A stretch of 64,000 nt of DNA from Alphaproteobacteria bacterium HGW-Alphaproteobacteria-18 (lineage in GTDB: Bacteria; Pseudomonadota; Alphaproteobacteria; Caulobacterales; Hyphomonadaceae). Of the stretch, positions 1-64,000 are shown in pieces; the first letter of the stretch is position 1; each line of letters starts with the position of its first letter. The notes under the pieces were generated by a model, which was not told the origin of the DNA, searched no databases, and worked only from the letters and a program-made list of their open reading frames with translations. The translations under genes were made by a program, and so were the position numbers. The DNA is taken from assembly GCA_002841155.1 (NCBI GenBank), contig PHEH01000001.1, positions 361,825-425,824 on the forward strand. Direction: 5' to 3'.

Positions 1-717
1 AACCGCCCCGACAGCCTCAATGCCCTCAATGCCGAAATCATGGCGGAAGTGGTCGACTGCTTCGCCGCGATCGACCGCGACAGGGGTATCGCCGTCAGCG
101 TGCTGACGGGCGCAGGCCGCGCGTTCGCTGCGGGCGCCGACATCAAGGAGATGCAGCCGCAGAGCTTCTCGGACATGTATGTCGAGGATTATTTTGCCGG
201 CTGGGACCGGTTTGCGGCTTCGCGCAAGCCGGTGATCGCGGCGGTCAACGGCTTCGCGCTCGGCGGCGGGTGTGAGCTTGCCATGATGTGTGATCTGATC
301 ATTGCTTCGGACAAGGCGAAGTTCGGCCAGCCGGAGATCAAGCTTGGCGTGACACCGGGCATGGGTGGTTCGATCCGCCTGACCAAGGCGGTCGGCAAGG
401 CCAGGGCGATGGATCTTGTACTCACGGGACGGATGATCGACGCCGCAGAGGCCGACAGGATCGGCCTCGTCTCCCGCGTTGTGCCCCATGAAACACTGCT
501 CGAAGAGGCCCTCGCTGCGGCTGAGACCATTGCCGGCTTCTCCATTCCCGCAATCATGGCCGCCAAGGAAATGGTTGCCCGCGCGCTGGAGCTTCCGGCG
601 ACGGAGGGCGTGAAGTTCGAACGGCGCCTGTTCCAGGGCCTGTTCGGTACTGCCGATCAGAAAGAGGGCATGGCTGCGTTCAGCGAGAAACGCGCGCCAG
701 ACTTCAAAGACAAGTAG
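1..717 (+). CDS. Enoyl-CoA hydratase (crotonase), 5' end outside window
   Basis: Cytoplasmic hydration of 2-enoyl-CoA in beta-oxidation or branched-chain amino acid breakdown. The frame is open from base 1, so the start lies upstream; the first visible residues ([10 protein letters not shown]) are the N-terminal crotonase strand. The oxyanion-hole segments [11 protein letters not shown] and [11 protein letters not shown] are present. Both catalytic glutamates of classical enoyl-CoA hydratase are kept, one in GGGCELAMM and one in FGQPEI. The C-terminus ([10 protein letters not shown]) matches the usual end of the family. It lies 25 bp before the MmsB-like gene on the same strand, which suggests a valine/branched-chain operon. 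Family is certain; exact substrate is inference. Confidence 0.92.
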
Positions 718-742
718 GCTTGAAGCCTCAGGAGGAAACATC

Positions 743-1633
743 ATGGCAAAAATCGCCTTTATCGGTCTCGGCAATATGGGCGGGGGCATGTGCGCCAATC
801 TGGTCAAGGCCCACCATGACGTGGCGGCGTTTGACCTCAATCCGGCCGCGGTGGCTGCTGCCGCTGAGCGGGGCGCGCGTCCGGCCGCATCGATTGCAGA
901 CGCGGTTTCAGGCGTGGATGTGGTCATCACCATGCTGCCGGCCGGCAAGCATGTGCTCGGCGTCTATTTTGGCCAGGACGGCGTGGCCGCGCATGCCCAG
1001 CAGGGCATTCTCCTGATTGATTGTTCCACCATTGCCGTAGACGACGCGCGGGCGGCGCATGAGCAGGCCCAGTCGGAAGGGTTCATGATGGTCGATGCGC
1101 CGGTATCGGGCGGGGTGGCAGCGGCCGAAGCGGGCACGCTGACCTTCATGGCGGGCGGCCCGGGCATCAACTACACCCTCGCAGAACCGGTCCTCAAGGC
1201 GATGGGCAAGAATGTGTTCCATGCCGGCGGTCCGGGTAACGGGCAGGCGGCAAAGATCGCCAACAACATGCTGCTCGGCATTTCCATGATCGGCACGTGT
1301 GAAGCCTTCAACCTGGCTGAAAAACTGGGCCTCGACGCGGAAACCTTCTTCAAGATTTCATCGGTCTCTTCGGGCCAGTGCTGGTCGATGACAAGCTACT
1401 GCCCGGCGCCCGGACCCGTCCCCACCTCGCCGGCCAACCGGGACTACAAGCCAGGCTTTGCCGTCGCCATGATGCTGAAGGACCTCCACCTTGCCGCCGG
1501 CGCCGCCAGGGCCGCCGGCGCTGACATCCGCCTCGGCAAACTCGCCGAAAGCATCTATCAGAACCTCTCCGAACGTGGCTTCGATGGTCTCGACTTCTCC
1601 GGCGTTATGAAAGACCTCAAGGGCGAGCTTTAA
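743..1633 (+). CDS. mmsB: 3-hydroxyisobutyrate dehydrogenase
   Basis: NAD-dependent oxidation of 3-hydroxyisobutyrate to methylmalonate semialdehyde in valine degradation. The 296-aa protein starts with a Rossmann dinucleotide site (FIGLGNMGGGM, residues 5-15), has the substrate-binding DAPVSGG motif near residue 119 and the catalytic lysine segment GNGQAAKIANNM near residue 170. Length matches the family. The start is fixed by AGGAGG 8 bp upstream of the ATG. It sits between a crotonase and a TIGR03084-like gene on the same strand, consistent with a catabolic operon. Related beta-hydroxyacid dehydrogenases such as tartronate semialdehyde reductase look similar, but the context favours MmsB. 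Confidence 0.9.
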   Translation: MAKIAFIGLGNMGGGMCANLVKAHHDVAAFDLNPAAVAAAAERGARPAASIADAVSGVDVVITMLPAGKHVLGVYFGQDGVAAHAQQGILLIDCSTIAVDDARAAHEQAQSEGFMMVDAPVSGGVAAAEAGTLTFMAGGPGINYTLAEPVLKAMGKNVFHAGGPGNGQAAKIANNMLLGISMIGTCEAFNLAEKLGLDAETFFKISSVSSGQCWSMTSYCPAPGPVPTSPANRDYKPGFAVAMMLKDLHLAAGAARAAGADIRLGKLAESIYQNLSERGFDGLDFSGVMKDLKGEL

Positions 1634-1636
1634 ACA

Positions 1637-2434
1637 ATGCAGCAGGCTGAAGATTTTCGGGCCGAGAGCCGCGCGCTGCATGCGTTGATCTCGCAGACGG
1701 CGCCGGTCCGGTATCGCGAGCCAACGCAGTTCAAGGGCTGGGGCATCCATGATGTTCTGCAGCATCTGCATTTCTGGAACCGGATGGCCTATCTGCAACT
1801 GGCCGATGAAGCAGAGCTGCTGCACCATTTGAAATCAATGTCCGCCAGCGGCACATCTATGCGGACCTATGAGAGCGAGCAACTCGCCGGTCTTGATGGC
1901 TTTACGCTCGTTGCGGAGTGGGAAAAGCAGTTCGAGGAGACGGCTGATCGTTTCGCCAGCGCTGATCCCAAGACGCGCTTGAAATGGGCCGGGCCTGATA
2001 TGAGCGCGCGGTCTTCGATCACGGCGCGGCTCATGGAGACCTGGGCACATGGTCAGGAAGCCTATGACCATCTGGGCGTAATCCGGAAGAATGAAGACCG
2101 GATCGGCAACATTGTCACGCTCGGCATCAACACATTCGGTTGGACTTACGCCACGCGGCGGGAAAAGCCACCGGGGGATATGCCTTATGTGGTGCTTGAG
2201 GCGCCGTCTGGCGCGATCTGGACGCATGGAAATCCGAGCGACATTGAGCGCATTGAAGGCCTGGCGGAAGAGTTCTGTCAGGTTGTCACACAGACGCGGA
2301 ATATTGCCGACACATCCCTGAAAGTGACGGGCGCGATTGCGGCCGACTGGATGTCGAAAGCTCAGTGCTTTGCCGGCCCGCCTGCTGCGCCACCGCCAGC
2401 AGGAAGCCGTTTTACGGCCAGCGCGGCCGCCTGA
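1637..2434 (+). CDS. TIGR03084-like metal-binding (DinB/MDMPI-like) protein
   Basis: 265-aa soluble protein resembling the TIGR03084 family, whose N-terminal half is a DinB/mycothiol-dependent isomerase-like four-helix bundle. Candidate metal ligands are histidines in VLQHLHFW (near residue 42) and in ETWAHGQEAYDH (near residue 137). The function of this family is not established. It begins 3 bp after the mmsB stop and ends 26 bp before the next crotonase, so it is probably cotranscribed with acyl-CoA catabolism genes. The last 25 residues are Pro/Ala-rich and probably disordered. Family call is by motif and general resemblance. Confidence 0.7.
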   Translation: MQQAEDFRAESRALHALISQTAPVRYREPTQFKGWGIHDVLQHLHFWNRMAYLQLADEAELLHHLKSMSASGTSMRTYESEQLAGLDGFTLVAEWEKQFEETADRFASADPKTRLKWAGPDMSARSSITARLMETWAHGQEAYDHLGVIRKNEDRIGNIVTLGINTFGWTYATRREKPPGDMPYVVLEAPSGAIWTHGNPSDIERIEGLAEEFCQVVTQTRNIADTSLKVTGAIAADWMSKAQCFAGPPAAPPPAGSRFTASAAA

Positions 2435-2460
2435 ATACGCCAACATCAAAGGAAACGCCC

Positions 2461-3258
2461 ATGTCCATTCTATTGTTAGAAAAGCGCGGCCCGATTGCCG
2501 TGATGACGCTGAACCGCCCGGAAATGATGAACGCGCTCGGCCAGGAGGGGGATGGCCCGGCTGTTGCTGCCGTCTGTGCCGAGATCGCCGCAGACCCGCA
2601 GATCCGCTGCGCCATTCTGACAGGCGCGGGCCGGGCCTTTTCCGCCGGCGGCGACGTAAAGGCGATGAAGGAAAAGACCGGCGCTTTCGGGGGCAGCCCG
2701 GCAGATATCCGTGAAGGCTATCGCCGCAACATCCATATGATCGTCCGTTCCCTGTATAATATGGAAACGCCGCTGATCTCTGCCATCAATGGCCCGGCAA
2801 TTGGCCTGGGCTGCGATGTGGCGTGCATGGCGGACATCCGCATTGCGTCGGAAACGGCGAAGATGGGCGTGACATTCCTCAAGCTTGGCCTCATCCCCGG
2901 TGATGGCGGTGCCTGGTTGCTGCCGCGCCTGATCGGCTCCTCGCGGGCAGCGGAGCTCCTGTTTACGGGCGATGTGATTGACGCAAAAACGGCAGCGGAA
3001 TGGGGCCTCGTCAGCAAGGTTGTACCCGCCGACAAGCTGATGGATGAAGCGATGGCGATGGCCGAAAGAATTGCCGGCCAGCCGCCACAGGCCCTGCGCC
3101 TTGCCAAGACACTGATGCGTCACGGCACCAATGCGTCTTACGATACGATCATGGAACTCTCGGCCGCGTCTCAGGCGCTGATGCATGAAACCGAGGATCA
3201 TGTCGAAGGTGTCAACGCGATCCTTGAAAAGCGGACGCCGGTTTTCAAAGGCAAATAA
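2461..3258 (+). CDS. Crotonase-family protein lacking the hydratase glutamates
   Basis: 265-aa enoyl-CoA hydratase/isomerase superfamily member. The start at ATG 2461 is supported by AAAGGAAA about 8 bp upstream. The crotonase oxyanion segments AGRAFSAGGDV (residues 56-66) and NGPAIGLGCDV (110-120) are present. The two glutamates that catalyse water addition in enoyl-CoA hydratase are replaced: Asp119 sits where GGCEL has Glu, and Phe139 sits where QPEI has Glu. Asp148 in IPGDGG may be an alternative acid. It is therefore probably not a simple hydratase; isomerase, lyase or thioester hydrolase activity is possible. Last gene of the catabolic operon, followed by a hairpin terminator. Confidence 0.85.
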   Translation: MSILLLEKRGPIAVMTLNRPEMMNALGQEGDGPAVAAVCAEIAADPQIRCAILTGAGRAFSAGGDVKAMKEKTGAFGGSPADIREGYRRNIHMIVRSLYNMETPLISAINGPAIGLGCDVACMADIRIASETAKMGVTFLKLGLIPGDGGAWLLPRLIGSSRAAELLFTGDVIDAKTAAEWGLVSKVVPADKLMDEAMAMAERIAGQPPQALRLAKTLMRHGTNASYDTIMELSAASQALMHETEDHVEGVNAILEKRTPVFKGK

Positions 3259-3290
3259 TCCCGGCCGCAGACCGGAAGTGAATATGGAAA

Positions 3291-3318
3291 GGGGCGTGGG
3301 GAAATCTCACGCCCCTTT
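3291..3318. terminator. Hairpin terminator between convergent genes
   Basis: A perfect 8-bp stem GGGGCGTG / CACGCCCC with a 9-nt loop, followed by TTT on the plus strand and preceded by GGAAA. It lies between the stop codons of the convergent crotonase and CoA transferase genes, so it can act in both directions. Confidence 0.7.
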
Positions 3319-3324
3319 ATCCTG

Positions 3325-4524
3325 TCAGAATACCACGCCAGACTGGTAGAGTGCCTCAATGTCCGCGGCGCTCCTGCCCATAGCGGCCAACACATCGCGA
3401 GTATGCTCACCAGGTCCAGGCGATGGCCCTTTTGGGCCATCATCAGCGCCGGGAAAACGCACGGGTGATGCAGGGGAGGCGTAGGTGGTGCCGTCGCCTT
3501 TGGAGCTGGGCGTCTGGACGATCGCGCCGGCCGCATGGGCTTGGGGATCATTGGCAACTTCCGCCAGCGTTTGAACCGGCGCCCATGCGATGGATTCCGC
3601 GTCGAGACGCTTGGCCAGTTCTTCCATCTCGTAGGCACCGAACCCTGCGTCTAGGATGTTCACCACTTCGGCGTTGTTGGCCCGGCGCCCCTTGGCGTTG
3701 TTGAAGCGCGGATCGGCGGAGAGTTCGGGTTGATTGATGACGCGGCAGAGCGGCGCCCAGTCGGTCTCTCCCTGACGGGCGACAATGCAGAACCATTTCT
3801 GGTCCTTGCTCTGGTAAAAGTTCGAGATCGGAACATTCTGTTCATGCCGGCCTTTGGTCGAGGCAACACGGCCGAAGAAGAGCTGGATCGCAAGATCAGA
3901 GCCCATCGTATAGAGCCCGGTGCGAAAGAGCGAGGCCTCCACGAGGCGGCCCTTGCCAGTGCGCTGGGCTTCCACCAGCGCGGCGCAGATGCCGGCGGCA
4001 GCGGCGATGGAGGTTGTGTGATCGCCAAAAGCGGTGCGAAGGGGGAAGGGTTCCCCGCCTTTGGGAATGGTCAGGCTCGCCACGCCTGTGCGGCTCCAGA
4101 AGCTCGCGATATCAAAGCCTGGGCGATCTGCATCCGGGCCTTCCAGGCCGTAGCCGGAGAGGGAGCAATAGACGAGCTTTGGGTTGAGTTCTTTCAGCGA
4201 GTCAAAGTCGAGGCCAGAGCGGGTGAGGCCGCCGGGGCGAACGTTGGTGAGGAAGACGTCGGCATCTTTCACCAGTTCGCGGATCAGGGCCTGGCCCTCG
4301 GGCTTACTGGTGTCGATGATGATCGACTGTTTGCCGCGATTGTCGAAGTCGAAGACCGGATTGTCAGGATAGTCTGTGCCAATCGTGCGGAAGAAGAGGC
4401 GAATGGGATCGCCGCCCGGAGGCTCGATCTTGACGACATCGGCGCCCCAGTCGCGCAGGATGCAGCCGGCGCCCGGCGCGGCCATATAGGTTGCGTATTC
4501 GACGACGCGGATGCCTTCGAGCAT
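3325..4524 (-). CDS. CaiB/BaiF family CoA transferase (family III)
   Basis: Transfers CoA between carboxylic acids in the cytoplasm; the specific acid is unknown. The 399-aa product starts MLEGIRVVEYATYMAAPGAG, the usual N-terminus of the family, continues with LRDWGADVVKIEPPGGDP, and has the conserved DVFLTNVRPG segment near residue 95 with the NPKLVYCSLSGYG strand. The start at 4524 is preferred because GGGAG lies about 9 bp upstream and because the family normally begins here; longer frames add no recognisable sequence. It is convergent with the catabolic operon to its left and downstream of the envelope pair to its right. Confidence 0.9.
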   Translation of the reverse strand: MLEGIRVVEYATYMAAPGAGCILRDWGADVVKIEPPGGDPIRLFFRTIGTDYPDNPVFDFDNRGKQSIIIDTSKPEGQALIRELVKDADVFLTNVRPGGLTRSGLDFDSLKELNPKLVYCSLSGYGLEGPDADRPGFDIASFWSRTGVASLTIPKGGEPFPLRTAFGDHTTSIAAAAGICAALVEAQRTGKGRLVEASLFRTGLYTMGSDLAIQLFFGRVASTKGRHEQNVPISNFYQSKDQKWFCIVARQGETDWAPLCRVINQPELSADPRFNNAKGRRANNAEVVNILDAGFGAYEMEELAKRLDAESIAWAPVQTLAEVANDPQAHAAGAIVQTPSSKGDGTTYASPASPVRFPGADDGPKGPSPGPGEHTRDVLAAMGRSAADIEALYQSGVVF

Positions 4525-4583
4525 AGTTTGACTCTCCCGGTGGAGGGTGGCCACGGCACACCCTGTTTGTCTGGAGATTAGGC

Positions 4584-4606
4584 GGTTGGCGCTTGCCTCG
4601 CCAACC
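4584..4606. terminator. 8-bp perfect hairpin, possible weak terminator
   Basis: GGTTGGCG, a 7-nt spacer, then CGCCAACC, between the stop of the coiled-coil gene (4624) and the start of the CoA transferase (4524). There is no T-run in the direction of transcription, so if it terminates it is not a classical intrinsic terminator. It could also stabilise an mRNA end. Confidence 0.35.
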
Positions 4607-4623
4607 CATGCCGCAGGGGCAGT

Positions 4624-6336
4624 TCAGCCAAGCCCTGGCCGGGGGGCCGCGCCGGGCATGTCCGCGAGCATTCGGGCTTGCCCCACCCAATCATCCCGCT
4701 CGATCCGGCCTTTGAAATGCAGGAGTTTTTCGTCGACATAGGCGACATCATCGTCTGTCCATTCGGCGATCTGCCAGAAGTAGAAGACGCCGACCTCGTG
4801 CAGCAGGTCTGTCAGGATTGGACCAACGCCGACAATCTGCGCGAGATCATCGCCCTCACCGAATGCGGCGTGTGTGAGCAGGTTTGCCTCATCGTCAGGC
4901 CGGCGGGCCTCTGCGATGGCTTCTGCGCGCCGGCTGATTTCAGCGGTGGGGAGCGTGCGGGTCGTACGGACACTGGTGCGGGCTTCATAACCTGCTGCTT
5001 CTGCGCGCTGGCGAGGCGTTTCGGTCTCGGTTCGCACGCTGTCACCGCGGCCGCGGAGCATGTGATGCAAGGCCGTGACGCCATACTCGATTGAGGTGAG
5101 GCGGTCTTCCAGCGCGCTCAGGTCTTCGCGCGTCACCTCATTTGAGGGCGGGTTGTTGACCGCTTCCTGGATAGTGAGCAGACGGCGTTCGATGGTTTCG
5201 AGACGTGTCTGGCTGCGAAGTTCGTTGCGGATCGTACCGACTGAAGAGTCCAGCGATGCCAGTTGCGCAAACAGCGGCTCCAGATCCGGCGCGCGTCGGG
5301 AGGCAACCACGTCGAGGTCTGCTTCCACGGCCGCGAGGGTTGCGATCAGCGCGTCGTTCAGCGGGGTCGTGGCGGTAATGCGTTCCTGGACGAGGGCAAA
5401 GCGGTCCATGAGCGAGGCATCAATCTCGGCAAGACGATTGTGGATTGGATCGAGATCAGGAGTTTCGGGCATTTCGATGCGGGAAACCGCTTCGCCGACC
5501 GAGCCTATTTCACCCGATACCCTGGCAATATCGGTGGACACGTTAGTCACTTCGCTCGATAGGGCGGCGAGTTCTATGGAGAGGGTAGCCACATCGCCTG
5601 CCAGAGCCGCAAAGGACTCCTTCTGGTCCAGAGCGTCCAGGAGCTCTTCCAGTTTTGAAAGCCGCGTTTCGACGGGCCGGAGGTCAATTTCGGGCGGCTG
5701 TAGTTCCGACAGGCTGAGATCAAGGCGGGCAAGGCCGCTGTGAACCGGGCCGAGATCGACCTCGGGAATCCGGAAATTTGCGATCTGCGTTTCGAGCGCG
5801 AACAGTCGCTCCTGCAAGGGCGCAATATCTGGCCGGCTGGCGGAAACCGTCTCGGCGAGAGAGGCAACACGTGCATTGATGCTGTCGACATCGGGCATGC
5901 GGATACCGTCGACACGGTCGGCGACATCTTTGATGTTTCTGGAAATAGCATCGAGGTGGATGCTGCGCAGGCCGGCAATTGAGGCAGAGATGGTGGACAC
6001 GGCCTGCTCGATGGCGCCGACGCGCTCCTTCAGGGAACCCATATCCGGATCGGGGGCGGACAATTGCCGCTCAAGCAGGCCGAGACGCTCCTGGAGCGGG
6101 TGAAAATCCGGCTGGGGAGGCTGATAGGCGGCAAGCGCGGCTGTGAGGCTGGCGTCGATATCCTCAAGTTTGAGGGCGCGTCCGTCGGCAATGGCGGTTT
6201 CCACCTGACGGGTCAGTTCGGCATGCGTTTCTGTCACATCCACAAAGCGGCGGCGCAGCCACCACCAGGCGAGCGCTGCCCCAAGGGCGGCGGAGACACA
6301 CATGAAGAAGAAGATCTGAATAAGCAGGAACCACAT
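4624..6336 (-). CDS. Membrane-anchored coiled-coil repeat protein with C-terminal helix-hairpin-helix
   Basis: 570-aa protein with an N-terminal transmembrane segment (residues about 3-28, ending in basic LRRR). A long helical region follows, carrying a repeated motif P-[DE]-[LIV]-x-x-[LIV]-x-x-R-[LV]; copies begin near residues 78, 98, 150, 171, 193, 218, 295 and 352, often 21-24 residues apart. The C-terminal 70 residues contain DLAQIVGVGPILTDLLHEVG, a helix-hairpin-helix of the kind in COG3743-type proteins. ATG 6336 is chosen over GTG 6342 because GGAGA is well spaced only for the ATG. It lies 46 bp downstream of the BON-OmpA gene, so a shared envelope role is inferred. Function unknown. 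Confidence 0.75.
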   Translation of the reverse strand: MWFLLIQIFFFMCVSAALGAALAWWWLRRRFVDVTETHAELTRQVETAIADGRALKLEDIDASLTAALAAYQPPQPDFHPLQERLGLLERQLSAPDPDMGSLKERVGAIEQAVSTISASIAGLRSIHLDAISRNIKDVADRVDGIRMPDVDSINARVASLAETVSASRPDIAPLQERLFALETQIANFRIPEVDLGPVHSGLARLDLSLSELQPPEIDLRPVETRLSKLEELLDALDQKESFAALAGDVATLSIELAALSSEVTNVSTDIARVSGEIGSVGEAVSRIEMPETPDLDPIHNRLAEIDASLMDRFALVQERITATTPLNDALIATLAAVEADLDVVASRRAPDLEPLFAQLASLDSSVGTIRNELRSQTRLETIERRLLTIQEAVNNPPSNEVTREDLSALEDRLTSIEYGVTALHHMLRGRGDSVRTETETPRQRAEAAGYEARTSVRTTRTLPTAEISRRAEAIAEARRPDDEANLLTHAAFGEGDDLAQIVGVGPILTDLLHEVGVFYFWQIAEWTDDDVAYVDEKLLHFKGRIERDDWVGQARMLADMPGAAPRPGLG

Positions 6337-6382
6337 GGTCACTCTCCGCCGGTGGGCGCGTTAAGGGGGATCGGGCAGGGGC

Positions 6383-7555
6383 TCATTCGCCCGGCCTGAC
6401 GATTCGGATTTCGATCCGGCGGTTTCGGGCACGCCCGTCTTCGGTATTGTTGTCACCCACCGGATTGTTCTGCCCATACCCAGCCGCGACGAGCCGGCCG
6501 GACGGGACACCGCGCTCGATCATGGCGGCGCGGACTGCCTCTGCGCGGCGCAGGCTGAGCTGGTCGTTGAAGGCGGGATTTCCGGTATTATCCGTGTGCC
6601 CCTCAACACGAAGGGTTCCGGGGCAGTCGCCCGCCGCGCGCGCGGCGAGATCCAGCACAGGGCCACTGGCAACATTCAAGACAACACTGCCCGGTGCAAA
6701 CTCGATCCGCGCCACTTCGAGAAGGCGAGAGAGCTCCTCCTCGCAGCTGGTAATGGCTTGTATCGGAAGGATTTCCACCGTTCCGAAAACGCCAAGCGGC
6801 AAGCCCGCATTTACTGCGGCGCGGATCGTCTCAACCTTTTCATCGTCTGCTTCGCACCGGAAACTGAAGGTCAGTTTCGTGAAGCTCGCCGTGCCCGATT
6901 TGCATTCGGACAATGTGTCTATGGCCCGCTGCGCAACGGCTTCAAAGCCATAGGGCGTTGTTCCCTGCGTGACGTTCAGTCTGTTGATCACATCAACGAG
7001 ATGATCTTGAGACTTATGGCTATCAGCCCTTCCACCAAGGTCTGCTTTCAGCGCTTCAGTTGGTATCTGCCCATTGAGTGTCAACGTACCTGCCGTCAGG
7101 CGAAACAGGAATTCCGGGTCGGCAGATTGACCTGTTGTGGTCGTCAACGAGTTTGCATTCGCCGGAGCGGAGGTAACGAATCTGGCATTTACGCGCGTAA
7201 CGGGCCGGGCAGCCCCCAACCATGTGGAAGAGACGCCCTGCTTTACCGCTGTGATGGCGCGCTGGCCCGCTTCCGGGGTGGGCGGTGTCCCTTCAAGCGT
7301 GATCCACTGGCCAGACGCGCGGACCCTGGCCCAGCTTTCTCCAGCATCCGCCAGAGCGCGCTCAGACGTGGCACGGGCAGAGCCCTGGATTGCCGTATAG
7401 GCGAGCACGGACCAGCCGAAAAGCAGAAGCGCAAGTAGCCCGGCCACAGGCACTAGGCCGTAGGGAAAGAAGGGCATGATGGCGCCTTCAGCGCGGCGAT
7501 AGCGCCGTACCGGTAGTATTTTTTTCAGATCCGACTGGCTGGAGTCGACCGACAT
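6383..7555 (-). CDS. Membrane-anchored BON-OmpA domain protein
   Basis: 390-aa envelope protein. Residues about 30-55 form one transmembrane segment (YGLVPVAGLLALLLFGWSVL) after a basic N-terminus, followed by two BON-like modules (about 60-215) and a C-terminal OmpA peptidoglycan-binding domain (about 285-390) with the diagnostic VEGHTDNTGNPAFNDQLSLR and NRRIEIRI segments. It should tie the inner membrane or periplasm to peptidoglycan. The start at 7555 is preferred over the longer frame because AAGG lies 7 bp upstream and the 33 extra residues of the longer frame look random. First gene of a two-gene unit with the coiled-coil repeat protein. Confidence 0.85.
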   Translation of the reverse strand: MSVDSSQSDLKKILPVRRYRRAEGAIMPFFPYGLVPVAGLLALLLFGWSVLAYTAIQGSARATSERALADAGESWARVRASGQWITLEGTPPTPEAGQRAITAVKQGVSSTWLGAARPVTRVNARFVTSAPANANSLTTTTGQSADPEFLFRLTAGTLTLNGQIPTEALKADLGGRADSHKSQDHLVDVINRLNVTQGTTPYGFEAVAQRAIDTLSECKSGTASFTKLTFSFRCEADDEKVETIRAAVNAGLPLGVFGTVEILPIQAITSCEEELSRLLEVARIEFAPGSVVLNVASGPVLDLAARAAGDCPGTLRVEGHTDNTGNPAFNDQLSLRRAEAVRAAMIERGVPSGRLVAAGYGQNNPVGDNNTEDGRARNRRIEIRIVRPGE

Positions 7556-8170
7556 TCTTCCGCCTTTAGTGGCCCTGACCCAGGAGAGGGGATGGAGCCT
7601 CATCCACGCCCTGACACTACAGCAAGTAAAGCCACAATACTGCAGGAGCGGCAATATCAGGCATTAATAATCGGGAAACCCACGTGGGGCGGGGAACTCA
7701 CATTAATTCATTGTTTTATCTAATGTTTTGTCCTTTTGGGTGGTTGGTATGTGATTGGGGCGGTGGATTGAAGCCTTTGGCCGGACTTACAAATCAGCCG
7801 CAGGAAAAACAGGTGAACGCTGTTGGGGGAAAGTTGTTGTCCTGACTCCTTCGCCTGTGGGGAGATTATCGTGCACCATATTCGCGACCCAAGAGTATTG
7901 TTGGAGCGACCATTTGGATTTTCGGATTTCCAGACGAAGAAATTCTTTGAGGGATGACCGGGGAAAGAAAAAATTCCTCCTTGTTCATTGGCGGCGCTAC
8001 TTTTCTCTTGGGGAAGATACCGCGCATGGAGCCGAGCCGGATAGGCGCAGCCAGATTAGGGGGAAATTCCGTGATGGGTTCGCCATATTCACTGGCGGTC
8101 GCAGCAAATTAACCGGGGAGAGGGGCACAGAATATATACCGCATTCGGACGAACTGTCCCTTTGCCAGAC
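7556..8170. other. Non-coding stretch upstream of the BON-OmpA gene
   Basis: About 600 bp with no convincing gene. It is more AT-rich than its surroundings in parts (for example 7660-7740). It contains a 10-bp palindrome CCCACGTGGG at 7679-7688 that could be an operator for the leftward BON-OmpA gene. Open frames here (longest TTG-started, 7755-8192) have odd composition and no recognisable motif, so no CDS is called. Confidence 0.5.
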
Positions 8171-8280
8171 TGGGACATTTCGCGACAAGTGAGGTCAACA
8201 CGCGCCATTACCAGGACAAAACGGGACATCTCAGGACACTTCAGGATAGTTTGGGACAGTTTGGGACACATTGGGACATG
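8171..8280. repeat. Array of 10-bp-phased GGACA repeats
   Basis: Seven consecutive 10-bp units (8211-8280) share GGACA (one is GGATA) at exactly the same phase; unit consensus is about TYRGGACANT. Four more decayed units (8171-8210) keep the 10-bp period but are shifted by one base. A diverged inverted partner TGTCCC lies at 8155-8160. The period is close to one DNA helical turn, so the GGACA cores face the same side of the duplex, as expected of a cooperative protein-binding array. It lies just downstream of the Pfa operon stop and beside a DnaA box. Confidence 0.8.
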
Positions 8281-8289
8281 TTATCCACA
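8281..8289 (+). promoter_or_regulatory. Perfect DnaA box TTATCCACA
   Basis: TTATCCACA matches the strong DnaA-binding consensus exactly and directly abuts the GGACA array. A single 9-mer like this is expected about once in a few hundred kb per strand, so chance is possible. No origin genes (dnaA, parAB, hemE, repABC) are nearby. Confidence 0.5.
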
Positions 8290-8303
8290 GGCCCGGACTT
8301 GCC

Positions 8304-11300
8304 TCAATCTTTTGAGGTGAAGGCAATCGAGATTGGGCTCGCCTCATAGATGCGAAGGCCGTCACACCAGAGGGAGCCCCGGCCGGTGACGATGCGGCGG
8401 CGGGCGTCGCCGGAGATCTCGGTGATCTCCATGACGGTGGTGACCTCTTTTTTCTCAGGCGTGACCTGGCCGCGATAGGACCATTTCACGGGCATATCTG
8501 CCGCGAGGGTTTCGATAGGGGCGCTTTCCGCCGCGAGGCCTTTGAGGAGGCTCGCGCGGGTCAGGAGCTGGACCATGGCATCAAGGCCGAGAGAGCCGGG
8601 CTGGACGGGATCGCCAAAGAAGTGAGCTTTGAAATACCAGGCATAGGGGTCGATGACCTGCCTTGCGCGGGCGAGACCAAGGCCGGCTTTGCCGCCGGCG
8701 GGGTCGAAGTAGTCCACGCGGTCGAGCATGCGGAGCTGGCCGGATGCGAGGCGTGGATCGCGGGGGGTGAGGTCTCGCGCGTCACCGGGGAGGGCGAGAT
8801 AAGACTTGTCCACCTGACCGGCTCCGAGGCCCGCCTGGCGGACAAGGGCCTGAGCCGGGAAGAAGCCGAAGCGGGTCGAGAGGTCGATGACCGGCTCGCC
8901 GGACTTCAGGCGTCCTTTCAGATCGAAGGCCACGATGGTCATCGGGCCGACCTTGGAGAAAGAGGAGAGGGTGGTGTCGACGCAGATCGTGCCGTCGCGC
9001 GGGCCCAGCGTGCGATAGACGCGGCCATCGCCTTCGAGATTGCGGAAACGGTCTCCGCCATCCAGGGCAAAGCCGCAATGGCTGGCGAGCCAGCCGCAGG
9101 GCTGGAGCGCGATTTCGGAGAGGACCGAGAAAGGCATTTGGCCATTCTTGTTATCTGCGAAATACCAGGCGTCGGGCGGGATGTCGTATTCGGCGGAGAT
9201 GGAGGCGCCAGCGCGGCGCACGCCGGGGCGATCGGTGGCAGCGATGACGCGCGACATCATGTGATAGGGCGGCTGGGGCAGGCGGGGAACTTTGCCCTCG
9301 GTATCAAAGCGGCGATACATTTCTCCGAAGGCGGAGGAAGGCGCGCCATTGGCGCAGTCAAGCAGGGCGGCATAGTCGCCCCGGCTCTCATTCTGAGGGC
9401 CGGTACGGATGGGGGACGGCGCGACGCGCGGCGCAGGCCATTGGCGGCGCAGCTGGATGCCGAAGCGGGGGCAGTAGAAGACCTTCCTGCCGTCACAGCG
9501 CGCCAGAAGCGCCGCGAAGACTTTCGGCGTTTCGCCGTCGATCACCTCGTCAATGAAGACTTCATAGGTGATGTCGTGATCGCCGTCCGGAATGACCTGG
9601 CCGCGGCAGATGAATTTGGCCGTTTCACCGGGGACAGGCTCAAAGACATAGCCGTCGCGTTCCTGCGTGAGGCCAAGGGCGGCGGCGTAGAATTCCAGCG
9701 CCTGAACGGCGGCCTCGGCCATCAGCGTGCCGGGCATGCAGGGGTCATTGTGGAAGTGCCCCTCATAGAACCAGGCATCCTTGGGTGTGTGGGCGCGGGC
9801 CTTCAGATAACCACGTTTCCAGGGCCCGCCGCCGGGATCGAACTCGGGAACCTCGTCGAAGAAGGCGAGCTTGCCGCCCGGCAGATGGGCGGGGAAGGAA
9901 TGGGCAGCGCACAGCTCAAAGCCTGCGCCGAAACAGGCGAAGGCGTCGCCCAGGCGGAAGGCGGCCACATCATCGGCGGTGAAGGCCGGTTTGCGGCTGG
10001 CGCGGGAAGTGTTGATGGGGGCGGGATCTGCCGTGGGCGGAGCGTCTCTGGCGGCGTCCCAGACGACGCCTTTGCCCGAGGCAAGCTCGGCATCGGTGAA
10101 GAAGCCGGCCTGTCCCTGGCGGACGGAGAAAGCGCGGCGCCCGGCGGCTTCGCAATCATACTGGAAGAAGAACATGCGCACGCCGCCGAAAGTGGCGTGC
10201 TGGGTGATCTCGATCTGGAATTTCAACGTGTCGCCCGCCTCAGGCAGGCCACCTTCATGGAAGGTGATTTCGCAGCCCAGAAGACGGTAGACCCGTTCAT
10301 TCCGGTTACGGAGGTCTGCGCCCATCCAGCCGATGAGGGTGAGGTCTGCCTGTCCGCATTCGATCAGCGGGCCGGGGCGGATGCGGCCTTTCTGCATCAT
10401 CCAGTGATCGGCCGTGAGGTCTGTCTCGGTCCAGATGACGCCTTTGCCATCGACGAGAGGGGCGGCGTCGATGCCGGTGACGCGGTCAACGAGAAGGAGG
10501 GGCGGGGCGGGGAGGCGGACGTTTCGGGCGTACTGGTCCTGCTCGGCAAACACCTCGCCGAAGAAGGCGGACATGGGGCCGCGCGAGGCGGCTTCGATGG
10601 CGGGACGGTCCCAGGCTTTGCCGGTGGGCGCTCGCTTCTGGAGAGGCTGGCGGCCGGAGACGACGCCGGAGGGCGGGGGCAGGGTGGGTTGTGCCGGTTC
10701 GGGGCTGCAGGGCTGGTGCGCTCCGGGCGGAGGCGGGAAGGGGACGGCGCCGGTCGGGGCAGGCGCGGGTGTGATGCGTGCGTAGATGGGCGGGGGTAGT
10801 GTGGGGGCGGCGGGCATGGTGGCGCCGCGCGGCGCAGCCGGCTTTGTGCGTGCGGGCAGTTTGGGCGTTTCGTATTTCGCGGGCCGGGTGATGGTGGCGG
10901 ATTTGGGCACGGCCCAGGGGTGGGCGCGGGCGTCATCGAGGCGGGCAGCAACGGTTTCTATACGGATGGGATGGCCTGCGGCAAAGAGCGTGGCGGAGAG
11001 GCGCGCGATCTGGGCGAGGTCTCCGCTTTCGATCTCGTCGGTGGCAATGGCGAGGTGGGGCTTATCCTTCAGGGTGAGGCGGATGGATTGGGTGAGGGAG
11101 TCGCGAGGGCCGAGTTCGACAAAGGTCCGTACACCGTCTTCCCAGGCCTGGCGGACGGTGGCGGGGAAATCGACGGTGGTGACGGCCTGCCGGGTGAGCA
11201 TGTCGGCGACTTTGGCCCTGGTGGGCTTGTAGGCGGCGTTGATGGCATTGGCGTAAAGGCGGGGGCCGTTTTCGACGCGGGAGACGGGGCGGGTGTGCAG

Positions 11301-14300
11301 CTGGCGCCATTTGTCGGCGAAGGGCGTCATGGCGCTGGCATGGACGATCAGGTGCTGGTGCATCAGCGCGCCGGCGCCTTTGCCGAGGGAGTCTGCGACC
11401 GCACGGCAGGCCTCTGCCGGGCCGCCGATCATCGCGTCCATATCGGAATAGATGATCGTGATTTCGACATTGGGATGGGCGGCCACGGCCTTGCGGACAT
11501 CCGCGATGGGCGCGCGCAGGCGCCAGTTTGACCAGTCTGTGGGGACGTTCGGGCCCCAGGCTTCCTTCGCGGTTTCGAAGTCTCCGCCGAGATGGCGCTC
11601 ATACATGGCGGCGCCGGAAATATCGTCCAGCAGGGCGCCCATGTCCTTCCAATAGCCGAAGGCGAAGAGGGCGTTGCTTTCGCCGAGCGAGAGGCCGAGG
11701 GCGGCGGTGGGCGACAGGCCGAGCATATCGTGCAGGAGGATGGCGTGGGCCTGTGTCAGCAGGCTGACGGCGCAGAGCTGCTCGAATTCCGTGAGGCTCG
11801 CTTTGGCCAGCAGGGGTGTCATGGCCTGCGCGGCGGGGATGTCACTGAGCCCGGCAGCGACTTCGGGGAAGGCGCTGAGGAGGCCGCGCCCCATGCGGGG
11901 GTAGGAGGCGGCCGAGCCGGTGAAGGCGAAGGCGAGTTCGCCGTCTGGATCGCCAGCGCCATAGAAGATGCCGTCACCTTCGGGGGGCGTATCGGCGGCG
12001 AGGGCGTCTGCGGCGGATTTGGACAGTAAGCGGAGGGCTTCCTCGTCTGTGGTGAGAAGCGCGATGCGGTGCTTGCCACTGCCGCCTTGTTTTCTAGCGT
12101 TCAGTTTTTTGGCGAGGGCGGGGCGGCTGGCGGCGGCGGCCCAGTAGAGATGAGGTGTGGGGCGGAGCATATCCGGCGACGGGCGGACCGGGGCGGGCGT
12201 GACTGTGACGGAGAGGCCGGGGGAGGTTGTCGTCGCAGGGGCGGCGGAGGTGAAAGCGGGGATGGCATCGGCGAGACAGGGCGCGGCGATCATTTCGTCT
12301 GGAGTGGGCGTGAGGCCGCGGGCAGCAAGGGCAAGGCGGACGGCGAGATCGAAGAGGGGGCCGGCGACGGGCGCGGTGCCGTAGGCAGATTGTATGAGGC
12401 GGGTGTCTGTCGGGGCGGCAGCGCTCCAATCCATGCGGCTGACCGTGCCGAGGATGGGATCACCTGCGGCCTGCGCATCCTTGCGGCGCTTGAGGACGAG
12501 GGCGGCGGCCATGTCGGCGGGTGGGGCGGCGGTATGGGTGGCGGCGGCGGTCTCGGTGGCAAAATCGGCGGCGGCGACGAGGGCGAGGTCGAGGTCGCCC
12601 AGGCGGAGGGCGTCGCAGGCCGCGTCGAGGGCGGCGAGGCCGGAGGCTTCTTCGGCGGCGATGGCAAAGCCCCGGCCCCGGAAGTCTTCCGAGACGGTGA
12701 GGCGGTTGGCGGTCATGTTTGCCATGGCGCCGAGGACGTCGGCAGCGACGAGGGGCGGGGCGATGGCGTTGAGGGTTTCTGGCGAAGAGATGCCTTCAGA
12801 GGCGATCCGTTCCCGGAGGAGCCAGCGGGTGCTGTCATTGGCGCAGCCTGTGCCGGTGAAGACGCCGCAGGTCTCAAGTGGCGGGCGGGAGACGCCTTCT
12901 AGGGCCATCGCGGCGGTCTCGAAGATGGCGAGTTGCTGGGGTTCGGCGCGCAGGAGATCGGCCGGAGGCGTGCGGGCGCGGACGGGGTCGGCGCTGACGG
13001 TCTGTGCGGCAGGCGCGCTCTGGAGCGGGGTATTCATCAGGCGGCGGAGGACGGCGCGTTCGCCGCGATCCGGGCCGGCAAGGAGGCCGACGCCGCAAAT
13101 GACGATGTCATCTGTGGAGACGTTTTTCAGTTTGGCGCCTGGGGCGTAGCGGGTGCCCGGTTCGTATTGTTCCAGGATGAGGTGGGAATTGTTGCCGCCG
13201 AAGCCGAAGTTGCTGATGGCCGCGCGGCGGGGGCTATCTCCCCGCGTCCAGGGTTCGGGGGTGGAGAGCGGGGTGAGGCCGTTGCCATGGAGCGTGGGGA
13301 GGAGGGTGCCGTCGAGAGGCATGGCGGGGAGGGTTTGCCGGCGCATGGCGGCGGTAAGCTTCAGGACGCTGGCGAGGCCGGCGACGGTGATCAGGTGGCC
13401 GGTATTGGCTTTCAGGGAGCCGATGGGGAGGCGGCGGGGGCCGAAGACACTGGCCGAAGAGGCGATCTCGACACTGTCGCCGACGGAGGTTCCGGTCGCG
13501 TGGCATTCGAGGAAGTTGATCGTGGCCGGATCAATACCGGCCTGAGCATAGGCGCGGCGCATGGCTTCTGTCTGGCCGGTGGCGTCGGGCGCGAGCAGGC
13601 CTTTGCGGCGGCCGTCATTGGAGAGGCCGATACCCCGGATGACCCCGTGGACGGTCTCGCCTGTCTTCACGTCGGCGAGGCGTTTGAGGATAATGGCGGC
13701 AGCGCCTTCGGAGGGCACGAGGCCGTCAGCGCCTTCGATAAAGGGGCGGGAGCGGCCGGTGGGGCTCAAGGCTTTAAGCGCGCTGAAGCCGATATGGAGG
13801 ATGAGATTGTCGGCTGCGTTGACGGCAGCAACGGCGGCGATGTCGATCTGGCCGGCGGCGAGTTTGCGGCAGGCGATTTCGAGGGCGTAGAGCGAGGAAG
13901 CGCAAGCGGCGTCGAGCGCGAGGATGGGGCCTGTGGCGCCGATGGCGTCTGCGATATGCTTTGCCGGGAAGCCGGAATTCAGGGTGTCTGAGAGGGGACG
14001 GCCTGTTTGGCCATCTCGCCAGATGTCGGCAGCGTAGGCGGCTTTGGCGCGGCTGGGATAGAGGAGGTTGGCGAGGATGACGGCGCGCCGCTCTGGGGCG
14101 ATGTGATCGGTGGCGGTGCCCGACCAGGCGTCGAGGACGGCTTTGAGCGGCCAGCGGCAGACGGGATCAAGGCGGGCGGAGGCATCGGTCTGCGCCTCGT
14201 CGATCAGGCCTGAAACCCAGGCGGGATTACCTGCGCCGCGATCAGCAAGGCCGAGGCGTGCCGGGGAGACGCGCTGGGTGACGACGCGCTTGTCTTCCAC

Positions 14301-14384
14301 GATGCGCCAGAGGGCATCGGGCGTATCGGCGCCGGGCAGGACGCAGCCTTCCCCAACGATGGCGATGGGTTCAAACCAGCTCAT
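8304..14384 (-). CDS. Pfa-type synthase KS-CLF-AT-DH-DH (PfaC with embedded PfaB-like AT)
   Basis: 2026-aa iterative synthase subunit, expected to be cytoplasmic. An active ketosynthase spans about 1-415 (Cys161 in DAACASSL, His295 in ECHATGT, His330 in KANTGH). A chain-length-factor KS spans about 425-740, with Glu579 where the catalytic Cys would be. A PfaB-like acyltransferase follows at about 815-1145 (Ser899 in GLSLGE, His1015), then a proline-rich linker (about 1155-1260). Two FabA-type double-hotdog dehydratase regions follow, with His1543 in HFHNDPCMPG and His1921 in HFFGDPVQPG. The order resembles myxobacterial Pfa3 but without a C-terminal acyltransferase. Its ATG overlaps the KR stop by 4 bp, indicating coupled translation. 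Confidence 0.93.
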   Translation of the reverse strand: MSWFEPIAIVGEGCVLPGADTPDALWRIVEDKRVVTQRVSPARLGLADRGAGNPAWVSGLIDEAQTDASARLDPVCRWPLKAVLDAWSGTATDHIAPERRAVILANLLYPSRAKAAYAADIWRDGQTGRPLSDTLNSGFPAKHIADAIGATGPILALDAACASSLYALEIACRKLAAGQIDIAAVAAVNAADNLILHIGFSALKALSPTGRSRPFIEGADGLVPSEGAAAIILKRLADVKTGETVHGVIRGIGLSNDGRRKGLLAPDATGQTEAMRRAYAQAGIDPATINFLECHATGTSVGDSVEIASSASVFGPRRLPIGSLKANTGHLITVAGLASVLKLTAAMRRQTLPAMPLDGTLLPTLHGNGLTPLSTPEPWTRGDSPRRAAISNFGFGGNNSHLILEQYEPGTRYAPGAKLKNVSTDDIVICGVGLLAGPDRGERAVLRRLMNTPLQSAPAAQTVSADPVRARTPPADLLRAEPQQLAIFETAAMALEGVSRPPLETCGVFTGTGCANDSTRWLLRERIASEGISSPETLNAIAPPLVAADVLGAMANMTANRLTVSEDFRGRGFAIAAEEASGLAALDAACDALRLGDLDLALVAAADFATETAAATHTAAPPADMAAALVLKRRKDAQAAGDPILGTVSRMDWSAAAPTDTRLIQSAYGTAPVAGPLFDLAVRLALAARGLTPTPDEMIAAPCLADAIPAFTSAAPATTTSPGLSVTVTPAPVRPSPDMLRPTPHLYWAAAASRPALAKKLNARKQGGSGKHRIALLTTDEEALRLLSKSAADALAADTPPEGDGIFYGAGDPDGELAFAFTGSAASYPRMGRGLLSAFPEVAAGLSDIPAAQAMTPLLAKASLTEFEQLCAVSLLTQAHAILLHDMLGLSPTAALGLSLGESNALFAFGYWKDMGALLDDISGAAMYERHLGGDFETAKEAWGPNVPTDWSNWRLRAPIADVRKAVAAHPNVEITIIYSDMDAMIGGPAEACRAVADSLGKGAGALMHQHLIVHASAMTPFADKWRQLHTRPVSRVENGPRLYANAINAAYKPTRAKVADMLTRQAVTTVDFPATVRQAWEDGVRTFVELGPRDSLTQSIRLTLKDKPHLAIATDEIESGDLAQIARLSATLFAAGHPIRIETVAARLDDARAHPWAVPKSATITRPAKYETPKLPARTKPAAPRGATMPAAPTLPPPIYARITPAPAPTGAVPFPPPPGAHQPCSPEPAQPTLPPPSGVVSGRQPLQKRAPTGKAWDRPAIEAASRGPMSAFFGEVFAEQDQYARNVRLPAPPLLLVDRVTGIDAAPLVDGKGVIWTETDLTADHWMMQKGRIRPGPLIECGQADLTLIGWMGADLRNRNERVYRLLGCEITFHEGGLPEAGDTLKFQIEITQHATFGGVRMFFFQYDCEAAGRRAFSVRQGQAGFFTDAELASGKGVVWDAARDAPPTADPAPINTSRASRKPAFTADDVAAFRLGDAFACFGAGFELCAAHSFPAHLPGGKLAFFDEVPEFDPGGGPWKRGYLKARAHTPKDAWFYEGHFHNDPCMPGTLMAEAAVQALEFYAAALGLTQERDGYVFEPVPGETAKFICRGQVIPDGDHDITYEVFIDEVIDGETPKVFAALLARCDGRKVFYCPRFGIQLRRQWPAPRVAPSPIRTGPQNESRGDYAALLDCANGAPSSAFGEMYRRFDTEGKVPRLPQPPYHMMSRVIAATDRPGVRRAGASISAEYDIPPDAWYFADNKNGQMPFSVLSEIALQPCGWLASHCGFALDGGDRFRNLEGDGRVYRTLGPRDGTICVDTTLSSFSKVGPMTIVAFDLKGRLKSGEPVIDLSTRFGFFPAQALVRQAGLGAGQVDKSYLALPGDARDLTPRDPRLASGQLRMLDRVDYFDPAGGKAGLGLARARQVIDPYAWYFKAHFFGDPVQPGSLGLDAMVQLLTRASLLKGLAAESAPIETLAADMPVKWSYRGQVTPEKKEVTTVMEITEISGDARRRIVTGRGSLWCDGLRIYEASPISIAFTSKD

Positions 14385-15724
14385 GTGCCGCTCCAGACAG
14401 TGCCGACAATCAGTTCGACGTCGGAGGGATCACCGGCGAGGAGTTCGTGCGCGAAGATGCGGGCGCCTTCGCCGAGCGGGATGAGGGGCACGCCCTGTTC
14501 CTTGAAGTGGCTGGCGAGGGTTGCGTCGACCATGCCGCCTTCCCAGGGGCCCCAGTCGAAGACCTTGACCTGAGCGGCCGGAAGCTCTGCGCGCAGGGCC
14601 CGGCCGGCATTGGCGAGGATGGCGTTTGCCATGGCATAGTCTGACTGTCCCCGATTGCCGAAGAAGGCGGACGCCGAGGAGAAGAGGCCGACATGGCGGA
14701 GCGCGGCGCGATCTATGCGGGAGAGGATGTGGAAGAGACCTTCAGCTTTTGTGGCGAAGACGCGGCGGAGTTCGGCTTCGGTTTTTTCTTCGACCAGCCG
14801 GTCAGCGATGACGCCTGCGCCGTGGACGAGGCCGGTGACGGGGCCAAAATGTTGCCGGATATGGGCGAGGGCAGCGGTGACCGAGCCGGCGTCTGAAGTG
14901 TCCATGAGCACGTAGTGCGCTTCCGCGCCGGTCGCCGTGATCTCGGCCAGGGTGGCGCGGATTTCGAGCCCGGCGAGGGCCGCGCGGGCGGATTTGTCGA
15001 TGGTGGCGGGGGCGGGTTTCTCGCCGCGCTTGACGGCGGCGGCTGCCATCAGGCCCCGGAGGGTTTTGAGATCGGCGGTTTCCGGGATGCCTTCGGGCCA
15101 GGGCGTTTGGGCCGATCGCCCGGCGAGGATGAATGTGCCGCCGGATTGACGGGCAAGTTCTATGGCGCAGGTGGCTGTTACGCCGCGCGCGCCGCCTGTG
15201 ACGAGCCAGAGGCCGCCGGTTGCCGGCGTGAGCGAGCGGGGGGATACCATCTGGCCGAGGACGACCCGGCGCGCGGTGGCGTCCGGGGATAACCAGAGGT
15301 CTTCCTGCGCACGGCCGATCCAGTTTACGATTACATCGCCTTGGACGCGGCCTACCAGTGTCCAGCAGGCGGCGGAAACGTCGGGCCATTCGCGGCGCAG
15401 GGTGCGTGTGAAGCCTTCCAGGCCGGTATCGGCCGCAAGTTGCTGGAGGAAGATGAGGGTTGCGCCGCTCTTGCGGGCTTTGCTGGATGCCGTGAGGGCG
15501 GCCCAGTGGCGGGCGGTCATTGGGGCGTCCGAGAGGCCTTCGGTGAAGAAGACCGTGGCCGCTGTTCCGCTGGGGGTTGTCGCGCGCGTTGCCGGGATGC
15601 CCGCCGCGTTGAGCGCCGCGAGAAGGGCTGCGGCGGCGGCCGGCTCGGCATCGGTGACTTCGACGGCGCCTGCAATCTGCCGCGCCGTGGCCGGGATAAC
15701 GGTCTCCCAGCGCGCGGCGCGCAC
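14381..15724 (-). CDS. Pfa ketoreductase (KR) frame, probably fused to PfaA by -1 frameshift
   Basis: 447 residues counted from a GTG at 15724. They comprise a structural KR subdomain (about 1-160) and a catalytic KR (about 170-447) with the NADPH motif LVTGGARGV and catalytic Ser350, Tyr363 and Asn367 (SDYAMAN). In Pfa systems the KR normally follows the ACPs in the same polypeptide. This frame is open upstream past the PfaA stop to at least 15811, encoding a Pro/Ala linker, and is the -1 frame relative to PfaA. The GTG has only a weak GGA 6 bp upstream. Either the KR is made by frameshifting or it is a separately initiated protein. The PS-DH region that often follows KR is absent. Confidence 0.85.
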   Translation of the reverse strand: MRAARWETVIPATARQIAGAVEVTDAEPAAAAALLAALNAAGIPATRATTPSGTAATVFFTEGLSDAPMTARHWAALTASSKARKSGATLIFLQQLAADTGLEGFTRTLRREWPDVSAACWTLVGRVQGDVIVNWIGRAQEDLWLSPDATARRVVLGQMVSPRSLTPATGGLWLVTGGARGVTATCAIELARQSGGTFILAGRSAQTPWPEGIPETADLKTLRGLMAAAAVKRGEKPAPATIDKSARAALAGLEIRATLAEITATGAEAHYVLMDTSDAGSVTAALAHIRQHFGPVTGLVHGAGVIADRLVEEKTEAELRRVFATKAEGLFHILSRIDRAALRHVGLFSSASAFFGNRGQSDYAMANAILANAGRALRAELPAAQVKVFDWGPWEGGMVDATLASHFKEQGVPLIPLGEGARIFAHELLAGDPSDVELIVGTVWSGT

Positions 15725-15763
15725 GTCGCATCCGTAGGCCGCTAGCGTGTGTTCAGCCGGAAC

Positions 15764-15811
15764 GGGACGGGGGGCGGCGGGGGCCCGCCCACCATCCCTC
15801 AGGCAAAAAAA
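15764..15811 (-). promoter_or_regulatory. Candidate programmed -1 ribosomal frameshift signal
   Basis: Read on the minus strand: the heptamer T_TTT_TTT (15811-15805) lies in register with PfaA codons GAT TTT TTT. A 6-nt spacer GCCTGA (15804-15799) contains the PfaA stop. Then comes a 35-nt stem-loop (15798-15764): GGGATGGTGGGCGG, a 7-nt loop, CCGCCCCCCGTCCC. This gives 12 Watson-Crick pairs, one G-U and one mismatch. Slipping back one base gives TTT TTT TGC CTG and enters the KR frame. A GGAAG about 8 nt before the heptamer could act as an upstream Shine-Dalgarno stimulator. The 7-T homopolymer is also an error-prone site. Confidence 0.6.
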
Positions 15812-18800
15812 TCGGCGATCTTCCGGATGGTGCGCAGCTCCGCGATTTGCTCAGGCTCGACTTCCGGCAGGGAGGGATAGCGATCCCGCAGGGCGGAGAG
15901 GATTTCGACCTGTTTGATGGAATCGACGCCGAGCTCGCCTTCGAGGTCCATGTCGTCTTCGAGCATATCGGTGGGGTAGCCCGTTTTCTCGGCGATCAGG
16001 GCACGGACGATATCGGAGGAGACGCCTCTTGCCGAGTTGGGGGCGGAGGCTGCAGCCGGAGGCTGCATGGCCGGTGCGGGCGCGCTCGAAGCGGTTTCGG
16101 CGGCGGGCACGTTGCCGAGCATGGCGGCGATGGCGGCGATAGTGCGCAGTTCGACCAGTTTCTCCGGGTCAATTTCGGGGAGTTCGGGAACGCGGTCGCG
16201 CAGGGTGGAGAGAATTTCGACCTGTTTGATGGAATCGACGCCGAGTTCGCCTTCAAGATCCATGTCGATTTCGAGCATGTCTTCAGGATAGCCGGTCTTC
16301 TCCGAGATGATCGCGCGGACGAGGGCGATGGGATCGGGTCCGGCTGCTTGTGTGGCAGGAACCACGGCATCAGGCGCGGCATGGCCGTTTGTGTAGGGCT
16401 TGGGAGCCGGAGGCGCCGGGGCGATGTTGACCTCGGCGCGGGTGGCGGGGACGGGCGTGGGCGCCGCCTGCGGGGCGGGCTGAGGTGCAGGCGCTGGTGC
16501 GGGTGCGACAGCCGCTGCGGGGCGCGGCGGCGGGGGCAGCAGGGCCGGGGGCGGGGCCGTGATCTGTGGCGGCGGAAGCTGGGCGCCGCCGAGGAGGGAC
16601 GCGGCTGCATTAAGGTAGGCGGTGTGGACCGAGGCCGTTACCTGCAGGTAATCCTGATGGCGCTGGGAGACCTCATGCCAGATGCGCTCGATGGCGCCGG
16701 AAGGCGCCGCATAGACGGGTTGTTCCGTAGGCTGAGCGGGCGAAGGATCATTCGTGCGGGGCAGATCAGGCATGGGCGTCGAGATCCTTTCTGGAGAAAC
16801 GGCGGCAATAGGCTGGGAGGAGGAGGAGGAAGGGGTTTGAGGCGCAGGCGGGGGCGCCATCTGCGCGCGGGGCGGGTTGGGCGGCGCGCGTCCTGCGGCG
16901 CCGTCTTTGGGCGGGTAGGGACGGTCGTGATTGGCGCCCGTCAGCATCACGGCATGGCGCGAGGGCGCGGGCTTTGGAACCGGCGGCGGCGTTTCGGCAA
17001 GCAAGGCGGTGAAGTCCAGCGTGATGCCCGCGACGCTGAGCGTGCCGAGCGCGGCGAGGAACTGGGCGAGGCCGTTTGCGCGCTTGTTGTCGAGCGAGAC
17101 GGCGAGATAGTCGCGGCTGCCGAGCGTATCGGCAACGAGGCCGCTGACGACATTGCCGGGGCCGATCTCGAGGAAGATACGCGCGCCGGCGGCATACATC
17201 GCCTCGACTTCCTCGCGAAAACGGACCGGCGTGGCGACCTGGATGGCGATCTCGCCCGCCATGTCCGCCGCCTTGGCCTTGTAGGGGGCGGCTGTCGCGT
17301 TGGCATAAACCGGGAGACGGGGTTTTCTGATCTTCAGGCCAGCCAGAACATCCCGGAACGGATCAACGGCAGGGCTGACGACGCTGGAATGGAAAGCGGT
17401 GGCGACGGGCAAGCGGCGGGCTTTGACGCCGCGCTGGGCGATGAGGTCTTCGGCCTTCTGAATGACGCTGACCGGGCCGGAGAGGACAACCTGGCTGGGG
17501 CCGTTATCATTCGCGATGACGAGGCCGCCGCCGATCTGTTCGACGAGCGGTCGGATGGCGTCTGCGTCACACTGGACGGCGAGCATGGCGCCTTCATTGG
17601 AGGCGGCGGCGTCGGCCATCGCGCGGCCACGAGCAGCGGCGATGGTGAGCGCGGTTTCGGTGTCGAAGGCGCCGCCATGGTGAAGGGCCATGATCTCGCC
17701 GAAGGAATGGCCGCCGGCCATGTCTGCCTCTAGGCCAAGGGCTTCGATGAGAGCTAGATGGGAGAGGGCGACGGCGGCGATGGCGGGCTGGGCGTGCTCC
17801 ATCGCGGTAAGGCGCTTGGTCTGGTTGCCGAACTCGACCTGATCGAAAGCAGCGGGCGGGAAGGCGAGGCGGTGGAGCTTGAGGGCGCCGGTGACGGGGT
17901 GGCTGGCGGCCGTGTCCCAGACGGCGCGAGCGGCCGGGAAGGCCATTGCGAGGTCTGCGCCCATGCCGGTGTATTGGCTGCCCTGGCCGGAGAAGAGGAA
18001 GGCGATCTTGCCGGGAGTGGCGGGATGGAGGGAGAGGCTGCAGCCTTGCGGGACGGGGGCGACGCCGGCGGACCCATCGGTGATCTGGGCGGCAAGGCGC
18101 TGGGCTTTTGCGGCGAGATCTTCGGGGCTGGTGGCGGTGATGGCGGCGCGGACGGGGGCGTTCGCGGCGAAGCGCTTCAGGGTGACTTCGGAGGCGGCGG
18201 CGAAGGCGTCTTCGGAGAGCGCTGTCTGTGTGGCGTCGCCAAGCTGCTGGGCGAGGGCGGCGGCGTCGCTGGCGCTGTAGAGGAAGAGTTCGGCGGGGAA
18301 GACGCGGGGCGGCTTGGCGGCGCCGGGGCCGGTGTATTCTTCAAGCGTGACGTGGAAATTGCTGCCGCCGAAGCCGAAGGAGCTGACCGAAGCGCGGCGG
18401 GGGCGGGTGTCGGCGCTGATCCAAGGGCGGGCCTCGGTGTTGACGTAGAAGCAGGCGCTGTCGCGGATGGCGTCGGCGGGTTCCTCGATCTTGATCGTGG
18501 GCGGAAGGATTTTGCGGCGGAGGGATTCGACTGCCTTGAGCAGGCTCGCCGAGCCGGCAGCGGCCTTGGTGTGGCCGATCTGGGATTTGACCGAGCCAAC
18601 GGCGCACCAGGGGCCGTCTTCCGTTGCCTTATCGCCAAAGACGAGGTGCAGACCTTCGATTTCGGCGCGGTCGCCCGCCTTGGTGCCGGTGCCGTGGGCT
18701 TCGAGGTAGTCGACCGCTTCGGGGCCATAGCCGGCCTGGTCATAGGCGCGGCGCAGGGCACGGGCCTGGCCGGAGGGGAGGGGCGTGTAGATGGCGGTGC

Positions 18801-19755
18801 CCTTGCCGTCCGAGCCGCCGCCGAGGCCGCGAATGACGGCGTGGATGGTGTTGCCGTCGCGCTCAGCCTCATCGAGGCGGCGCAGGGCGACCATGCCGAT
18901 GCCTTCGCCGAGCATGGTGCCGTCAGCGGCGTTTGAGAAGGGGCGGCAGTCGCCCGACGGCGAAAGGGCCGGTGTCTTCGAGAAGCACATGAACATCAGG
19001 ATGTCGTTCAGCGCGTCGACACCGCCGGTCAGTACCATGTCAGAATCGCCGGCGCGGAGTTCGTGCATGGCGATCTGCAGGGCCGAGAGGCTGGAGGCGC
19101 AGGCGGCGTCGGTGACGTAGTTGCTGCCACCGAGATCCAGCCGGTTGGCGATGCGGCCGGCGACGACGTTACCGAGGAGGCCTGGGAAAGTGCTTTCCTT
19201 CCATTCGGCGTAATGGCTTTCGATGCGGCGGGCGATGTCCTGCACTTCGGTTTCCGGCAGGCCCGCCTGGCGCAGCGCATTGACCCAGGCGGGGCGCTGA
19301 AGGCGGCCGGCCATATGGGCGGTGAGCTCAGTGGCGGAGGCAACGCCGAGAATGACGCTGGTGCGGGTGCGGTCAAATTTGCCGCCACTGTCGCGCTCGG
19401 CATCGTCCAGCGTCATCTTCGCAGCGATGAGGGCGAGGAGCTGGGCAGAGTCGGTTGTCTGCAGCGCGGCGGGCGGGATGCCGAATGCCATGGGATCGAA
19501 GGCGACCGGCGAGAGAAAGCCGCCGCGGCGGCCATAGGTGCGATCCGGGGTCAGGGGGCTGGGATCGTAATAGTCGTCGATCAGCCAATGGGTGGCGGGT
19601 GTGTCGCTCAGAAGGTCGCGGCCTTCGAAGATGTCCCGCCAGAAGCCGGTGGTATCTCCGCGCCCCGGGAAGATGGCACCCATGCCGACGACGGCGATCG
19701 GCGCGGCAGGATCAAAGCTGGCAGGTTTGCGTGTTTCGGTCATGATTTCACTCAA
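15799..19755 (-). CDS. pfaA: Pfa-type synthase KS-AT-ACP-ACP (PfaA/Pfa2-like)
   Basis: 1318-aa megasynthase subunit. The ketosynthase (about 15-475) has Cys219 in DAACASSL, His354 in EAHGTGT and His395 in SQIGHT. The malonyl-type acyltransferase (about 583-890) has Ser684 in GHSFGE and His789. A long Pro/Ala-rich linker (about 920-1135) follows. Then come two nearly identical acyl carrier domains with LGVDSIK and phosphopantetheine serines Ser1175 and Ser1279. PUFA synthases commonly carry five or more ACPs, so two is few. The stop falls immediately after ACP2, at a slippery T7, and the KR continues in the -1 frame. The start overlaps the pfaD stop by 8 bp. A phosphopantetheinyl transferase is required but is not in this window. 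Confidence 0.93.
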   Translation of the reverse strand: MSEIMTETRKPASFDPAAPIAVVGMGAIFPGRGDTTGFWRDIFEGRDLLSDTPATHWLIDDYYDPSPLTPDRTYGRRGGFLSPVAFDPMAFGIPPAALQTTDSAQLLALIAAKMTLDDAERDSGGKFDRTRTSVILGVASATELTAHMAGRLQRPAWVNALRQAGLPETEVQDIARRIESHYAEWKESTFPGLLGNVVAGRIANRLDLGGSNYVTDAACASSLSALQIAMHELRAGDSDMVLTGGVDALNDILMFMCFSKTPALSPSGDCRPFSNAADGTMLGEGIGMVALRRLDEAERDGNTIHAVIRGLGGGSDGKGTAIYTPLPSGQARALRRAYDQAGYGPEAVDYLEAHGTGTKAGDRAEIEGLHLVFGDKATEDGPWCAVGSVKSQIGHTKAAAGSASLLKAVESLRRKILPPTIKIEEPADAIRDSACFYVNTEARPWISADTRPRRASVSSFGFGGSNFHVTLEEYTGPGAAKPPRVFPAELFLYSASDAAALAQQLGDATQTALSEDAFAAASEVTLKRFAANAPVRAAITATSPEDLAAKAQRLAAQITDGSAGVAPVPQGCSLSLHPATPGKIAFLFSGQGSQYTGMGADLAMAFPAARAVWDTAASHPVTGALKLHRLAFPPAAFDQVEFGNQTKRLTAMEHAQPAIAAVALSHLALIEALGLEADMAGGHSFGEIMALHHGGAFDTETALTIAAARGRAMADAAASNEGAMLAVQCDADAIRPLVEQIGGGLVIANDNGPSQVVLSGPVSVIQKAEDLIAQRGVKARRLPVATAFHSSVVSPAVDPFRDVLAGLKIRKPRLPVYANATAAPYKAKAADMAGEIAIQVATPVRFREEVEAMYAAGARIFLEIGPGNVVSGLVADTLGSRDYLAVSLDNKRANGLAQFLAALGTLSVAGITLDFTALLAETPPPVPKPAPSRHAVMLTGANHDRPYPPKDGAAGRAPPNPPRAQMAPPPAPQTPSSSSSQPIAAVSPERISTPMPDLPRTNDPSPAQPTEQPVYAAPSGAIERIWHEVSQRHQDYLQVTASVHTAYLNAAASLLGGAQLPPPQITAPPPALLPPPPRPAAAVAPAPAPAPQPAPQAAPTPVPATRAEVNIAPAPPAPKPYTNGHAAPDAVVPATQAAGPDPIALVRAIISEKTGYPEDMLEIDMDLEGELGVDSIKQVEILSTLRDRVPELPEIDPEKLVELRTIAAIAAMLGNVPAAETASSAPAPAMQPPAAASAPNSARGVSSDIVRALIAEKTGYPTDMLEDDMDLEGELGVDSIKQVEILSALRDRYPSLPEVEPEQIAELRTIRKIADFFA

Positions 19756-21355
19756 AGGGAACAGGCCGGAAGGAGAACAGCTCGGCGGGCACGGTCAGCC
19801 CCATAGACCGGAGCTGGCCGGCTCTTGTGACATGCGCGGCCCCTTCCATCAGGTTCAGCGCTATCTGGCGAACGGTGCGGGCTTCGACGGGCTCCAGGAA
19901 ACTGCCGGCGACCCATTCATTGAAAGCGCCCATCGCGGGGCCGCACCAGATCTGATAGTCGGCCACCCGGTCAGCCTGCCCTTCGCGGGCCCATTGGGCG
20001 CCCATGAAGAGGTAGCGGCGGGCAACCAGCGCCAAGCGCTTGTTGCCGTCTTCCTCGGCCCGCGCGGCCTCTGCAGGATTGACCCTCTGGATGTATGCGC
20101 GCGTGGCGGCCCAGGCGGCCGCGAAGGGCTCTCCCAGCACATCATCGATCCATTTCTGATCTGCTGTCGGCAGGGTCTCATAAGACGCGCCGCTGCGATA
20201 GAAGGCATGGAACTTCTTTCCGCGCATGGCGAACAGCGTGCCGCGCTTCAGCACCTGGACCTGAACGCCCTGTTCGAACATGTCGGCAGCCGGGGTCATG
20301 GCGACATCGGCCGGGCCAGCCCTGGCCAGAAGCGCGCGGCCTGCCTGGGCGAGGCCGGATTCGATGGCGCTCTGATTGATCGAGCCGGTGAGGACATAGG
20401 CCGCCCCCATCTGGAAGGCGGCGGCAACTGATTGTGGCGTGGCGATGCCGCCGGCGAGGCCGATGCGGATGCTGCTTTCGGGCAGACCATAACGGGTGGC
20501 AGTTCTGGCGCGGGCGGCACAGAGGGAACTGAAGAGCGGGGAAGCGGGACGGTTATCTGTGTGGCCGCCGGAATCGGCTTCGGCGGTGATGTCGGCGGCG
20601 ACGGGCACTTTGCTGGCCAGCTCTGCCTGCAGCGGGGTTATCGCGCCTTCTGCCACCAAGTCTTTCAGCATCTTTTCCGGCGCAGGCGCCATGAAAGCTT
20701 CGGCGACTTCGGCGCGGGAAACTTTGGCGAAGACGTGGTTGGCGCGCTGGACGCTGCCATCACCGGCGCGGGAGAGGCCGAGGGCCGTGTAGCGAACGAT
20801 GTCAGCCGTGAGCCGCATGAAGGCGGAGGCCGACACTCTCGAGACATTCTGCGACAGGAAGAGATCAATCACCGCCTTTTCCTGACCGGGTTCCTGAGGA
20901 GAGTGAATCAGGTTGGCGCCCCAGTTTCTGGCCTCGGGGCCGAGGGCAGCCTTGATTTCCTCAACGCCTGATTTGATCTCGGCGAGAGGCAATCCTGCGC
21001 TGCCGTAAAAGCCGACACAGCCGGCGCGGGCCGCTTCGATAACCATTCTGGGCGTTGCAATTCCACGCGCCATTTCACCAGCAACATAGCTGAAGCGGGC
21101 GCCGTGTTCGGCCGCGAAAGCGCGGTCGCCCAACCACTCAGGATAGACAGGCGGAAGCGTGGCGGTGCCGGGTTTACCGGCCGGGGGCAGGCCAACGGAA
21201 ACGAGTTCTGGAATGCCGGACTCGGGGATCGAAACCCATGCGCGCTCGCGCGGCGCCTCTACGGCGTTCCGTATCAAATCCAACACAATTTCCCGCCCTT
21301 CTGGCCGAAATGCAGCGGATCTGATCTCCGCGCCGTGCATAGTCTTAGAGGGCAT
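19748..21355 (-). CDS. pfaD: PfaD-like enoyl reductase (FMN, nitronate monooxygenase fold)
   Basis: 535-aa flavoprotein of the PfaD family, the trans-acting enoyl reductase of polyunsaturated and related fatty acid synthases. Characteristic segments are RMVIEAARAGCVGFYGSAG (near residue 105), GLAGGIATPQSVAAAFQMGA (near 304) and the following VLTGSINQSAIESG. It is the first gene of the leftward Pfa operon, the same order (ER, then Pfa2, then Pfa3) known from myxobacteria. ATG 21355 has no clear Shine-Dalgarno; ATG 21340 is an alternative start. It faces a divergent serine hydrolase across about 190 bp, which must hold the operon promoter. Confidence 0.93.
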   Translation of the reverse strand: MPSKTMHGAEIRSAAFRPEGREIVLDLIRNAVEAPRERAWVSIPESGIPELVSVGLPPAGKPGTATLPPVYPEWLGDRAFAAEHGARFSYVAGEMARGIATPRMVIEAARAGCVGFYGSAGLPLAEIKSGVEEIKAALGPEARNWGANLIHSPQEPGQEKAVIDLFLSQNVSRVSASAFMRLTADIVRYTALGLSRAGDGSVQRANHVFAKVSRAEVAEAFMAPAPEKMLKDLVAEGAITPLQAELASKVPVAADITAEADSGGHTDNRPASPLFSSLCAARARTATRYGLPESSIRIGLAGGIATPQSVAAAFQMGAAYVLTGSINQSAIESGLAQAGRALLARAGPADVAMTPAADMFEQGVQVQVLKRGTLFAMRGKKFHAFYRSGASYETLPTADQKWIDDVLGEPFAAAWAATRAYIQRVNPAEAARAEEDGNKRLALVARRYLFMGAQWAREGQADRVADYQIWCGPAMGAFNEWVAGSFLEPVEARTVRQIALNLMEGAAHVTRAGQLRSMGLTVPAELFSFRPVPFE

Positions 21356-21549
21356 TCGCAGACCGACTCAACCTCAAACTAAGGTTACCGGACGGGTTTC
21401 TTTGATATAGCTTCAGAATTCTACCATGATGCGAATTCTCTGGCGTTGCTCGCCTGAGGCTGCCTCAAATGAGGGCGTTTGAATTTCATGTCATTGCGCG
21501 CAGAGTAGGGTTGTCCAACTGGGAAGGCCGCGTTTGCGGGGAGCGGGGA
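21356..21549. promoter_or_regulatory. Divergent intergenic region with the Pfa operon promoter (location inferred)
   Basis: 194 bp between the leftward pfaD start and the rightward hydrolase start. The only gap upstream of the 13-kb Pfa operon, so the promoter is expected here. I could not identify convincing -35/-10 boxes or a recognisable operator. Confidence 0.4.
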
Positions 21550-22821
21550 ATGCGACGATTCATTTTGACCTGCGTGGTTTTAACTGTGTTGTGGACAGTT
21601 CTTGTAGGCATTGGCGCGCGCAATGGATGGCTGCGTCCAGATGCATCGCGATCCGGCGACGCTGCGGATTTCATCACTTCGGCTTCGGCGAAGTTCGCTC
21701 AAGGCTCCAAGGGCAATATAGCCATCGTGCTGATAGAGCAGGGCGAGCCCGTGCAACGCTATTTTGCGTCCCATGGCAAACCGGTAGATGAGCATACACT
21801 CTTCCAGGCCGCTTCGATGAGTAAATGGCTGACAGCCTGGGGCGTGATGGCGTTGGCGGAAGAGGGACGCATCGACCTCGACGCGCCGGTGTCCCGCTAT
21901 CTCACGCGCTGGCGTCTGCCGCCCAGCGCTTACGATAATGAGGCAGTGACGGTCCGCAGACTGCTCGCGCATACCTCAGGCCTTACAGATGGATTGGGAT
22001 TTCTGGGCTTTGCGCCAGGGGAAGACGTGCCGTCGCTGGTACAGGAATTGACGCAGACGACGGATGCAATGCCTTCTGCCGATGGCGTCGTGCGTGTTGG
22101 CGCTGAGCCTGGTTCGGAATGGCGCTATTCGGGTGGCGGCTATCTGATCCTTCAGCTGTTGATCGAAGATGTGACGCAGGACGACTTCAATACCTACATG
22201 AAAGCCGCGGTGCTTGAGCCGCTTGGTATGCTGAGCAGCACATTTGTGGACCCGGACGCCGCGCAGTTAGCCGACATTTTTGCAGCTGATGGCACGGAGG
22301 CGACACACTACACCTTTGCAGCCACCGGGGCGGCCTCGCTCTACACGTCGGCCGCTGATCTGACAGTCTTCTTGCAGGCGCAGGTTCCTGGGCCGCAGGA
22401 TGCGCCCGCCGGACGCGGCGTACTGACAGCAGACACGCTTCAGGAAATGAGCACCCCTCACGCCCACCTTTTCAATCAGCCGGTCTGGGGCCTTGGAGTG
22501 AGCCTTTACGTGCCAAATGGCAAAGGCGGATACGTGTTCGGCCATGACGGACAGAATTTTCCCGCCATCAACACGACGGCGCGGATCGATCCCGCCACAG
22601 GGAACGGCATTATCGTTCTGACTACGGGGAGCAGCACGCTGGCGCGCGAAATTGGCGGTGACTGGACATTCTGGCAGACGGGCAAGGTTGGTCTAGACAC
22701 CCTTATTCTGTTTGATGCGCCTTATATTCTGATGGTCTTCGCGCTGGGCGTTATCGCCATTGTGTTTTTGATCGTAGTTGCCAGCCTGCTCAAGCGGCGC
22801 CGGATGCGCCGCGCCGGATAG
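21550..22821 (+). CDS. Membrane-anchored class C beta-lactamase-family serine hydrolase
   Basis: 423-aa envelope hydrolase with an N-terminal transmembrane segment (residues about 3-22) and a second one near the C-terminus (LILFDAPYILMVFALGVIAI and onward), ending in basic residues. The catalytic SxxK motif is in AASMSKW, the Tyr motif is in RYSGGGY and the third motif is HDG in FGHDGQN. This family includes esterases, D-amino peptidases and transpeptidase-like enzymes, so the substrate is open. ATG 21550 is chosen over an upstream start because GGGGAG is 6 bp before it and it begins directly with the membrane anchor. Divergent from the Pfa operon. Confidence 0.85.
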   Translation: MRRFILTCVVLTVLWTVLVGIGARNGWLRPDASRSGDAADFITSASAKFAQGSKGNIAIVLIEQGEPVQRYFASHGKPVDEHTLFQAASMSKWLTAWGVMALAEEGRIDLDAPVSRYLTRWRLPPSAYDNEAVTVRRLLAHTSGLTDGLGFLGFAPGEDVPSLVQELTQTTDAMPSADGVVRVGAEPGSEWRYSGGGYLILQLLIEDVTQDDFNTYMKAAVLEPLGMLSSTFVDPDAAQLADIFAADGTEATHYTFAATGAASLYTSAADLTVFLQAQVPGPQDAPAGRGVLTADTLQEMSTPHAHLFNQPVWGLGVSLYVPNGKGGYVFGHDGQNFPAINTTARIDPATGNGIIVLTTGSSTLAREIGGDWTFWQTGKVGLDTLILFDAPYILMVFALGVIAIVFLIVVASLLKRRRMRRAG

Positions 22822-22870
22822 CCGGAGTCTATTCTGACTGGCAATTTCTGGATGCCTTGGGTGCCATGAG

Positions 22871-22960
<90 letters not shown>

Positions 22961-23170
22961 GGGCCGCTGCTGTTTCTCCGAAGCCTGCGGGGAAGGCAAG
23001 AGGGCAACGGCGTCAAATCTGTTACCGGCCCCTTAATCTTGCCTGTTGGATTACCTTCTGGCGTTGACGGGGATTCCACCATCACGTGGTAAACACGCTC
23101 CTGAAAGCGGTAGAAAGCCGCCCGGACCACCGAATGTGATCCGGTACTCAGAATGAGGAGATTAGCGGCC

Positions 23171-24400
23171 ATGCCGTTCAAGCGTTCGACTTTTGTTGGC
23201 CGGTCCAGGGTTGCCCTTTCGGTTCTTGCTTTTTCCTGTGCGCTCGGCGCAACGGCTGAAGCAGGACCGCGCGGCGCGCCCATCGTCTACAAGAACGACA
23301 CTCTGAACGCAGCCGCCCCTGTCCGCATGGCGCAGGCGCCTGTTGCTGCAGCGCCCCAGGCGAAATCTGGTGGCCCAGTCGACAAGGCAAGCGCCCGCAT
23401 CGAGTTTCGCTACCCTGATTCCCAGCCCTCTGGCGGGCAAGTGTTGACTGCATCTGCGCCAACAGCCCCGGCGGCCCCGACTGGCCGCGAAAAGGCCCTG
23501 ACCGAAGCCCCTCAGATTGTAGGCCCTCCCAGACCACTTGTTGAAACCGTTTCGCTTCAGGCCATGCCCGAACCGGCCGGGAAGGGGGTGACATACACCC
23601 CGATGCCGTCTGCGGTTCAGCCTGCTATCCCTGCTGACATGAATACCGAGTTCGTCGAAACAGGACTGGCCATCGTTTATGGTGAGGAATTCGCCGGACT
23701 GCCCACGGCCAATGGTGAAGTCTTCAGCCAGATGGAACTGACGGCGGCGCACCCCAGCCTGCCCCTTCCCAGCCTGGTGCAGGTAACAAGTCTCGACACC
23801 GGCCGTGAAATTGTTGTTCGCGTGAATGATCGCGGACCATTCGAAGACGGCGCCAATCTGCAACTGTCCCGCAAGGCGGCAGAAACGCTTGGCATGTCCG
23901 GAGCAGGGAAGGGCAATGTGCGCCTTCGTTATCTGAGCCCGGCGCCCGTACTGGCGACCCAGCCGGTTTCCCAGAAAGCGATCACGCCTGCCTTGCCACC
24001 GGTCAAAATGCCGGCAGCACAACCGGCTGTCACCCAGATGGCGGCAGCTCCAGCTGCGTCAGAAGATGAACTTCTCGGAGGTGGCCCCACAGGCGCGCCT
24101 TCCCCACGCCTCATGTCCATGACGGTGCCCCAGCAGCCTGCGGCATACATCGCTCCGGCCGCAACGACGGGAAACGTGTTCGTGCAGCTCGCCTCCTTCT
24201 CTGATATCGGAAATGCCGAATCGATGGTTCGCAGTGTTGGGGGCTCCCTTCCTGTCGACATTGTTCAGGCCCGCGTGAATGGAGCCGATTTTTTCCGAGT
24301 GCGCGTCGGCCCCTTCCAGGACCGGGACGCCGCCGAACAGATCCGTGCAAATCTCTATGCTTCAGGCACGGCAGACGGCCGTATCGTCACGGGATACTGA
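23171..24400 (+). CDS. rlpA: RlpA-family septal ring protein with SPOR domain
   Basis: 409-aa exported protein. It has a signal peptide (about 1-32, cleaved near ATAEAG), a disordered Pro/Ala-rich region, an RlpA-like double-psi beta-barrel (about 155-262) with the hallmark TANGEVFSQMELTAAHPSLP and VRVNDRGPF, a second linker and a C-terminal SPOR domain (about 335-409; VFVQLASFSD...FFRVRVGPF). SPOR targets denuded septal peptidoglycan; RlpA proteins are lytic transglycosylases in some bacteria. The start at 23171 is set by GAGGAG about 10 bp upstream. It precedes the D,D-carboxypeptidase gene, so two cell-wall genes are adjacent. Confidence 0.92.
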   Translation: MPFKRSTFVGRSRVALSVLAFSCALGATAEAGPRGAPIVYKNDTLNAAAPVRMAQAPVAAAPQAKSGGPVDKASARIEFRYPDSQPSGGQVLTASAPTAPAAPTGREKALTEAPQIVGPPRPLVETVSLQAMPEPAGKGVTYTPMPSAVQPAIPADMNTEFVETGLAIVYGEEFAGLPTANGEVFSQMELTAAHPSLPLPSLVQVTSLDTGREIVVRVNDRGPFEDGANLQLSRKAAETLGMSGAGKGNVRLRYLSPAPVLATQPVSQKAITPALPPVKMPAAQPAVTQMAAAPAASEDELLGGGPTGAPSPRLMSMTVPQQPAAYIAPAATTGNVFVQLASFSDIGNAESMVRSVGGSLPVDIVQARVNGADFFRVRVGPFQDRDAAEQIRANLYASGTADGRIVTGY

Positions 24401-24517
24401 GTAAGCCTCAGCGCCCCCATTGACGCTGACCACAAACCGGCCCTTTTTCCTGCATACACAGTGCAGAAGGCTGGCAGAGATCCTGCGGCCGCCAGAATGG
24501 CACAGGAGAAAGATATC

Positions 24518-25672
24518 GTGGTTCCCTTTCGCAAGGTGTTTGCGGCCCTACTGACCCTCGGGGCGCTCAGCGGCGCCAGTGTTTCGGCTCAGATGATCGA
24601 CACGCCGGCGGAATATGCCGTGATCATGGATCACGCGACCGGCAAGATCCTCTATTCCAAGCGCGGCGACGAGCCGATGACGCCCGCTTCCATGACGAAG
24701 ATGTTGACGGCTTTTGTTGTCTTCGAGCTGATTGAGCGCGGCGAGCTTTCACTTACGGACAAGTTCACCGTCAGCGAAGACGCCTGGCGCCGCGGTGGCT
24801 TCCCTTCCGGCACCTCTACTATGGGCCTGTTGCCCAAGGATACGCCGACTGTCGAAGAACTCCTTCACGGCGTTATCACCATGTCTGGTAATGATGCATG
24901 TATCGTTCTGGCTGAAGGCATTTCGGGATCTGAGGAGGCCTTCTCCCGCAGAATGACTGAAATGGCGCATCAGCTCGGCCTGACCTCCGTCAACTTTGTG
25001 AATACGACCGGACTGCCGGGCGAAGGCCATGTTGCATCGGCTGAAGACCTCGCCCGTATCGCCAAAATGACCATCGACAAGTATCCGCAATATTATGAGT
25101 GGTACTCGCTGCCCTCCTACACCTGGCGGCAGTATACGCAGGCCAACCGCAACCCTTTGCTGGAAGTCGCCGGCGCTGATGGTCTCAAGACCGGGCACCT
25201 TGCTTCGTCTGGATACGGTCTTACGGCCTCAGCAGTGCGGGACGGAGTCCGCCGCACAATCGTTGTGAACGGTCTGCCGACGATGGCGTCGCGTGCCCAG
25301 GAAAGCGAACGCCTTATGCGCGTGGCCTTCCAGAGCTTTGAGCTGAAAACGATCGGTCCGGAAACGCTGGCCCTTCCAGATGTCGAGGTGTGGCTGGGCG
25401 ACAACCGGACTGTGCCGGTCTCGCTGGCAGAGCCGATTGAAGTGGCCGGGCACAAGGCAGCCTTTGCCAAGGCCAAGGTCGAGATCGTGCTCGACGGGCC
25501 GGTGAAAGCTCCCATCAAGAAGGGCGAGCAGATCGGCAAGCTCGTCATCACAATGGAAGGTTCAGAACCTTCCGAAGCCCCCATTATTGCTGAGGCGGAT
25601 GTTAAGAAGCTTGGCTTCGCCGGCATGGCGATTGAAGGCGTGCGCACCTTCATCACCAGCAGCAATGACTGA
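24518..25672 (+). CDS. dacC: D-alanyl-D-alanine carboxypeptidase (PBP5/6 type)
   Basis: 384-aa periplasmic peptidoglycan D,D-carboxypeptidase. I choose the GTG at 24518 because AGGAG lies 9 bp upstream and the protein then begins directly with a signal peptide (VPFRKVFAALLTLGALSGAS) cleaved after SAQ; upstream ATGs give an extended N-terminus with no support. Catalytic motifs are SxxK in PASMTKML, SxN in MSGNDAC and KTG in LKTGHLASSGYG. A C-terminal PBP5-type beta-sandwich follows. No clear amphipathic anchor was recognised. It overlaps tmk by 8 bp, giving a cell-wall/replication operon. Confidence 0.92.
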   Translation: MVPFRKVFAALLTLGALSGASVSAQMIDTPAEYAVIMDHATGKILYSKRGDEPMTPASMTKMLTAFVVFELIERGELSLTDKFTVSEDAWRRGGFPSGTSTMGLLPKDTPTVEELLHGVITMSGNDACIVLAEGISGSEEAFSRRMTEMAHQLGLTSVNFVNTTGLPGEGHVASAEDLARIAKMTIDKYPQYYEWYSLPSYTWRQYTQANRNPLLEVAGADGLKTGHLASSGYGLTASAVRDGVRRTIVVNGLPTMASRAQESERLMRVAFQSFELKTIGPETLALPDVEVWLGDNRTVPVSLAEPIEVAGHKAAFAKAKVEIVLDGPVKAPIKKGEQIGKLVITMEGSEPSEAPIIAEADVKKLGFAGMAIEGVRTFITSSND

Positions 25673-26324
25673 TACGGTCTCCGGACACTTCATCACGCTG
25701 GAAGGCGGCGAAGGTACCGGCAAATCCACGCTGGCCAAAGCAATCGCCCGGAAACTCGAAGAGCATGGCCTGCGCGTCGTGCTGACACGGGAACCGGGCG
25801 GCACGCCTTTGGCGGAGGCGGCGCGTCATCTGCTGTTGCATCCGCCAGAAGGGCAGGTGTGGTCACCGCTTTCCGAGGCGCTACTGGTGAATGCAGCGCG
25901 GCGAGATCATCTTGAGAAACTGATCCGGCCTGCATTGGCACGGGGAGAATGGGTGATCTGTGACCGGTTTGCAGACTCCACGCGTGTCTATCAGTCGATT
26001 GAAGGCGGCGTGGAACAAGTCACCCTCCTCTCGATTGAACGTGACGTGCTCGGCGATACGGTTCCTTCAATAACGCTGGTTCTGGATGTTTCTCTGGACG
26101 TTGCCCGACAACGCCGCGCGGCACGCGCAGGCGCGCTCGACACGTTCGAGCGACGGCCGGATGCGTTTCATGAGGCGGTGCGGGCGGCGTTTCTGGACAT
26201 CGCGAGATCGGAGCCTGAGCGTTGCCGGTTGATTGATGCCAGCGTCACTCCCGATCTCGTTTTGAGCGCAGCCTGGGATCAGATCCAGCACCTGCTTCCC
26301 GAGCGCAGACTGGCCACATCATGA
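25665..26324 (+). CDS. tmk: Thymidylate kinase
   Basis: 219-aa dTMP kinase producing dTDP for DNA synthesis. It has the P-loop GGEGTGKST near residue 14, the dTMP-binding LTREPGGTP segment and the DRFADSTRVYQ motif. The start ATG at 25665 overlaps the dacC stop and gives a product of normal length; a longer frame is a shadow inside dacC. It is followed with a 4-bp overlap by holB, the standard tmk-holB-tatD arrangement. Confidence 0.96.
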   Translation: MTDTVSGHFITLEGGEGTGKSTLAKAIARKLEEHGLRVVLTREPGGTPLAEAARHLLLHPPEGQVWSPLSEALLVNAARRDHLEKLIRPALARGEWVICDRFADSTRVYQSIEGGVEQVTLLSIERDVLGDTVPSITLVLDVSLDVARQRRAARAGALDTFERRPDAFHEAVRAAFLDIARSEPERCRLIDASVTPDLVLSAAWDQIQHLLPERRLATS

Positions 26325-27256
26325 CTCCAGCGCTCCCCCTTTTCGGACACGATGGCGCTGAAGCCTCTTTCCTCTCAGCCTATCGAAGCGGGCGGCTCCA
26401 CCATGCCTGGCTGATTGAAGGACCGTCCGGCATTGGCAAGGCAAGGCTTGCCGAACGGATCGCGGCGTATCTTCTGGGCGCGCGCGGGCCAGCGTCTTCT
26501 CCCTTTGATGCGCCCGCTGACGACCCGGTGATGCGGGCAATTCTGGCAGGCAACCATCCTGACATGAGCGTTCAACGCCGGCAGCTGAACGACAAGGGCA
26601 AGCTGACGCAGGACATCACCGTCGAGCAGATCCGCCAGATGACGCAATTTTTCTCGATGAAGCCAGCCATGCGTGGATGGCGCGTCGGGATTGTCGACGC
26701 CATTGACGAAGCAAACCGCAACTCAGCGAATGCGCTGCTAAAGACTCTTGAGGAACCACCCGCCCAAAGCATCCTGCTGCTCGTCAATCACCGCTCCAAA
26801 CCCATCCTGCCAACCATACGGTCACGCTGCCGCGTCTTGCAGCTTTCTGTGCTGACCGACAAGGATTGCTTACGAGCGCTCGAAGCAGCAGGCGCTCCCA
26901 ATGACGCGGCGCGCCTGGCGCGTGGACGCCCTGGCCTGGGGCTGCGCCTGGCGTCGCCGGCGGCAGTCAACGCGGCAAGCGCGGCGCGCGCGCTCATCAA
27001 GGCAATGCCGAAACCCGCGGATAAACTCGTCACGGCAGCACTCACAGCCGCAAGTGATGGACCAGAAGCCGGGCTGGCCTTCAGGGATGAAATTCTCGAT
27101 TGGGTGGCACGTACAGCCGAAACAGAGCCTCGCGCTGCAAAAGTCTGGCTTGGCCTTGCAAGGCTCTCTGGCGATGCCGAAACGCTGAACATGGACACAG
27201 CACAGGTAGCCTCAAAAATTATCGCGGCGATGCATGATGCCGCGACTGGCAAATAA
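26321..27256 (+). CDS. holB: DNA polymerase III delta' subunit
   Basis: 311-aa clamp-loader subunit. Residues about 20-190 form an AAA+ module with a P-loop-like GPSGIGKA, and the SRC motif is visible in IRSRCRVLQLS near residue 165, as in clamp-loader subunits. The sequence DEANRNSANALLKTLEEPP (near 125) is highly characteristic of delta'. Start overlaps the tmk stop (ATGA). Works with the polymerase III tau/gamma and delta subunits to load the sliding clamp. Confidence 0.95.
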   Translation: MTPALPLFGHDGAEASFLSAYRSGRLHHAWLIEGPSGIGKARLAERIAAYLLGARGPASSPFDAPADDPVMRAILAGNHPDMSVQRRQLNDKGKLTQDITVEQIRQMTQFFSMKPAMRGWRVGIVDAIDEANRNSANALLKTLEEPPAQSILLLVNHRSKPILPTIRSRCRVLQLSVLTDKDCLRALEAAGAPNDAARLARGRPGLGLRLASPAAVNAASAARALIKAMPKPADKLVTAALTAASDGPEAGLAFRDEILDWVARTAETEPRAAKVWLGLARLSGDAETLNMDTAQVASKIIAAMHDAATGK

Positions 27257-27267
27257 ACGGCGGATAG

Positions 27268-28044
27268 ATGTTTGATACGCATGTGAACCTGCATGGCGAA
27301 GCGTTTGCTGGCGACCTTCAGGAAGTTCTGGCGCGTGCGCGGGAAGCGGGTGTTCGCCGTTTCCTCGCGATCTGTGACCGGTTCGATAATTTTCCGGCCG
27401 TATACGCCATCGCCAAGGCGGAGGTAGATATGTGGTGCTCCGTAGGCACACACCCTCACCACGCGAAGGACTTCACGCATCTGACAGCCGGGATGCTGAT
27501 CGAGGCGGCCAGAGACGCAAAGGTTGTTGCTATTGGGGAAACCGGGCTTGATTTCCATTATGGGTACAGTCCGGAAAAAGAACAGGTTTCCTGTCTTCAG
27601 GCGCACATATCAGCAGCCCGCGAGACGAACCTCCCGCTGATCCTGCACACACGTGAGGCCGATGATCTGATGGCCGATATTCTTGAGGCGGAGATGGCCA
27701 ACGGCGCATTCCGTCCGCTGCTTCATTGCTACACGGGCGGTGAGGGACTGGCGAAACGGGCGTTGGCGTTGGGCGCTTATTTCTCCGTCTCCGGAATTCT
27801 TTCTTTCAAGAGCGCGAAAGATGTTCGTGCCGTGATGAGCGATATTCCCATAGAGCGGATCATTCTTGAGACGGATTGTCCTTATCTTGCGCCGATGCCC
27901 ATGCGGGGCAGGCGGAATGAGCCGGCCTTTCTAGTGCATGTCGCCGAAGCGCTTGCGGCCCTGAAGGGCATGCCGGTCGATGAGGTAAAGGCCATCACTG
28001 AAGCGAATGCCCTGACGCTGTTTTCAAAGGTCAGCGCGACGTGA
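27268..28044 (+). CDS. tatD: TatD-family metal-dependent hydrolase
   Basis: 258-aa TIM-barrel hydrolase of the TatD DNase family (3'-5' exonuclease or deoxyribonuclease activities are known in the family). The conserved VGTHPHH, GETGLDFHY, LILHTREA, LLHCYTGG and LETDCPYLAP segments are present. The N-terminal HxH metal motif reads DTHVNLH, so the second histidine position is Asn; Asn at this position may be a lineage variant. Third gene of the tmk-holB-tatD operon; its stop overlaps the next start. Confidence 0.92.
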   Translation: MFDTHVNLHGEAFAGDLQEVLARAREAGVRRFLAICDRFDNFPAVYAIAKAEVDMWCSVGTHPHHAKDFTHLTAGMLIEAARDAKVVAIGETGLDFHYGYSPEKEQVSCLQAHISAARETNLPLILHTREADDLMADILEAEMANGAFRPLLHCYTGGEGLAKRALALGAYFSVSGILSFKSAKDVRAVMSDIPIERIILETDCPYLAPMPMRGRRNEPAFLVHVAEALAALKGMPVDEVKAITEANALTLFSKVSAT

Positions 28045-28844
28045 GCGATACACGGATCATCCTCCTGGGAACCGGGTCTTCAGGCGGCGTTCCGCGCGTC
28101 GGGGGAGATTGGGGCGCATGCGACCCCGAAGAGCCGAAAAACCGCCGGCGGAGATGCTGCGCACTGGTTCAGAAACGTGGGGAAAATGAAACCCTAACCA
28201 ACATCCTCATCGATACTTCGCCCGACCTGCGGGAGCAGCTTCTTGACGCGCAGGTGACGCATCTGGACGCCGTTATCTATACCCATGATCATGCCGACCA
28301 GTCTCACGGGATTGATGATGTGCGCGCGCTGGCCATTCGGCAGCGAAGCGCAATACCGGTCTATTTTGATCCGTATGCGCGCGGCAGTCTGCTGACGCGG
28401 TTTGAATACTGTTTCACCGGGGCGAAGGGCTATCCACCAATTCTCTCGCCCCACAATACCGTCCATGAGGGGCAGGCGTTCACTGTGCCTGGGCAGGGCG
28501 GGCCTGTGGAATTCTTTCCGATAGGCATGATCCACGGGCCCATTCCGTGCATGGGTTACAGGATCGGAAACGTCGCCTATTGCAATGATGTTAACGAACT
28601 GACGGAGGCGGCGCTGAGGCAGCTTCAGGATCTCGATGTGCTGATCATCGACGCTCTGCGCTATGCGCCGCACCCGTCGCACGCGCACCTTGCGCTAGCC
28701 CTTGAATGGATTGATGCGCTGAAGCCCAGGAGGGCGGTTCTTACGAACCTGCATGTCGACATGGATTATCAGACGCTACGCCAGACGCTGCCGGCGACTA
28801 TCGAGCCTGGCTATGACGGCATGGAAATCAGGATTGATCGCTAA
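28041..28844 (+). CDS. MBL-fold metallo-hydrolase (PhnP/RNase Z-like)
   Basis: 267-aa metallo-beta-lactamase-fold protein starting at GTG 28041, which overlaps the tatD stop. The metal-binding motif THDHADQSHGIDD lies near residue 80, with further histidines in IGMIHGPIPCMGY and LHVDMDY. The opening ILLGTGSSGGVPRVGGDWGACD, with a nearby pair of cysteines, is typical of the PhnP-like phosphodiesterase subgroup that follows tatD in many alphaproteobacteria. Cyclic phosphodiester or RNA substrates are plausible, but the substrate is unknown. Confidence 0.88.
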   Translation: MSDTRIILLGTGSSGGVPRVGGDWGACDPEEPKNRRRRCCALVQKRGENETLTNILIDTSPDLREQLLDAQVTHLDAVIYTHDHADQSHGIDDVRALAIRQRSAIPVYFDPYARGSLLTRFEYCFTGAKGYPPILSPHNTVHEGQAFTVPGQGGPVEFFPIGMIHGPIPCMGYRIGNVAYCNDVNELTEAALRQLQDLDVLIIDALRYAPHPSHAHLALALEWIDALKPRRAVLTNLHVDMDYQTLRQTLPATIEPGYDGMEIRIDR

Positions 28845-28958
28845 GCCGGGCATGGCAGGCCAGGCTTGAGGGGGCTCTCCGGTCGATTGCCGGAAGTTCC
28901 AGAATCGTATCTGAATACAAAGCCTTAATGGGCGCTCGCGCGCCATATAATAATTTCC

Positions 28959-28974
28959 CATAATATAGATTATG
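28959..28974. promoter_or_regulatory. AT-rich inverted repeat
   Basis: Perfect inverted repeat CATAAT-ATAG-ATTATG in the roughly 300-bp gap between the MBL-fold hydrolase and the convergent hydrolase/flavin reductase gene. The surrounding 28900-28980 is clearly more AT-rich than the window average. It could be an operator or part of a terminator region; nothing else was recognised in the gap. Confidence 0.3.
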
Positions 28975-29139
28975 CGACTTGGATTGCAAAAGGTGTGGCG
29001 TGGCCAAGCATGCACGGGTGATGAGCAAACTGCAGAACTCGGCGAGATAGCGACGCGGCGCTTATCCCCTTCCCCCTTCTGCGCAAGGCAGATTGCATTC
29101 AGGTCGGCATCAGTATTTGTTAAGATTTGCGACGAGGCA

Positions 29140-30291
29140 TCAGGAAAAATGTAGCCGGCGGTATTTTCCGCGGAAATACAGCAACGGATCGCGGCGCGGT
29201 TCAAACCTTGCCCGCTCCACTTGGCCAATCAGGATGATATGGTCTCCGCCATCATGGACAGCATGGCGTGAGCATTCGAATGTCGCCAGCGACCCCGTCA
29301 ACACAGGCGTTCCATGCAGGCCAGGCTCCCAGGGCGTCGCCCCGAACCTGTCTTCATTGCGGCGTGAGAAGCGAATGGAGGTCGGCTGCTGTCCAATGTG
29401 CAGCACATTTACCGCGAAATGCTCTGCCATCTGAAAAACTTCGGAACTGGCGGATGATTTGGCTATACAGGTCAAAAGTAAAGGCGGGTCCAGTGATACG
29501 GACGTGAAAGAGTTTGCCGTCAGGCCCACTGGCTGGCTGGCGGCATCCTTAGCGGTCATGACCGTCACGCCAGTAGCGAAGCAACCCAACGCATCCCGGA
29601 GCGTGCGCGCGTCAGAACCTTGGCGATATTCGGGGGTAGCGCGCGGCAGGCGGCGCTCCAGAAAGTCAATCAGCACAGCACTGAATGCATCAAACCCTTC
29701 CGCGCAGGATGGCGGTGTGCTGGCAGATATTTCCACAGCCTCAGCATGCGGAATACGTCTGGCGATCTGCTCCATGCTGTCTGAAACGGGCACCAGAACG
29801 CCACTGACCATCAACAGGGGCAACCTCTCCGGCAAGAGATCGAGTTTTCGTGCGTCCACAGACTTCGAGTCCACAAGGACTATGCCCGAGGCCATCAGCT
29901 CCGCATGCTGGCTGATCGCGTCGATGGCTATAGCCGCGTCATCTCCTGCTGCCAGGATTACCGGCCGCATGGGCAATTGACCAAGGACTGCCTGCAAACT
30001 CTCACAGGCATAGGTGCCGACATTACCAGGAATAAGCGTAGCGGATCGATCGAAGGGGGCCAGGCGAACGACCTGCCTGCCCGCTTTCACCAGCGCGATT
30101 GCAAGATCCTCCCAGAAACCCGCCCCATGCCCTGAATGCTCCAGAAGCACGACGGCGGGATCATCCGGGTGACCAGTCAATTGCCCTTGAAGGGTGAGAC
30201 CACCTACGCCCCTGAATTCCGTTGCTGTGCTCAATTCGCAATGCCCTTGAAACCAAACGCCCAAATGCGACCCCTGTAAGCCACTAAACAC
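29140..30291 (-). CDS. Alpha/beta-hydrolase-like domain fused to flavin reductase domain
   Basis: 383-aa two-domain protein. Residues about 30-215 resemble an alpha/beta hydrolase (EHSGHGAGFWEDLA; VILAAGDDAAIAIDAI), but the nucleophile elbow reads GDD where GxSxG is expected, and the catalytic-His region (VEISASTPPSCAEGF) has no histidine. Residues about 228-380 are a complete HpaC/RutF-like flavin reductase (LGCFATGVTVMTA; PVGLTANSFTSVSLDPPLLL; FAVNVL; DHIILIGQV). The flavin reductase half is probably the active part, supplying reduced FMN to an unknown monooxygenase. The GTG start at 30291 has no clear Shine-Dalgarno, so the N-terminus is uncertain. Confidence 0.78.
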   Translation of the reverse strand: MFSGLQGSHLGVWFQGHCELSTATEFRGVGGLTLQGQLTGHPDDPAVVLLEHSGHGAGFWEDLAIALVKAGRQVVRLAPFDRSATLIPGNVGTYACESLQAVLGQLPMRPVILAAGDDAAIAIDAISQHAELMASGIVLVDSKSVDARKLDLLPERLPLLMVSGVLVPVSDSMEQIARRIPHAEAVEISASTPPSCAEGFDAFSAVLIDFLERRLPRATPEYRQGSDARTLRDALGCFATGVTVMTAKDAASQPVGLTANSFTSVSLDPPLLLTCIAKSSASSEVFQMAEHFAVNVLHIGQQPTSIRFSRRNEDRFGATPWEPGLHGTPVLTGSLATFECSRHAVHDGGDHIILIGQVERARFEPRRDPLLYFRGKYRRLHFS

Positions 30292-30477
30292 ATATAGACC
30301 CGTTGGCCGCGCTGGCCAGCCCGATCAGGGCCAGGCGAGCACTTCGCGTGCAATCCACCCAATCCTGGCTAAGCCGAGCAATATTCATGCCAGGTACGCC
30401 CCGCGGAGGCCGCAGGGCCAAGGGGTATTGGTGCTTATATTATCTGAGCGTTTGTCTGAAGGGCTCGGCGTGGCCGC

Positions 30478-32058
30478 CTACTCCCACTCAATCGTGCCCG
30501 GAGGTTTGGAGGTGACGTCGTATACGACACGATTGACACCTTTTACTTCGTTTATAATCCGGGTTGCGACACGGCCGAGGAAAGAATGCTCAAAAGGGTA
30601 ATAGTCCGCCGTCATACCATCCGTTGAAGTCACGGCGCGAAGCGCCAGAACCGCCTCATAAGTCCGCTCGTCCCCCATCACGCCAACGGTGTTGACCGGA
30701 AGCAGTACACTGAAGGCCTGCCAGATTTCATCGTAGAGGCCGGCCTTGCGGATCTCGTCGATATAGATCGCATCGGCCTTGCGGAGCGTGTCTGCCTTTT
30801 CGCGCGTGATGGCGCCGGGAATGCGGATGGCAAGGCCAGGACCGGGGAAAGGATGGCGCCCAACGAAGGCTTCGGGAAGCCCGAGTTCACGGCCGAGCGC
30901 GCGGACTTCATCCTTGAAGAGTTCGCGCAGCGGCTCGACCAGCTTCATCTTCATGCGCGCCGGAAGACCGCCCACATTGTGGTGGCTCTTAATGGTCACT
31001 GAGGGGCCGCCAATTGCGGACACGCTTTCGATGACATCCGGGTACAGAGTGCCCTGAGCGAGGAAGTCGGCGCCGCCAATCTTGGCAGCCTCTGCATCGA
31101 ATACGTCGATAAACAGGCCACCGATGATTTTACGTTTCTTCTCTGGATCTGTCACAGCATCAAGCTGACCGAGGAAGAGGTCAGAAGCGTCTACATGGAC
31201 AAGCGGAATATTGTAATGCTCACGGAAGAGGCTGACGACCTGCTCGCTTTCACCGGCTCGCATTAGTCCGTGGTCGACGTATACGCAGGTTAGCTGGTCA
31301 CCGATGGCTTCATGGATGAGCACGGCAGCTACGGACGAGTCTACACCTCCTGAAAGACCGCAGATAACCCTGCCCTTGCCGACCTGTGTGCGGATTTTCT
31401 GGATCGCCTCGGCGCGGTAGGCCGCCATCGTCCAGTCGCCTTTGAGGCCCGCGACCCCGTGTGTGAAGTTTCGCAACAGGCGCGCGCCATGCGTCGTGTG
31501 GACGACTTCGGGGTGGAACTGGGTGCCGTAGAATTTCCGCTCAGGATCGGCGATCACGGCATAGGGCGCGCCGGGAGATCTGGCGATCACGCCAAAGCCG
31601 GGGGCCATTTCGGCAACATGATCACCATGGCTCATCCAGACCTGCTCTGAATTGCCACCCTCAAACAGTCCGTCGAGAATGGGATCGGTCTGCACGGGCT
31701 CAATATAGGCGCGGCCGAACTCACGGCTGGTGCCGCTTTCCACCTTGCCGCCGAGCTGGTGCATCATCACCTGCTGGCCGTAGCAGATACCGAGAATGGG
31801 CAGGCCGCTGTCAAAAATGGACTGGTCCGCCAGGGGCGCGTCTGTCCAGGTGACGCTCGCCGGGCCGCCAGACAGAATGATCGCTTGGGGCCCGTAGGCC
31901 TTCAGGAAGGCGCCATCGACCTTGTTGAAGGGGTGGATTTCGCAATAGACGCCGCTTTCTCGCAGGCGCCGGGCGATCAGTTGGGTTACCTGACTGCCGA
32001 AATCAACGATTAGAACGCGTTCATGGGTGGTGGGGGCGGAATCGGCTTGCTGTGTCAT
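30478..32058 (-). CDS. guaA: GMP synthase (glutamine-hydrolysing)
   Basis: 526-aa enzyme converting XMP to GMP with glutamine and ATP. It has an N-terminal class I amidotransferase domain (nucleophile Cys in GICYGQQV), an ATP-pyrophosphatase P-loop SGGVDSSV near residue 233, and a C-terminal dimerisation domain ending KPPGTIEWE, the canonical terminus. Length is normal. guaA and guaB are both in this neighbourhood, separated by rsmB and two rightward genes. Confidence 0.97.
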
Positions 32059-32145
32059 GGCCCCTATTAGCGAGGGTTTTACAAACGCGAAAGTCTGTCA
32101 AAGGCGACAATTGCCTATTTGGGCAGGAAGGCATTAGCTAGGGCC

Positions 32146-33231
32146 ATGAACGCACCCTTACAGACTGTACCGCAACTCATCGCCAGTGCCCGGCAGGCCC
32201 TACAGGCCGGTGGTAACCCACTTCTGGCGGTGGAGGCCCTGAACGAAGCCGTGAAGCAGGCCCCCCGGGACATTGGCCTCATCCTTTATCTGGGCGACGC
32301 ACATCACGCGGCAGGCCAGAAGACTGAAGCGGGGCATGCTTATGGGATCGGCCTCAAGCTGGCCCAGCAGATCAATCCGGCTTCAATACCCGAAGGCATT
32401 CGCCAGGCTTTACGGCGCGCAGAGGCGCGGCGCGCCGAATACGCGGCAGCGTATGAGGGCTTTCTGCGCGGCCGGTTGCCGAGCGGCGCGATAGAGCCCC
32501 GGTTTGATCAGGCGCTCGATATCCTGCTGGGACGCCGGAAGATATTCGTCCAGCAGCCGACAAAGTTCTACTTTCCCGGCCTGCCTCAGATTCAGTTTTA
32601 CGATACGGCGCTGTTCGATTGGGCCTCGGAGCTTGAATCAAAGACCGATCAGATTCGCGACGAGCTGATCGCGGTGATGGCAGAGACAGACGCGTTTGCG
32701 CCGTATCTGCCGGAAGAGGACACGTTTCGCCCGCATCTGAGCTCAACGGCTTTGCAGGGCAGCCTGGACTGGGCCGCTTTCTACATCTGGCAGGACGGGC
32801 GGTATGTTGAAGAGAATGCCCGCCGTTGTCCGGTTACGGCTGCGGCGTTCCAGAATGTTCCATTGGACTTAATGCCCGGGAAAGCCCCCTCCGTCCTGTT
32901 TTCAAGGCTGAAACCGGGCGCGCATATTCCGCCGCATACCGGGCTCGTGAACACGCGGTTGATTGGCCACCTGCCCTTGCTTGTGCCCGGACCGGCATGG
33001 CTTCGAGTTGGCAACGAAGTGCACCATTGGCAGGAAGGCAAGCTCGTGGTGTTCGATGACTCCATAGAGCATGAAGCAAAGAATGAAGCGGACGAAACCC
33101 GCGTCGTGCTTCTGTTTGATTTCTGGAGACCCGAAATTACTGCGCGCGAGCGCGAACAGATCACCGTCCTTATGGAAGCTATTTCTGACTACACAGGAGA
33201 TGAGCCCCCGCGGAAGCAGGACCCGTTATGA
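32146..33231 (+). CDS. Aspartyl/asparaginyl beta-hydroxylase-family protein with TPR-like N-terminus
   Basis: 361-aa 2-oxoglutarate/Fe(II) dioxygenase of the AspH/LpxO family. Residues about 1-120 are helical and TPR-like (GNPLLAVEALNEAVKQAP... LYLGDAHHAAGQ). The catalytic domain occupies about 160-345; its two iron-ligand histidines are visible in HIPPHTGLVN and DDSIEHEAKN, followed by RVVLLFDFWRPE. Possible substrates are a protein Asp/Asn side chain or a lipid A acyl chain, as for LpxO. ATG 32146 is preferred to an upstream TTG. The 3' end overlaps the convergent rsmB-like gene by 6 bp. Confidence 0.85.
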   Translation: MNAPLQTVPQLIASARQALQAGGNPLLAVEALNEAVKQAPRDIGLILYLGDAHHAAGQKTEAGHAYGIGLKLAQQINPASIPEGIRQALRRAEARRAEYAAAYEGFLRGRLPSGAIEPRFDQALDILLGRRKIFVQQPTKFYFPGLPQIQFYDTALFDWASELESKTDQIRDELIAVMAETDAFAPYLPEEDTFRPHLSSTALQGSLDWAAFYIWQDGRYVEENARRCPVTAAAFQNVPLDLMPGKAPSVLFSRLKPGAHIPPHTGLVNTRLIGHLPLLVPGPAWLRVGNEVHHWQEGKLVVFDDSIEHEAKNEADETRVVLLFDFWRPEITAREREQITVLMEAISDYTGDEPPRKQDPL

Positions 33232-34533
33232 GGTTCGCCGCAACACGGCGAAGAAAAAGCCATCTGTCCCGGCACGCTTTGGCGTGAGGCGTACGCTTCC
33301 GGTGGGGCCGCGGAATTTTCGGACCGTTGCCGCGCCGTGATCGGTCAGAAGGCCTGATGCGATCGCGGCTTCGGCAGCATCTTGTTCAGTGAAGCGCGCA
33401 TCGGCAGACAGGAACTCCGCAACACGGTCTTCATCTTCCTCGATGAGGAATGAGCAGGTCGCGTACAGCATGCGGCCGCCGGGTTTGACATAGTTGGCGG
33501 CTTCAGCAAGGATCTGGCGCTGGTCTTCGATACGCTTGTCGAGCTGGGCCGGCTTTACGCGCCATTTTGAATCCGGCCGGCGGCGCCAGGTTCCCGTGCC
33601 TGTGCAAGGGGCATCGACAAAGACGAGATCCATCTGGCCGACCAGCGGGTCGAGGCTGGTGCCCTCACTCGGGTGAACCAGTTGAACGTTGTGGGCCCCT
33701 GACCGTTTGAGGCGGGGAATAAGCGCAGAGAGGCGTTTGCCATCAATGTCGTAAGCGTAGATCTGCCCCTTGCCTTCCATCTGCGCGGCGAGCGCGAGCG
33801 TCTTGCCGCCTCCTCCCGCGCAGAAGTCCAGCACCTGTTCGCCCGGCTTTGCGTTGGCCGCAGCGGCCGCAATCTGGCTGCCAGCATCCTGGACTTCTAC
33901 CCACCCCCTGGAAAAGGCCGGGATACCTTCGATAGAGTCTTCACGTTCAGTGGGATCGCGCGCGGGGATGTTGTAAGCATTGTTGAGCAGCGCCGACGGT
34001 ACGGCGCTCACGGACTTCAGGGGCAAGGATGCCTTTTCACTGTCGGCCTTCAGAGAATTGACGCGCAGATCCACGTCCGCGCGGACAGCCATAGCCTGGG
34101 CCTCGATCACCGCATCCGGCCCGAAGACGCGCTGCATATGGGGTGTCATCCATTCAGGAAAGTCACCCTGCACATGGATGGGCGCCGCGGGATCGGGCGC
34201 CATGATCAGAGCTTCGCGCTCAGCATTCGTTAGAGGCGTGGGGCCATGATCGTCATAGCAGGCCTGCTCGATGTCCCGGGCTGGCCAATCCCAACCAAAG
34301 CGAAGTGTCCCAAAAACAAGGGCACGCGGATCGCCGTGCCCCATATGATGGGCGGTGGAATTCCGGCGGCGAAGGGCGTCAAGCACAAGCCCTGAGACCC
34401 AGGCGCGATCCTTGGAACCAGCATATCGCGCGCGCTTGCCCCAGTCGCGCACGGCGATTTTCACCGGCTGATGGCGTTCAAGCACGTCCGTAAGGACAGA
34501 AATTGCTGCGCTGATGCGTCCGCCATTGCGCAT
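33226..34533 (-). CDS. RsmB/NOL1-NOP2-sun family RNA (cytosine-5-)-methyltransferase
   Basis: 435-aa SAM-dependent m5C methyltransferase. The N-terminal ~130 residues are an RsmB-like helical region; the SAM site is in LDFCAGGGGKTLALA, and the two family cysteines are in DAPCTGTGTWRRRP and YATCSFL. It probably modifies 16S rRNA, as RsmB does at C967 in Escherichia coli, although other members act at different positions. GGAG about 9 bp upstream of ATG 34533 supports the start. Located between guaB and guaA, a common alphaproteobacterial arrangement. Confidence 0.9.
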   Translation of the reverse strand: MRNGGRISAAISVLTDVLERHQPVKIAVRDWGKRARYAGSKDRAWVSGLVLDALRRRNSTAHHMGHGDPRALVFGTLRFGWDWPARDIEQACYDDHGPTPLTNAEREALIMAPDPAAPIHVQGDFPEWMTPHMQRVFGPDAVIEAQAMAVRADVDLRVNSLKADSEKASLPLKSVSAVPSALLNNAYNIPARDPTEREDSIEGIPAFSRGWVEVQDAGSQIAAAAANAKPGEQVLDFCAGGGGKTLALAAQMEGKGQIYAYDIDGKRLSALIPRLKRSGAHNVQLVHPSEGTSLDPLVGQMDLVFVDAPCTGTGTWRRRPDSKWRVKPAQLDKRIEDQRQILAEAANYVKPGGRMLYATCSFLIEEDEDRVAEFLSADARFTEQDAAEAAIASGLLTDHGAATVRKFRGPTGSVRLTPKRAGTDGFFFAVLRRTS

Positions 34534-34607
34534 GTGTCGGCTCTCCGGTTACGTAAGTTGGCGTGTTAGCCTCCTATGGGGCCAGTGAAAACAATAAAGG
34601 GCTGAAG

Positions 34608-35216
34608 ATGCTGGAGATTCACATGCCGGAAGGCCTGCGTGATGCGTCGCGGGCCGATTGGCGCCAATTGGGTGACATTACTGGCGAAGCCTTTGCCGAT
34701 GACCCGGTCAATCGGTGGATTTTTGGAAAGACAGAGGCGCTCAAGCCGGTCTTTTCGCAGCTGGCGCGCCATCTCTACCTGCCCAATGGCATCTGCCATC
34801 TGGCGGGGGATGGGGGCGCAGCGATGTGGTGCCTGTCTGACAAGCACAAGGAGCTCGGCCCTCTTCCGACACTCGGCTTGGTCTGGACACTCATTCAGCA
34901 TGGATCAAAAGGCGCCGCCAAACGCGCCCTCTCGGCCGGTGAAGCGATGTCGCGTGAGCATCCAAAAGCCCCACATCTCTATCTTTTCACGATAGGCACA
35001 CGGAAAACCGCCCGCGGCAAAGGGCTCGGAAAGCAGCTTATCAGCCCGACATTGAGCGCTGCCGACAATGCCCGCCTGCCCTGCTATCTGGAGAACTCAA
35101 ACCCGGCGAATTCAGGTTTCTATATGAGCCACGGCTTCGAGCGTATGAAACTGTTCGAGCCCGGCCCAGGCGGCCCGCCCCTTGAAGCGATGTGGCGGGA
35201 GCCCAGGGCGGTTTAG
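34608..35216 (+). CDS. GNAT-family N-acetyltransferase
   Basis: 202-aa acetyltransferase. The acetyl-CoA loop is visible in TRKTARGKGLGKQLI near residue 140, followed by LPCYLENSNPANSGFYMSHGFE, typical of GNAT motif B. The N-terminal ~45 residues resemble the DPVNRWIFG type seen in uncharacterised GNATs. AGGG about 8 bp before ATG 34608 fixes the start. The substrate cannot be inferred. It is convergent with guaB and separated from it by 11 bp. Confidence 0.85.
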   Translation: MLEIHMPEGLRDASRADWRQLGDITGEAFADDPVNRWIFGKTEALKPVFSQLARHLYLPNGICHLAGDGGAAMWCLSDKHKELGPLPTLGLVWTLIQHGSKGAAKRALSAGEAMSREHPKAPHLYLFTIGTRKTARGKGLGKQLISPTLSAADNARLPCYLENSNPANSGFYMSHGFERMKLFEPGPGGPPLEAMWREPRAV

Positions 35217-35227
35217 AACGCCAGCCA

Positions 35228-36718
<1,491 letters not shown>

Positions 36719-36759
36719 TCGCGAAGGCTTGTGAAGTCCCCTCGTGCTTGCCCGGCCGT

Positions 36760-37170
36760 TTACCTCCCTGGAAAGCGCGGGAATGCGGGCACCCCATCCG
36801 GGATCAAATGGAAAGACTGCGCATCAGCTGTCTGCATGATCATCTGAGGCCCCTGGAAGATGCCAGGATCGTCCAGAGCGCCCACCTTGAGAATGAGTGC
36901 ACCAGGGAGTGCGGGAGAGCGTGTGAGCAGCTGCGTGCCGCAGTCAGGGCAGAATTCACGTGTAGCGGCGCCCGGATGATCTGGCCGCACAAACGCCTTG
37001 GTGGCACCCTTTGTGAACTTGAAGGCTGCTTCTGGCATGGCGATGAAATCATTGCCCTCACCACCGGTGAAGTACTGGCATTCCCGGCAATGACAGCGTG
37101 CACGCATGATCGGGTCACCTCCCGCTTCATACCTGACATTGCCGCAATAACAGCCACCTGAAAATACCAT
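36760..37170 (-). CDS. GFA/CENP-V family zinc protein
   Basis: 136-aa protein of the glutathione-dependent formaldehyde-activating enzyme (GFA) superfamily. Zinc cysteines are visible as GGCYCGNVRY near residue 5, RCHCREC near 25 and FCPDCGTQL near 73. Many family members have no proven formaldehyde or glutathione role. Sits between rlmE (24-bp gap) and guaB, all leftward, so it may be cotranscribed with both. Confidence 0.88.
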   Translation of the reverse strand: MVFSGGCYCGNVRYEAGGDPIMRARCHCRECQYFTGGEGNDFIAMPEAAFKFTKGATKAFVRPDHPGAATREFCPDCGTQLLTRSPALPGALILKVGALDDPGIFQGPQMIMQTADAQSFHLIPDGVPAFPRFPGR

Positions 37171-37194
37171 ACTACCCTCCTGTTTTGAGGGAGA

Positions 37195-37899
37195 TTAGTG
37201 CCGGAAGCCCTTCGCGACCACATAGATTTCCGGGCTGCCTGCGCGGCTGGCGGCAGGTTTGATATGCTTCACCGTTCGGAAATGCTGCTTGAGCTGGTCA
37301 AGCACGTCTTTGGTCGTGCCGCCCTGAAACACTTTTGCACAAAAGGAACCGCCTTCAGAAAGGTGCTCAAGCGCAAAAGCGACGGCCATTTCAACCAGGG
37401 TCACGGTGCGCAGGTGATCTGTCTGCTTATGGCCGGTGGTATTGGCAGCCATATCAGAGAGGATGAGGTCCGGTGGCCCCGAGAGGCCTGCGAGCATTCT
37501 GGCCACATCATCGGGATTGTTGACGTCACCCTCAATGATCGTGGCGCCCTCAATCGGGATAAGGGGCAAAAGGTCAATGCCAGCCACTTCTGCTGCGCCG
37601 CTTTGGAGGGCGACCTGTATCCAGCCACCTGGCGCGCACCCCAGATCGATAACTCGCTGGCCTTTGCGGAGTATTTTCGCGGCGCTATCAATTTCCAGTA
37701 GTTTGTACGCGGCCCTGGACCGATAGCCCTCGTCCTTCGCCTTTCGGACATAGGGATCCTGAAGTTGCCGCTCGATCCAGCGTTTTGAGCTTTCCGTTCG
37801 CGCGTTGCGGGCAATTACCTTGCGCTCGGTCGTGCTACGCCCGGAATCCTGCCTCTCGGGGCCTGGGCCCTTCCACCGCCGCCTGTCATCGTCACTCAT
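37195..37899 (-). CDS. rlmE: 23S rRNA 2'-O-ribose U2552 methyltransferase
   Basis: 234-aa FtsJ/RrmJ-family methyltransferase acting on the large ribosomal subunit A-loop. SAM site VIDLGCAPGGWIQVA; the K-D-K-E catalytic residues are in RSRAAYKLLEID, ILSDMAANTTG, CAKVFQGG and SPEIYVVAKG. ATG 37899 is chosen because AGGAGG lies 6 bp upstream; the longer frame runs into ppx. Overlaps the ppx stop by 8 bp, the conserved ppx-rlmE pairing of alphaproteobacteria. Confidence 0.93.
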   Translation of the reverse strand: MSDDDRRRWKGPGPERQDSGRSTTERKVIARNARTESSKRWIERQLQDPYVRKAKDEGYRSRAAYKLLEIDSAAKILRKGQRVIDLGCAPGGWIQVALQSGAAEVAGIDLLPLIPIEGATIIEGDVNNPDDVARMLAGLSGPPDLILSDMAANTTGHKQTDHLRTVTLVEMAVAFALEHLSEGGSFCAKVFQGGTTKDVLDQLKQHFRTVKHIKPAASRAGSPEIYVVAKGFRH

Positions 37900-38998
37900 C
37901 TGAAGCCTCCTGAGGGCTTGATCTACCACCGCGGCCTTTGCGGCGCCGGCTCCGGTTCTTTGGTTGACCATACATCATAGATAATAAGAGGCCTTCACGC
38001 AGACCGCGATCCGCCACGCGCAGCCGCGTGCCGTCGAAAGCTTCCCACACCGCCTGCATGATCGAGCAGCCGGCAAGCATAAGGGGGGCCCGTTCTTCCC
38101 CGATGGTAGGAAGTTTTGACCGGCCAGCGACACCCAGTTCCCGGAGCAGATCGATGGTGACAGCGCCCTCCCCCCTGCTCATCCAAGCGCCATCAACCTT
38201 GTCGCGGCGGTAGCGATCCAGTTTAAGATGAACGCCAGCAAGACAGGTCACTGTCCCGGATGTGCCGATCAGATAGCCCTCATCATCCGCCAGCCGCTGC
38301 TGTACATTTGCAAGACCAGGCCAGGCGGCAACTGTTTCCCGAGCCTTGGCCAGCATCAGAGGCCATCCCTCGATCTCATCATACTCGCGGAATGCATCGC
38401 TCATGGTAACCACGCCCATCTTCAGGCTTGTCCAGTCGATTATCGGGGCGCGGTTCAACATTCCCTTCAACCCCTGCCCACGCGTGGCATCGGCATCCAG
38501 GAGCGACAGCTCCGTCGAACCGCCGCCAATATCCACAACCAGAACGGATTTAGCCGGGGCGACAAGCAGATCGTGACATCCGATCGTTGCCAAACGAGCC
38601 TCTTCCTTGGCGCCAATGACCTTGAAGGTGAGCCCTGTTTCAGTATGCACCCGCCGGATGAATTCTGCGCCATTCTCGGCTTTCCGGCAGGCTTCAGTCG
38701 CAATACAACGCACGCGTCCTACGCCATGATGACGGAGTTTGCGCCGGATCGCATGCAAGGCATCCATTGCCCGCTCGATTGCGGCTTCCGAAAGCCGGCC
38801 CGTATCGTGGAGCCCCTCCCCTAATCGAGCAATCTGGGAATGCGAATCAACCACGCGGAAAGTCTGCCCCCGCGGCTCCGCCACCAAAAGGCGGCAATTA
38901 TTCGTGCCCAAGTCGACCGCCGCATATAACGGCCGGCTGGTTGTGGGGCGAGCCTGCACGCGCTTGGGCGGCCCATCCCTGTCTTTTTTGTCAGCCAT
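37892..38998 (-). CDS. ppx: Ppx/GppA-family exopolyphosphatase
   Basis: 368-aa ASKHA-fold phosphatase that hydrolyses polyphosphate or pppGpp. The motifs AAVDLGTNNCRLLVAE (near residue 25), CIATEACRKAENG, and the phosphate-binding VVDIGGGSTELSLLD (near 155) are clear. The C-terminal tail is Arg/Lys-rich (NRSRRRKGRGGR) and may bind nucleic acid or polyphosphate. ATG 38998 was chosen over an upstream TTG, although a strong Shine-Dalgarno is missing. It diverges from hspQ across 51 bp. Confidence 0.92.
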   Translation of the reverse strand: MADKKDRDGPPKRVQARPTTSRPLYAAVDLGTNNCRLLVAEPRGQTFRVVDSHSQIARLGEGLHDTGRLSEAAIERAMDALHAIRRKLRHHGVGRVRCIATEACRKAENGAEFIRRVHTETGLTFKVIGAKEEARLATIGCHDLLVAPAKSVLVVDIGGGSTELSLLDADATRGQGLKGMLNRAPIIDWTSLKMGVVTMSDAFREYDEIEGWPLMLAKARETVAAWPGLANVQQRLADDEGYLIGTSGTVTCLAGVHLKLDRYRRDKVDGAWMSRGEGAVTIDLLRELGVAGRSKLPTIGEERAPLMLAGCSIMQAVWEAFDGTRLRVADRGLREGLLLSMMYGQPKNRSRRRKGRGGRSSPQEASDE

Positions 38999-39049
38999 AG
39001 TGTGGCCCGAAAGGAAAACTTGGGGCAATATCTACCACAGGAGCTGAAA

Positions 39050-39502
39050 ATGACCAGTAGACGCGGACGCACCGCATGGTTGACAAAAATATTCCGCAAG
39101 CGGGTTAGCCCGGCGGAAGCAGAGCCGCTTTTGCTGACCGATGCTGTCGACACGCGTTACTACTACAACGCCATTTCACGGCACGAAGCGCGTTTCCAGA
39201 TTGGCCAGGTCGTGCGTCACAAGCTGTTCCCGTTCCGCGGTGTCATCTTTGACGTTGACCCGCAATTTGCGAATACGGACGAATGGTATGATTCGATCCC
39301 GGAGGAAGTGCGCCCCCGGAAGGATCAGCCTTTCTACCACCTCTTTGCCGAGAATGACCGCACCCACTATATTGCCTATGTGTCCGAGCAGAACCTTATT
39401 GCAGACGACTCTGATCTTCCGCTCAGCCATCCCGACATACCGGAATGGTTCACGACAAATGGCGCTGGCACTTATGAACTTAAGAAGGAGGCGACGAACT
39501 GA
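39050..39502 (+). CDS. hspQ: Heat shock protein HspQ / YccV-like
   Basis: 150-aa protein with a YccV-like (hemimethylated-DNA-binding type) domain at about 45-140: FQIGQVVRHKLFPFRGVIFD, then YHLFAENDRTHYIAYVSEQNL. In enterobacteria HspQ is a Lon protease enhancer and affects DnaA stability. This version is longer than the roughly 105-aa enterobacterial protein, with an N-terminal basic extension. The start has AGGAG 7 bp upstream. Confidence 0.88.
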   Translation: MTSRRGRTAWLTKIFRKRVSPAEAEPLLLTDAVDTRYYYNAISRHEARFQIGQVVRHKLFPFRGVIFDVDPQFANTDEWYDSIPEEVRPRKDQPFYHLFAENDRTHYIAYVSEQNLIADDSDLPLSHPDIPEWFTTNGAGTYELKKEATN

Positions 39503-39523
39503 CCTGCTTCTGCTTCCCAAGCA

Positions 39524-40990
39524 TCACGTTTCAGACTTGCTGCGCGCAATCGTAGCTGTGGTGGAATGACCGGGAACCAAAGGAACAATGACAACAGTTC
39601 CGCCACGGGCCTCCACAATATCAGCGCCGATTATGGCCTCTTTCTCATAGTCGCCCCCCTTCACCAGTACATCTGGCTTCAAGGCTGCGATCATTTCCAG
39701 CGGTGTATCTGTTTCAAAAATCGTGACGCCATCAACGGCGCTCAGGGCGGCAAGCACATCTGCGCGCGCCTGTTGGCTGTTTATCGGGCGCTGAGCCCCT
39801 TTGAGGCGTTTCACAGAACTGTCTGAATTCAAACCAACGATCAGCCTGTCGCACTTGGCCCGCGCATGTTCGATCACTCGAATATGGCCTGGGTGCAGAA
39901 TATCAAAACAGCCATTGGTAAAACCGATCCGTAGACCCGCAGCCCGCCAGCGTTCTGCCTGCCCGATCATCGCGCTGAGTGGCAACACGCCCGCGCGCGC
40001 CACAGGCCCGGTATCAACCAGCGCAGCTTTCACCTCCTCGGCTGAGACAGTCGCTGTCCCGGCCTTGGCAACAGCGATACCCGATGCTGCAATTGCCATG
40101 CTGACGGCGTCTTCGAGGCTGCCGCCCCCAGCCAGGGCCGCCGCAAGCGCCGCCAGACTCGTATCGCCCGCGCCAGATACATCAAAGACTTCACGGGCCC
40201 TGCCTGCTTCGTGATATACCCGCCGGCGCTGATCAATAAATGAAATGCCCCGAGCCGCGCGCGTCACAACAATAGCCTTGGCGGGCAGAGCCTCCAGAGC
40301 GCTGCGAAGAGCCCATTCTGCTTCTTCATCTGTTCCCACGCTCAGGCCAGTCGCACCGGCAAGTTCTGAGGCGTTCGGCTTGATGATATCGACCTCGCCA
40401 TAACGGGCAAAGTCCCTCCCCTTCGGATCCGCGATTACCGGAATGGACAGTTCGCTGGCTATCCTGATGATGGCTTGCAAGAGCCTGTCCGTCAGCAAGC
40501 CTTTTGCGTAATCGGATATCAGAATTGCCGTTGCATCGAGGGCTTCTTCGGAGAGTATTCCGATCAATTGATTTTCTACAGCTTCACTTATCGCGGATGT
40601 ATTTTCCGTATCGACCCGCAGAAGCTGGTGCCCACCAGCCACAAAGCGGGTTTTCTGAGTTGTCGGGCGGCCTTCTATGGTCACAAGCCGGACAGACATG
40701 GACAAATCCTGGTCAAACTGGGTCAGCAACTCCCGGCCAGCTTCATCATTCCCGCATCCGCCAATCAGGATGGGCCTGAGCCCCAGCGAGGCAAGGTTCC
40801 GGGCAACATTGGCTGCGCCACCCGGCATGGCCGACTCCCGGCTGTAGCGAAGCACCGGAACAGGCGCTTCAGGCGATATTCGGTCAACCGCCCCGTAGAT
40901 GAACCGGTCCAGCATCACATCGCCGATACACAGGACCCGTTTACCGGCCGCAGTGTCGAGAATCCCAGATAGTCGAGATGTTGTGCTGAT
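39524..40990 (-). CDS. hldE: Bifunctional heptose kinase / ADP-heptose synthase (HldE), possible ATC start
   Basis: ADP-heptose synthesis for lipopolysaccharide core. A PfkB-type kinase domain (to about residue 330; GGAANVARNLASLGL; DVSGAGDTSLA) is followed by a cytidylyltransferase domain with FTNGCFDILHPGHI. ATG/GTG starts at 40915/40918 would remove the first kinase strand. The frame continues upstream as GKRVLCIGDVMLD, as in homologues, but has no ATG, GTG or TTG before the stop at 41009-41011. GGAGG stands 5 nt before an ATC at 40990-40988, giving 488 aa. The start is therefore unusual or the sequence has an error. It diverges from the photolyase operon. Confidence 0.88.
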   Translation of the reverse strand: MSTTSRLSGILDTAAGKRVLCIGDVMLDRFIYGAVDRISPEAPVPVLRYSRESAMPGGAANVARNLASLGLRPILIGGCGNDEAGRELLTQFDQDLSMSVRLVTIEGRPTTQKTRFVAGGHQLLRVDTENTSAISEAVENQLIGILSEEALDATAILISDYAKGLLTDRLLQAIIRIASELSIPVIADPKGRDFARYGEVDIIKPNASELAGATGLSVGTDEEAEWALRSALEALPAKAIVVTRAARGISFIDQRRRVYHEAGRAREVFDVSGAGDTSLAALAAALAGGGSLEDAVSMAIAASGIAVAKAGTATVSAEEVKAALVDTGPVARAGVLPLSAMIGQAERWRAAGLRIGFTNGCFDILHPGHIRVIEHARAKCDRLIVGLNSDSSVKRLKGAQRPINSQQARADVLAALSAVDGVTIFETDTPLEMIAALKPDVLVKGGDYEKEAIIGADIVEARGGTVVIVPLVPGHSTTATIARSKSET

Positions 40991-41074
40991 GGGGGCCTCC
41001 GGAAAATATCAACTGCCTACCAGATGGCTATAACGGCAGGCTTGATCGAGTGGAAGCGCTGGCCAGTTCACGGG

Positions 41075-41103
41075 TGATCCAACTGACGATTCAAGGCGTA
41101 AGA
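41075..41103 (+). promoter_or_regulatory. RpoE/ChrR-type ECF sigma promoter
   Basis: TGATCC at 41075-41080, an 18-bp spacer, then TAAGA at 41099-41103, 38 bp before the photolyase ATG. This equals the consensus described for the singlet-oxygen sigma factor RpoE of Rhodobacter sphaeroides (TGATCC-N18-TAAGA). Photolyase and the CFA-like cluster are members of that regulon, so context and motif agree. Confidence 0.8.
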
Positions 41104-41140
41104 TCAGAATTACAAAGCGTTTCCTCAATCCGGTCCGTTC

Positions 41141-42598
41141 ATGTCGTCTACCTCGCCCGCAGTATTATGGTTCAGAGAAGACCTCCGTCTTACGGACAAC
41201 CCCGCTCTGGATGCGGCTGTCCGCAGCGGACGCCCCCTGATCTGCCTCTATGTACGCGAGACTGGCGCAGGCGCGCCTCGCGCAATGGGTGGGGCGAGCC
41301 AGTGGTGGCTGGACAAGAGCCTATCATCCCTGAGCGCCTCTCTGGAGGAGATAGGGGGCACTTTACTCCTGCGCTCAGGACGAGCTGAAGTGATCATTCC
41401 TGCCCTCGCCGAAGAGACCGGCGCAGACGCCGTATTCTGGAACAGACGGTATGGCATGCCGGAACGTGAAACAGATGCGGCAATCAAGAAAACTCTCAAA
41501 GACAGAGGTGTTGATTGCCAAAGCTTCAATGGCCGCCTTCTGATGGAACCCTGGGATCTGAAAACGGGTGGCGGCGGCTGGTACAAGGTATTTACGCCTT
41601 TCTGGCGGGCGCTTCAGGCGCAGTATCGCCCGCCCCCCTTCCTTCCCTCCCCTAATAGGATCACTCCGGCACCGGCAGAAACCGAAAGCCTCAAGGACTG
41701 GGATCTTCATCCCAGAACACCAGACTGGTCGCATGGAATTCGCGCAGCATGGGAGCCAGGAGAAAAGGGCGCGCTGAAACGTCTTGATGACTTCCTCGCC
41801 GGACCGCTTGGCAATTATGCCAGCACCCGCAATCTCCCCGGCGTTCCCACAGGCACATCGAAACTTTCACCCCATCTTCGTTTTGGCGAAATCGGGCCGG
41901 CACAAATATGGCGCGCCGTTCAAGCACGTCTGGCAGCTCAGCAGGCGGACGAAGAATCCGCCCATGTCTTCCTGTCTGAAATTGCATGGCGGGAATTTTC
42001 CTACATGCTTCTTTACTTCAACCCGGCACTGGCCACGGATAACTACAACACCAACTTCACCCGCATGAGGTGGCGCCAAGATGACTATGGCTTTACCGCA
42101 TGGTGTCGCGGACAAACAGGCTACCCGATAGTTGATGCCGGCATGAGGGAGCTTTGGTGCACGGGATGGATGCATAACCGTGTACGGATGATTACGGCAT
42201 CTTTTCTTACGAAGCACCTACTCCTCCCCTGGCAGCTGGGTGAGCAATGGTTCTGGGATACGCTTGTGGACGCCGATCCCGCCGCCAACCCCGCAAGCTG
42301 GCAGTGGACGGCAGGAAGTGGAGCGGACGCGGCGCCCTACTTTCGGGTGTTCAATCCGATAACCCAAGGGCAAAAATTTGATGAGCGGGGTGAGTATGTG
42401 CGCCGCTGGTGTCCGGAACTAGAGCGCCTGCCTGACAAATACCTTCATGCTCCGTTTGATGCTGACCCGGAGACCCTGAGCCATGCGCGCGTCAGACTCG
42501 GCACAAATTATCCCAAAGCGATTGTCGAGCACGCCCTTGGCCGGCAACGGGCGCTTGATGCGTATAAAACCATGAAAGAGGATCAATCCGCCTTATGA
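41141..42598 (+). CDS. phrB: Deoxyribodipyrimidine photo-lyase
   Basis: 485-aa flavoenzyme repairing cyclobutane pyrimidine dimers with blue light. The N-terminal alpha/beta antenna domain starts AVLWFREDLRLTDNPAL; the C-terminal FAD domain (about 200-470) has GNYASTRNLPGVPTGTSKLS, WREFSYMLLYF, PIVDAGMRELWCTGWMHNR and DADPAANPASWQWTAGSGAD. First gene of a four-gene operon behind an RpoE-type promoter, and its stop overlaps the next start by 4 bp. Confidence 0.95.
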   Translation: MSSTSPAVLWFREDLRLTDNPALDAAVRSGRPLICLYVRETGAGAPRAMGGASQWWLDKSLSSLSASLEEIGGTLLLRSGRAEVIIPALAEETGADAVFWNRRYGMPERETDAAIKKTLKDRGVDCQSFNGRLLMEPWDLKTGGGGWYKVFTPFWRALQAQYRPPPFLPSPNRITPAPAETESLKDWDLHPRTPDWSHGIRAAWEPGEKGALKRLDDFLAGPLGNYASTRNLPGVPTGTSKLSPHLRFGEIGPAQIWRAVQARLAAQQADEESAHVFLSEIAWREFSYMLLYFNPALATDNYNTNFTRMRWRQDDYGFTAWCRGQTGYPIVDAGMRELWCTGWMHNRVRMITASFLTKHLLLPWQLGEQWFWDTLVDADPAANPASWQWTAGSGADAAPYFRVFNPITQGQKFDERGEYVRRWCPELERLPDKYLHAPFDADPETLSHARVRLGTNYPKAIVEHALGRQRALDAYKTMKEDQSAL

Positions 42599-43911
42599 AG
42601 AAAATTGCTATCATAGGCGCAGGCATCTCGGGACTGGGCGCCGCCTGGGCGCTGAAGGATACTGCGGATGTCACTCTTTTTGAGCAGGCCCCCCAAGCAG
42701 GCGGCCACGCCAGTACGCATGTGTTCGACTATGACGGTCACGAAACAGCAGTAGACTTGGGTTTCATTGTCTACAACGCGCTGAATTATCCTAACCTGAT
42801 TGCTTTTTTCAACGAACTTGGTGTTGAGACTCAAGCTTCCGATATGAGCTTTGCCGTATCAGACCCTTCGGGCTGGGAATGGGCCTCTACCCTGCCCGGC
42901 CTGTTTGCGCAGAAACGTAATCTGCTCAACCCCGACTTTCACCGCTTCTGGCAGACAATACTGAAGTTCAACTCGACCGCGCGCGCAGAACTCTCCGCAG
43001 GTCTCGTCAAGGAGACGACTCTGGGCGCATGGCTGGATCGCCATTGCTATGATGAGACATTCCGCAAGAATTACATTCTGCCGATGGGCGCAGCGATCTG
43101 GTCGACCCCCGAGCGCGAAATGATGAACTACCCGGCTGAGAGCTTCTTCCAGTTCTTTGACAATCACCGGCTCATGCACAAAGAGCGCCCGAAGTGGCGT
43201 ACAGTTACCGGGGGCAGTCAGAATTATGTAAAGAAGGCCGTTAACGGACTGGGTGCACGCGTGCGAACCGGTGTTCGTGTCGAAAAAGTTAGCCCGTTTG
43301 GCAACCGAACAACTGTTGTTTCTAACGATGGCCATACAGAAGTTTTCGATGAGGTGATTTTCGCGGCACACTCAAACCAGGCGTTACATATTCTTTCGGA
43401 CAGGTATGAAGATCAGGCCTTTCTTCTAAGGTCCGTACACTACCGGCCGAATAGTATATGGCTTCACCGCGACCCGAGCCAAATGCCCAAGCGCCGATCC
43501 GCATGGGCAAGCTGGAATGTTCTGAAGCAGGAAAGCGATGACATCTGCCTTACATACTGGATGAACCGCCTTCAAGGCATTGATCCGTCACGGCCATTGT
43601 TCATTACGCTAAACCCCAGCAGACCGCCCAGAGACGATCTGACCTTCCTGCGTTACACTTATGACCACCCTCAATTTGATGCTGCTGCAGAAGCAGCTGT
43701 GAGAGGATTAAAGCGAATTCAGGGCAAGGATAATCTATGGTTTGCGGGCGCATGGATGGGGCGTGGCTTCCATGAGGACGGGCTGAAATCTGGCCTCTCC
43801 GCGGCCCTCTCTCTGGGCGGCAAGGTTTCCTGGGAAACAACGGGCATCGATACTCAGACTCCCACAAGGCCCCCCGTTGTGGTATCCATGGGCGTGGAGG
43901 CATCTGCTTGA
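42595..43911 (+). CDS. FAD-dependent oxidoreductase of the light-stress lipid operon
   Basis: 438-aa NAD(P)/FAD-binding amine-oxidase-like protein. The dinucleotide fold is IAIIGAGISGLGAAWALKD at residues 4-22, with ETAVDLGFIVYNALNYPN near 52 and a C-terminal FAD segment FAGAWMGRGFHEDGLKSGLSA near 388. This family is found with DUF1365 and CFA-like methylases; related genes in Rhodobacter sphaeroides are in the RpoE regulon, and some of that cluster acts in furan fatty acid synthesis. An acyl-chain desaturase or oxidase is therefore plausible; activity is inference. Confidence 0.82.
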   Translation: MKKIAIIGAGISGLGAAWALKDTADVTLFEQAPQAGGHASTHVFDYDGHETAVDLGFIVYNALNYPNLIAFFNELGVETQASDMSFAVSDPSGWEWASTLPGLFAQKRNLLNPDFHRFWQTILKFNSTARAELSAGLVKETTLGAWLDRHCYDETFRKNYILPMGAAIWSTPEREMMNYPAESFFQFFDNHRLMHKERPKWRTVTGGSQNYVKKAVNGLGARVRTGVRVEKVSPFGNRTTVVSNDGHTEVFDEVIFAAHSNQALHILSDRYEDQAFLLRSVHYRPNSIWLHRDPSQMPKRRSAWASWNVLKQESDDICLTYWMNRLQGIDPSRPLFITLNPSRPPRDDLTFLRYTYDHPQFDAAAEAAVRGLKRIQGKDNLWFAGAWMGRGFHEDGLKSGLSAALSLGGKVSWETTGIDTQTPTRPPVVVSMGVEASA

Positions 43912-44717
43912 CACCGCCACCTCTTCGGCTCTGGATCGGGAAGACGGTCCATGTCCGCTACTCACCATTTGAGCGGCGGTTTGCATATGGTGTTTTCCTG
44001 ATTGATTTGGATATTGATCGTCTCAGGCAAGCAGATCGTCAGACCTCCTTATTTGCAATAAATCGCCCAGCCCTGTTCTCCTTCCTGACGGAAGATCACG
44101 GGCCAAAAGCAAAAGGCGCATCTCTGAGGCCCTGGGCGGAAGATATGTTTCGTAGGGCGGATATTGAACTATCAGGTGGCTCCATACGGCTCGTCACATT
44201 TCCCCGTCACCTCTTCTTCAAGTTTGCGCCACTCTCACTTTGGTACGGCTACGGACAAGCCGGGGATCTTCGCGGTATAATATACGAAGTGAATAACACT
44301 TTTGGTGAACGCCATTGCTATGTAGCGCGCGCGTGCTCTCAACATTCAAAACATGAAGCCGAAAAATTCTTCCATGTGTCCCCCTTCATGGATGTCTCGG
44401 GGCAATATCGCTTCACATTGCGCGCGCCGGACGAGAGACTTCTTGTAACAATAGAAAACTGGAAAGGTGATGAGCGCACCCATATGGCTAATATCAACGC
44501 CAGGCAGGTGCCTCCAACATCTGCATCATTGATGCGCCTTTCTTTAACGCAACCCTTCTCGTCGATCGGCGTGATCTTTGGTATTCACTGGCAAGCGCTG
44601 AAGGTGTGGTTGAAGGGGGGCAAATATCACAAAAAGCCGCCCGCACCGGCCCGGCCCGCAACGATAGCAACGACCACTCCGAACAATGTTACACTCTGTA
44701 ACGGAGAGCCTGTATGA
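43908..44717 (+). CDS. DUF1365 family protein
   Basis: 269-aa protein with the DUF1365 pattern: HVRYSPFERRFAYGVFLIDLDID at the N-terminus, FKFAPLSLWYGYG near residue 105, EVNNTFGERHCYV, and KFFHVSPFMDVSGQYRF. TTG 43908 is used as start because it overlaps the previous stop and gives the normal N-terminus. The molecular role of DUF1365 is not established; it lies almost always beside the FAD protein and CFA-like methylase, as here, so it probably serves fatty acid modification. Confidence 0.85.
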   Translation: MTPPPLRLWIGKTVHVRYSPFERRFAYGVFLIDLDIDRLRQADRQTSLFAINRPALFSFLTEDHGPKAKGASLRPWAEDMFRRADIELSGGSIRLVTFPRHLFFKFAPLSLWYGYGQAGDLRGIIYEVNNTFGERHCYVARACSQHSKHEAEKFFHVSPFMDVSGQYRFTLRAPDERLLVTIENWKGDERTHMANINARQVPPTSASLMRLSLTQPFSSIGVIFGIHWQALKVWLKGGKYHKKPPAPARPATIATTTPNNVTLCNGEPV

Positions 44718-45943
44718 GCAATGTCATTTTCGCCTCGTCAAGCACCATCAGGACACTGAGCGATGTGCCGGCGTCCTTTCGCTTTGCCGCACTTTTATTG
44801 CTCCGAACAGATCGAGGGCAGTTGTCATTTCTTTTACCCGACCAGCGCGAACTTATTTTCAAGAATGCAGAAGATGGCCCGACCGCCGTCATTGACATAC
44901 ACAATTATGCCTTCATCAAGAGCGCCCTGGCAGGCGGGGATGTAGGCTTTGCGGACTCCTATATCCAGGGCATGTGGTCAACGCCCGACCTGACTGCCGT
45001 ACTGCGCTTCTTTTCCGTGAATTTCGAAGCCGCCGGACAGCTGGCACGCGGAGGCTGGATAGTCCGCTCCATGAACATGTTAAGGCACATGTTTGGGCGA
45101 CGGAATTCGCGTGGTGGAGCCAAGAAAAACATCATGGCACATTACGATCTTGGAAATGAGTTTTACGAGCGCTGGCTTGACCCGAGCATGACTTATTCAT
45201 CCGCATTGTTCGACAGCCCAAACCAATCGCTACAGCAGGGCCAGATGAACAAGTATCGCGAAATCTGTGATCGCATACATGCCGGCCCTGACAGCGAGAT
45301 TCTGGAAATAGGCTGTGGATGGGGAGGTTTTGCGGAGTACGCGGCAAAAAACCGGGGATCCAAGGTCACATGTCTGACAATTTCACCGTCCCAGCGAGAT
45401 TATGCAGCCGCCAGGATGCAACGTGAAGGGCTAAGCGACCGTGTCGATATTCGCCTGGAAGACTATCGGGACCATGAAGGGTCTTACAGTGGCCTCGCGT
45501 CTATAGAGATGTTCGAGGCTGTTGGGGAGGCATACTGGCCGAGCTATTTCTCCAAGATCTATTCTTCCCTTGAAGCTGGCGGTCGCGCAGCCCTCCAGAT
45601 CATTACGATCGATGACAATCTCTTCGAACGTTATCGTCAGCGTGTGGACTTTATCCAGCAGCACATATTTCCAGGCGGTATGCTGATCAGTGAAGATGTC
45701 CTGAAGCAGCAGTTCGCAAGGGCTGGACTGCGGCACGATGGAGTCAGCTATTTCGGCCAGGACTACGCCCGCACCTGCCGGGAGTGGGCGCGCGCCTTCA
45801 ACGGCAGCTGGGAAGAGATATGCACCCTAGGCTTTGACGAGCCTTTTCGCAGGCTGTGGAACTTCTACCTCAGCTATTGCGAAGCGGGATTCAGTGACGC
45901 GCGGATCAATGTTGGTCACTTTCAGGTGACACGCCCGGCCTGA
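44714..45943 (+). CDS. CFA-synthase-like SAM-dependent lipid methyltransferase, bicarbonate residues altered
   Basis: 409-aa enzyme of the cyclopropane-fatty-acyl-phospholipid synthase family, acting on unsaturated phospholipid chains at the membrane. N-terminal lipid-binding half, HYDLGNEFYERWLDPSMTYS near residue 143, SAM site LEIGCGWGGFAEYA near 197, and MFEAVG. Against E. coli Cfa, the bicarbonate ligand Glu239 is kept (Glu268) but Cys139 aligns with Ser163 (YSSALF) and His266 with Gln295 (ALQII). The change suggests methylation without ring closure, as in furan fatty acid methylases; this is inference. Last gene of the RpoE-type operon, convergent with pyrG. Confidence 0.88.
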   Translation: MSNVIFASSSTIRTLSDVPASFRFAALLLLRTDRGQLSFLLPDQRELIFKNAEDGPTAVIDIHNYAFIKSALAGGDVGFADSYIQGMWSTPDLTAVLRFFSVNFEAAGQLARGGWIVRSMNMLRHMFGRRNSRGGAKKNIMAHYDLGNEFYERWLDPSMTYSSALFDSPNQSLQQGQMNKYREICDRIHAGPDSEILEIGCGWGGFAEYAAKNRGSKVTCLTISPSQRDYAAARMQREGLSDRVDIRLEDYRDHEGSYSGLASIEMFEAVGEAYWPSYFSKIYSSLEAGGRAALQIITIDDNLFERYRQRVDFIQQHIFPGGMLISEDVLKQQFARAGLRHDGVSYFGQDYARTCREWARAFNGSWEEICTLGFDEPFRRLWNFYLSYCEAGFSDARINVGHFQVTRPA

Positions 45944-45962
45944 TCCCTTCCCCATTTCGCTT

Positions 45963-47660
<1,698 letters not shown>

Positions 47661-48110
47661 TTACTGGGGATTGGATGTTTCCGGGACGGATTCTGGTTCT
47701 GGCGCTGCATCTTCCGAAACATCAGGCTCGGTCACCTGGGGCGCCGGTGCAATGCCGACTTCAGGCGATGCGGGACCAGTTTCGTTGAGCAATGTCGGAT
47801 CAAACAGGTCCAAAGGCCCCTGCTGTGGCGCGGTCTGGGGGTTTGATTCGTCCAGAATGCGCTCAATGCCTGACCGGCCATCAGACTGACGATTGGCGAT
47901 CGAGGTCAAGATCAGGCTGGTGGCAAAGAAAATCGCACCAAAAATCATGGTGGTCCGAACAAGGGCTCCAGCCGCGCCGCGGCCAGACATCAGCGAATTC
48001 CCCGCCCCGCCCCCGATGCCAAGGCCACCGCCTTCTGACTTCTGGACTAGCACCAGGCCAATCATCGCCAGGCAGGCGAGAATATGGATTACGAGAATAA
48101 CGTTCTGCAT
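47661..48110 (-). CDS. secG: Preprotein translocase subunit SecG
   Basis: 149-aa inner-membrane component of SecYEG. Two transmembrane segments lie at about residues 3-22 and 52-70, with the conserved cytoplasmic loop LVQKSEGGGLGIGGG between them. The C-terminal ~70 residues form an acidic, Pro-rich tail, longer than in E. coli SecG (about 110 aa) but common in alphaproteobacteria. Between tpiA and pyrG on the same strand. Confidence 0.93.
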   Translation of the reverse strand: MQNVILVIHILACLAMIGLVLVQKSEGGGLGIGGGAGNSLMSGRGAAGALVRTTMIFGAIFFATSLILTSIANRQSDGRSGIERILDESNPQTAPQQGPLDLFDPTLLNETGPASPEVGIAPAPQVTEPDVSEDAAPEPESVPETSNPQ

Positions 48111-48191
48111 GGACCCGACCAGCTTTCCTGAATTTAAGGCGCCCGCATAACCCCGATCAGGCCGTTCGCCAAGTCAACGGTTCCACACAAA

Positions 48192-48941
48192 CTACTGCGC
48201 CGCCAGCCGGTAGATGGCGAGGAAGTCATCCGCCTTCAAGCTTGCACCCCCGATAAGGCCGCCATTTACCTCATCTACTCCAAGGATTTCAGCTGCATTT
48301 CCGGGGTTCATGCTCCCCCCATAAAGAATGCGGGTTCCCCTCCCCGCATCGCCAAATCGTTTGACGAGCAGGTCACGAACAAGCCTGTGAACCTCCGCAA
48401 TCTGTTCAGAACTTGCCACCCTGCCCGTTCCAATTGCCCAGACAGGCTCGTACGCAACAACGATGGCACCAGCCGCGGCATTCTCGGGAATCGATCCCGC
48501 CATCTGGGTGGAGATGACGTCTAAAACGTCGCCAGCGTCCCGCTGACTGAGCGTTTCACCGACACATATGATCGGCGTGAGCCCCGCCCGAAGTGCTGCC
48601 GCTGCCTGTGAAGCGACGATCTGATCTGTTTCACCGCAATCTGCCCGCCGCTCCGAATGCCCCACAATGACATAGCTGGCACCGGCATCTTTTAGCATTT
48701 CTGCGGAAATATCGCCGGTATGGGCGCCCTTTTCCTTGGGATGGCAGGTTTCCCCACCGATTTTCAGGTGAGATCCATCCGATCTGCTGGAGGCAGCAGC
48801 AATCAGAGTCGCCGGCAGGCATAGCAGCAGTTCCGGTCCCTCACTCGACGGCGAAACAGCTGCGGAGACCCTTTCGACCTCGGCCAGATTCGCTATCAGC
48901 CCATTCATTTTCCAGTTTCCAGCGATCAGCGTGCGTGGCAT
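48192..48941 (-). CDS. tpiA: Triosephosphate isomerase
   Basis: 249-aa glycolytic TIM barrel interconverting dihydroxyacetone phosphate and glyceraldehyde 3-phosphate. Catalytic Lys in IAGNWKMNG, His in VIVGHSERR, Glu in VAYEPVWAIGTGRVAS, and the phosphate loop LYGGSMNP. ATG 48941 starts the canonical N-terminus and has AGAGGG about 8 bp upstream; longer frames add an unrelated stretch. First gene of the leftward unit and divergent from ppiD. Confidence 0.97.
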   Translation of the reverse strand: MPRTLIAGNWKMNGLIANLAEVERVSAAVSPSSEGPELLLCLPATLIAAASSRSDGSHLKIGGETCHPKEKGAHTGDISAEMLKDAGASYVIVGHSERRADCGETDQIVASQAAAALRAGLTPIICVGETLSQRDAGDVLDVISTQMAGSIPENAAAGAIVVAYEPVWAIGTGRVASSEQIAEVHRLVRDLLVKRFGDAGRGTRILYGGSMNPGNAAEILGVDEVNGGLIGGASLKADDFLAIYRLAAQ

Positions 48942-49028
48942 GCGGCCATCCCTCTCTTGCAAGTCATAAACCGGTCGCCTAGCAAGCTGTGAGCCACCCG
49001 GCAAACCCCAGAAATAGAGAAGCGCCGT

Positions 49029-50942
49029 ATGCTCGCACTTATGAAGAATATGACCCGTTCCCCGGTGGGGAAGCTGGTTTTGATGATTGTCATCGTTGGT
49101 ATGGCGTTCTGGGGTGTCGACGCAATCGTAAATCAGATGCGCAGCGGGCTTGGGGCCAATGTCGTTAGCGCAGGCTCCCGAGGGCTCGACCCGGCGGATC
49201 TGGACTTCCGGGTGGAAACCGTCCTGCGCAATATCAACACAACTTCCGAGCGGCCAATGAGCAAATCTGAGGCACTGGAAGAAGGCTTGATCGACCAGAT
49301 CGTTGAAGTCGAAAAGGCGCGCATCATTCGCCTCGGTTACGGCGAAAGCGTGGGCATTTCTCCATCCCCTGAAGCGGTAGTCGCGGAAATGAACGGCATT
49401 GCGGCCTTTCAGAATCCACTGACCGGAGAACTTGATCCGGCGATGTTTCGAGACAGGATCTCGCAGTTGGGCATGACGCCTGCGCAGTTCGAGCGGCAGC
49501 TCCAGGACGACATCTTAATTCGCGCGCTTACCCAGGCGGGGCAGTCAGCAGTTTATGGCCCTCAGGTCATCGCCAACATTCAGGCCAACTATCTTGCCGA
49601 AACGCGCGAAGTTGCCTGGTTCTTCTTTGATGCCTCGAACGCCCCCGCACCCGCCGCGCCATCTGATGCGGAAATCAAAGCATACTATGACGAGCATCTT
49701 GAACGCCTGAAGCAGCCTGAGCGACGCGCGATGGATATCCTTCGTATGTCCAGCGACGACTTCACCGGAAAAGTCGACGTTACGGATCAGGAAGTGGCTA
49801 CCGTCTATGAGGCCACGAAGTCGGAAAGATTTGCGGCGCCTGATCAGCGCACATATGCAGAGCTGCTGTTCCCTTCACGGGACGCGGCACGCACCGCTTT
49901 TGGCCTACTGGCCGGTGGCGCAGACCCCAACAGCGTGACGGGTGCAAACTCAGTCAACATGCGGACCGCAAGAAGCGGAGACATCTCCGATCAAGCTCTG
50001 CGTGAAGCAATGTTCGGCCCCGGCAAGCAGAGCGGCGCGATGTACGGACCGCGTGAAACCAACGGTCAGTGGATGGTGACACGTCTGATCTCTGTTCAGC
50101 CTGGCGCCGTGAAGCCTCTTGAAGAAGTTGCTGAGGAAATTCGCCTGGGGCTGGCGCGTGAGCGCGCCCAGATTCTGTTCTCTGCCGCCTTGGAGACTCT
50201 CGATGAGGCACTTGCCGCAGGCCATGATCTGACACAGGTCGCAGAGGACATTGGTGTACCGCTCATCAGCATTGCCCCTATCGATCAGAACGGGATGACG
50301 GAACGAGGCAATCAATTCACGATCCTCGCAGATATTCCTGAAGCATTGCCTCAGACCTTCCGTCTGCCTGAAAATGAAATCAGCAGCCGGTTCGATGTTG
50401 CCAGCTCTGTTGTCCTCATTTCACCACGCAAGATCGTCCCGGCCGCGACTCCGGAATTTGATGTGATCAAGGACCGCGTCCGCTCAATCCTCATAACTGA
50501 GCGATCTGCAAACGCTGCTCAGGCAGCTGTTGATGCTCTGACTGATCGTCTTCGCTCTGGCGCGGTCACGCTGGAAGCCGCAGCGGCGCAGGCTGGTGAT
50601 GAAGTTGATCGCCTGCCCGAACCTGTTTCACGCCTGAATGCGCAGGCAATGGGTGTCCCAGGCCCTCTGATGCAGGCAACGTTCAGTAACCCAGCGGGAA
50701 GCGTCATCAGCTTGCCAACAGGCGACGGGTCCGTATTCGCGATCCTGAAAGTATTGAGCGTATCTCCTCCCAGCCCGGAAATGCTTGCTGACATAGGTGC
50801 AGCCGCTATGGCGGACGTCACAAATGCGCTAACTCAAGACCTCGAAGCGGCTGTGGATGATGAGATCCGGCGCGCCGTGAGGGTCAAGGAAAATGCGGCA
50901 GCCCTTGCAGCATACAAACGAACGATAGCGGCCTCACAATGA
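49029..50942 (+). CDS. ppiD: PpiD/SurA-like periplasmic folding factor
   Basis: 637-aa membrane-anchored chaperone/peptidyl-prolyl isomerase. One transmembrane segment (about 14-32; GKLVLMIVIVGMAFWGVDA), a SurA-N-like helical region (about 35-200), a parvulin-like region in the middle (about 225-360) and a C-terminal SurA-type part. Whether the parvulin module is catalytically active cannot be judged by eye. First gene of the rightward unit ending in lexA; its stop overlaps the trpE start by 4 bp, as in other alphaproteobacteria. Confidence 0.9.
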   Translation: MLALMKNMTRSPVGKLVLMIVIVGMAFWGVDAIVNQMRSGLGANVVSAGSRGLDPADLDFRVETVLRNINTTSERPMSKSEALEEGLIDQIVEVEKARIIRLGYGESVGISPSPEAVVAEMNGIAAFQNPLTGELDPAMFRDRISQLGMTPAQFERQLQDDILIRALTQAGQSAVYGPQVIANIQANYLAETREVAWFFFDASNAPAPAAPSDAEIKAYYDEHLERLKQPERRAMDILRMSSDDFTGKVDVTDQEVATVYEATKSERFAAPDQRTYAELLFPSRDAARTAFGLLAGGADPNSVTGANSVNMRTARSGDISDQALREAMFGPGKQSGAMYGPRETNGQWMVTRLISVQPGAVKPLEEVAEEIRLGLARERAQILFSAALETLDEALAAGHDLTQVAEDIGVPLISIAPIDQNGMTERGNQFTILADIPEALPQTFRLPENEISSRFDVASSVVLISPRKIVPAATPEFDVIKDRVRSILITERSANAAQAAVDALTDRLRSGAVTLEAAAAQAGDEVDRLPEPVSRLNAQAMGVPGPLMQATFSNPAGSVISLPTGDGSVFAILKVLSVSPPSPEMLADIGAAAMADVTNALTQDLEAAVDDEIRRAVRVKENAAALAAYKRTIAASQ

Positions 50943-52363
50943 CCTCCCGTCTGATCGTAAGACGGCGGATCGGCGATATAGAAACGCCCGTTGGCGCAAT
51001 GCTGAAGCTGGGCGCGGATGAGCCGGGTAGCTTCCTGTTTGAATCAATCGCCGGAGGCGAGCGACTTGGACGCTATTCATTCATCGGGCTGAAGCCGGAA
51101 ATCTGGTTCCGTATCAAGGATGGCGTAGCCGAGACTAGCCGCTCAGCTACATTTTCTGATGCCAGCCAGCTTCCGGAGCGGCCTGTCGACGCCCTGCGCC
51201 ATTTTGCGGAGACTGCGCGCGCGGAGACCTCGGAAAGCCTTCCCCCGATGGCATCCGGCGCCTTCGGGTATGTTGGTTATGACATGATACAGCATGTAGA
51301 ACCGGTCGTGATTACCAAGCCGGACCAATTGGGTGTTCCCGAGGCATTGCTAGTGATCCCGCAGATCATGGTGATCTTTGATCACATCTATCAGGAACTG
51401 CTTCTGATCGGCCGCGTCAGCGGTGAGGATGAAACTGCGATCAACATTTTACTGGATGAAGTCGAAGAACGGCTGGAAAGCCTACCCTCCCTTCCCCCTA
51501 AAGAACGAAGCGCTCAGCAAGTCGCACTTGTTTCGGACACTTCGAAGAATCGATATTTCGAAATCGTGGACACCTGCAAGGAGTACATCAAGGCGGGTGA
51601 TATTTTCCAGGTTGTTCCCAGCCAGCGCTTCTCAACAGAGTTCAAGCAGAAATCCATCAGCTTTTATCGCGCCTTACGCCGCCTCAACCCGTCTGCCTTC
51701 ATGTTCCATATCAATCTAGGCGATGTCAGGCTCGTTGGGTCCAGTCCTGAGATACTGGTGCGGTTGCGGGAAGGCCGGGTCGCCATACGCCCCATCGCCG
51801 GTACACGGCCACGCAGCGGGATTGCTTCAGAAGACGCCCGCCGGGCTGAAGAATTGCTCAATGACCCCAAAGAGCGTGCAGAGCATCTGATGCTCCTTGA
51901 TCTGGGCAGGAATGATGTTGGCCGCGTGGCGGCATATGGATCTGTCGAGGTCACCGAGCAGTTCATCGTCGAGCGCTACAGCCATGTGATGCACATCGTC
52001 AGCCATGTTGAAGGCAATCTTCGGCCAGGGTTCGATGCGGTGGACGCTTTATTTGCCGGATTCCCTGCTGGCACAGTTTCCGGGGCACCGAAGATCCGTG
52101 CAATGCAGATCATAGATGAGGTCGAAACACATCGGCGCGGAATATATGGCGGCGCTGTCGGTTATTTCGGCTGGAACGGCGACCTCGATACATGCATCGC
52201 GCTGCGGACTGCCATCCTCAAAGATGGCATGCTGCACATTCAAGCGGGGGGCGGTGTCGTTCTCGATTCAGATGCTCAATATGAATATGATGAAACCGTC
52301 CACAAATCCGGTGCCCTGAAGCGCGCAGCTGAGCTGGCCGCAGCCTACGAGCACGACCAATGA
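50939..52363 (+). CDS. trpE: Anthranilate synthase component I
   Basis: 474-aa chorismate-utilising enzyme making anthranilate with TrpG. N-terminal FLFESIAGGERLGRYSFIG contains the likely tryptophan feedback site; the C-terminal chorismate-binding core has PIAGTRPRSG, LGRNDVGRVA, SHVEGNLRPGFDA and IYGGAVGYFGW. The start overlaps ppiD by 4 bp, so no leader peptide attenuator is possible at this position. Followed by trpG with a 4-bp overlap. Confidence 0.97.
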   Translation: MTSRLIVRRRIGDIETPVGAMLKLGADEPGSFLFESIAGGERLGRYSFIGLKPEIWFRIKDGVAETSRSATFSDASQLPERPVDALRHFAETARAETSESLPPMASGAFGYVGYDMIQHVEPVVITKPDQLGVPEALLVIPQIMVIFDHIYQELLLIGRVSGEDETAINILLDEVEERLESLPSLPPKERSAQQVALVSDTSKNRYFEIVDTCKEYIKAGDIFQVVPSQRFSTEFKQKSISFYRALRRLNPSAFMFHINLGDVRLVGSSPEILVRLREGRVAIRPIAGTRPRSGIASEDARRAEELLNDPKERAEHLMLLDLGRNDVGRVAAYGSVEVTEQFIVERYSHVMHIVSHVEGNLRPGFDAVDALFAGFPAGTVSGAPKIRAMQIIDEVETHRRGIYGGAVGYFGWNGDLDTCIALRTAILKDGMLHIQAGGGVVLDSDAQYEYDETVHKSGALKRAAELAAAYEHDQ

Positions 52364-52932
52364 TCCTCGTCATCGACAACTATGACAGCTTCACCTGGAA
52401 CCTCGTACATTATCTTGAGGAGCTTGGTGCCCGTACGCATGTTGTGCGAAATGATCAGCTTGCGGCTGAAGACGCGCTTGCTCTCAAACCATCCGCAATC
52501 CTTCTTTCCCCCGGCCCCTGCACGCCAAATGAAGCCGGCATATGCCTTGAGCTTCTACAGGCGGCACCTGAAAATCTTCCCATCCTCGGCGTCTGCCTCG
52601 GACATCAGGCAATTGGACAAGCTTTTGGCGGCGCCGTCATACGCGCCCGGGAAATCCGGCATGGAAAGATCTCTGAAATAACCACCAATCAATCAGGCCT
52701 GTTTGAGGGCCTGCCAGAGCGCTACAACGTCGTCCGCTACCATTCGCTGGCAATACAAACCGACGACTTGCCTGATTGCCTTGTTCCGGATGCTTACACA
52801 GATGACGGAGAGATAATGGCTGTTCATCACAAAACCCGCCCTGTCTACGGCGTCCAGTTCCACCCTGAAAGCATCCTGACAGAACATGGTCACGCGCTCC
52901 TCAAGAATTTCCTCAATAAGGTGAAACAGTGA
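52360..52932 (+). CDS. trpG: Anthranilate synthase component II (glutamine amidotransferase)
   Basis: 190-aa class I amidotransferase supplying ammonia to TrpE. IDNYDSFTWNLVHYL start, LLSPGPCTPNEAG, catalytic Cys in LGVCLGHQAIGQAFGG and the His-Glu pair in VQFHPESILTEHG. Overlaps both neighbours by 4 bp (trpE, trpD), a tightly coupled arrangement. It could also serve folate synthesis as PabA, as a shared subunit. Confidence 0.96.
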   Translation: MILVIDNYDSFTWNLVHYLEELGARTHVVRNDQLAAEDALALKPSAILLSPGPCTPNEAGICLELLQAAPENLPILGVCLGHQAIGQAFGGAVIRAREIRHGKISEITTNQSGLFEGLPERYNVVRYHSLAIQTDDLPDCLVPDAYTDDGEIMAVHHKTRPVYGVQFHPESILTEHGHALLKNFLNKVKQ

Positions 52933-53954
52933 GCCAGAGCGCTCTCAACTCGGCGATACAGGCCATAGCGCGCGGTCTCCCTCTCGATGGGGACATACTC
53001 GAAGGTGCATTCGACACGCTACTATCCGGCGAGGCGGCGCCTGAGGAGGTTGGCGCTTTTCTCGCCGGCCTGGCCGTTCGGGGTGAAACCTCAAATGAGT
53101 TGATTGCTGGCGCTCGTATCATGCGCCGCCACGCCCGCCGCATTTCCGTGGATGGGCCCCTGCTCGACACATGCGGAACAGGAGGTCTGCCATGGAAATC
53201 CCTGAACACCTCCACGGCAAGTGCGCTCGTCATCGCGGCATCCGGCGGGCGCGTCGCCAAGCACGGTAATCGTTCTGTTCCCCCAAAAACTGGGTCGGCG
53301 GATGTGCTGGAAGCACTTGGCCTCCAGTTAGAACTTAGCGACACGGCATTCCGGGCCTGTCTGGACACTGCCGGTGTCGGCTTTCTCTTCGCCCGAAACT
53401 ACCATTCCGCAATGCGCCACGTAGCGCCCATCCGCCAAAAACTCGGCATCCGGACGATATTCAACCTCCTCGGGCCACTTTCAAATCCTGCCGGCGCAGA
53501 GTATTCAGTGCTCGGTGTATACGACAAGAAATGGGTCACACCAATGGCGGAAGCGCTCAAAGCGCTCGGCACCCGGCGCGCGTGGGTAGTTCACGGCCTG
53601 GCAGGGATCGATGAGATATCCATTTCCGGCCCAACCGAGGTTTGCGAAGTGACGCCTGGATCTGTGCGTACTTTTCAGCTCAGCCCCTCAGATGCCGGCC
53701 TGCCAACACACCCGATATCCACCATTGAAGGCGGCGGGCCAGAAGAGAATGCTGCCGCAATTCGGGATCTGCTTGACGGCCGCGAAGGCCCTTTCCGTGA
53801 TATTGTACTCTTCAATGCCTCAGCTGGCCTCATGGTCAGCGGTCTTGTCGCTGACCTTCCGTCAGGCGTTCAGCGCGCTTCCCAGGCAATCGACAGCGGC
53901 GCGGCCAGGGAGACTCTGGAAACGCTTATCCGCACAGCACGGGAGAGTGACTAG
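52929..53954 (+). CDS. trpD: Anthranilate phosphoribosyltransferase
   Basis: 341-aa class III phosphoribosyltransferase adding ribose-5-phosphate to anthranilate. Conserved DTCGTGG near residue 78, RVAKHGNRSVPPKTGSADVLEALG near 111 and FNLLGPLSNPA near 177. The start is a GTG that overlaps the trpG stop. trpC begins 2 bp after its stop. Confidence 0.96.
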   Translation: MSQSALNSAIQAIARGLPLDGDILEGAFDTLLSGEAAPEEVGAFLAGLAVRGETSNELIAGARIMRRHARRISVDGPLLDTCGTGGLPWKSLNTSTASALVIAASGGRVAKHGNRSVPPKTGSADVLEALGLQLELSDTAFRACLDTAGVGFLFARNYHSAMRHVAPIRQKLGIRTIFNLLGPLSNPAGAEYSVLGVYDKKWVTPMAEALKALGTRRAWVVHGLAGIDEISISGPTEVCEVTPGSVRTFQLSPSDAGLPTHPISTIEGGGPEENAAAIRDLLDGREGPFRDIVLFNASAGLMVSGLVADLPSGVQRASQAIDSGAARETLETLIRTARESD

Positions 53955-53956
53955 AC

Positions 53957-54754
53957 ATGAAGACCGCTCTCGACCGCATCATTGACTATAAGCATGATGA
54001 AGTCCGTGCCCTGAAATGTGCACGGTCGCTGACTGATCTGGAATCAGCCGCCCGAAACGCGTCCCCTGTCCGGGGATTTGCCGCGGCACTTACGGCGATT
54101 GCCCGCAATGATCAGAATGCTCTCATATGCGAGATCAAACGCAAAAGCCCATCAGCAGGAGATATTCTGCCGGGTGCTGATCCTGTTGAAATCGCGCAGG
54201 ATTATGAGCGCGGCGGCGCGGCTTGCCTTTCGGTGCTTACTGATATGCCGAGCTTTGGGGGTTCCCTTGAAGATTTCGCGTCCATTCGCGCAGCGGTCAG
54301 CATCCCCATGCTGCGCAAGGATTTCATGATTGATCCGGTCCAGATCATCGAAGCGCGCGCGTATGGTGCTGACTGCATACTGATCATAATGTCAGCTGTT
54401 GACGATGTCCTTGCTTCAGAGTTGCATGATTGCGCCACACATTACGGAATGGATGTTCTGGTTGAGACGCATGACGAAGAAGAAGTGGAGCGCGCCCTGC
54501 GCCTCCCCTCTCCACTCATTGGCATAAATAACCGTGACCTGAAGAAGATGATCACTGACCTCAGTGTGACAGAACGCCTGGCTCCCATGCTGCCTTCAAA
54601 CAGGCATCTGATATCAGAGAGCGGAATCGCAGACCCCGACAGTATTATCCGGCTTCGCAACGTTGGCTCACGCCGCTTCCTGATTGGCGAATGGCTCATG
54701 AAGCAAGGGTCCGCTCGCGCGGAAGAGGTAACACGCCTGAAACTCGCCTGTTGA
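53957..54754 (+). CDS. trpC: Indole-3-glycerol phosphate synthase
   Basis: 265-aa TIM barrel converting CdRP to indole-3-glycerol phosphate. ICEIKRKSPSAGDILP near residue 56, LSVLTDMPSFGGSLED near 92, LRKDFMIDPVQI, LIGINNRDLKKM near 192 and SESGIADPDSI. It is monofunctional: there is no fused TrpF. In many alphaproteobacteria moaC and moeA lie between trpC and lexA; here lexA follows after only 66 bp. Confidence 0.96.
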   Translation: MKTALDRIIDYKHDEVRALKCARSLTDLESAARNASPVRGFAAALTAIARNDQNALICEIKRKSPSAGDILPGADPVEIAQDYERGGAACLSVLTDMPSFGGSLEDFASIRAAVSIPMLRKDFMIDPVQIIEARAYGADCILIIMSAVDDVLASELHDCATHYGMDVLVETHDEEEVERALRLPSPLIGINNRDLKKMITDLSVTERLAPMLPSNRHLISESGIADPDSIIRLRNVGSRRFLIGEWLMKQGSARAEEVTRLKLAC

Positions 54755-54770
54755 GATTGACCCGAACAGG

Positions 54771-54785
54771 GAACGCTTGTAGAAC
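54771..54785 (+). promoter_or_regulatory. SOS box (LexA operator) GAAC-N7-GAAC
   Basis: GAACGCTTGTAGAAC matches the alphaproteobacterial LexA site GAAC-N7-GAAC and lies 36 bp before the lexA ATG, so lexA is autoregulated. Additional GAAC half-sites at 54764, 54792 and 54811 surround it. Confidence 0.85.
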
Positions 54786-54820
54786 AAAAGCGAACACAGA
54801 TTCGCATTTGGAACCGCTCC

Positions 54821-55504
54821 ATGCTCACAACAAAGCAAAAAGAGCTGCTGCTCTTCATCAATGACCGCATCAAGGACACAGGGGTCTCCCCCTCGTTTGA
54901 CGAGATGAAGGAAGCGCTCGACCTCGCTTCCAAATCGGGCATTCACCGTCTGATTACGGCGCTTGAAGAGCGCGGTTTCATTCGCCGGCTTGCAAATCGG
55001 GCACGTGCCCTTGAAGTTCTCAAGCTCCCTGATTCTGCCATTCCTCCGCCGAATGCGCGCCATCGCCGCGACTTCCGCCCGGCGTTGGTCTCAAACCAGG
55101 CTGGTGAGACTCCGCGTTTGACGGGTATGATCCCGCTGGTCGGACGCATCGCGGCCGGATCACCCATCTCCGCCATCCAGCAGGAGAACGGCCATGTCGC
55201 CAGCCCCGGAGGATTGCCTGAGGGAGACGATTATTTCGCGCTCGAAGTTCAGGGCGATTCGATGATCCAGGCCGGCATTCTCAATGGTGACACGGTCATC
55301 CTGAAGCGCACCAACACGGCACAAACCGGGGACATTGTTGTCGCCCTCATTGATGGTGAAGAGGCGACGTTGAAGCGTCTTCGTCGCAAGGGCGCATCTG
55401 TGGCTCTGGAAGCAGCAAACCCGGCCTTTGAGACCCGCATCTTCGGGCCTGATCGTGTCGAAGTTCAGGGCCGCCTTGTCGCCCTTATTCGCCGCTACGA
55501 ATAA
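54821..55504 (+). CDS. lexA: SOS repressor LexA
   Basis: 227-aa transcriptional repressor. N-terminal winged helix ([17 protein letters not shown]...[20 protein letters not shown]), Ala-Gly cleavage site in [10 protein letters not shown], catalytic Ser in [11 protein letters not shown] and Lys in [10 protein letters not shown]. Self-cleavage stimulated by RecA derepresses SOS genes. Its own SOS box is upstream. The 3' end overlaps the convergent comEC by 20 bp. Confidence 0.97.
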
Positions 55505-57605
55505 GGCGCTCTAAATACCCTCTCACACCTCCGGGTGATTGTGAGGCTTGGTGACTACTGCACCGGCGCCAAGGGCGTTCGGTGCAGTTCTGTATCCGGA
55601 CTATATTGAGGTTCCCATCTCTGGCATAGGCAGTTATGCCACCTGCTTCTCTGACATCCATCCAGTCAAAGCGCAGCCCCTCCCCCATTGCATCCGCATT
55701 GTGGATGGCAATTATAATCTGGCTCGTGACTTCTTCTGTCTCCTCCTTGGTTTTGTCGGCTTTTCCTGATGTTCTTACGACCAGCCCATCAAAAGATGGG
55801 TATACACATTCTTCCAACCCGCACGCCGTTGCATTAGGGGCTTCTGAAAATCTTAAGGGCGCCAATCCGTCTCCATCCGTGAGTTCGAGGCGCTCGACCA
55901 TGCCATCTGCGTTCGCAATGAAAACATCCCCTGATGCAGACCAATGCAGCACAACCTTGGGCGCATGGCTCCACACCCAGATGGCCGGCGCGAGAAGCAA
56001 GGCTGCGCCTATCAATCTGGCCCAACCGGAAAATGCCATCATGGCGGCAAGCGACAGGGAGAGGAAAACGAGCGCTACCGGCGGCATGGGAACAGACATC
56101 CTCAGAACCCCAGGTGACAAATTGTAGAAGTAATGCGTCATCCCAAGGACAAGTTCGAGCGATTGCCCGAATAAATGCAGACCGATATCCGCTTGCCCGA
56201 CCAGAGCGAGGATGACCGTCAGAGCGGCAGCAGGCGCCGTTACGAACGTTACCACTGGCATGATGGCAAAATTTGCAAACAAGCCAACCGGTGAGAGACG
56301 ATCAAAGTGGAAAAACGAGAACGGCGCCGTCGCGGCGTCTGACACCACAGATGTCATTATGATGGAAGCCAGCGCAAAGCCGATAGGCCCCAGAACGCGT
56401 TCCCTGCTGGAGCGATGGTTTCGCCATACTTCATATGCCGCAATGAGACCTCCAGTTGCTGCAAATGACATCTGGAAACCCGGCGTCACGACACTTTCAG
56501 GCTGAAGCACGATGACGGCGATCAGGGCTATTGCAAACGTTCTCAGACTGATTGCCGCGCGATCAAAGATAACCGCCAGGAAAACAATAGCGGCCATGAT
56601 GAATGCGCGCTGTGTCGATACGCTCGCGCCAGATACGATCAGGTAGGATGCGCAGGCAAACAAAGCCACAATCGCAGCAATTTTCTGCACAGGCACACGT
56701 AAGGCAAGCGGCTCGATGAGAACAAGACTGCGCCTGATGAGAAAAAATGTCAGCCCACCCACAATAGAGAGATGCAAGCCGGAAATTGCCAGAAGATGAG
56801 CCAGGCCGGTATCGCGAAGGGCAGTCTGGTCGTCCAAACGCAGAAAACTGCGATCTCCGGTGATCAGCGCGGCGGCAAGCCCTCCGGCGCGGTCGCCGGC
56901 GGCTTCATTGACATGGCTCGCCATGAGGCGACGTTTCGCTGCGATCCATAATGCGGCCTTATCGGAAATGGCCGCTGGCGCGCCCAAAGTGCCGCCCCGG
57001 CACCTACCCTGAACGTATCCGACAGCACCAAGCTTCTGAAAATAGGCCTGCCGCCTGAAATCATAATCACCAGGAAGCGTAGGCGCAGGCGGGGGGCGCA
57101 AGACAGCCCAACATCTGACAAAGCGGCCTGATGATACTTCCAGACGCGAGCGGTGGGTTATACGGACGAGAACGGGCTGCTGTTCGGCAGAAAACCCCGC
57201 TATCGAGTGGACTTTGATCTTAAGCCGCGCGCCCTTCTCTCCTGCTTCGATATTGGTGATCCAACCTTCCAGCATGACTGGGCGTGTTTCTGTTTCGATC
57301 ACGGGAGCCGCAACCAGAGCCGTTCGGAGAGCGCCCGCAGAGACCCCCAGGACCAGACCGAAAATAGAGATCGTGATTGCATACGTCATGTCTGACCGGT
57401 GAAGGCCACGAACGATCATCAGGACAATAAGTCCTGCTCCAAACACGCCGGCAACTTCCAGATGTGTTGGTTCAAATGGTACTGAGAAGTATGCGGCAGC
57501 GCCGGCACACATGCCGAATGCGAACAGCAGAGGGCGCGAATCCACCCCCACGACACTGGCCAAGTCCCGCCTGAGCTTCCGGAAGAAACCGTCCCCCTCT
57601 TGCAC
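55485..57605 (-). CDS. comEC: ComEC/Rec2-family DNA uptake protein without a recognisable metallo-hydrolase domain
   Basis: 706-aa inner-membrane protein. N-terminal membrane segments and a DUF4131-type soluble part (about 100-200, [20 protein letters not shown]) are followed by the competence domain with many transmembrane helices (about 225-520), including [14 protein letters not shown], the most diagnostic segment. The last ~180 residues show no HxHxDH, so the C-terminal metallo-beta-lactamase-like domain of longer ComEC proteins is missing or reduced. Imports single-stranded DNA in competent bacteria. It overlaps lexA by 20 bp tail-to-tail and diverges from gltX. Confidence 0.88.
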
Positions 57606-57672
57606 TTCACCCCATCCTCGTGTTTGACCACCCCAAAGCGGCCACAGCGCCGGTCAGCGGAGCGTACCACGA

Positions 57673-59133
57673 ATGTCCGTCGTTACTCGATTTGCCCCAT
57701 CCCCAACGGGAATGCTGCACATTGGAGGCGCTCGCACGGCACTTTTCAACTATTTGTTTGCACGCCGGAATGGTGGGCGGTTTCTCCTGAGAATTGAGGA
57801 CACTGATCGGGAGCGGTCTACCCAGGAGGCAACCGACGCCATCCTCGATGCAATGAACTGGCTCGGCCTGATACCTGATGAACCGCCGATCATGCAGTCC
57901 GCTCAAGTTGAGCGTCATGCGGCAGTCGCCCATGATATGGTTTCCCGCGGCACGGCTTTCCGCTGTTACGTAACCTCCGAGGAGCTACAAGCGCGCCGGG
58001 ATCTTGGTGAAGAGAAACGCCTAGCTGCCAGGCAGGAGGGTATCAGTGATGCTGAACGTGAAGCACTTCTCGCAGGCGCTTCGCAGCTTCTGGCACCCTT
58101 CCGCTCGCCTTACAGGGATGGCGCCCCAGCTCCTTCTACCGACGCCCCCTTTACCGTACGCCTCAGGGCCCCCGAAAGCGGCCCCAGGACCATAAACGAT
58201 GGCGTACAGGGGATCGTTACGATTGACGCATCAGAGATTGATGATCTGGTCATGCTCCGCGCCGATGGCACGCCCACCTACATGCTCGCAGTCGTAGTTG
58301 ACGATCACGATATGGAGGTGACCCACGTTATCCGGGGGGACGATCATCTCCGGAACACATTCCGCCAAGTCCCGATCTATGAGGCTATGGGCTGGACTGT
58401 ACCTGAATTCTCCCATGTACCGATGATACATGGGAATGATGGGGCGAAACTCTCGAAGCGGCATGGCGCCCTATCGACTACAGCCTATCGCGACATGGGC
58501 TACCTGCCAGAGGCCATGAAGGCCTACCTCCTGCGTCTTGGCTGGAGTCATGGCGATCAGGAAATTTTCACCGACGAAGAGGCAATCCGGCTTTTCGATG
58601 TTTCGGGTATCAACAAGGCCCCGGCCCGTCTGGATCTCGAAAAGCTGGCCACGGTGAACGCCCACTTCATTCGACAGGCTGATGATGCGCGTTTGTTTGA
58701 CCTGATTTGTCCCATTCTGTCTTCAACTGATACCTTGACCCCTGTGGAAATCGAGCGAATCCGGAACGCCCTGCCCCATATGAAAGACCGCGGATCGACC
58801 TTGATTGAGCTTGCTACAGCTTTTGACTTCCTCAAGGTAAGGCGCCCTATCGAACTGAGTAAGAATTCTCGTAAGGCCTTGTCTGACGAAGGAAAACTCC
58901 GTCTTAAGGGACTGCAAGGTGAACTGCAGCGAATGTCGCAGTGGTCAGGCGCTAGCATTTCGGAAACGATAAAGTCATATTGCACCGCAACAGGCCTATC
59001 GATGGGGCAGATAGGTCCGCCGCTCAGAGCCGCACTTACTGGCGGGCTTCCAGCACCGGATCTTGCTCCGGTTATGGAATGGCTTGGCCAGGAAGAGACG
59101 CTCGCACGAATTGATGACCAACTCGCCGGCTGA
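57673..59133 (+). CDS. gltX: Glutamyl-tRNA synthetase
   Basis: 486-aa class I aminoacyl-tRNA synthetase. The HIGH motif is PSPTGMLHIGGARTALFNYL near residue 9 and the KMSKS motif is GAKLSKRHGA near 256. The C-terminal anticodon-binding domain is helical. Many alphaproteobacteria carry two GltX copies with different tRNA specificity, so discriminating versus non-discriminating type is open. Diverges from comEC across 67 bp and precedes gltA. Confidence 0.96.
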   Translation: MSVVTRFAPSPTGMLHIGGARTALFNYLFARRNGGRFLLRIEDTDRERSTQEATDAILDAMNWLGLIPDEPPIMQSAQVERHAAVAHDMVSRGTAFRCYVTSEELQARRDLGEEKRLAARQEGISDAEREALLAGASQLLAPFRSPYRDGAPAPSTDAPFTVRLRAPESGPRTINDGVQGIVTIDASEIDDLVMLRADGTPTYMLAVVVDDHDMEVTHVIRGDDHLRNTFRQVPIYEAMGWTVPEFSHVPMIHGNDGAKLSKRHGALSTTAYRDMGYLPEAMKAYLLRLGWSHGDQEIFTDEEAIRLFDVSGINKAPARLDLEKLATVNAHFIRQADDARLFDLICPILSSTDTLTPVEIERIRNALPHMKDRGSTLIELATAFDFLKVRRPIELSKNSRKALSDEGKLRLKGLQGELQRMSQWSGASISETIKSYCTATGLSMGQIGPPLRAALTGGLPAPDLAPVMEWLGQEETLARIDDQLAG

Positions 59134-59180
59134 CACGCAAGCCAAAGCCGGCCAACAGACATGAACAGGGTTAGAGGCTG

Positions 59181-60485
59181 ATGGAAAATAAAGTTAAAGA
59201 CGCAGGTACGGCCAAGCTGGAAGTCGGCGGAAAAACGGTCAGCCTACCAGTATATTCGGGCACTCATGGCCCAAATGTTATCGATATCCGCAAGCTCTAT
59301 GCCGAGGTGGACCACTTTACGCTGGATCCTGGTTTTACCTCCACCGGAAGCTGTGAAAGCCAGATTACGTTTATTGATGGCGACGAAGGCATTCTTCTTC
59401 ACCGTGGTTACCCGATCGAGCAGCTTGCCGAGAAGTCCAGCTATCTTGAGCTATGCTACCTGCTGCTCAACGGCGAACTGCCCACCAAGGATGAGTACGA
59501 AGCCTTTGGAAAGGATGTCCGCCAGCACACACTGCTTCACACTCAACAGGATCGCTTCTTTGACGGCTTCCGTCGTGACAGCCACCCTATGGCGATGCTG
59601 ACAGGCGCTGTTGGCGGTATGGCAGCCTTCTATCCTGGCGCAATGGGTAACGAAGACCCGGAAGAGCGCCGTCGCGACTCCATCCGTCTGGTTGCTAAAA
59701 TGCCAACGATCGCAGCGCGCTGCATGAAGTACAATCTGGGCCAAAAGTTCGTTGACCCGCAAAATCGCCTTTCCTACTCGGAAAACTTTCTGAACATGTG
59801 CTTCTCGGTCTCGGCTGAAGACTATGAAGTAAATCCGGTCCTCGCCCGTGCGATGGATCGCTTTTTCATGCTTCACGCTGATCATGAACAGAACGCCTCA
59901 ACATCGACGGTCCGACTTGTCGCGTCTTCGGGCGCACACCCTTTTGCTGCAATCGCGGCCGGCGTAGCCAGCCTTTGGGGGCCTAGCCATGGCGGCGCGA
60001 ACGAAGCCGCACTGCGCCAACTGCGTGAGATCGGTGACATCAGTAACGTTCCCGACTTCGTCAAGAAGGCCAAGGACAAATCCAGCGGCATTCGCCTGAT
60101 GGGCTTTGGTCACCGCGTTTACAAAAACTATGACCCGCGCGCAAAGGTGATGCAGAAAACGGCACATGAAGTGCTCGATGCGCTGGATCTGCGCGATCAT
60201 CCTCTCTTGAAAGTAGCAATGGAACTTGAGCGGATTGCGCTACAAGACGAATATTTCGTCGCAAAGAAACTCTATCCGAACGTGGATTTCTATTCGGGTA
60301 TTATTCTCGAGGCGATGGGCTTCCCAACCAAAATGTTCACGGTTCTCTTCGCCGTAGCGCGGACCGTAGGATGGGTGGCTCAAATGAATGAGATGCTGGA
60401 AGATCCAACTCAGAAAATCGGCCGGCCACGTCAGATTTATACTGGCGCTGCCAAGCGTGATTATGCGCCTATGGTCAATCGCTGA
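59181..60485 (+). CDS. gltA: Citrate synthase
   Basis: 434-aa type II hexameric-type citrate synthase, first step of the TCA cycle. [17 protein letters not shown], catalytic His in [13 protein letters not shown], catalytic His/Asp region [17 protein letters not shown] and C-terminal [14 protein letters not shown]. The 3' end overlaps the convergent lpxB by 25 bp; its terminator lies inside lpxB. Confidence 0.97.
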
Positions 60486-61642
60486 TCAGCTCTTAACTCA
60501 CTACAGATGGCCCTGGCAGCGAGCACCGCTGCCGGGGTCTTTTCTTTTTGAAGCCGAGTGAGGGCAAGTGCCTGAACTTCACGTTGGCGCTGTAAAGCGC
60601 CCGGCTCTTTAATCCACTCAATAGCCTGATCTGCAACATTGCCGGCGCGCAGCTTAGTCTGAACGAATTCAGGCACTACAGGTGTGTCATCATTGAGAAT
60701 ATTGAGTAGCGTGATGTGTGTCTTCTTGTAGAGCAGCGATCGAGCGAGCGCCCAGGTCACCCAACCGGTCTTGTAAGCAACGATCATAGGCGTTCCCTGC
60801 ATCGCGACTTCACTAGTGACAGTCCCGGAACAGGCAAGCACCAGATCTGCTCCAGCCATCGCGTTGAAACGACACGCCGGATCATTGAGGATGCAGAACT
60901 GTTCAGGCGCCTCGGGAAAAGCGTCTTTAAAAGCATCGATGACGTTTTGCGCTGGCTCGACGAATAAACGGGCACCCGGCAACGCACGTTTCACCAGCAG
61001 GGCCGCCTCAATGAGAGCGGGAGCTACACCTACGATCTCGCTTCTCCTGCTTCCAGGAAGGACAAGAACGGCGATGTCGCCATCCATTAGCCCATGCTGC
61101 CGCCTGAACCCTGCCCGGTCTCCCCGCCCGCCCCGAGAAAGCGCAGGGTTCCCGATTACGGTCGTCTTCAAACCATGCGGCTCATAATAGGGAACTTCGA
61201 TATCATGCATACAGAGCAAATGATCCACCGTAGCAGCGAGCACCTTCGCCCTGCCTGGCCGCGTCGCCCACACTTGTGGACCAATCAGCTTCACGAGGCG
61301 GATATGAGGGGCCCTTGACCGTATGCGCTGGGCCAGTCTGAGCATGAAGCCCCAAGAATCCACGAGAACGACAACCTTGGGGTCTGCAAGCAGAATTGCT
61401 TCCGCCGCAGCGTCAGCCAGCTTGATGACTTCTCCGTAAATCCTGATCCCTTCAAATAGTCCGAGAACTGACAAGGGAGATATGTCAATTGGTGACTGAA
61501 TACCCACCTCAGTGAGCTCCGGTCCGCCAATACCCAGTACACGGAGGTCAGGATGCGCACCCCTCAGTTCTTCAATCACTTCGCGCGCGAGAAGATCACC
61601 CGAGGCTTCCGCAGCAACGAAATACACATCCGCGGCGCTCAT
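60461..61642 (-). CDS. lpxB: Lipid-A-disaccharide synthase
   Basis: 393-aa GT19 glycosyltransferase joining UDP-2,3-diacylglucosamine and lipid X. N-terminal [43 protein letters not shown] near residue 122, [11 protein letters not shown] near 192 and [22 protein letters not shown] near 270. Start overlaps the lpxI stop by 4 bp. Its last 25 bp are shared with gltA on the other strand. Confidence 0.96.
60511..60549 (+). terminator. gltA intrinsic terminator, located inside lpxB
   Basis: Eleven-bp stem CCCTGGCAGCG / CGCTGCCGGGG (one G-T pair) with a 5-nt loop AGCAC, followed by TCTTTTCTTTTT. It starts 26 bp after the gltA stop and overlaps the 3' coding part of the opposing lpxB gene. Confidence 0.85.
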
Positions 61643-62487
61643 GATATCCCCAGATCGGGAGGGAAGCCGTAAATGAAAAGTCCGTGTTCCTCAGCGCATT
61701 GCTCCATACGGGCACGATTGAGCATAAGCGCGCCGCCCGCCTCGACGGCAATCCCCGCCAGTCCGGCTGCTGCCGCAAGCTCAATCGTGGATACGCCGGT
61801 AGTTGGAAGATCGATCCGCCTTTCTTGTACAGGCTTGGGGCGCTTGACGAGTACGCCACGGCGCACCTCCGGCGTTCCACGTATGGCCACTGGCAAAAGC
61901 GCGCAACGCCGGAGCATTTCGTCAGTCCCTTCCTGAGCTTCCACCGCGAGAACAAGACCATCGCAGACTACGCAGCCCTGACCGATATCCAATGCACCTG
62001 TGGCGGCAGCAACCTTGGCGGCAATCTGGATGTCCTGCATCATTGATGTGCTAGGATCCGGCCCGGAAATCAGACCTGGAGGAGCAAGGAGACTTGCATG
62101 CGCCGCATCACTACCAATCACACGGAAGCCATTCTTCTCAAATTCTCCGACAAGGACGCGTAATAATGAATCGTCGCCTTTACGCGCCTCAGAAATTACT
62201 TTTGGAAGCAAGGCCAAGCCTTTGAGATCAAGCTTTAAATTCTTGAAATCGGGGCGGCTTACATTGCCGGCAAAGACAACATCTTTGCACCCGGCGGCTT
62301 TCAACCTTTCCATGACGGCGCCGATTTCGCCGAGACCGACAACACTCCCATGAAACTTTTCTAGTCTCGGTTCTTCAAATCCCTTGAGACGTAGAACATA
62401 TACCCCCTGGCCCGTAGCCATAGCATTCTCAGCTATCGCGACCGGTAGCTCTCCCAATCCCGCTATCAAACCCAATGGTGATGTCAT
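61639..62487 (-). CDS. lpxI: UDP-2,3-diacylglucosamine diphosphatase LpxI
   Basis: 282-aa LpxI (DUF1009) enzyme, the alphaproteobacterial replacement for LpxH, making lipid X from UDP-2,3-diacylglucosamine. LGLIAGLGELPVAIAENA start, GCKDVVFAGNVSRPDF near residue 77, GQGCVVCDGLVLAVEAQEGTD near 185 and KRPKPVQERRIDLPTTG near 234. ATG 62487 is used; it lies 4 bp after the lpxA stop. Order lpxA-lpxI-lpxB is conserved. Confidence 0.95.
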   Translation of the reverse strand: MTSPLGLIAGLGELPVAIAENAMATGQGVYVLRLKGFEEPRLEKFHGSVVGLGEIGAVMERLKAAGCKDVVFAGNVSRPDFKNLKLDLKGLALLPKVISEARKGDDSLLRVLVGEFEKNGFRVIGSDAAHASLLAPPGLISGPDPSTSMMQDIQIAAKVAAATGALDIGQGCVVCDGLVLAVEAQEGTDEMLRRCALLPVAIRGTPEVRRGVLVKRPKPVQERRIDLPTTGVSTIELAAAAGLAGIAVEAGGALMLNRARMEQCAEEHGLFIYGFPPDLGIS

Positions 62488-62491
62488 TGCT

Positions 62492-63283
62492 TTAGGCTGG
62501 CTTGCATATCGGGCGATCTCCGCCTTCAAGGATGAAGTTGATCAGCTCCATAGCCAGAGGTTTCCCGGAAAAGTCCCGTGATGCCTGAGCGAGGCGGTCC
62601 TTGAAAAGCCCCTCCCCTTCAAACACAGCTTTGTAGGCCGCCCGGATCTCGTGAAGATCAGATTTGCTGAACCCACGGCGTTTCAATCCGACGGTATTCA
62701 AACCGGCCAGCTTTGCGTGGTTGCCTACGACCGAACCGAACGGGATCACGTCTTCAACGACAATAGCCCCGCCACCAATAAACGCGTTGCGGCCGATACG
62801 ACTGAATTGATGCACCGCTGCGAGCCCACCGAACCACACATTATCACCAACCTCGATATGTCCGGCGAGAGAGACATTATTCGCCATGACGACATTGTTT
62901 CCGATAACGCAGTCATGAGCGACATGAGCGCCAATCATGATGTAGCAGGAGCTTCCGACCTTAGTCAGACCACCATGCTTGGGTATGCCAGTGTGGGCTG
63001 TAGCATATTCGCGGAAGACACTGCCAGAGCCTACTTCCAACCTGGATTCAGGGGTATCGCGCATGCCGATAACCTGGGGGCCACACCCCAAAGCAGCATG
63101 TGGGTAAAGCAGGCAATTCTCACCGAGGGTCGTGTTTCCAGTGACGGAGGCATGAGAGATTAACTCGGTGCCCTGCCCAAGTATGGCGTTCGGCCCAACA
63201 TGGCAGAATGGCCCAACACGAACACCATCGTGTAATACAGCGCCGCTTTCCACAACCGCTGTGGGGTGAACCTCTACGCTCAT
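62492..63283 (-). CDS. lpxA: UDP-N-acetylglucosamine acyltransferase
   Basis: 263-aa left-handed beta-helix trimeric enzyme, first step of lipid A synthesis. Hexapeptide repeats run from VEVHPTAVVESGAVLHDGV to VIPFGSVVGNHAKLAGLNT; the catalytic His is in IGAHVAHDCVIG near residue 120; a C-terminal helical domain follows. The lpxD gene ends 40 bp upstream; no fabZ lies between. Confidence 0.96.
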   Translation of the reverse strand: MSVEVHPTAVVESGAVLHDGVRVGPFCHVGPNAILGQGTELISHASVTGNTTLGENCLLYPHAALGCGPQVIGMRDTPESRLEVGSGSVFREYATAHTGIPKHGGLTKVGSSCYIMIGAHVAHDCVIGNNVVMANNVSLAGHIEVGDNVWFGGLAAVHQFSRIGRNAFIGGGAIVVEDVIPFGSVVGNHAKLAGLNTVGLKRRGFSKSDLHEIRAAYKAVFEGEGLFKDRLAQASRDFSGKPLAMELINFILEGGDRPICKPA

Positions 63284-63323
63284 CGCGAGGACCTTCCTGA
63301 CCTTGTGACGGACAGCCCGTCAA

Positions 63324-64000
63324 TCAACTGGTTTTCTTGGGGTTGGCCTGTTTTTGCAACCATGCGACTTCCCGCATCCATTGCCGTATCGGTTTTGCCG
63401 GTGTTCCGCCCCAGGTTTCTCCGCTTTCCACATTTCTGAATAAGCCGGCGGAAGCAGCCAGACTTACGCGCTCACCTACCTGAACGTGATCAGCAATACC
63501 TACCCTACCACCAAGCATCGAGCCGTCCCCAACGCTCACAGAACCAGAGATACCCCCAAACGCAGCGACGATGACGCCCCGCCCCAAAACAACGTTGTGG
63601 GCAATCTGGCATAGGTTGTCGATCTTGGTCCGTTCACCGATAATAGTGTCTTCGAATACGCCGCGATCGATGCAGCTGTTTGCCCCAATGGTTGCATGAT
63701 CCTGGATGATAACCCGGCCATAGTGAGGCGCGTCCTCAGCCCCCTGAGGCCCGACAAGGACACCGAAACCTGTTTCACCAATTCTTGCGCCAGCCAGTAT
63801 GGTGACGTTGTCGCCAATCAAGGCGCAGTGGATGGACGAATTTGCCCCAATATTCGTGTTGCGGCCGATCTGAACGCCAGGGCCTATAACTGCATTTGCG
63901 CCAATGACTGCAGCCTCTCCAATTGCCGCGCCCGATCCGATAACCGCGCCCGGCTGAATGACCGCATTCGAATGAATTTGAGCCGACTCTGACACATTAC
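63324..64000 (-). CDS. lpxD: UDP-3-O-acylglucosamine N-acyltransferase, 5' end outside window
   Basis: C-terminal ~225 residues of LpxD, the frame remaining open to the window edge, so the N-terminal uridine-binding domain of this roughly 340-aa enzyme is missing only because the window ends. Left-handed beta-helix hexapeptides are continuous; the catalytic His is in [13 protein letters not shown]. The C-terminal [17 protein letters not shown] helix is typical of LpxD. Confidence 0.94.

Follow-up and report, generated by a model that had tools for sequence, protein, structure and literature searches.

A Probable Programmed -1 Ribosomal Frameshift Site Conserved in the PfaA-Type Megasynthase of Hyphomonas and Two Further Genera of Hyphomonadaceae

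Does the ketoreductase (KR) domain of a PfaA-like fatty acid/polyketide megasynthase become attached to its chain only when the ribosome changes frame? This question is raised by an alphaproteobacterial locus, analyzed here within a 64,000-nucleotide stretch of DNA (the window), where the open reading frame (ORF) for the KS-AT-ACP-ACP part of the enzyme closes ahead of the KR and the KR is found in the -1 frame. The comparison of this junction with those of related genomes indicates that it very probably represents a conserved programmed -1 ribosomal frameshift site, present in Hyphomonas and in two further genera of the same family.

RESULTS

The ACP-KR junction in the window

The Pfa-like genes are all found on the minus strand, in the order PfaD-like gene, PfaA-like ORF, KR frame, and PfaC-like gene. 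The relevant features are as follows.

19748..21355, minus strand: PfaD-like enoyl reductase, sharing 8 nt with the pfaA ORF, with a FabD_helical_ins match above the cut-off and an NMO match below it
15799..19755, minus strand: zero-frame ORF, PfaA-like KS-AT-ACP-ACP, 1318 codons from a TTG, closing right behind ACP2
15805..15811, minus strand: slippery heptamer T_TTT_TTT, in register with GAT TTT TTT
15799..15801, minus strand: zero-frame stop codon TGA, one codon past the heptamer (GAT TTT TTT GCC TGA)
15764..15798, minus strand: GC-rich hairpin of 35 nt, beginning 6 nt past the heptamer, a putative stimulatory element
14381..15811, minus strand: -1-frame ORF containing a linker and the KR domain, 476 amino acids (aa) counted from the slip
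8304..14384, minus strand: PfaC-like gene with two KS stretches, two FabA-type DH stretches, and an AT match below the Pfam cut-off

In Pfam searches, the zero frame shows KS, AT, and two PP-binding stretches and the -1 frame shows KR. The zero frame, which has an alternative ATG at codon 5, ends in RTIRKIADFFA followed by the stop codon, so the initial annotation was right to place the end of the PfaA frame directly after the second ACP. Its other structural claims are borne out as well: the heptamer lies in the stated register, the -1 frame is open past the stop codon from the slip down to position 14381, and the frames give the same predicted product sizes: the short form would have 1318 aa and, with the TTG as its first codon, the slipped one 1791 aa. 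The locus has the makeup of a Pfa-type system, with KS, AT, and tandem ACPs in PfaA and the KR accessible only via the -1 frame, a KS-CLF (the second KS stretch being taken as the CLF) and tandem FabA-type DH domains in PfaC, and an adjoining PfaD. The KR stop codon and the ATG of the PfaC-like gene overlap as ATGA (14381-14384). By a count made by hand, ATGA is found at the KR stop in 33 of the 52 loci that have this stop; in most g3 genomes, an ATG precedes it by a few bases, the PfaC reading frame itself being verified in the window alone.

Farther along the same strand, the window encodes a 572-aa protein (4624-6342) with several weak matches to Pfam models of the coiled-coil type; NPV_P10 alone is above the cut-off, with no single NPV_P10 stretch significant. 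It is adjoined by an OmpA-family protein (6383-7654).

The heptamer by itself is given no weight as evidence, since TTTTTTY is not rare in the window (9 occurrences observed versus 11.5 expected) and a T7 run could arise by chance. The combined pattern ATTTTTTYNNNTRRGGG is found once in the 3.88-Mb genome, versus no occurrence of its reversed control. A looser pattern matched 40 of the 105 family genomes; among the 49 matches listed, 38 are at the Pfa gene and 11 elsewhere, with 9 for the reversed control. An intrinsic terminator was also considered for the T run and stem and was rejected, as judged by eye, because the T run stands 5' of the stem, not 3'.

Conservation of the junction in Hyphomonadaceae

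Searches for the KR (E values up to 1e-30) covered 105 genomes of the family, including 42 of the genus of the window. The family is Hyphomonadaceae according to NCBI, and the limits used for the 105-genome set may differ from it a little. The KR is found in 40 of the 42 Hyphomonas genomes and in 57 of the 105 family genomes, representing 3 of the 10 genera. In two of these 57, G015 and G018, contig ends cut the locus ahead of the junction, leaving 55 readable junctions, and in 54 of these the KR is in the -1 frame, open straight after the slip, behind U_UUU_UUY. A fused in-frame gene, which would have spoken against the initial annotation, is absent from the same 54, and the heptamer, the frame offset, and the stop codon are all retained there, as its comparison with close relatives called for.

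In the 54 intact junctions (G013 being excluded from this and the following counts of heptamers, stops, linkers, and start codons), an X_XXY_YYZ heptamer is always present in the zero frame. Its variation is confined to the seventh base, with TTTTTTT in 37 junctions and TTTTTTC in 17, both of which provide Phe codons. The zero-frame stop is found exactly one codon past the heptamer in all 54, as TGA (21), TAG (19), or TAA (14), and is directly followed in each by GGG, which opens the hairpin. The constant position of a stop codon that itself varies suggests that the short product may be under selection.

The exception, G013 (L027/L041), retains the heptamer and the stop codon, and its -1 frame ends after 15 codons; past the zero-frame stop, the KR is again encoded in the zero frame (L041, position 2853 onward). 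Either decay of this copy or an assembly error accounts for this state. Homopolymer runs are prone to indel errors, and the state of G013 resembles such an error or decay, so that a sequencing or assembly error, or gene decay, could be invoked for the whole family. The identical offset in 54 genomes of three genera makes a T lost from the reads implausible, and the probability of this explanation is negligible.

A conserved hairpin downstream of the heptamer

In the window, the hairpin has a stem of 7 bp and 6 bp, interrupted by one mismatch, below a 7-nt loop, with an MFE of -26.4 kcal/mol for the 35-nt piece; this is the 14-bp stem with one G-U pair and one mismatch, 7-nt loop, and 6-nt spacing that had been noticed from the letters of the window. 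In bacterial -1 frameshift signals, the stimulatory structure is typically found about 5 to 9 nt downstream. In the family junctions, the hairpin likewise begins 6 nt past the heptamer; in G028 (L007), part of the outer stem is lost. Most junctions (43) have a hairpin of 35 nt, and 11 have one of 32 nt. The 32-nt variant is found in a Hyphomonas subclade (L029 to L039), where it is shorter by one codon and preserves the frame.

Covariation was analyzed, along with RNAalifold predictions, in 43 of the 55 junctions (37 distinct sequences), leaving out the 11 with the 32-nt hairpin and G013. In the 37 distinct sequences, 10 of the 14 pairs have changed at both positions. The observed covariation score, 0.322, compares with 0.197 +/- 0.016 for shuffled controls, which retain the relatedness among the sequences (none of 500 reaches the observed score), and at most 0.243 for slid controls. 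Among five covariation measures, the one termed further pair types does not exceed the shuffles (188 of 500). Only 79% of the cells in this alignment are paired, because the inner pairs differ among subclades. RNAalifold, unaided, recovers six outer and three inner pairs.

In most junctions, the stability of the hairpin exceeds what the encoded protein sequence would impose. When the -1 frame was recoded synonymously, 37 of the 55 hairpins were matched by no more than 5 of 500 recodings and 51 by no more than 25 of 500, with a median z of -2.85; L017, L018, L054, and L041 (G013) do not beat this null at the 5% level. Likewise, 48 of the 55 junctions have no nearby scanned window of equal size as stable as the hairpin, the weakest being L018 (32 of 329 windows). 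The hairpin is predicted to stimulate slippage. Inspection by eye revealed no conserved SD-like element upstream.

The hairpin also bears on transcriptional slippage, whereby RNA polymerase would add a U on the T run and part of the mRNA would decode normally into the KR. Runs of A or T are described as slippage sites in bacteria (in excerpts of PMC1088944). Such a source for the frame change is favored by the seven T at 37 of the 54 junctions and by the A10 found at the same junction in two unrelated genomes (G886 and G830; see below). Against it, the run stops at six T in the other 17 family junctions, with C as the next base, and seven T is the maximum, so that no long homopolymer is present in any of the 54. 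The homopolymers at which transcription slips commonly comprise 8 to 9 or more residues. In addition, at the moment of slipping the polymerase has yet to transcribe a hairpin located 3' of the run, so the conservation of the hairpin and of its spacing points to the ribosome. Transcriptional slippage is accordingly regarded as very unlikely.

The linker and possible starts of a separate KR

A different possibility is that the KR is a separate protein, made by coupled re-initiation inside its own ORF after the PfaA stop, the overlap of the frames being incidental. This arrangement has a counterpart in the type D Pfa clusters, where KS-AT-ACP and KR are described as separate genes (PMC3098273, in excerpt), and an ATG, GTG, or TTG is found in the KR frame by codon 33 in 38 of the 54 loci (by codon 20 in 12), with the first one at codon 29 or 30 in 19 loci. 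The first possible starts are, however, scattered from codon 4 to codon 110 with none common to all loci, and 16 of the 54 lack any up to codon 33. SD-like matches in codons 1 to 110 of the KR frame number only 9, in 8 loci, and none of them stands ahead of a start at codon 29 or 30.

The linker offers a second argument. In 134 close pairs among the 54 loci (the pairs not being independent), differences at codon positions 1, 2, and 3 are 0.28, 0.20, and 0.49 in linker codons 17 to 33, compared with 0.30, 0.24, and 0.53 in KR codons 34 to 100 and only 0.15, 0.11, and 0.17 in the hairpin codons. Judged from this pattern, the linker varies like codons of the -1 frame, much as the KR does. Its constraint is weak, since amino-acid-changing differences (839) exceed silent ones (581). 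Re-initiation would also leave the invariant heptamer and the covarying hairpin unexplained. Separate initiation of the KR, the outcome that the initial annotation had named as contrary to its reading, is thus unlikely, though conceivable in individual species, and as an explanation of the junction it is highly improbable.

KR codons 101 to 470 show a strong third-position excess, with 16,226 silent versus 11,950 changing differences, which argues against error or decay as the source of the -1 split.

Outgroups and history of the signal

Beyond the family, the order sample (398 genomes) yielded five genomes with the KR in frames of 1982 to 2836 aa, and the class sample (385 genomes) yielded five more, with frames of 1512 to 2462 aa. 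Reading covered 14 outgroup loci, four of them plasmid records. ACP and KR share a frame in 13, and the remaining one (L077) is without an ACP match. Annotation treats the plasmid matches H7, H9, and H14 each as one fused gene, and the unannotated Azospirillum record is in frame by reading. No run of six or more T is found at the ACP end of the fused outgroup loci; L071 has a T6 elsewhere between ACP and KR.

The 52 family rows of a 72-KR tree group into one clade with a support of 99/95 (midpoint root). G013, L040, and L067 were left out of this tree, and the first 95 residues of the family KRs were trimmed. The simplest history would be a single gain of the signal on the line to the family KRs, from an in-frame ancestor. 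The KR of L052 (G062), a g3 genome, is placed among the Hyphomonas (genus-1) rows, consistent with a possible transfer of the KR between genera. Taken together, the conservation in the family, the covariation, the linker, and the in-frame outgroups allow sequence error to be dismissed and strongly support programmed -1 frameshifting.

Proposed mechanism and its consequences

Under programmed -1 frameshifting, ribosomes translating KS-AT-ACP-ACP would arrive at U_UUU_UUY with tRNA-Phe occupying both the P and the A site and would pause at the hairpin beginning 6 nt downstream. A fraction of them would re-pair one base back (tandem slippage) and read on into the linker and KR, and the remaining ribosomes would terminate one codon past the heptamer. 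One mRNA would then direct the synthesis of both KS-AT-ACP-ACP and KS-AT-ACP-ACP-KR, and the signal would determine their ratio. Given the ATGA overlap of the KR stop and the pfaC start in the window, frameshifting may also couple the synthesis of the KR-bearing PfaA to that of PfaC. A KR-poor mixture could change the extent of reduction per cycle or balance the numbers of ACP and KR.

Excerpts of PMC4066793 list H_HH.U_UU.Y heptamers among the efficient ones in Escherichia coli. In that host, slippage is weaker on U_UUU_UUU than on A_AAA_AAG (PMC5009743, in excerpt), so the frameshift rate could be modest.

Such a site in a biosynthetic megasynthase would decide the attachment of a chain-reducing domain. 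The number of KRs per synthase, beyond their mere presence, becomes testable as a factor in the product, and moving such a cluster to another host would require a working frameshift there. Annotated "split" megasynthase genes may likewise be recoded. For studies of the signal itself, 36 distinct natural 35-nt hairpins behind U_UUU_UUY are available.

Comparison with known systems

In E. coli dnaX, -1 frameshifting yields the tau and gamma proteins. The Hyphomonas locus resembles dnaX in having an in-frame heptamer, a downstream stem, a nearby zero-frame stop, and a predicted pair of products, one long and one short, from one gene. It differs in its heptamer, U_UUU_UUY instead of A_AAA_AAG (the dnaX slippery site according to excerpts of PMC5009743), in the stop codon located exactly one codon past the slip, and in the predicted short product lacking an entire catalytic domain, the KR, of a megasynthase. 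U_UU.U_UU.C is listed among the -1 frameshift motifs of bacterial insertion sequences in excerpts of PMC4066793. Frameshifting in those elements shares the kind of heptamer and the downstream structure, whereas the site described here is found in a host biosynthetic gene, not a mobile element. To our knowledge, conserved -1 frameshifting in nonmobile bacterial genes is limited to few cases, dnaX and a handful of others.

The canonical PfaA of PUFA synthases is KS-MAT-ACP(4-6)-KR (PMC3098273, in excerpt). The Hyphomonas protein has the same domain order and PfaC-like and PfaD-like partners but differs in the number of ACPs (two) and in the location of the KR in the -1 frame. A split pfaA and a fused pfaBC characterize the type D and H Pfa clusters; in type D, the split gives KS-AT-ACP5 and KR genes (excerpts of PMC3098273). 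In these clusters, the split pfaA is described as two genes, and the comparison with the Hyphomonas locus is one of descriptions; their fused pfaBC is KS-CLF-AT-DH2. The AT match of the PfaC-like protein in the window is the one below the Pfam cut-off.

The initial annotation knew of no frameshifting in a PUFA-type synthase, and no report of it is found in the titles and abstracts of the open-access literature searched, a scope that leaves subscription papers and preprints mostly outside. No such gene is found in the excerpted parts of a recoding survey (PMC3711429), and the words "frame" and "Hyphomonas" are absent from the main text of the survey by Shulse and Allen (PMC3098273).

Other -1 splits at the ACP-KR junction

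Outside the family, 22 places were screened: 6 with short open frames, and 16 judged by open-frame length (G436 was also read). Five of the six (all but G929) were read: the frames of G791 and G869 are open to the contig end, and G796, G886, and G830 are true -1 splits.

In G796 (L092, at about position 3586 of the reverse complement), a genome of an unrelated family, the KR of the Pfa-type gene follows C_CCA_AAG in the -1 frame, with a 12-bp stem 6 nt downstream of the heptamer. The 73-nt piece has a stability of -36 kcal/mol, and 16 of 640 windows are as stable. C_CCA_AAG is the sole candidate heptamer in an overlap of 334 nt, in which about 0.4 would be expected by chance. A search for relatives in 3 genomes of its family and 48 of its order yielded only G796.

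That recoding at the ACP-KR junction arose several times in Pfa-type synthases, setting how many chains carry a KR, and that frameshifted genes may underlie some of the published "split pfaA" clusters, is a tentative proposal, rather doubtful at present. It is rated lower because of the chance expectation of about 0.4 for the G796 heptamer and the number of equally stable windows. The splits in G796, G886, and G830, each a single genome, are leads that might reflect convergence.

In G886 (L093, 3139-3148), the only genome of its order in the sample, and in G830 (L094, 3711-3720), an A10 run is found at the ACP-KR junction and the KR lies in the -1 frame; 694 of 760 and 208 of 840 windows, respectively, are as stable as the piece at the junction, whose structure therefore does not stand out. 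Slippage, frameshifting, and assembly error are candidate readings of these A10 splits. In the family of G830 (74 genomes, 6 with a match), G959 has an open frame of 2105 aa around the KR.
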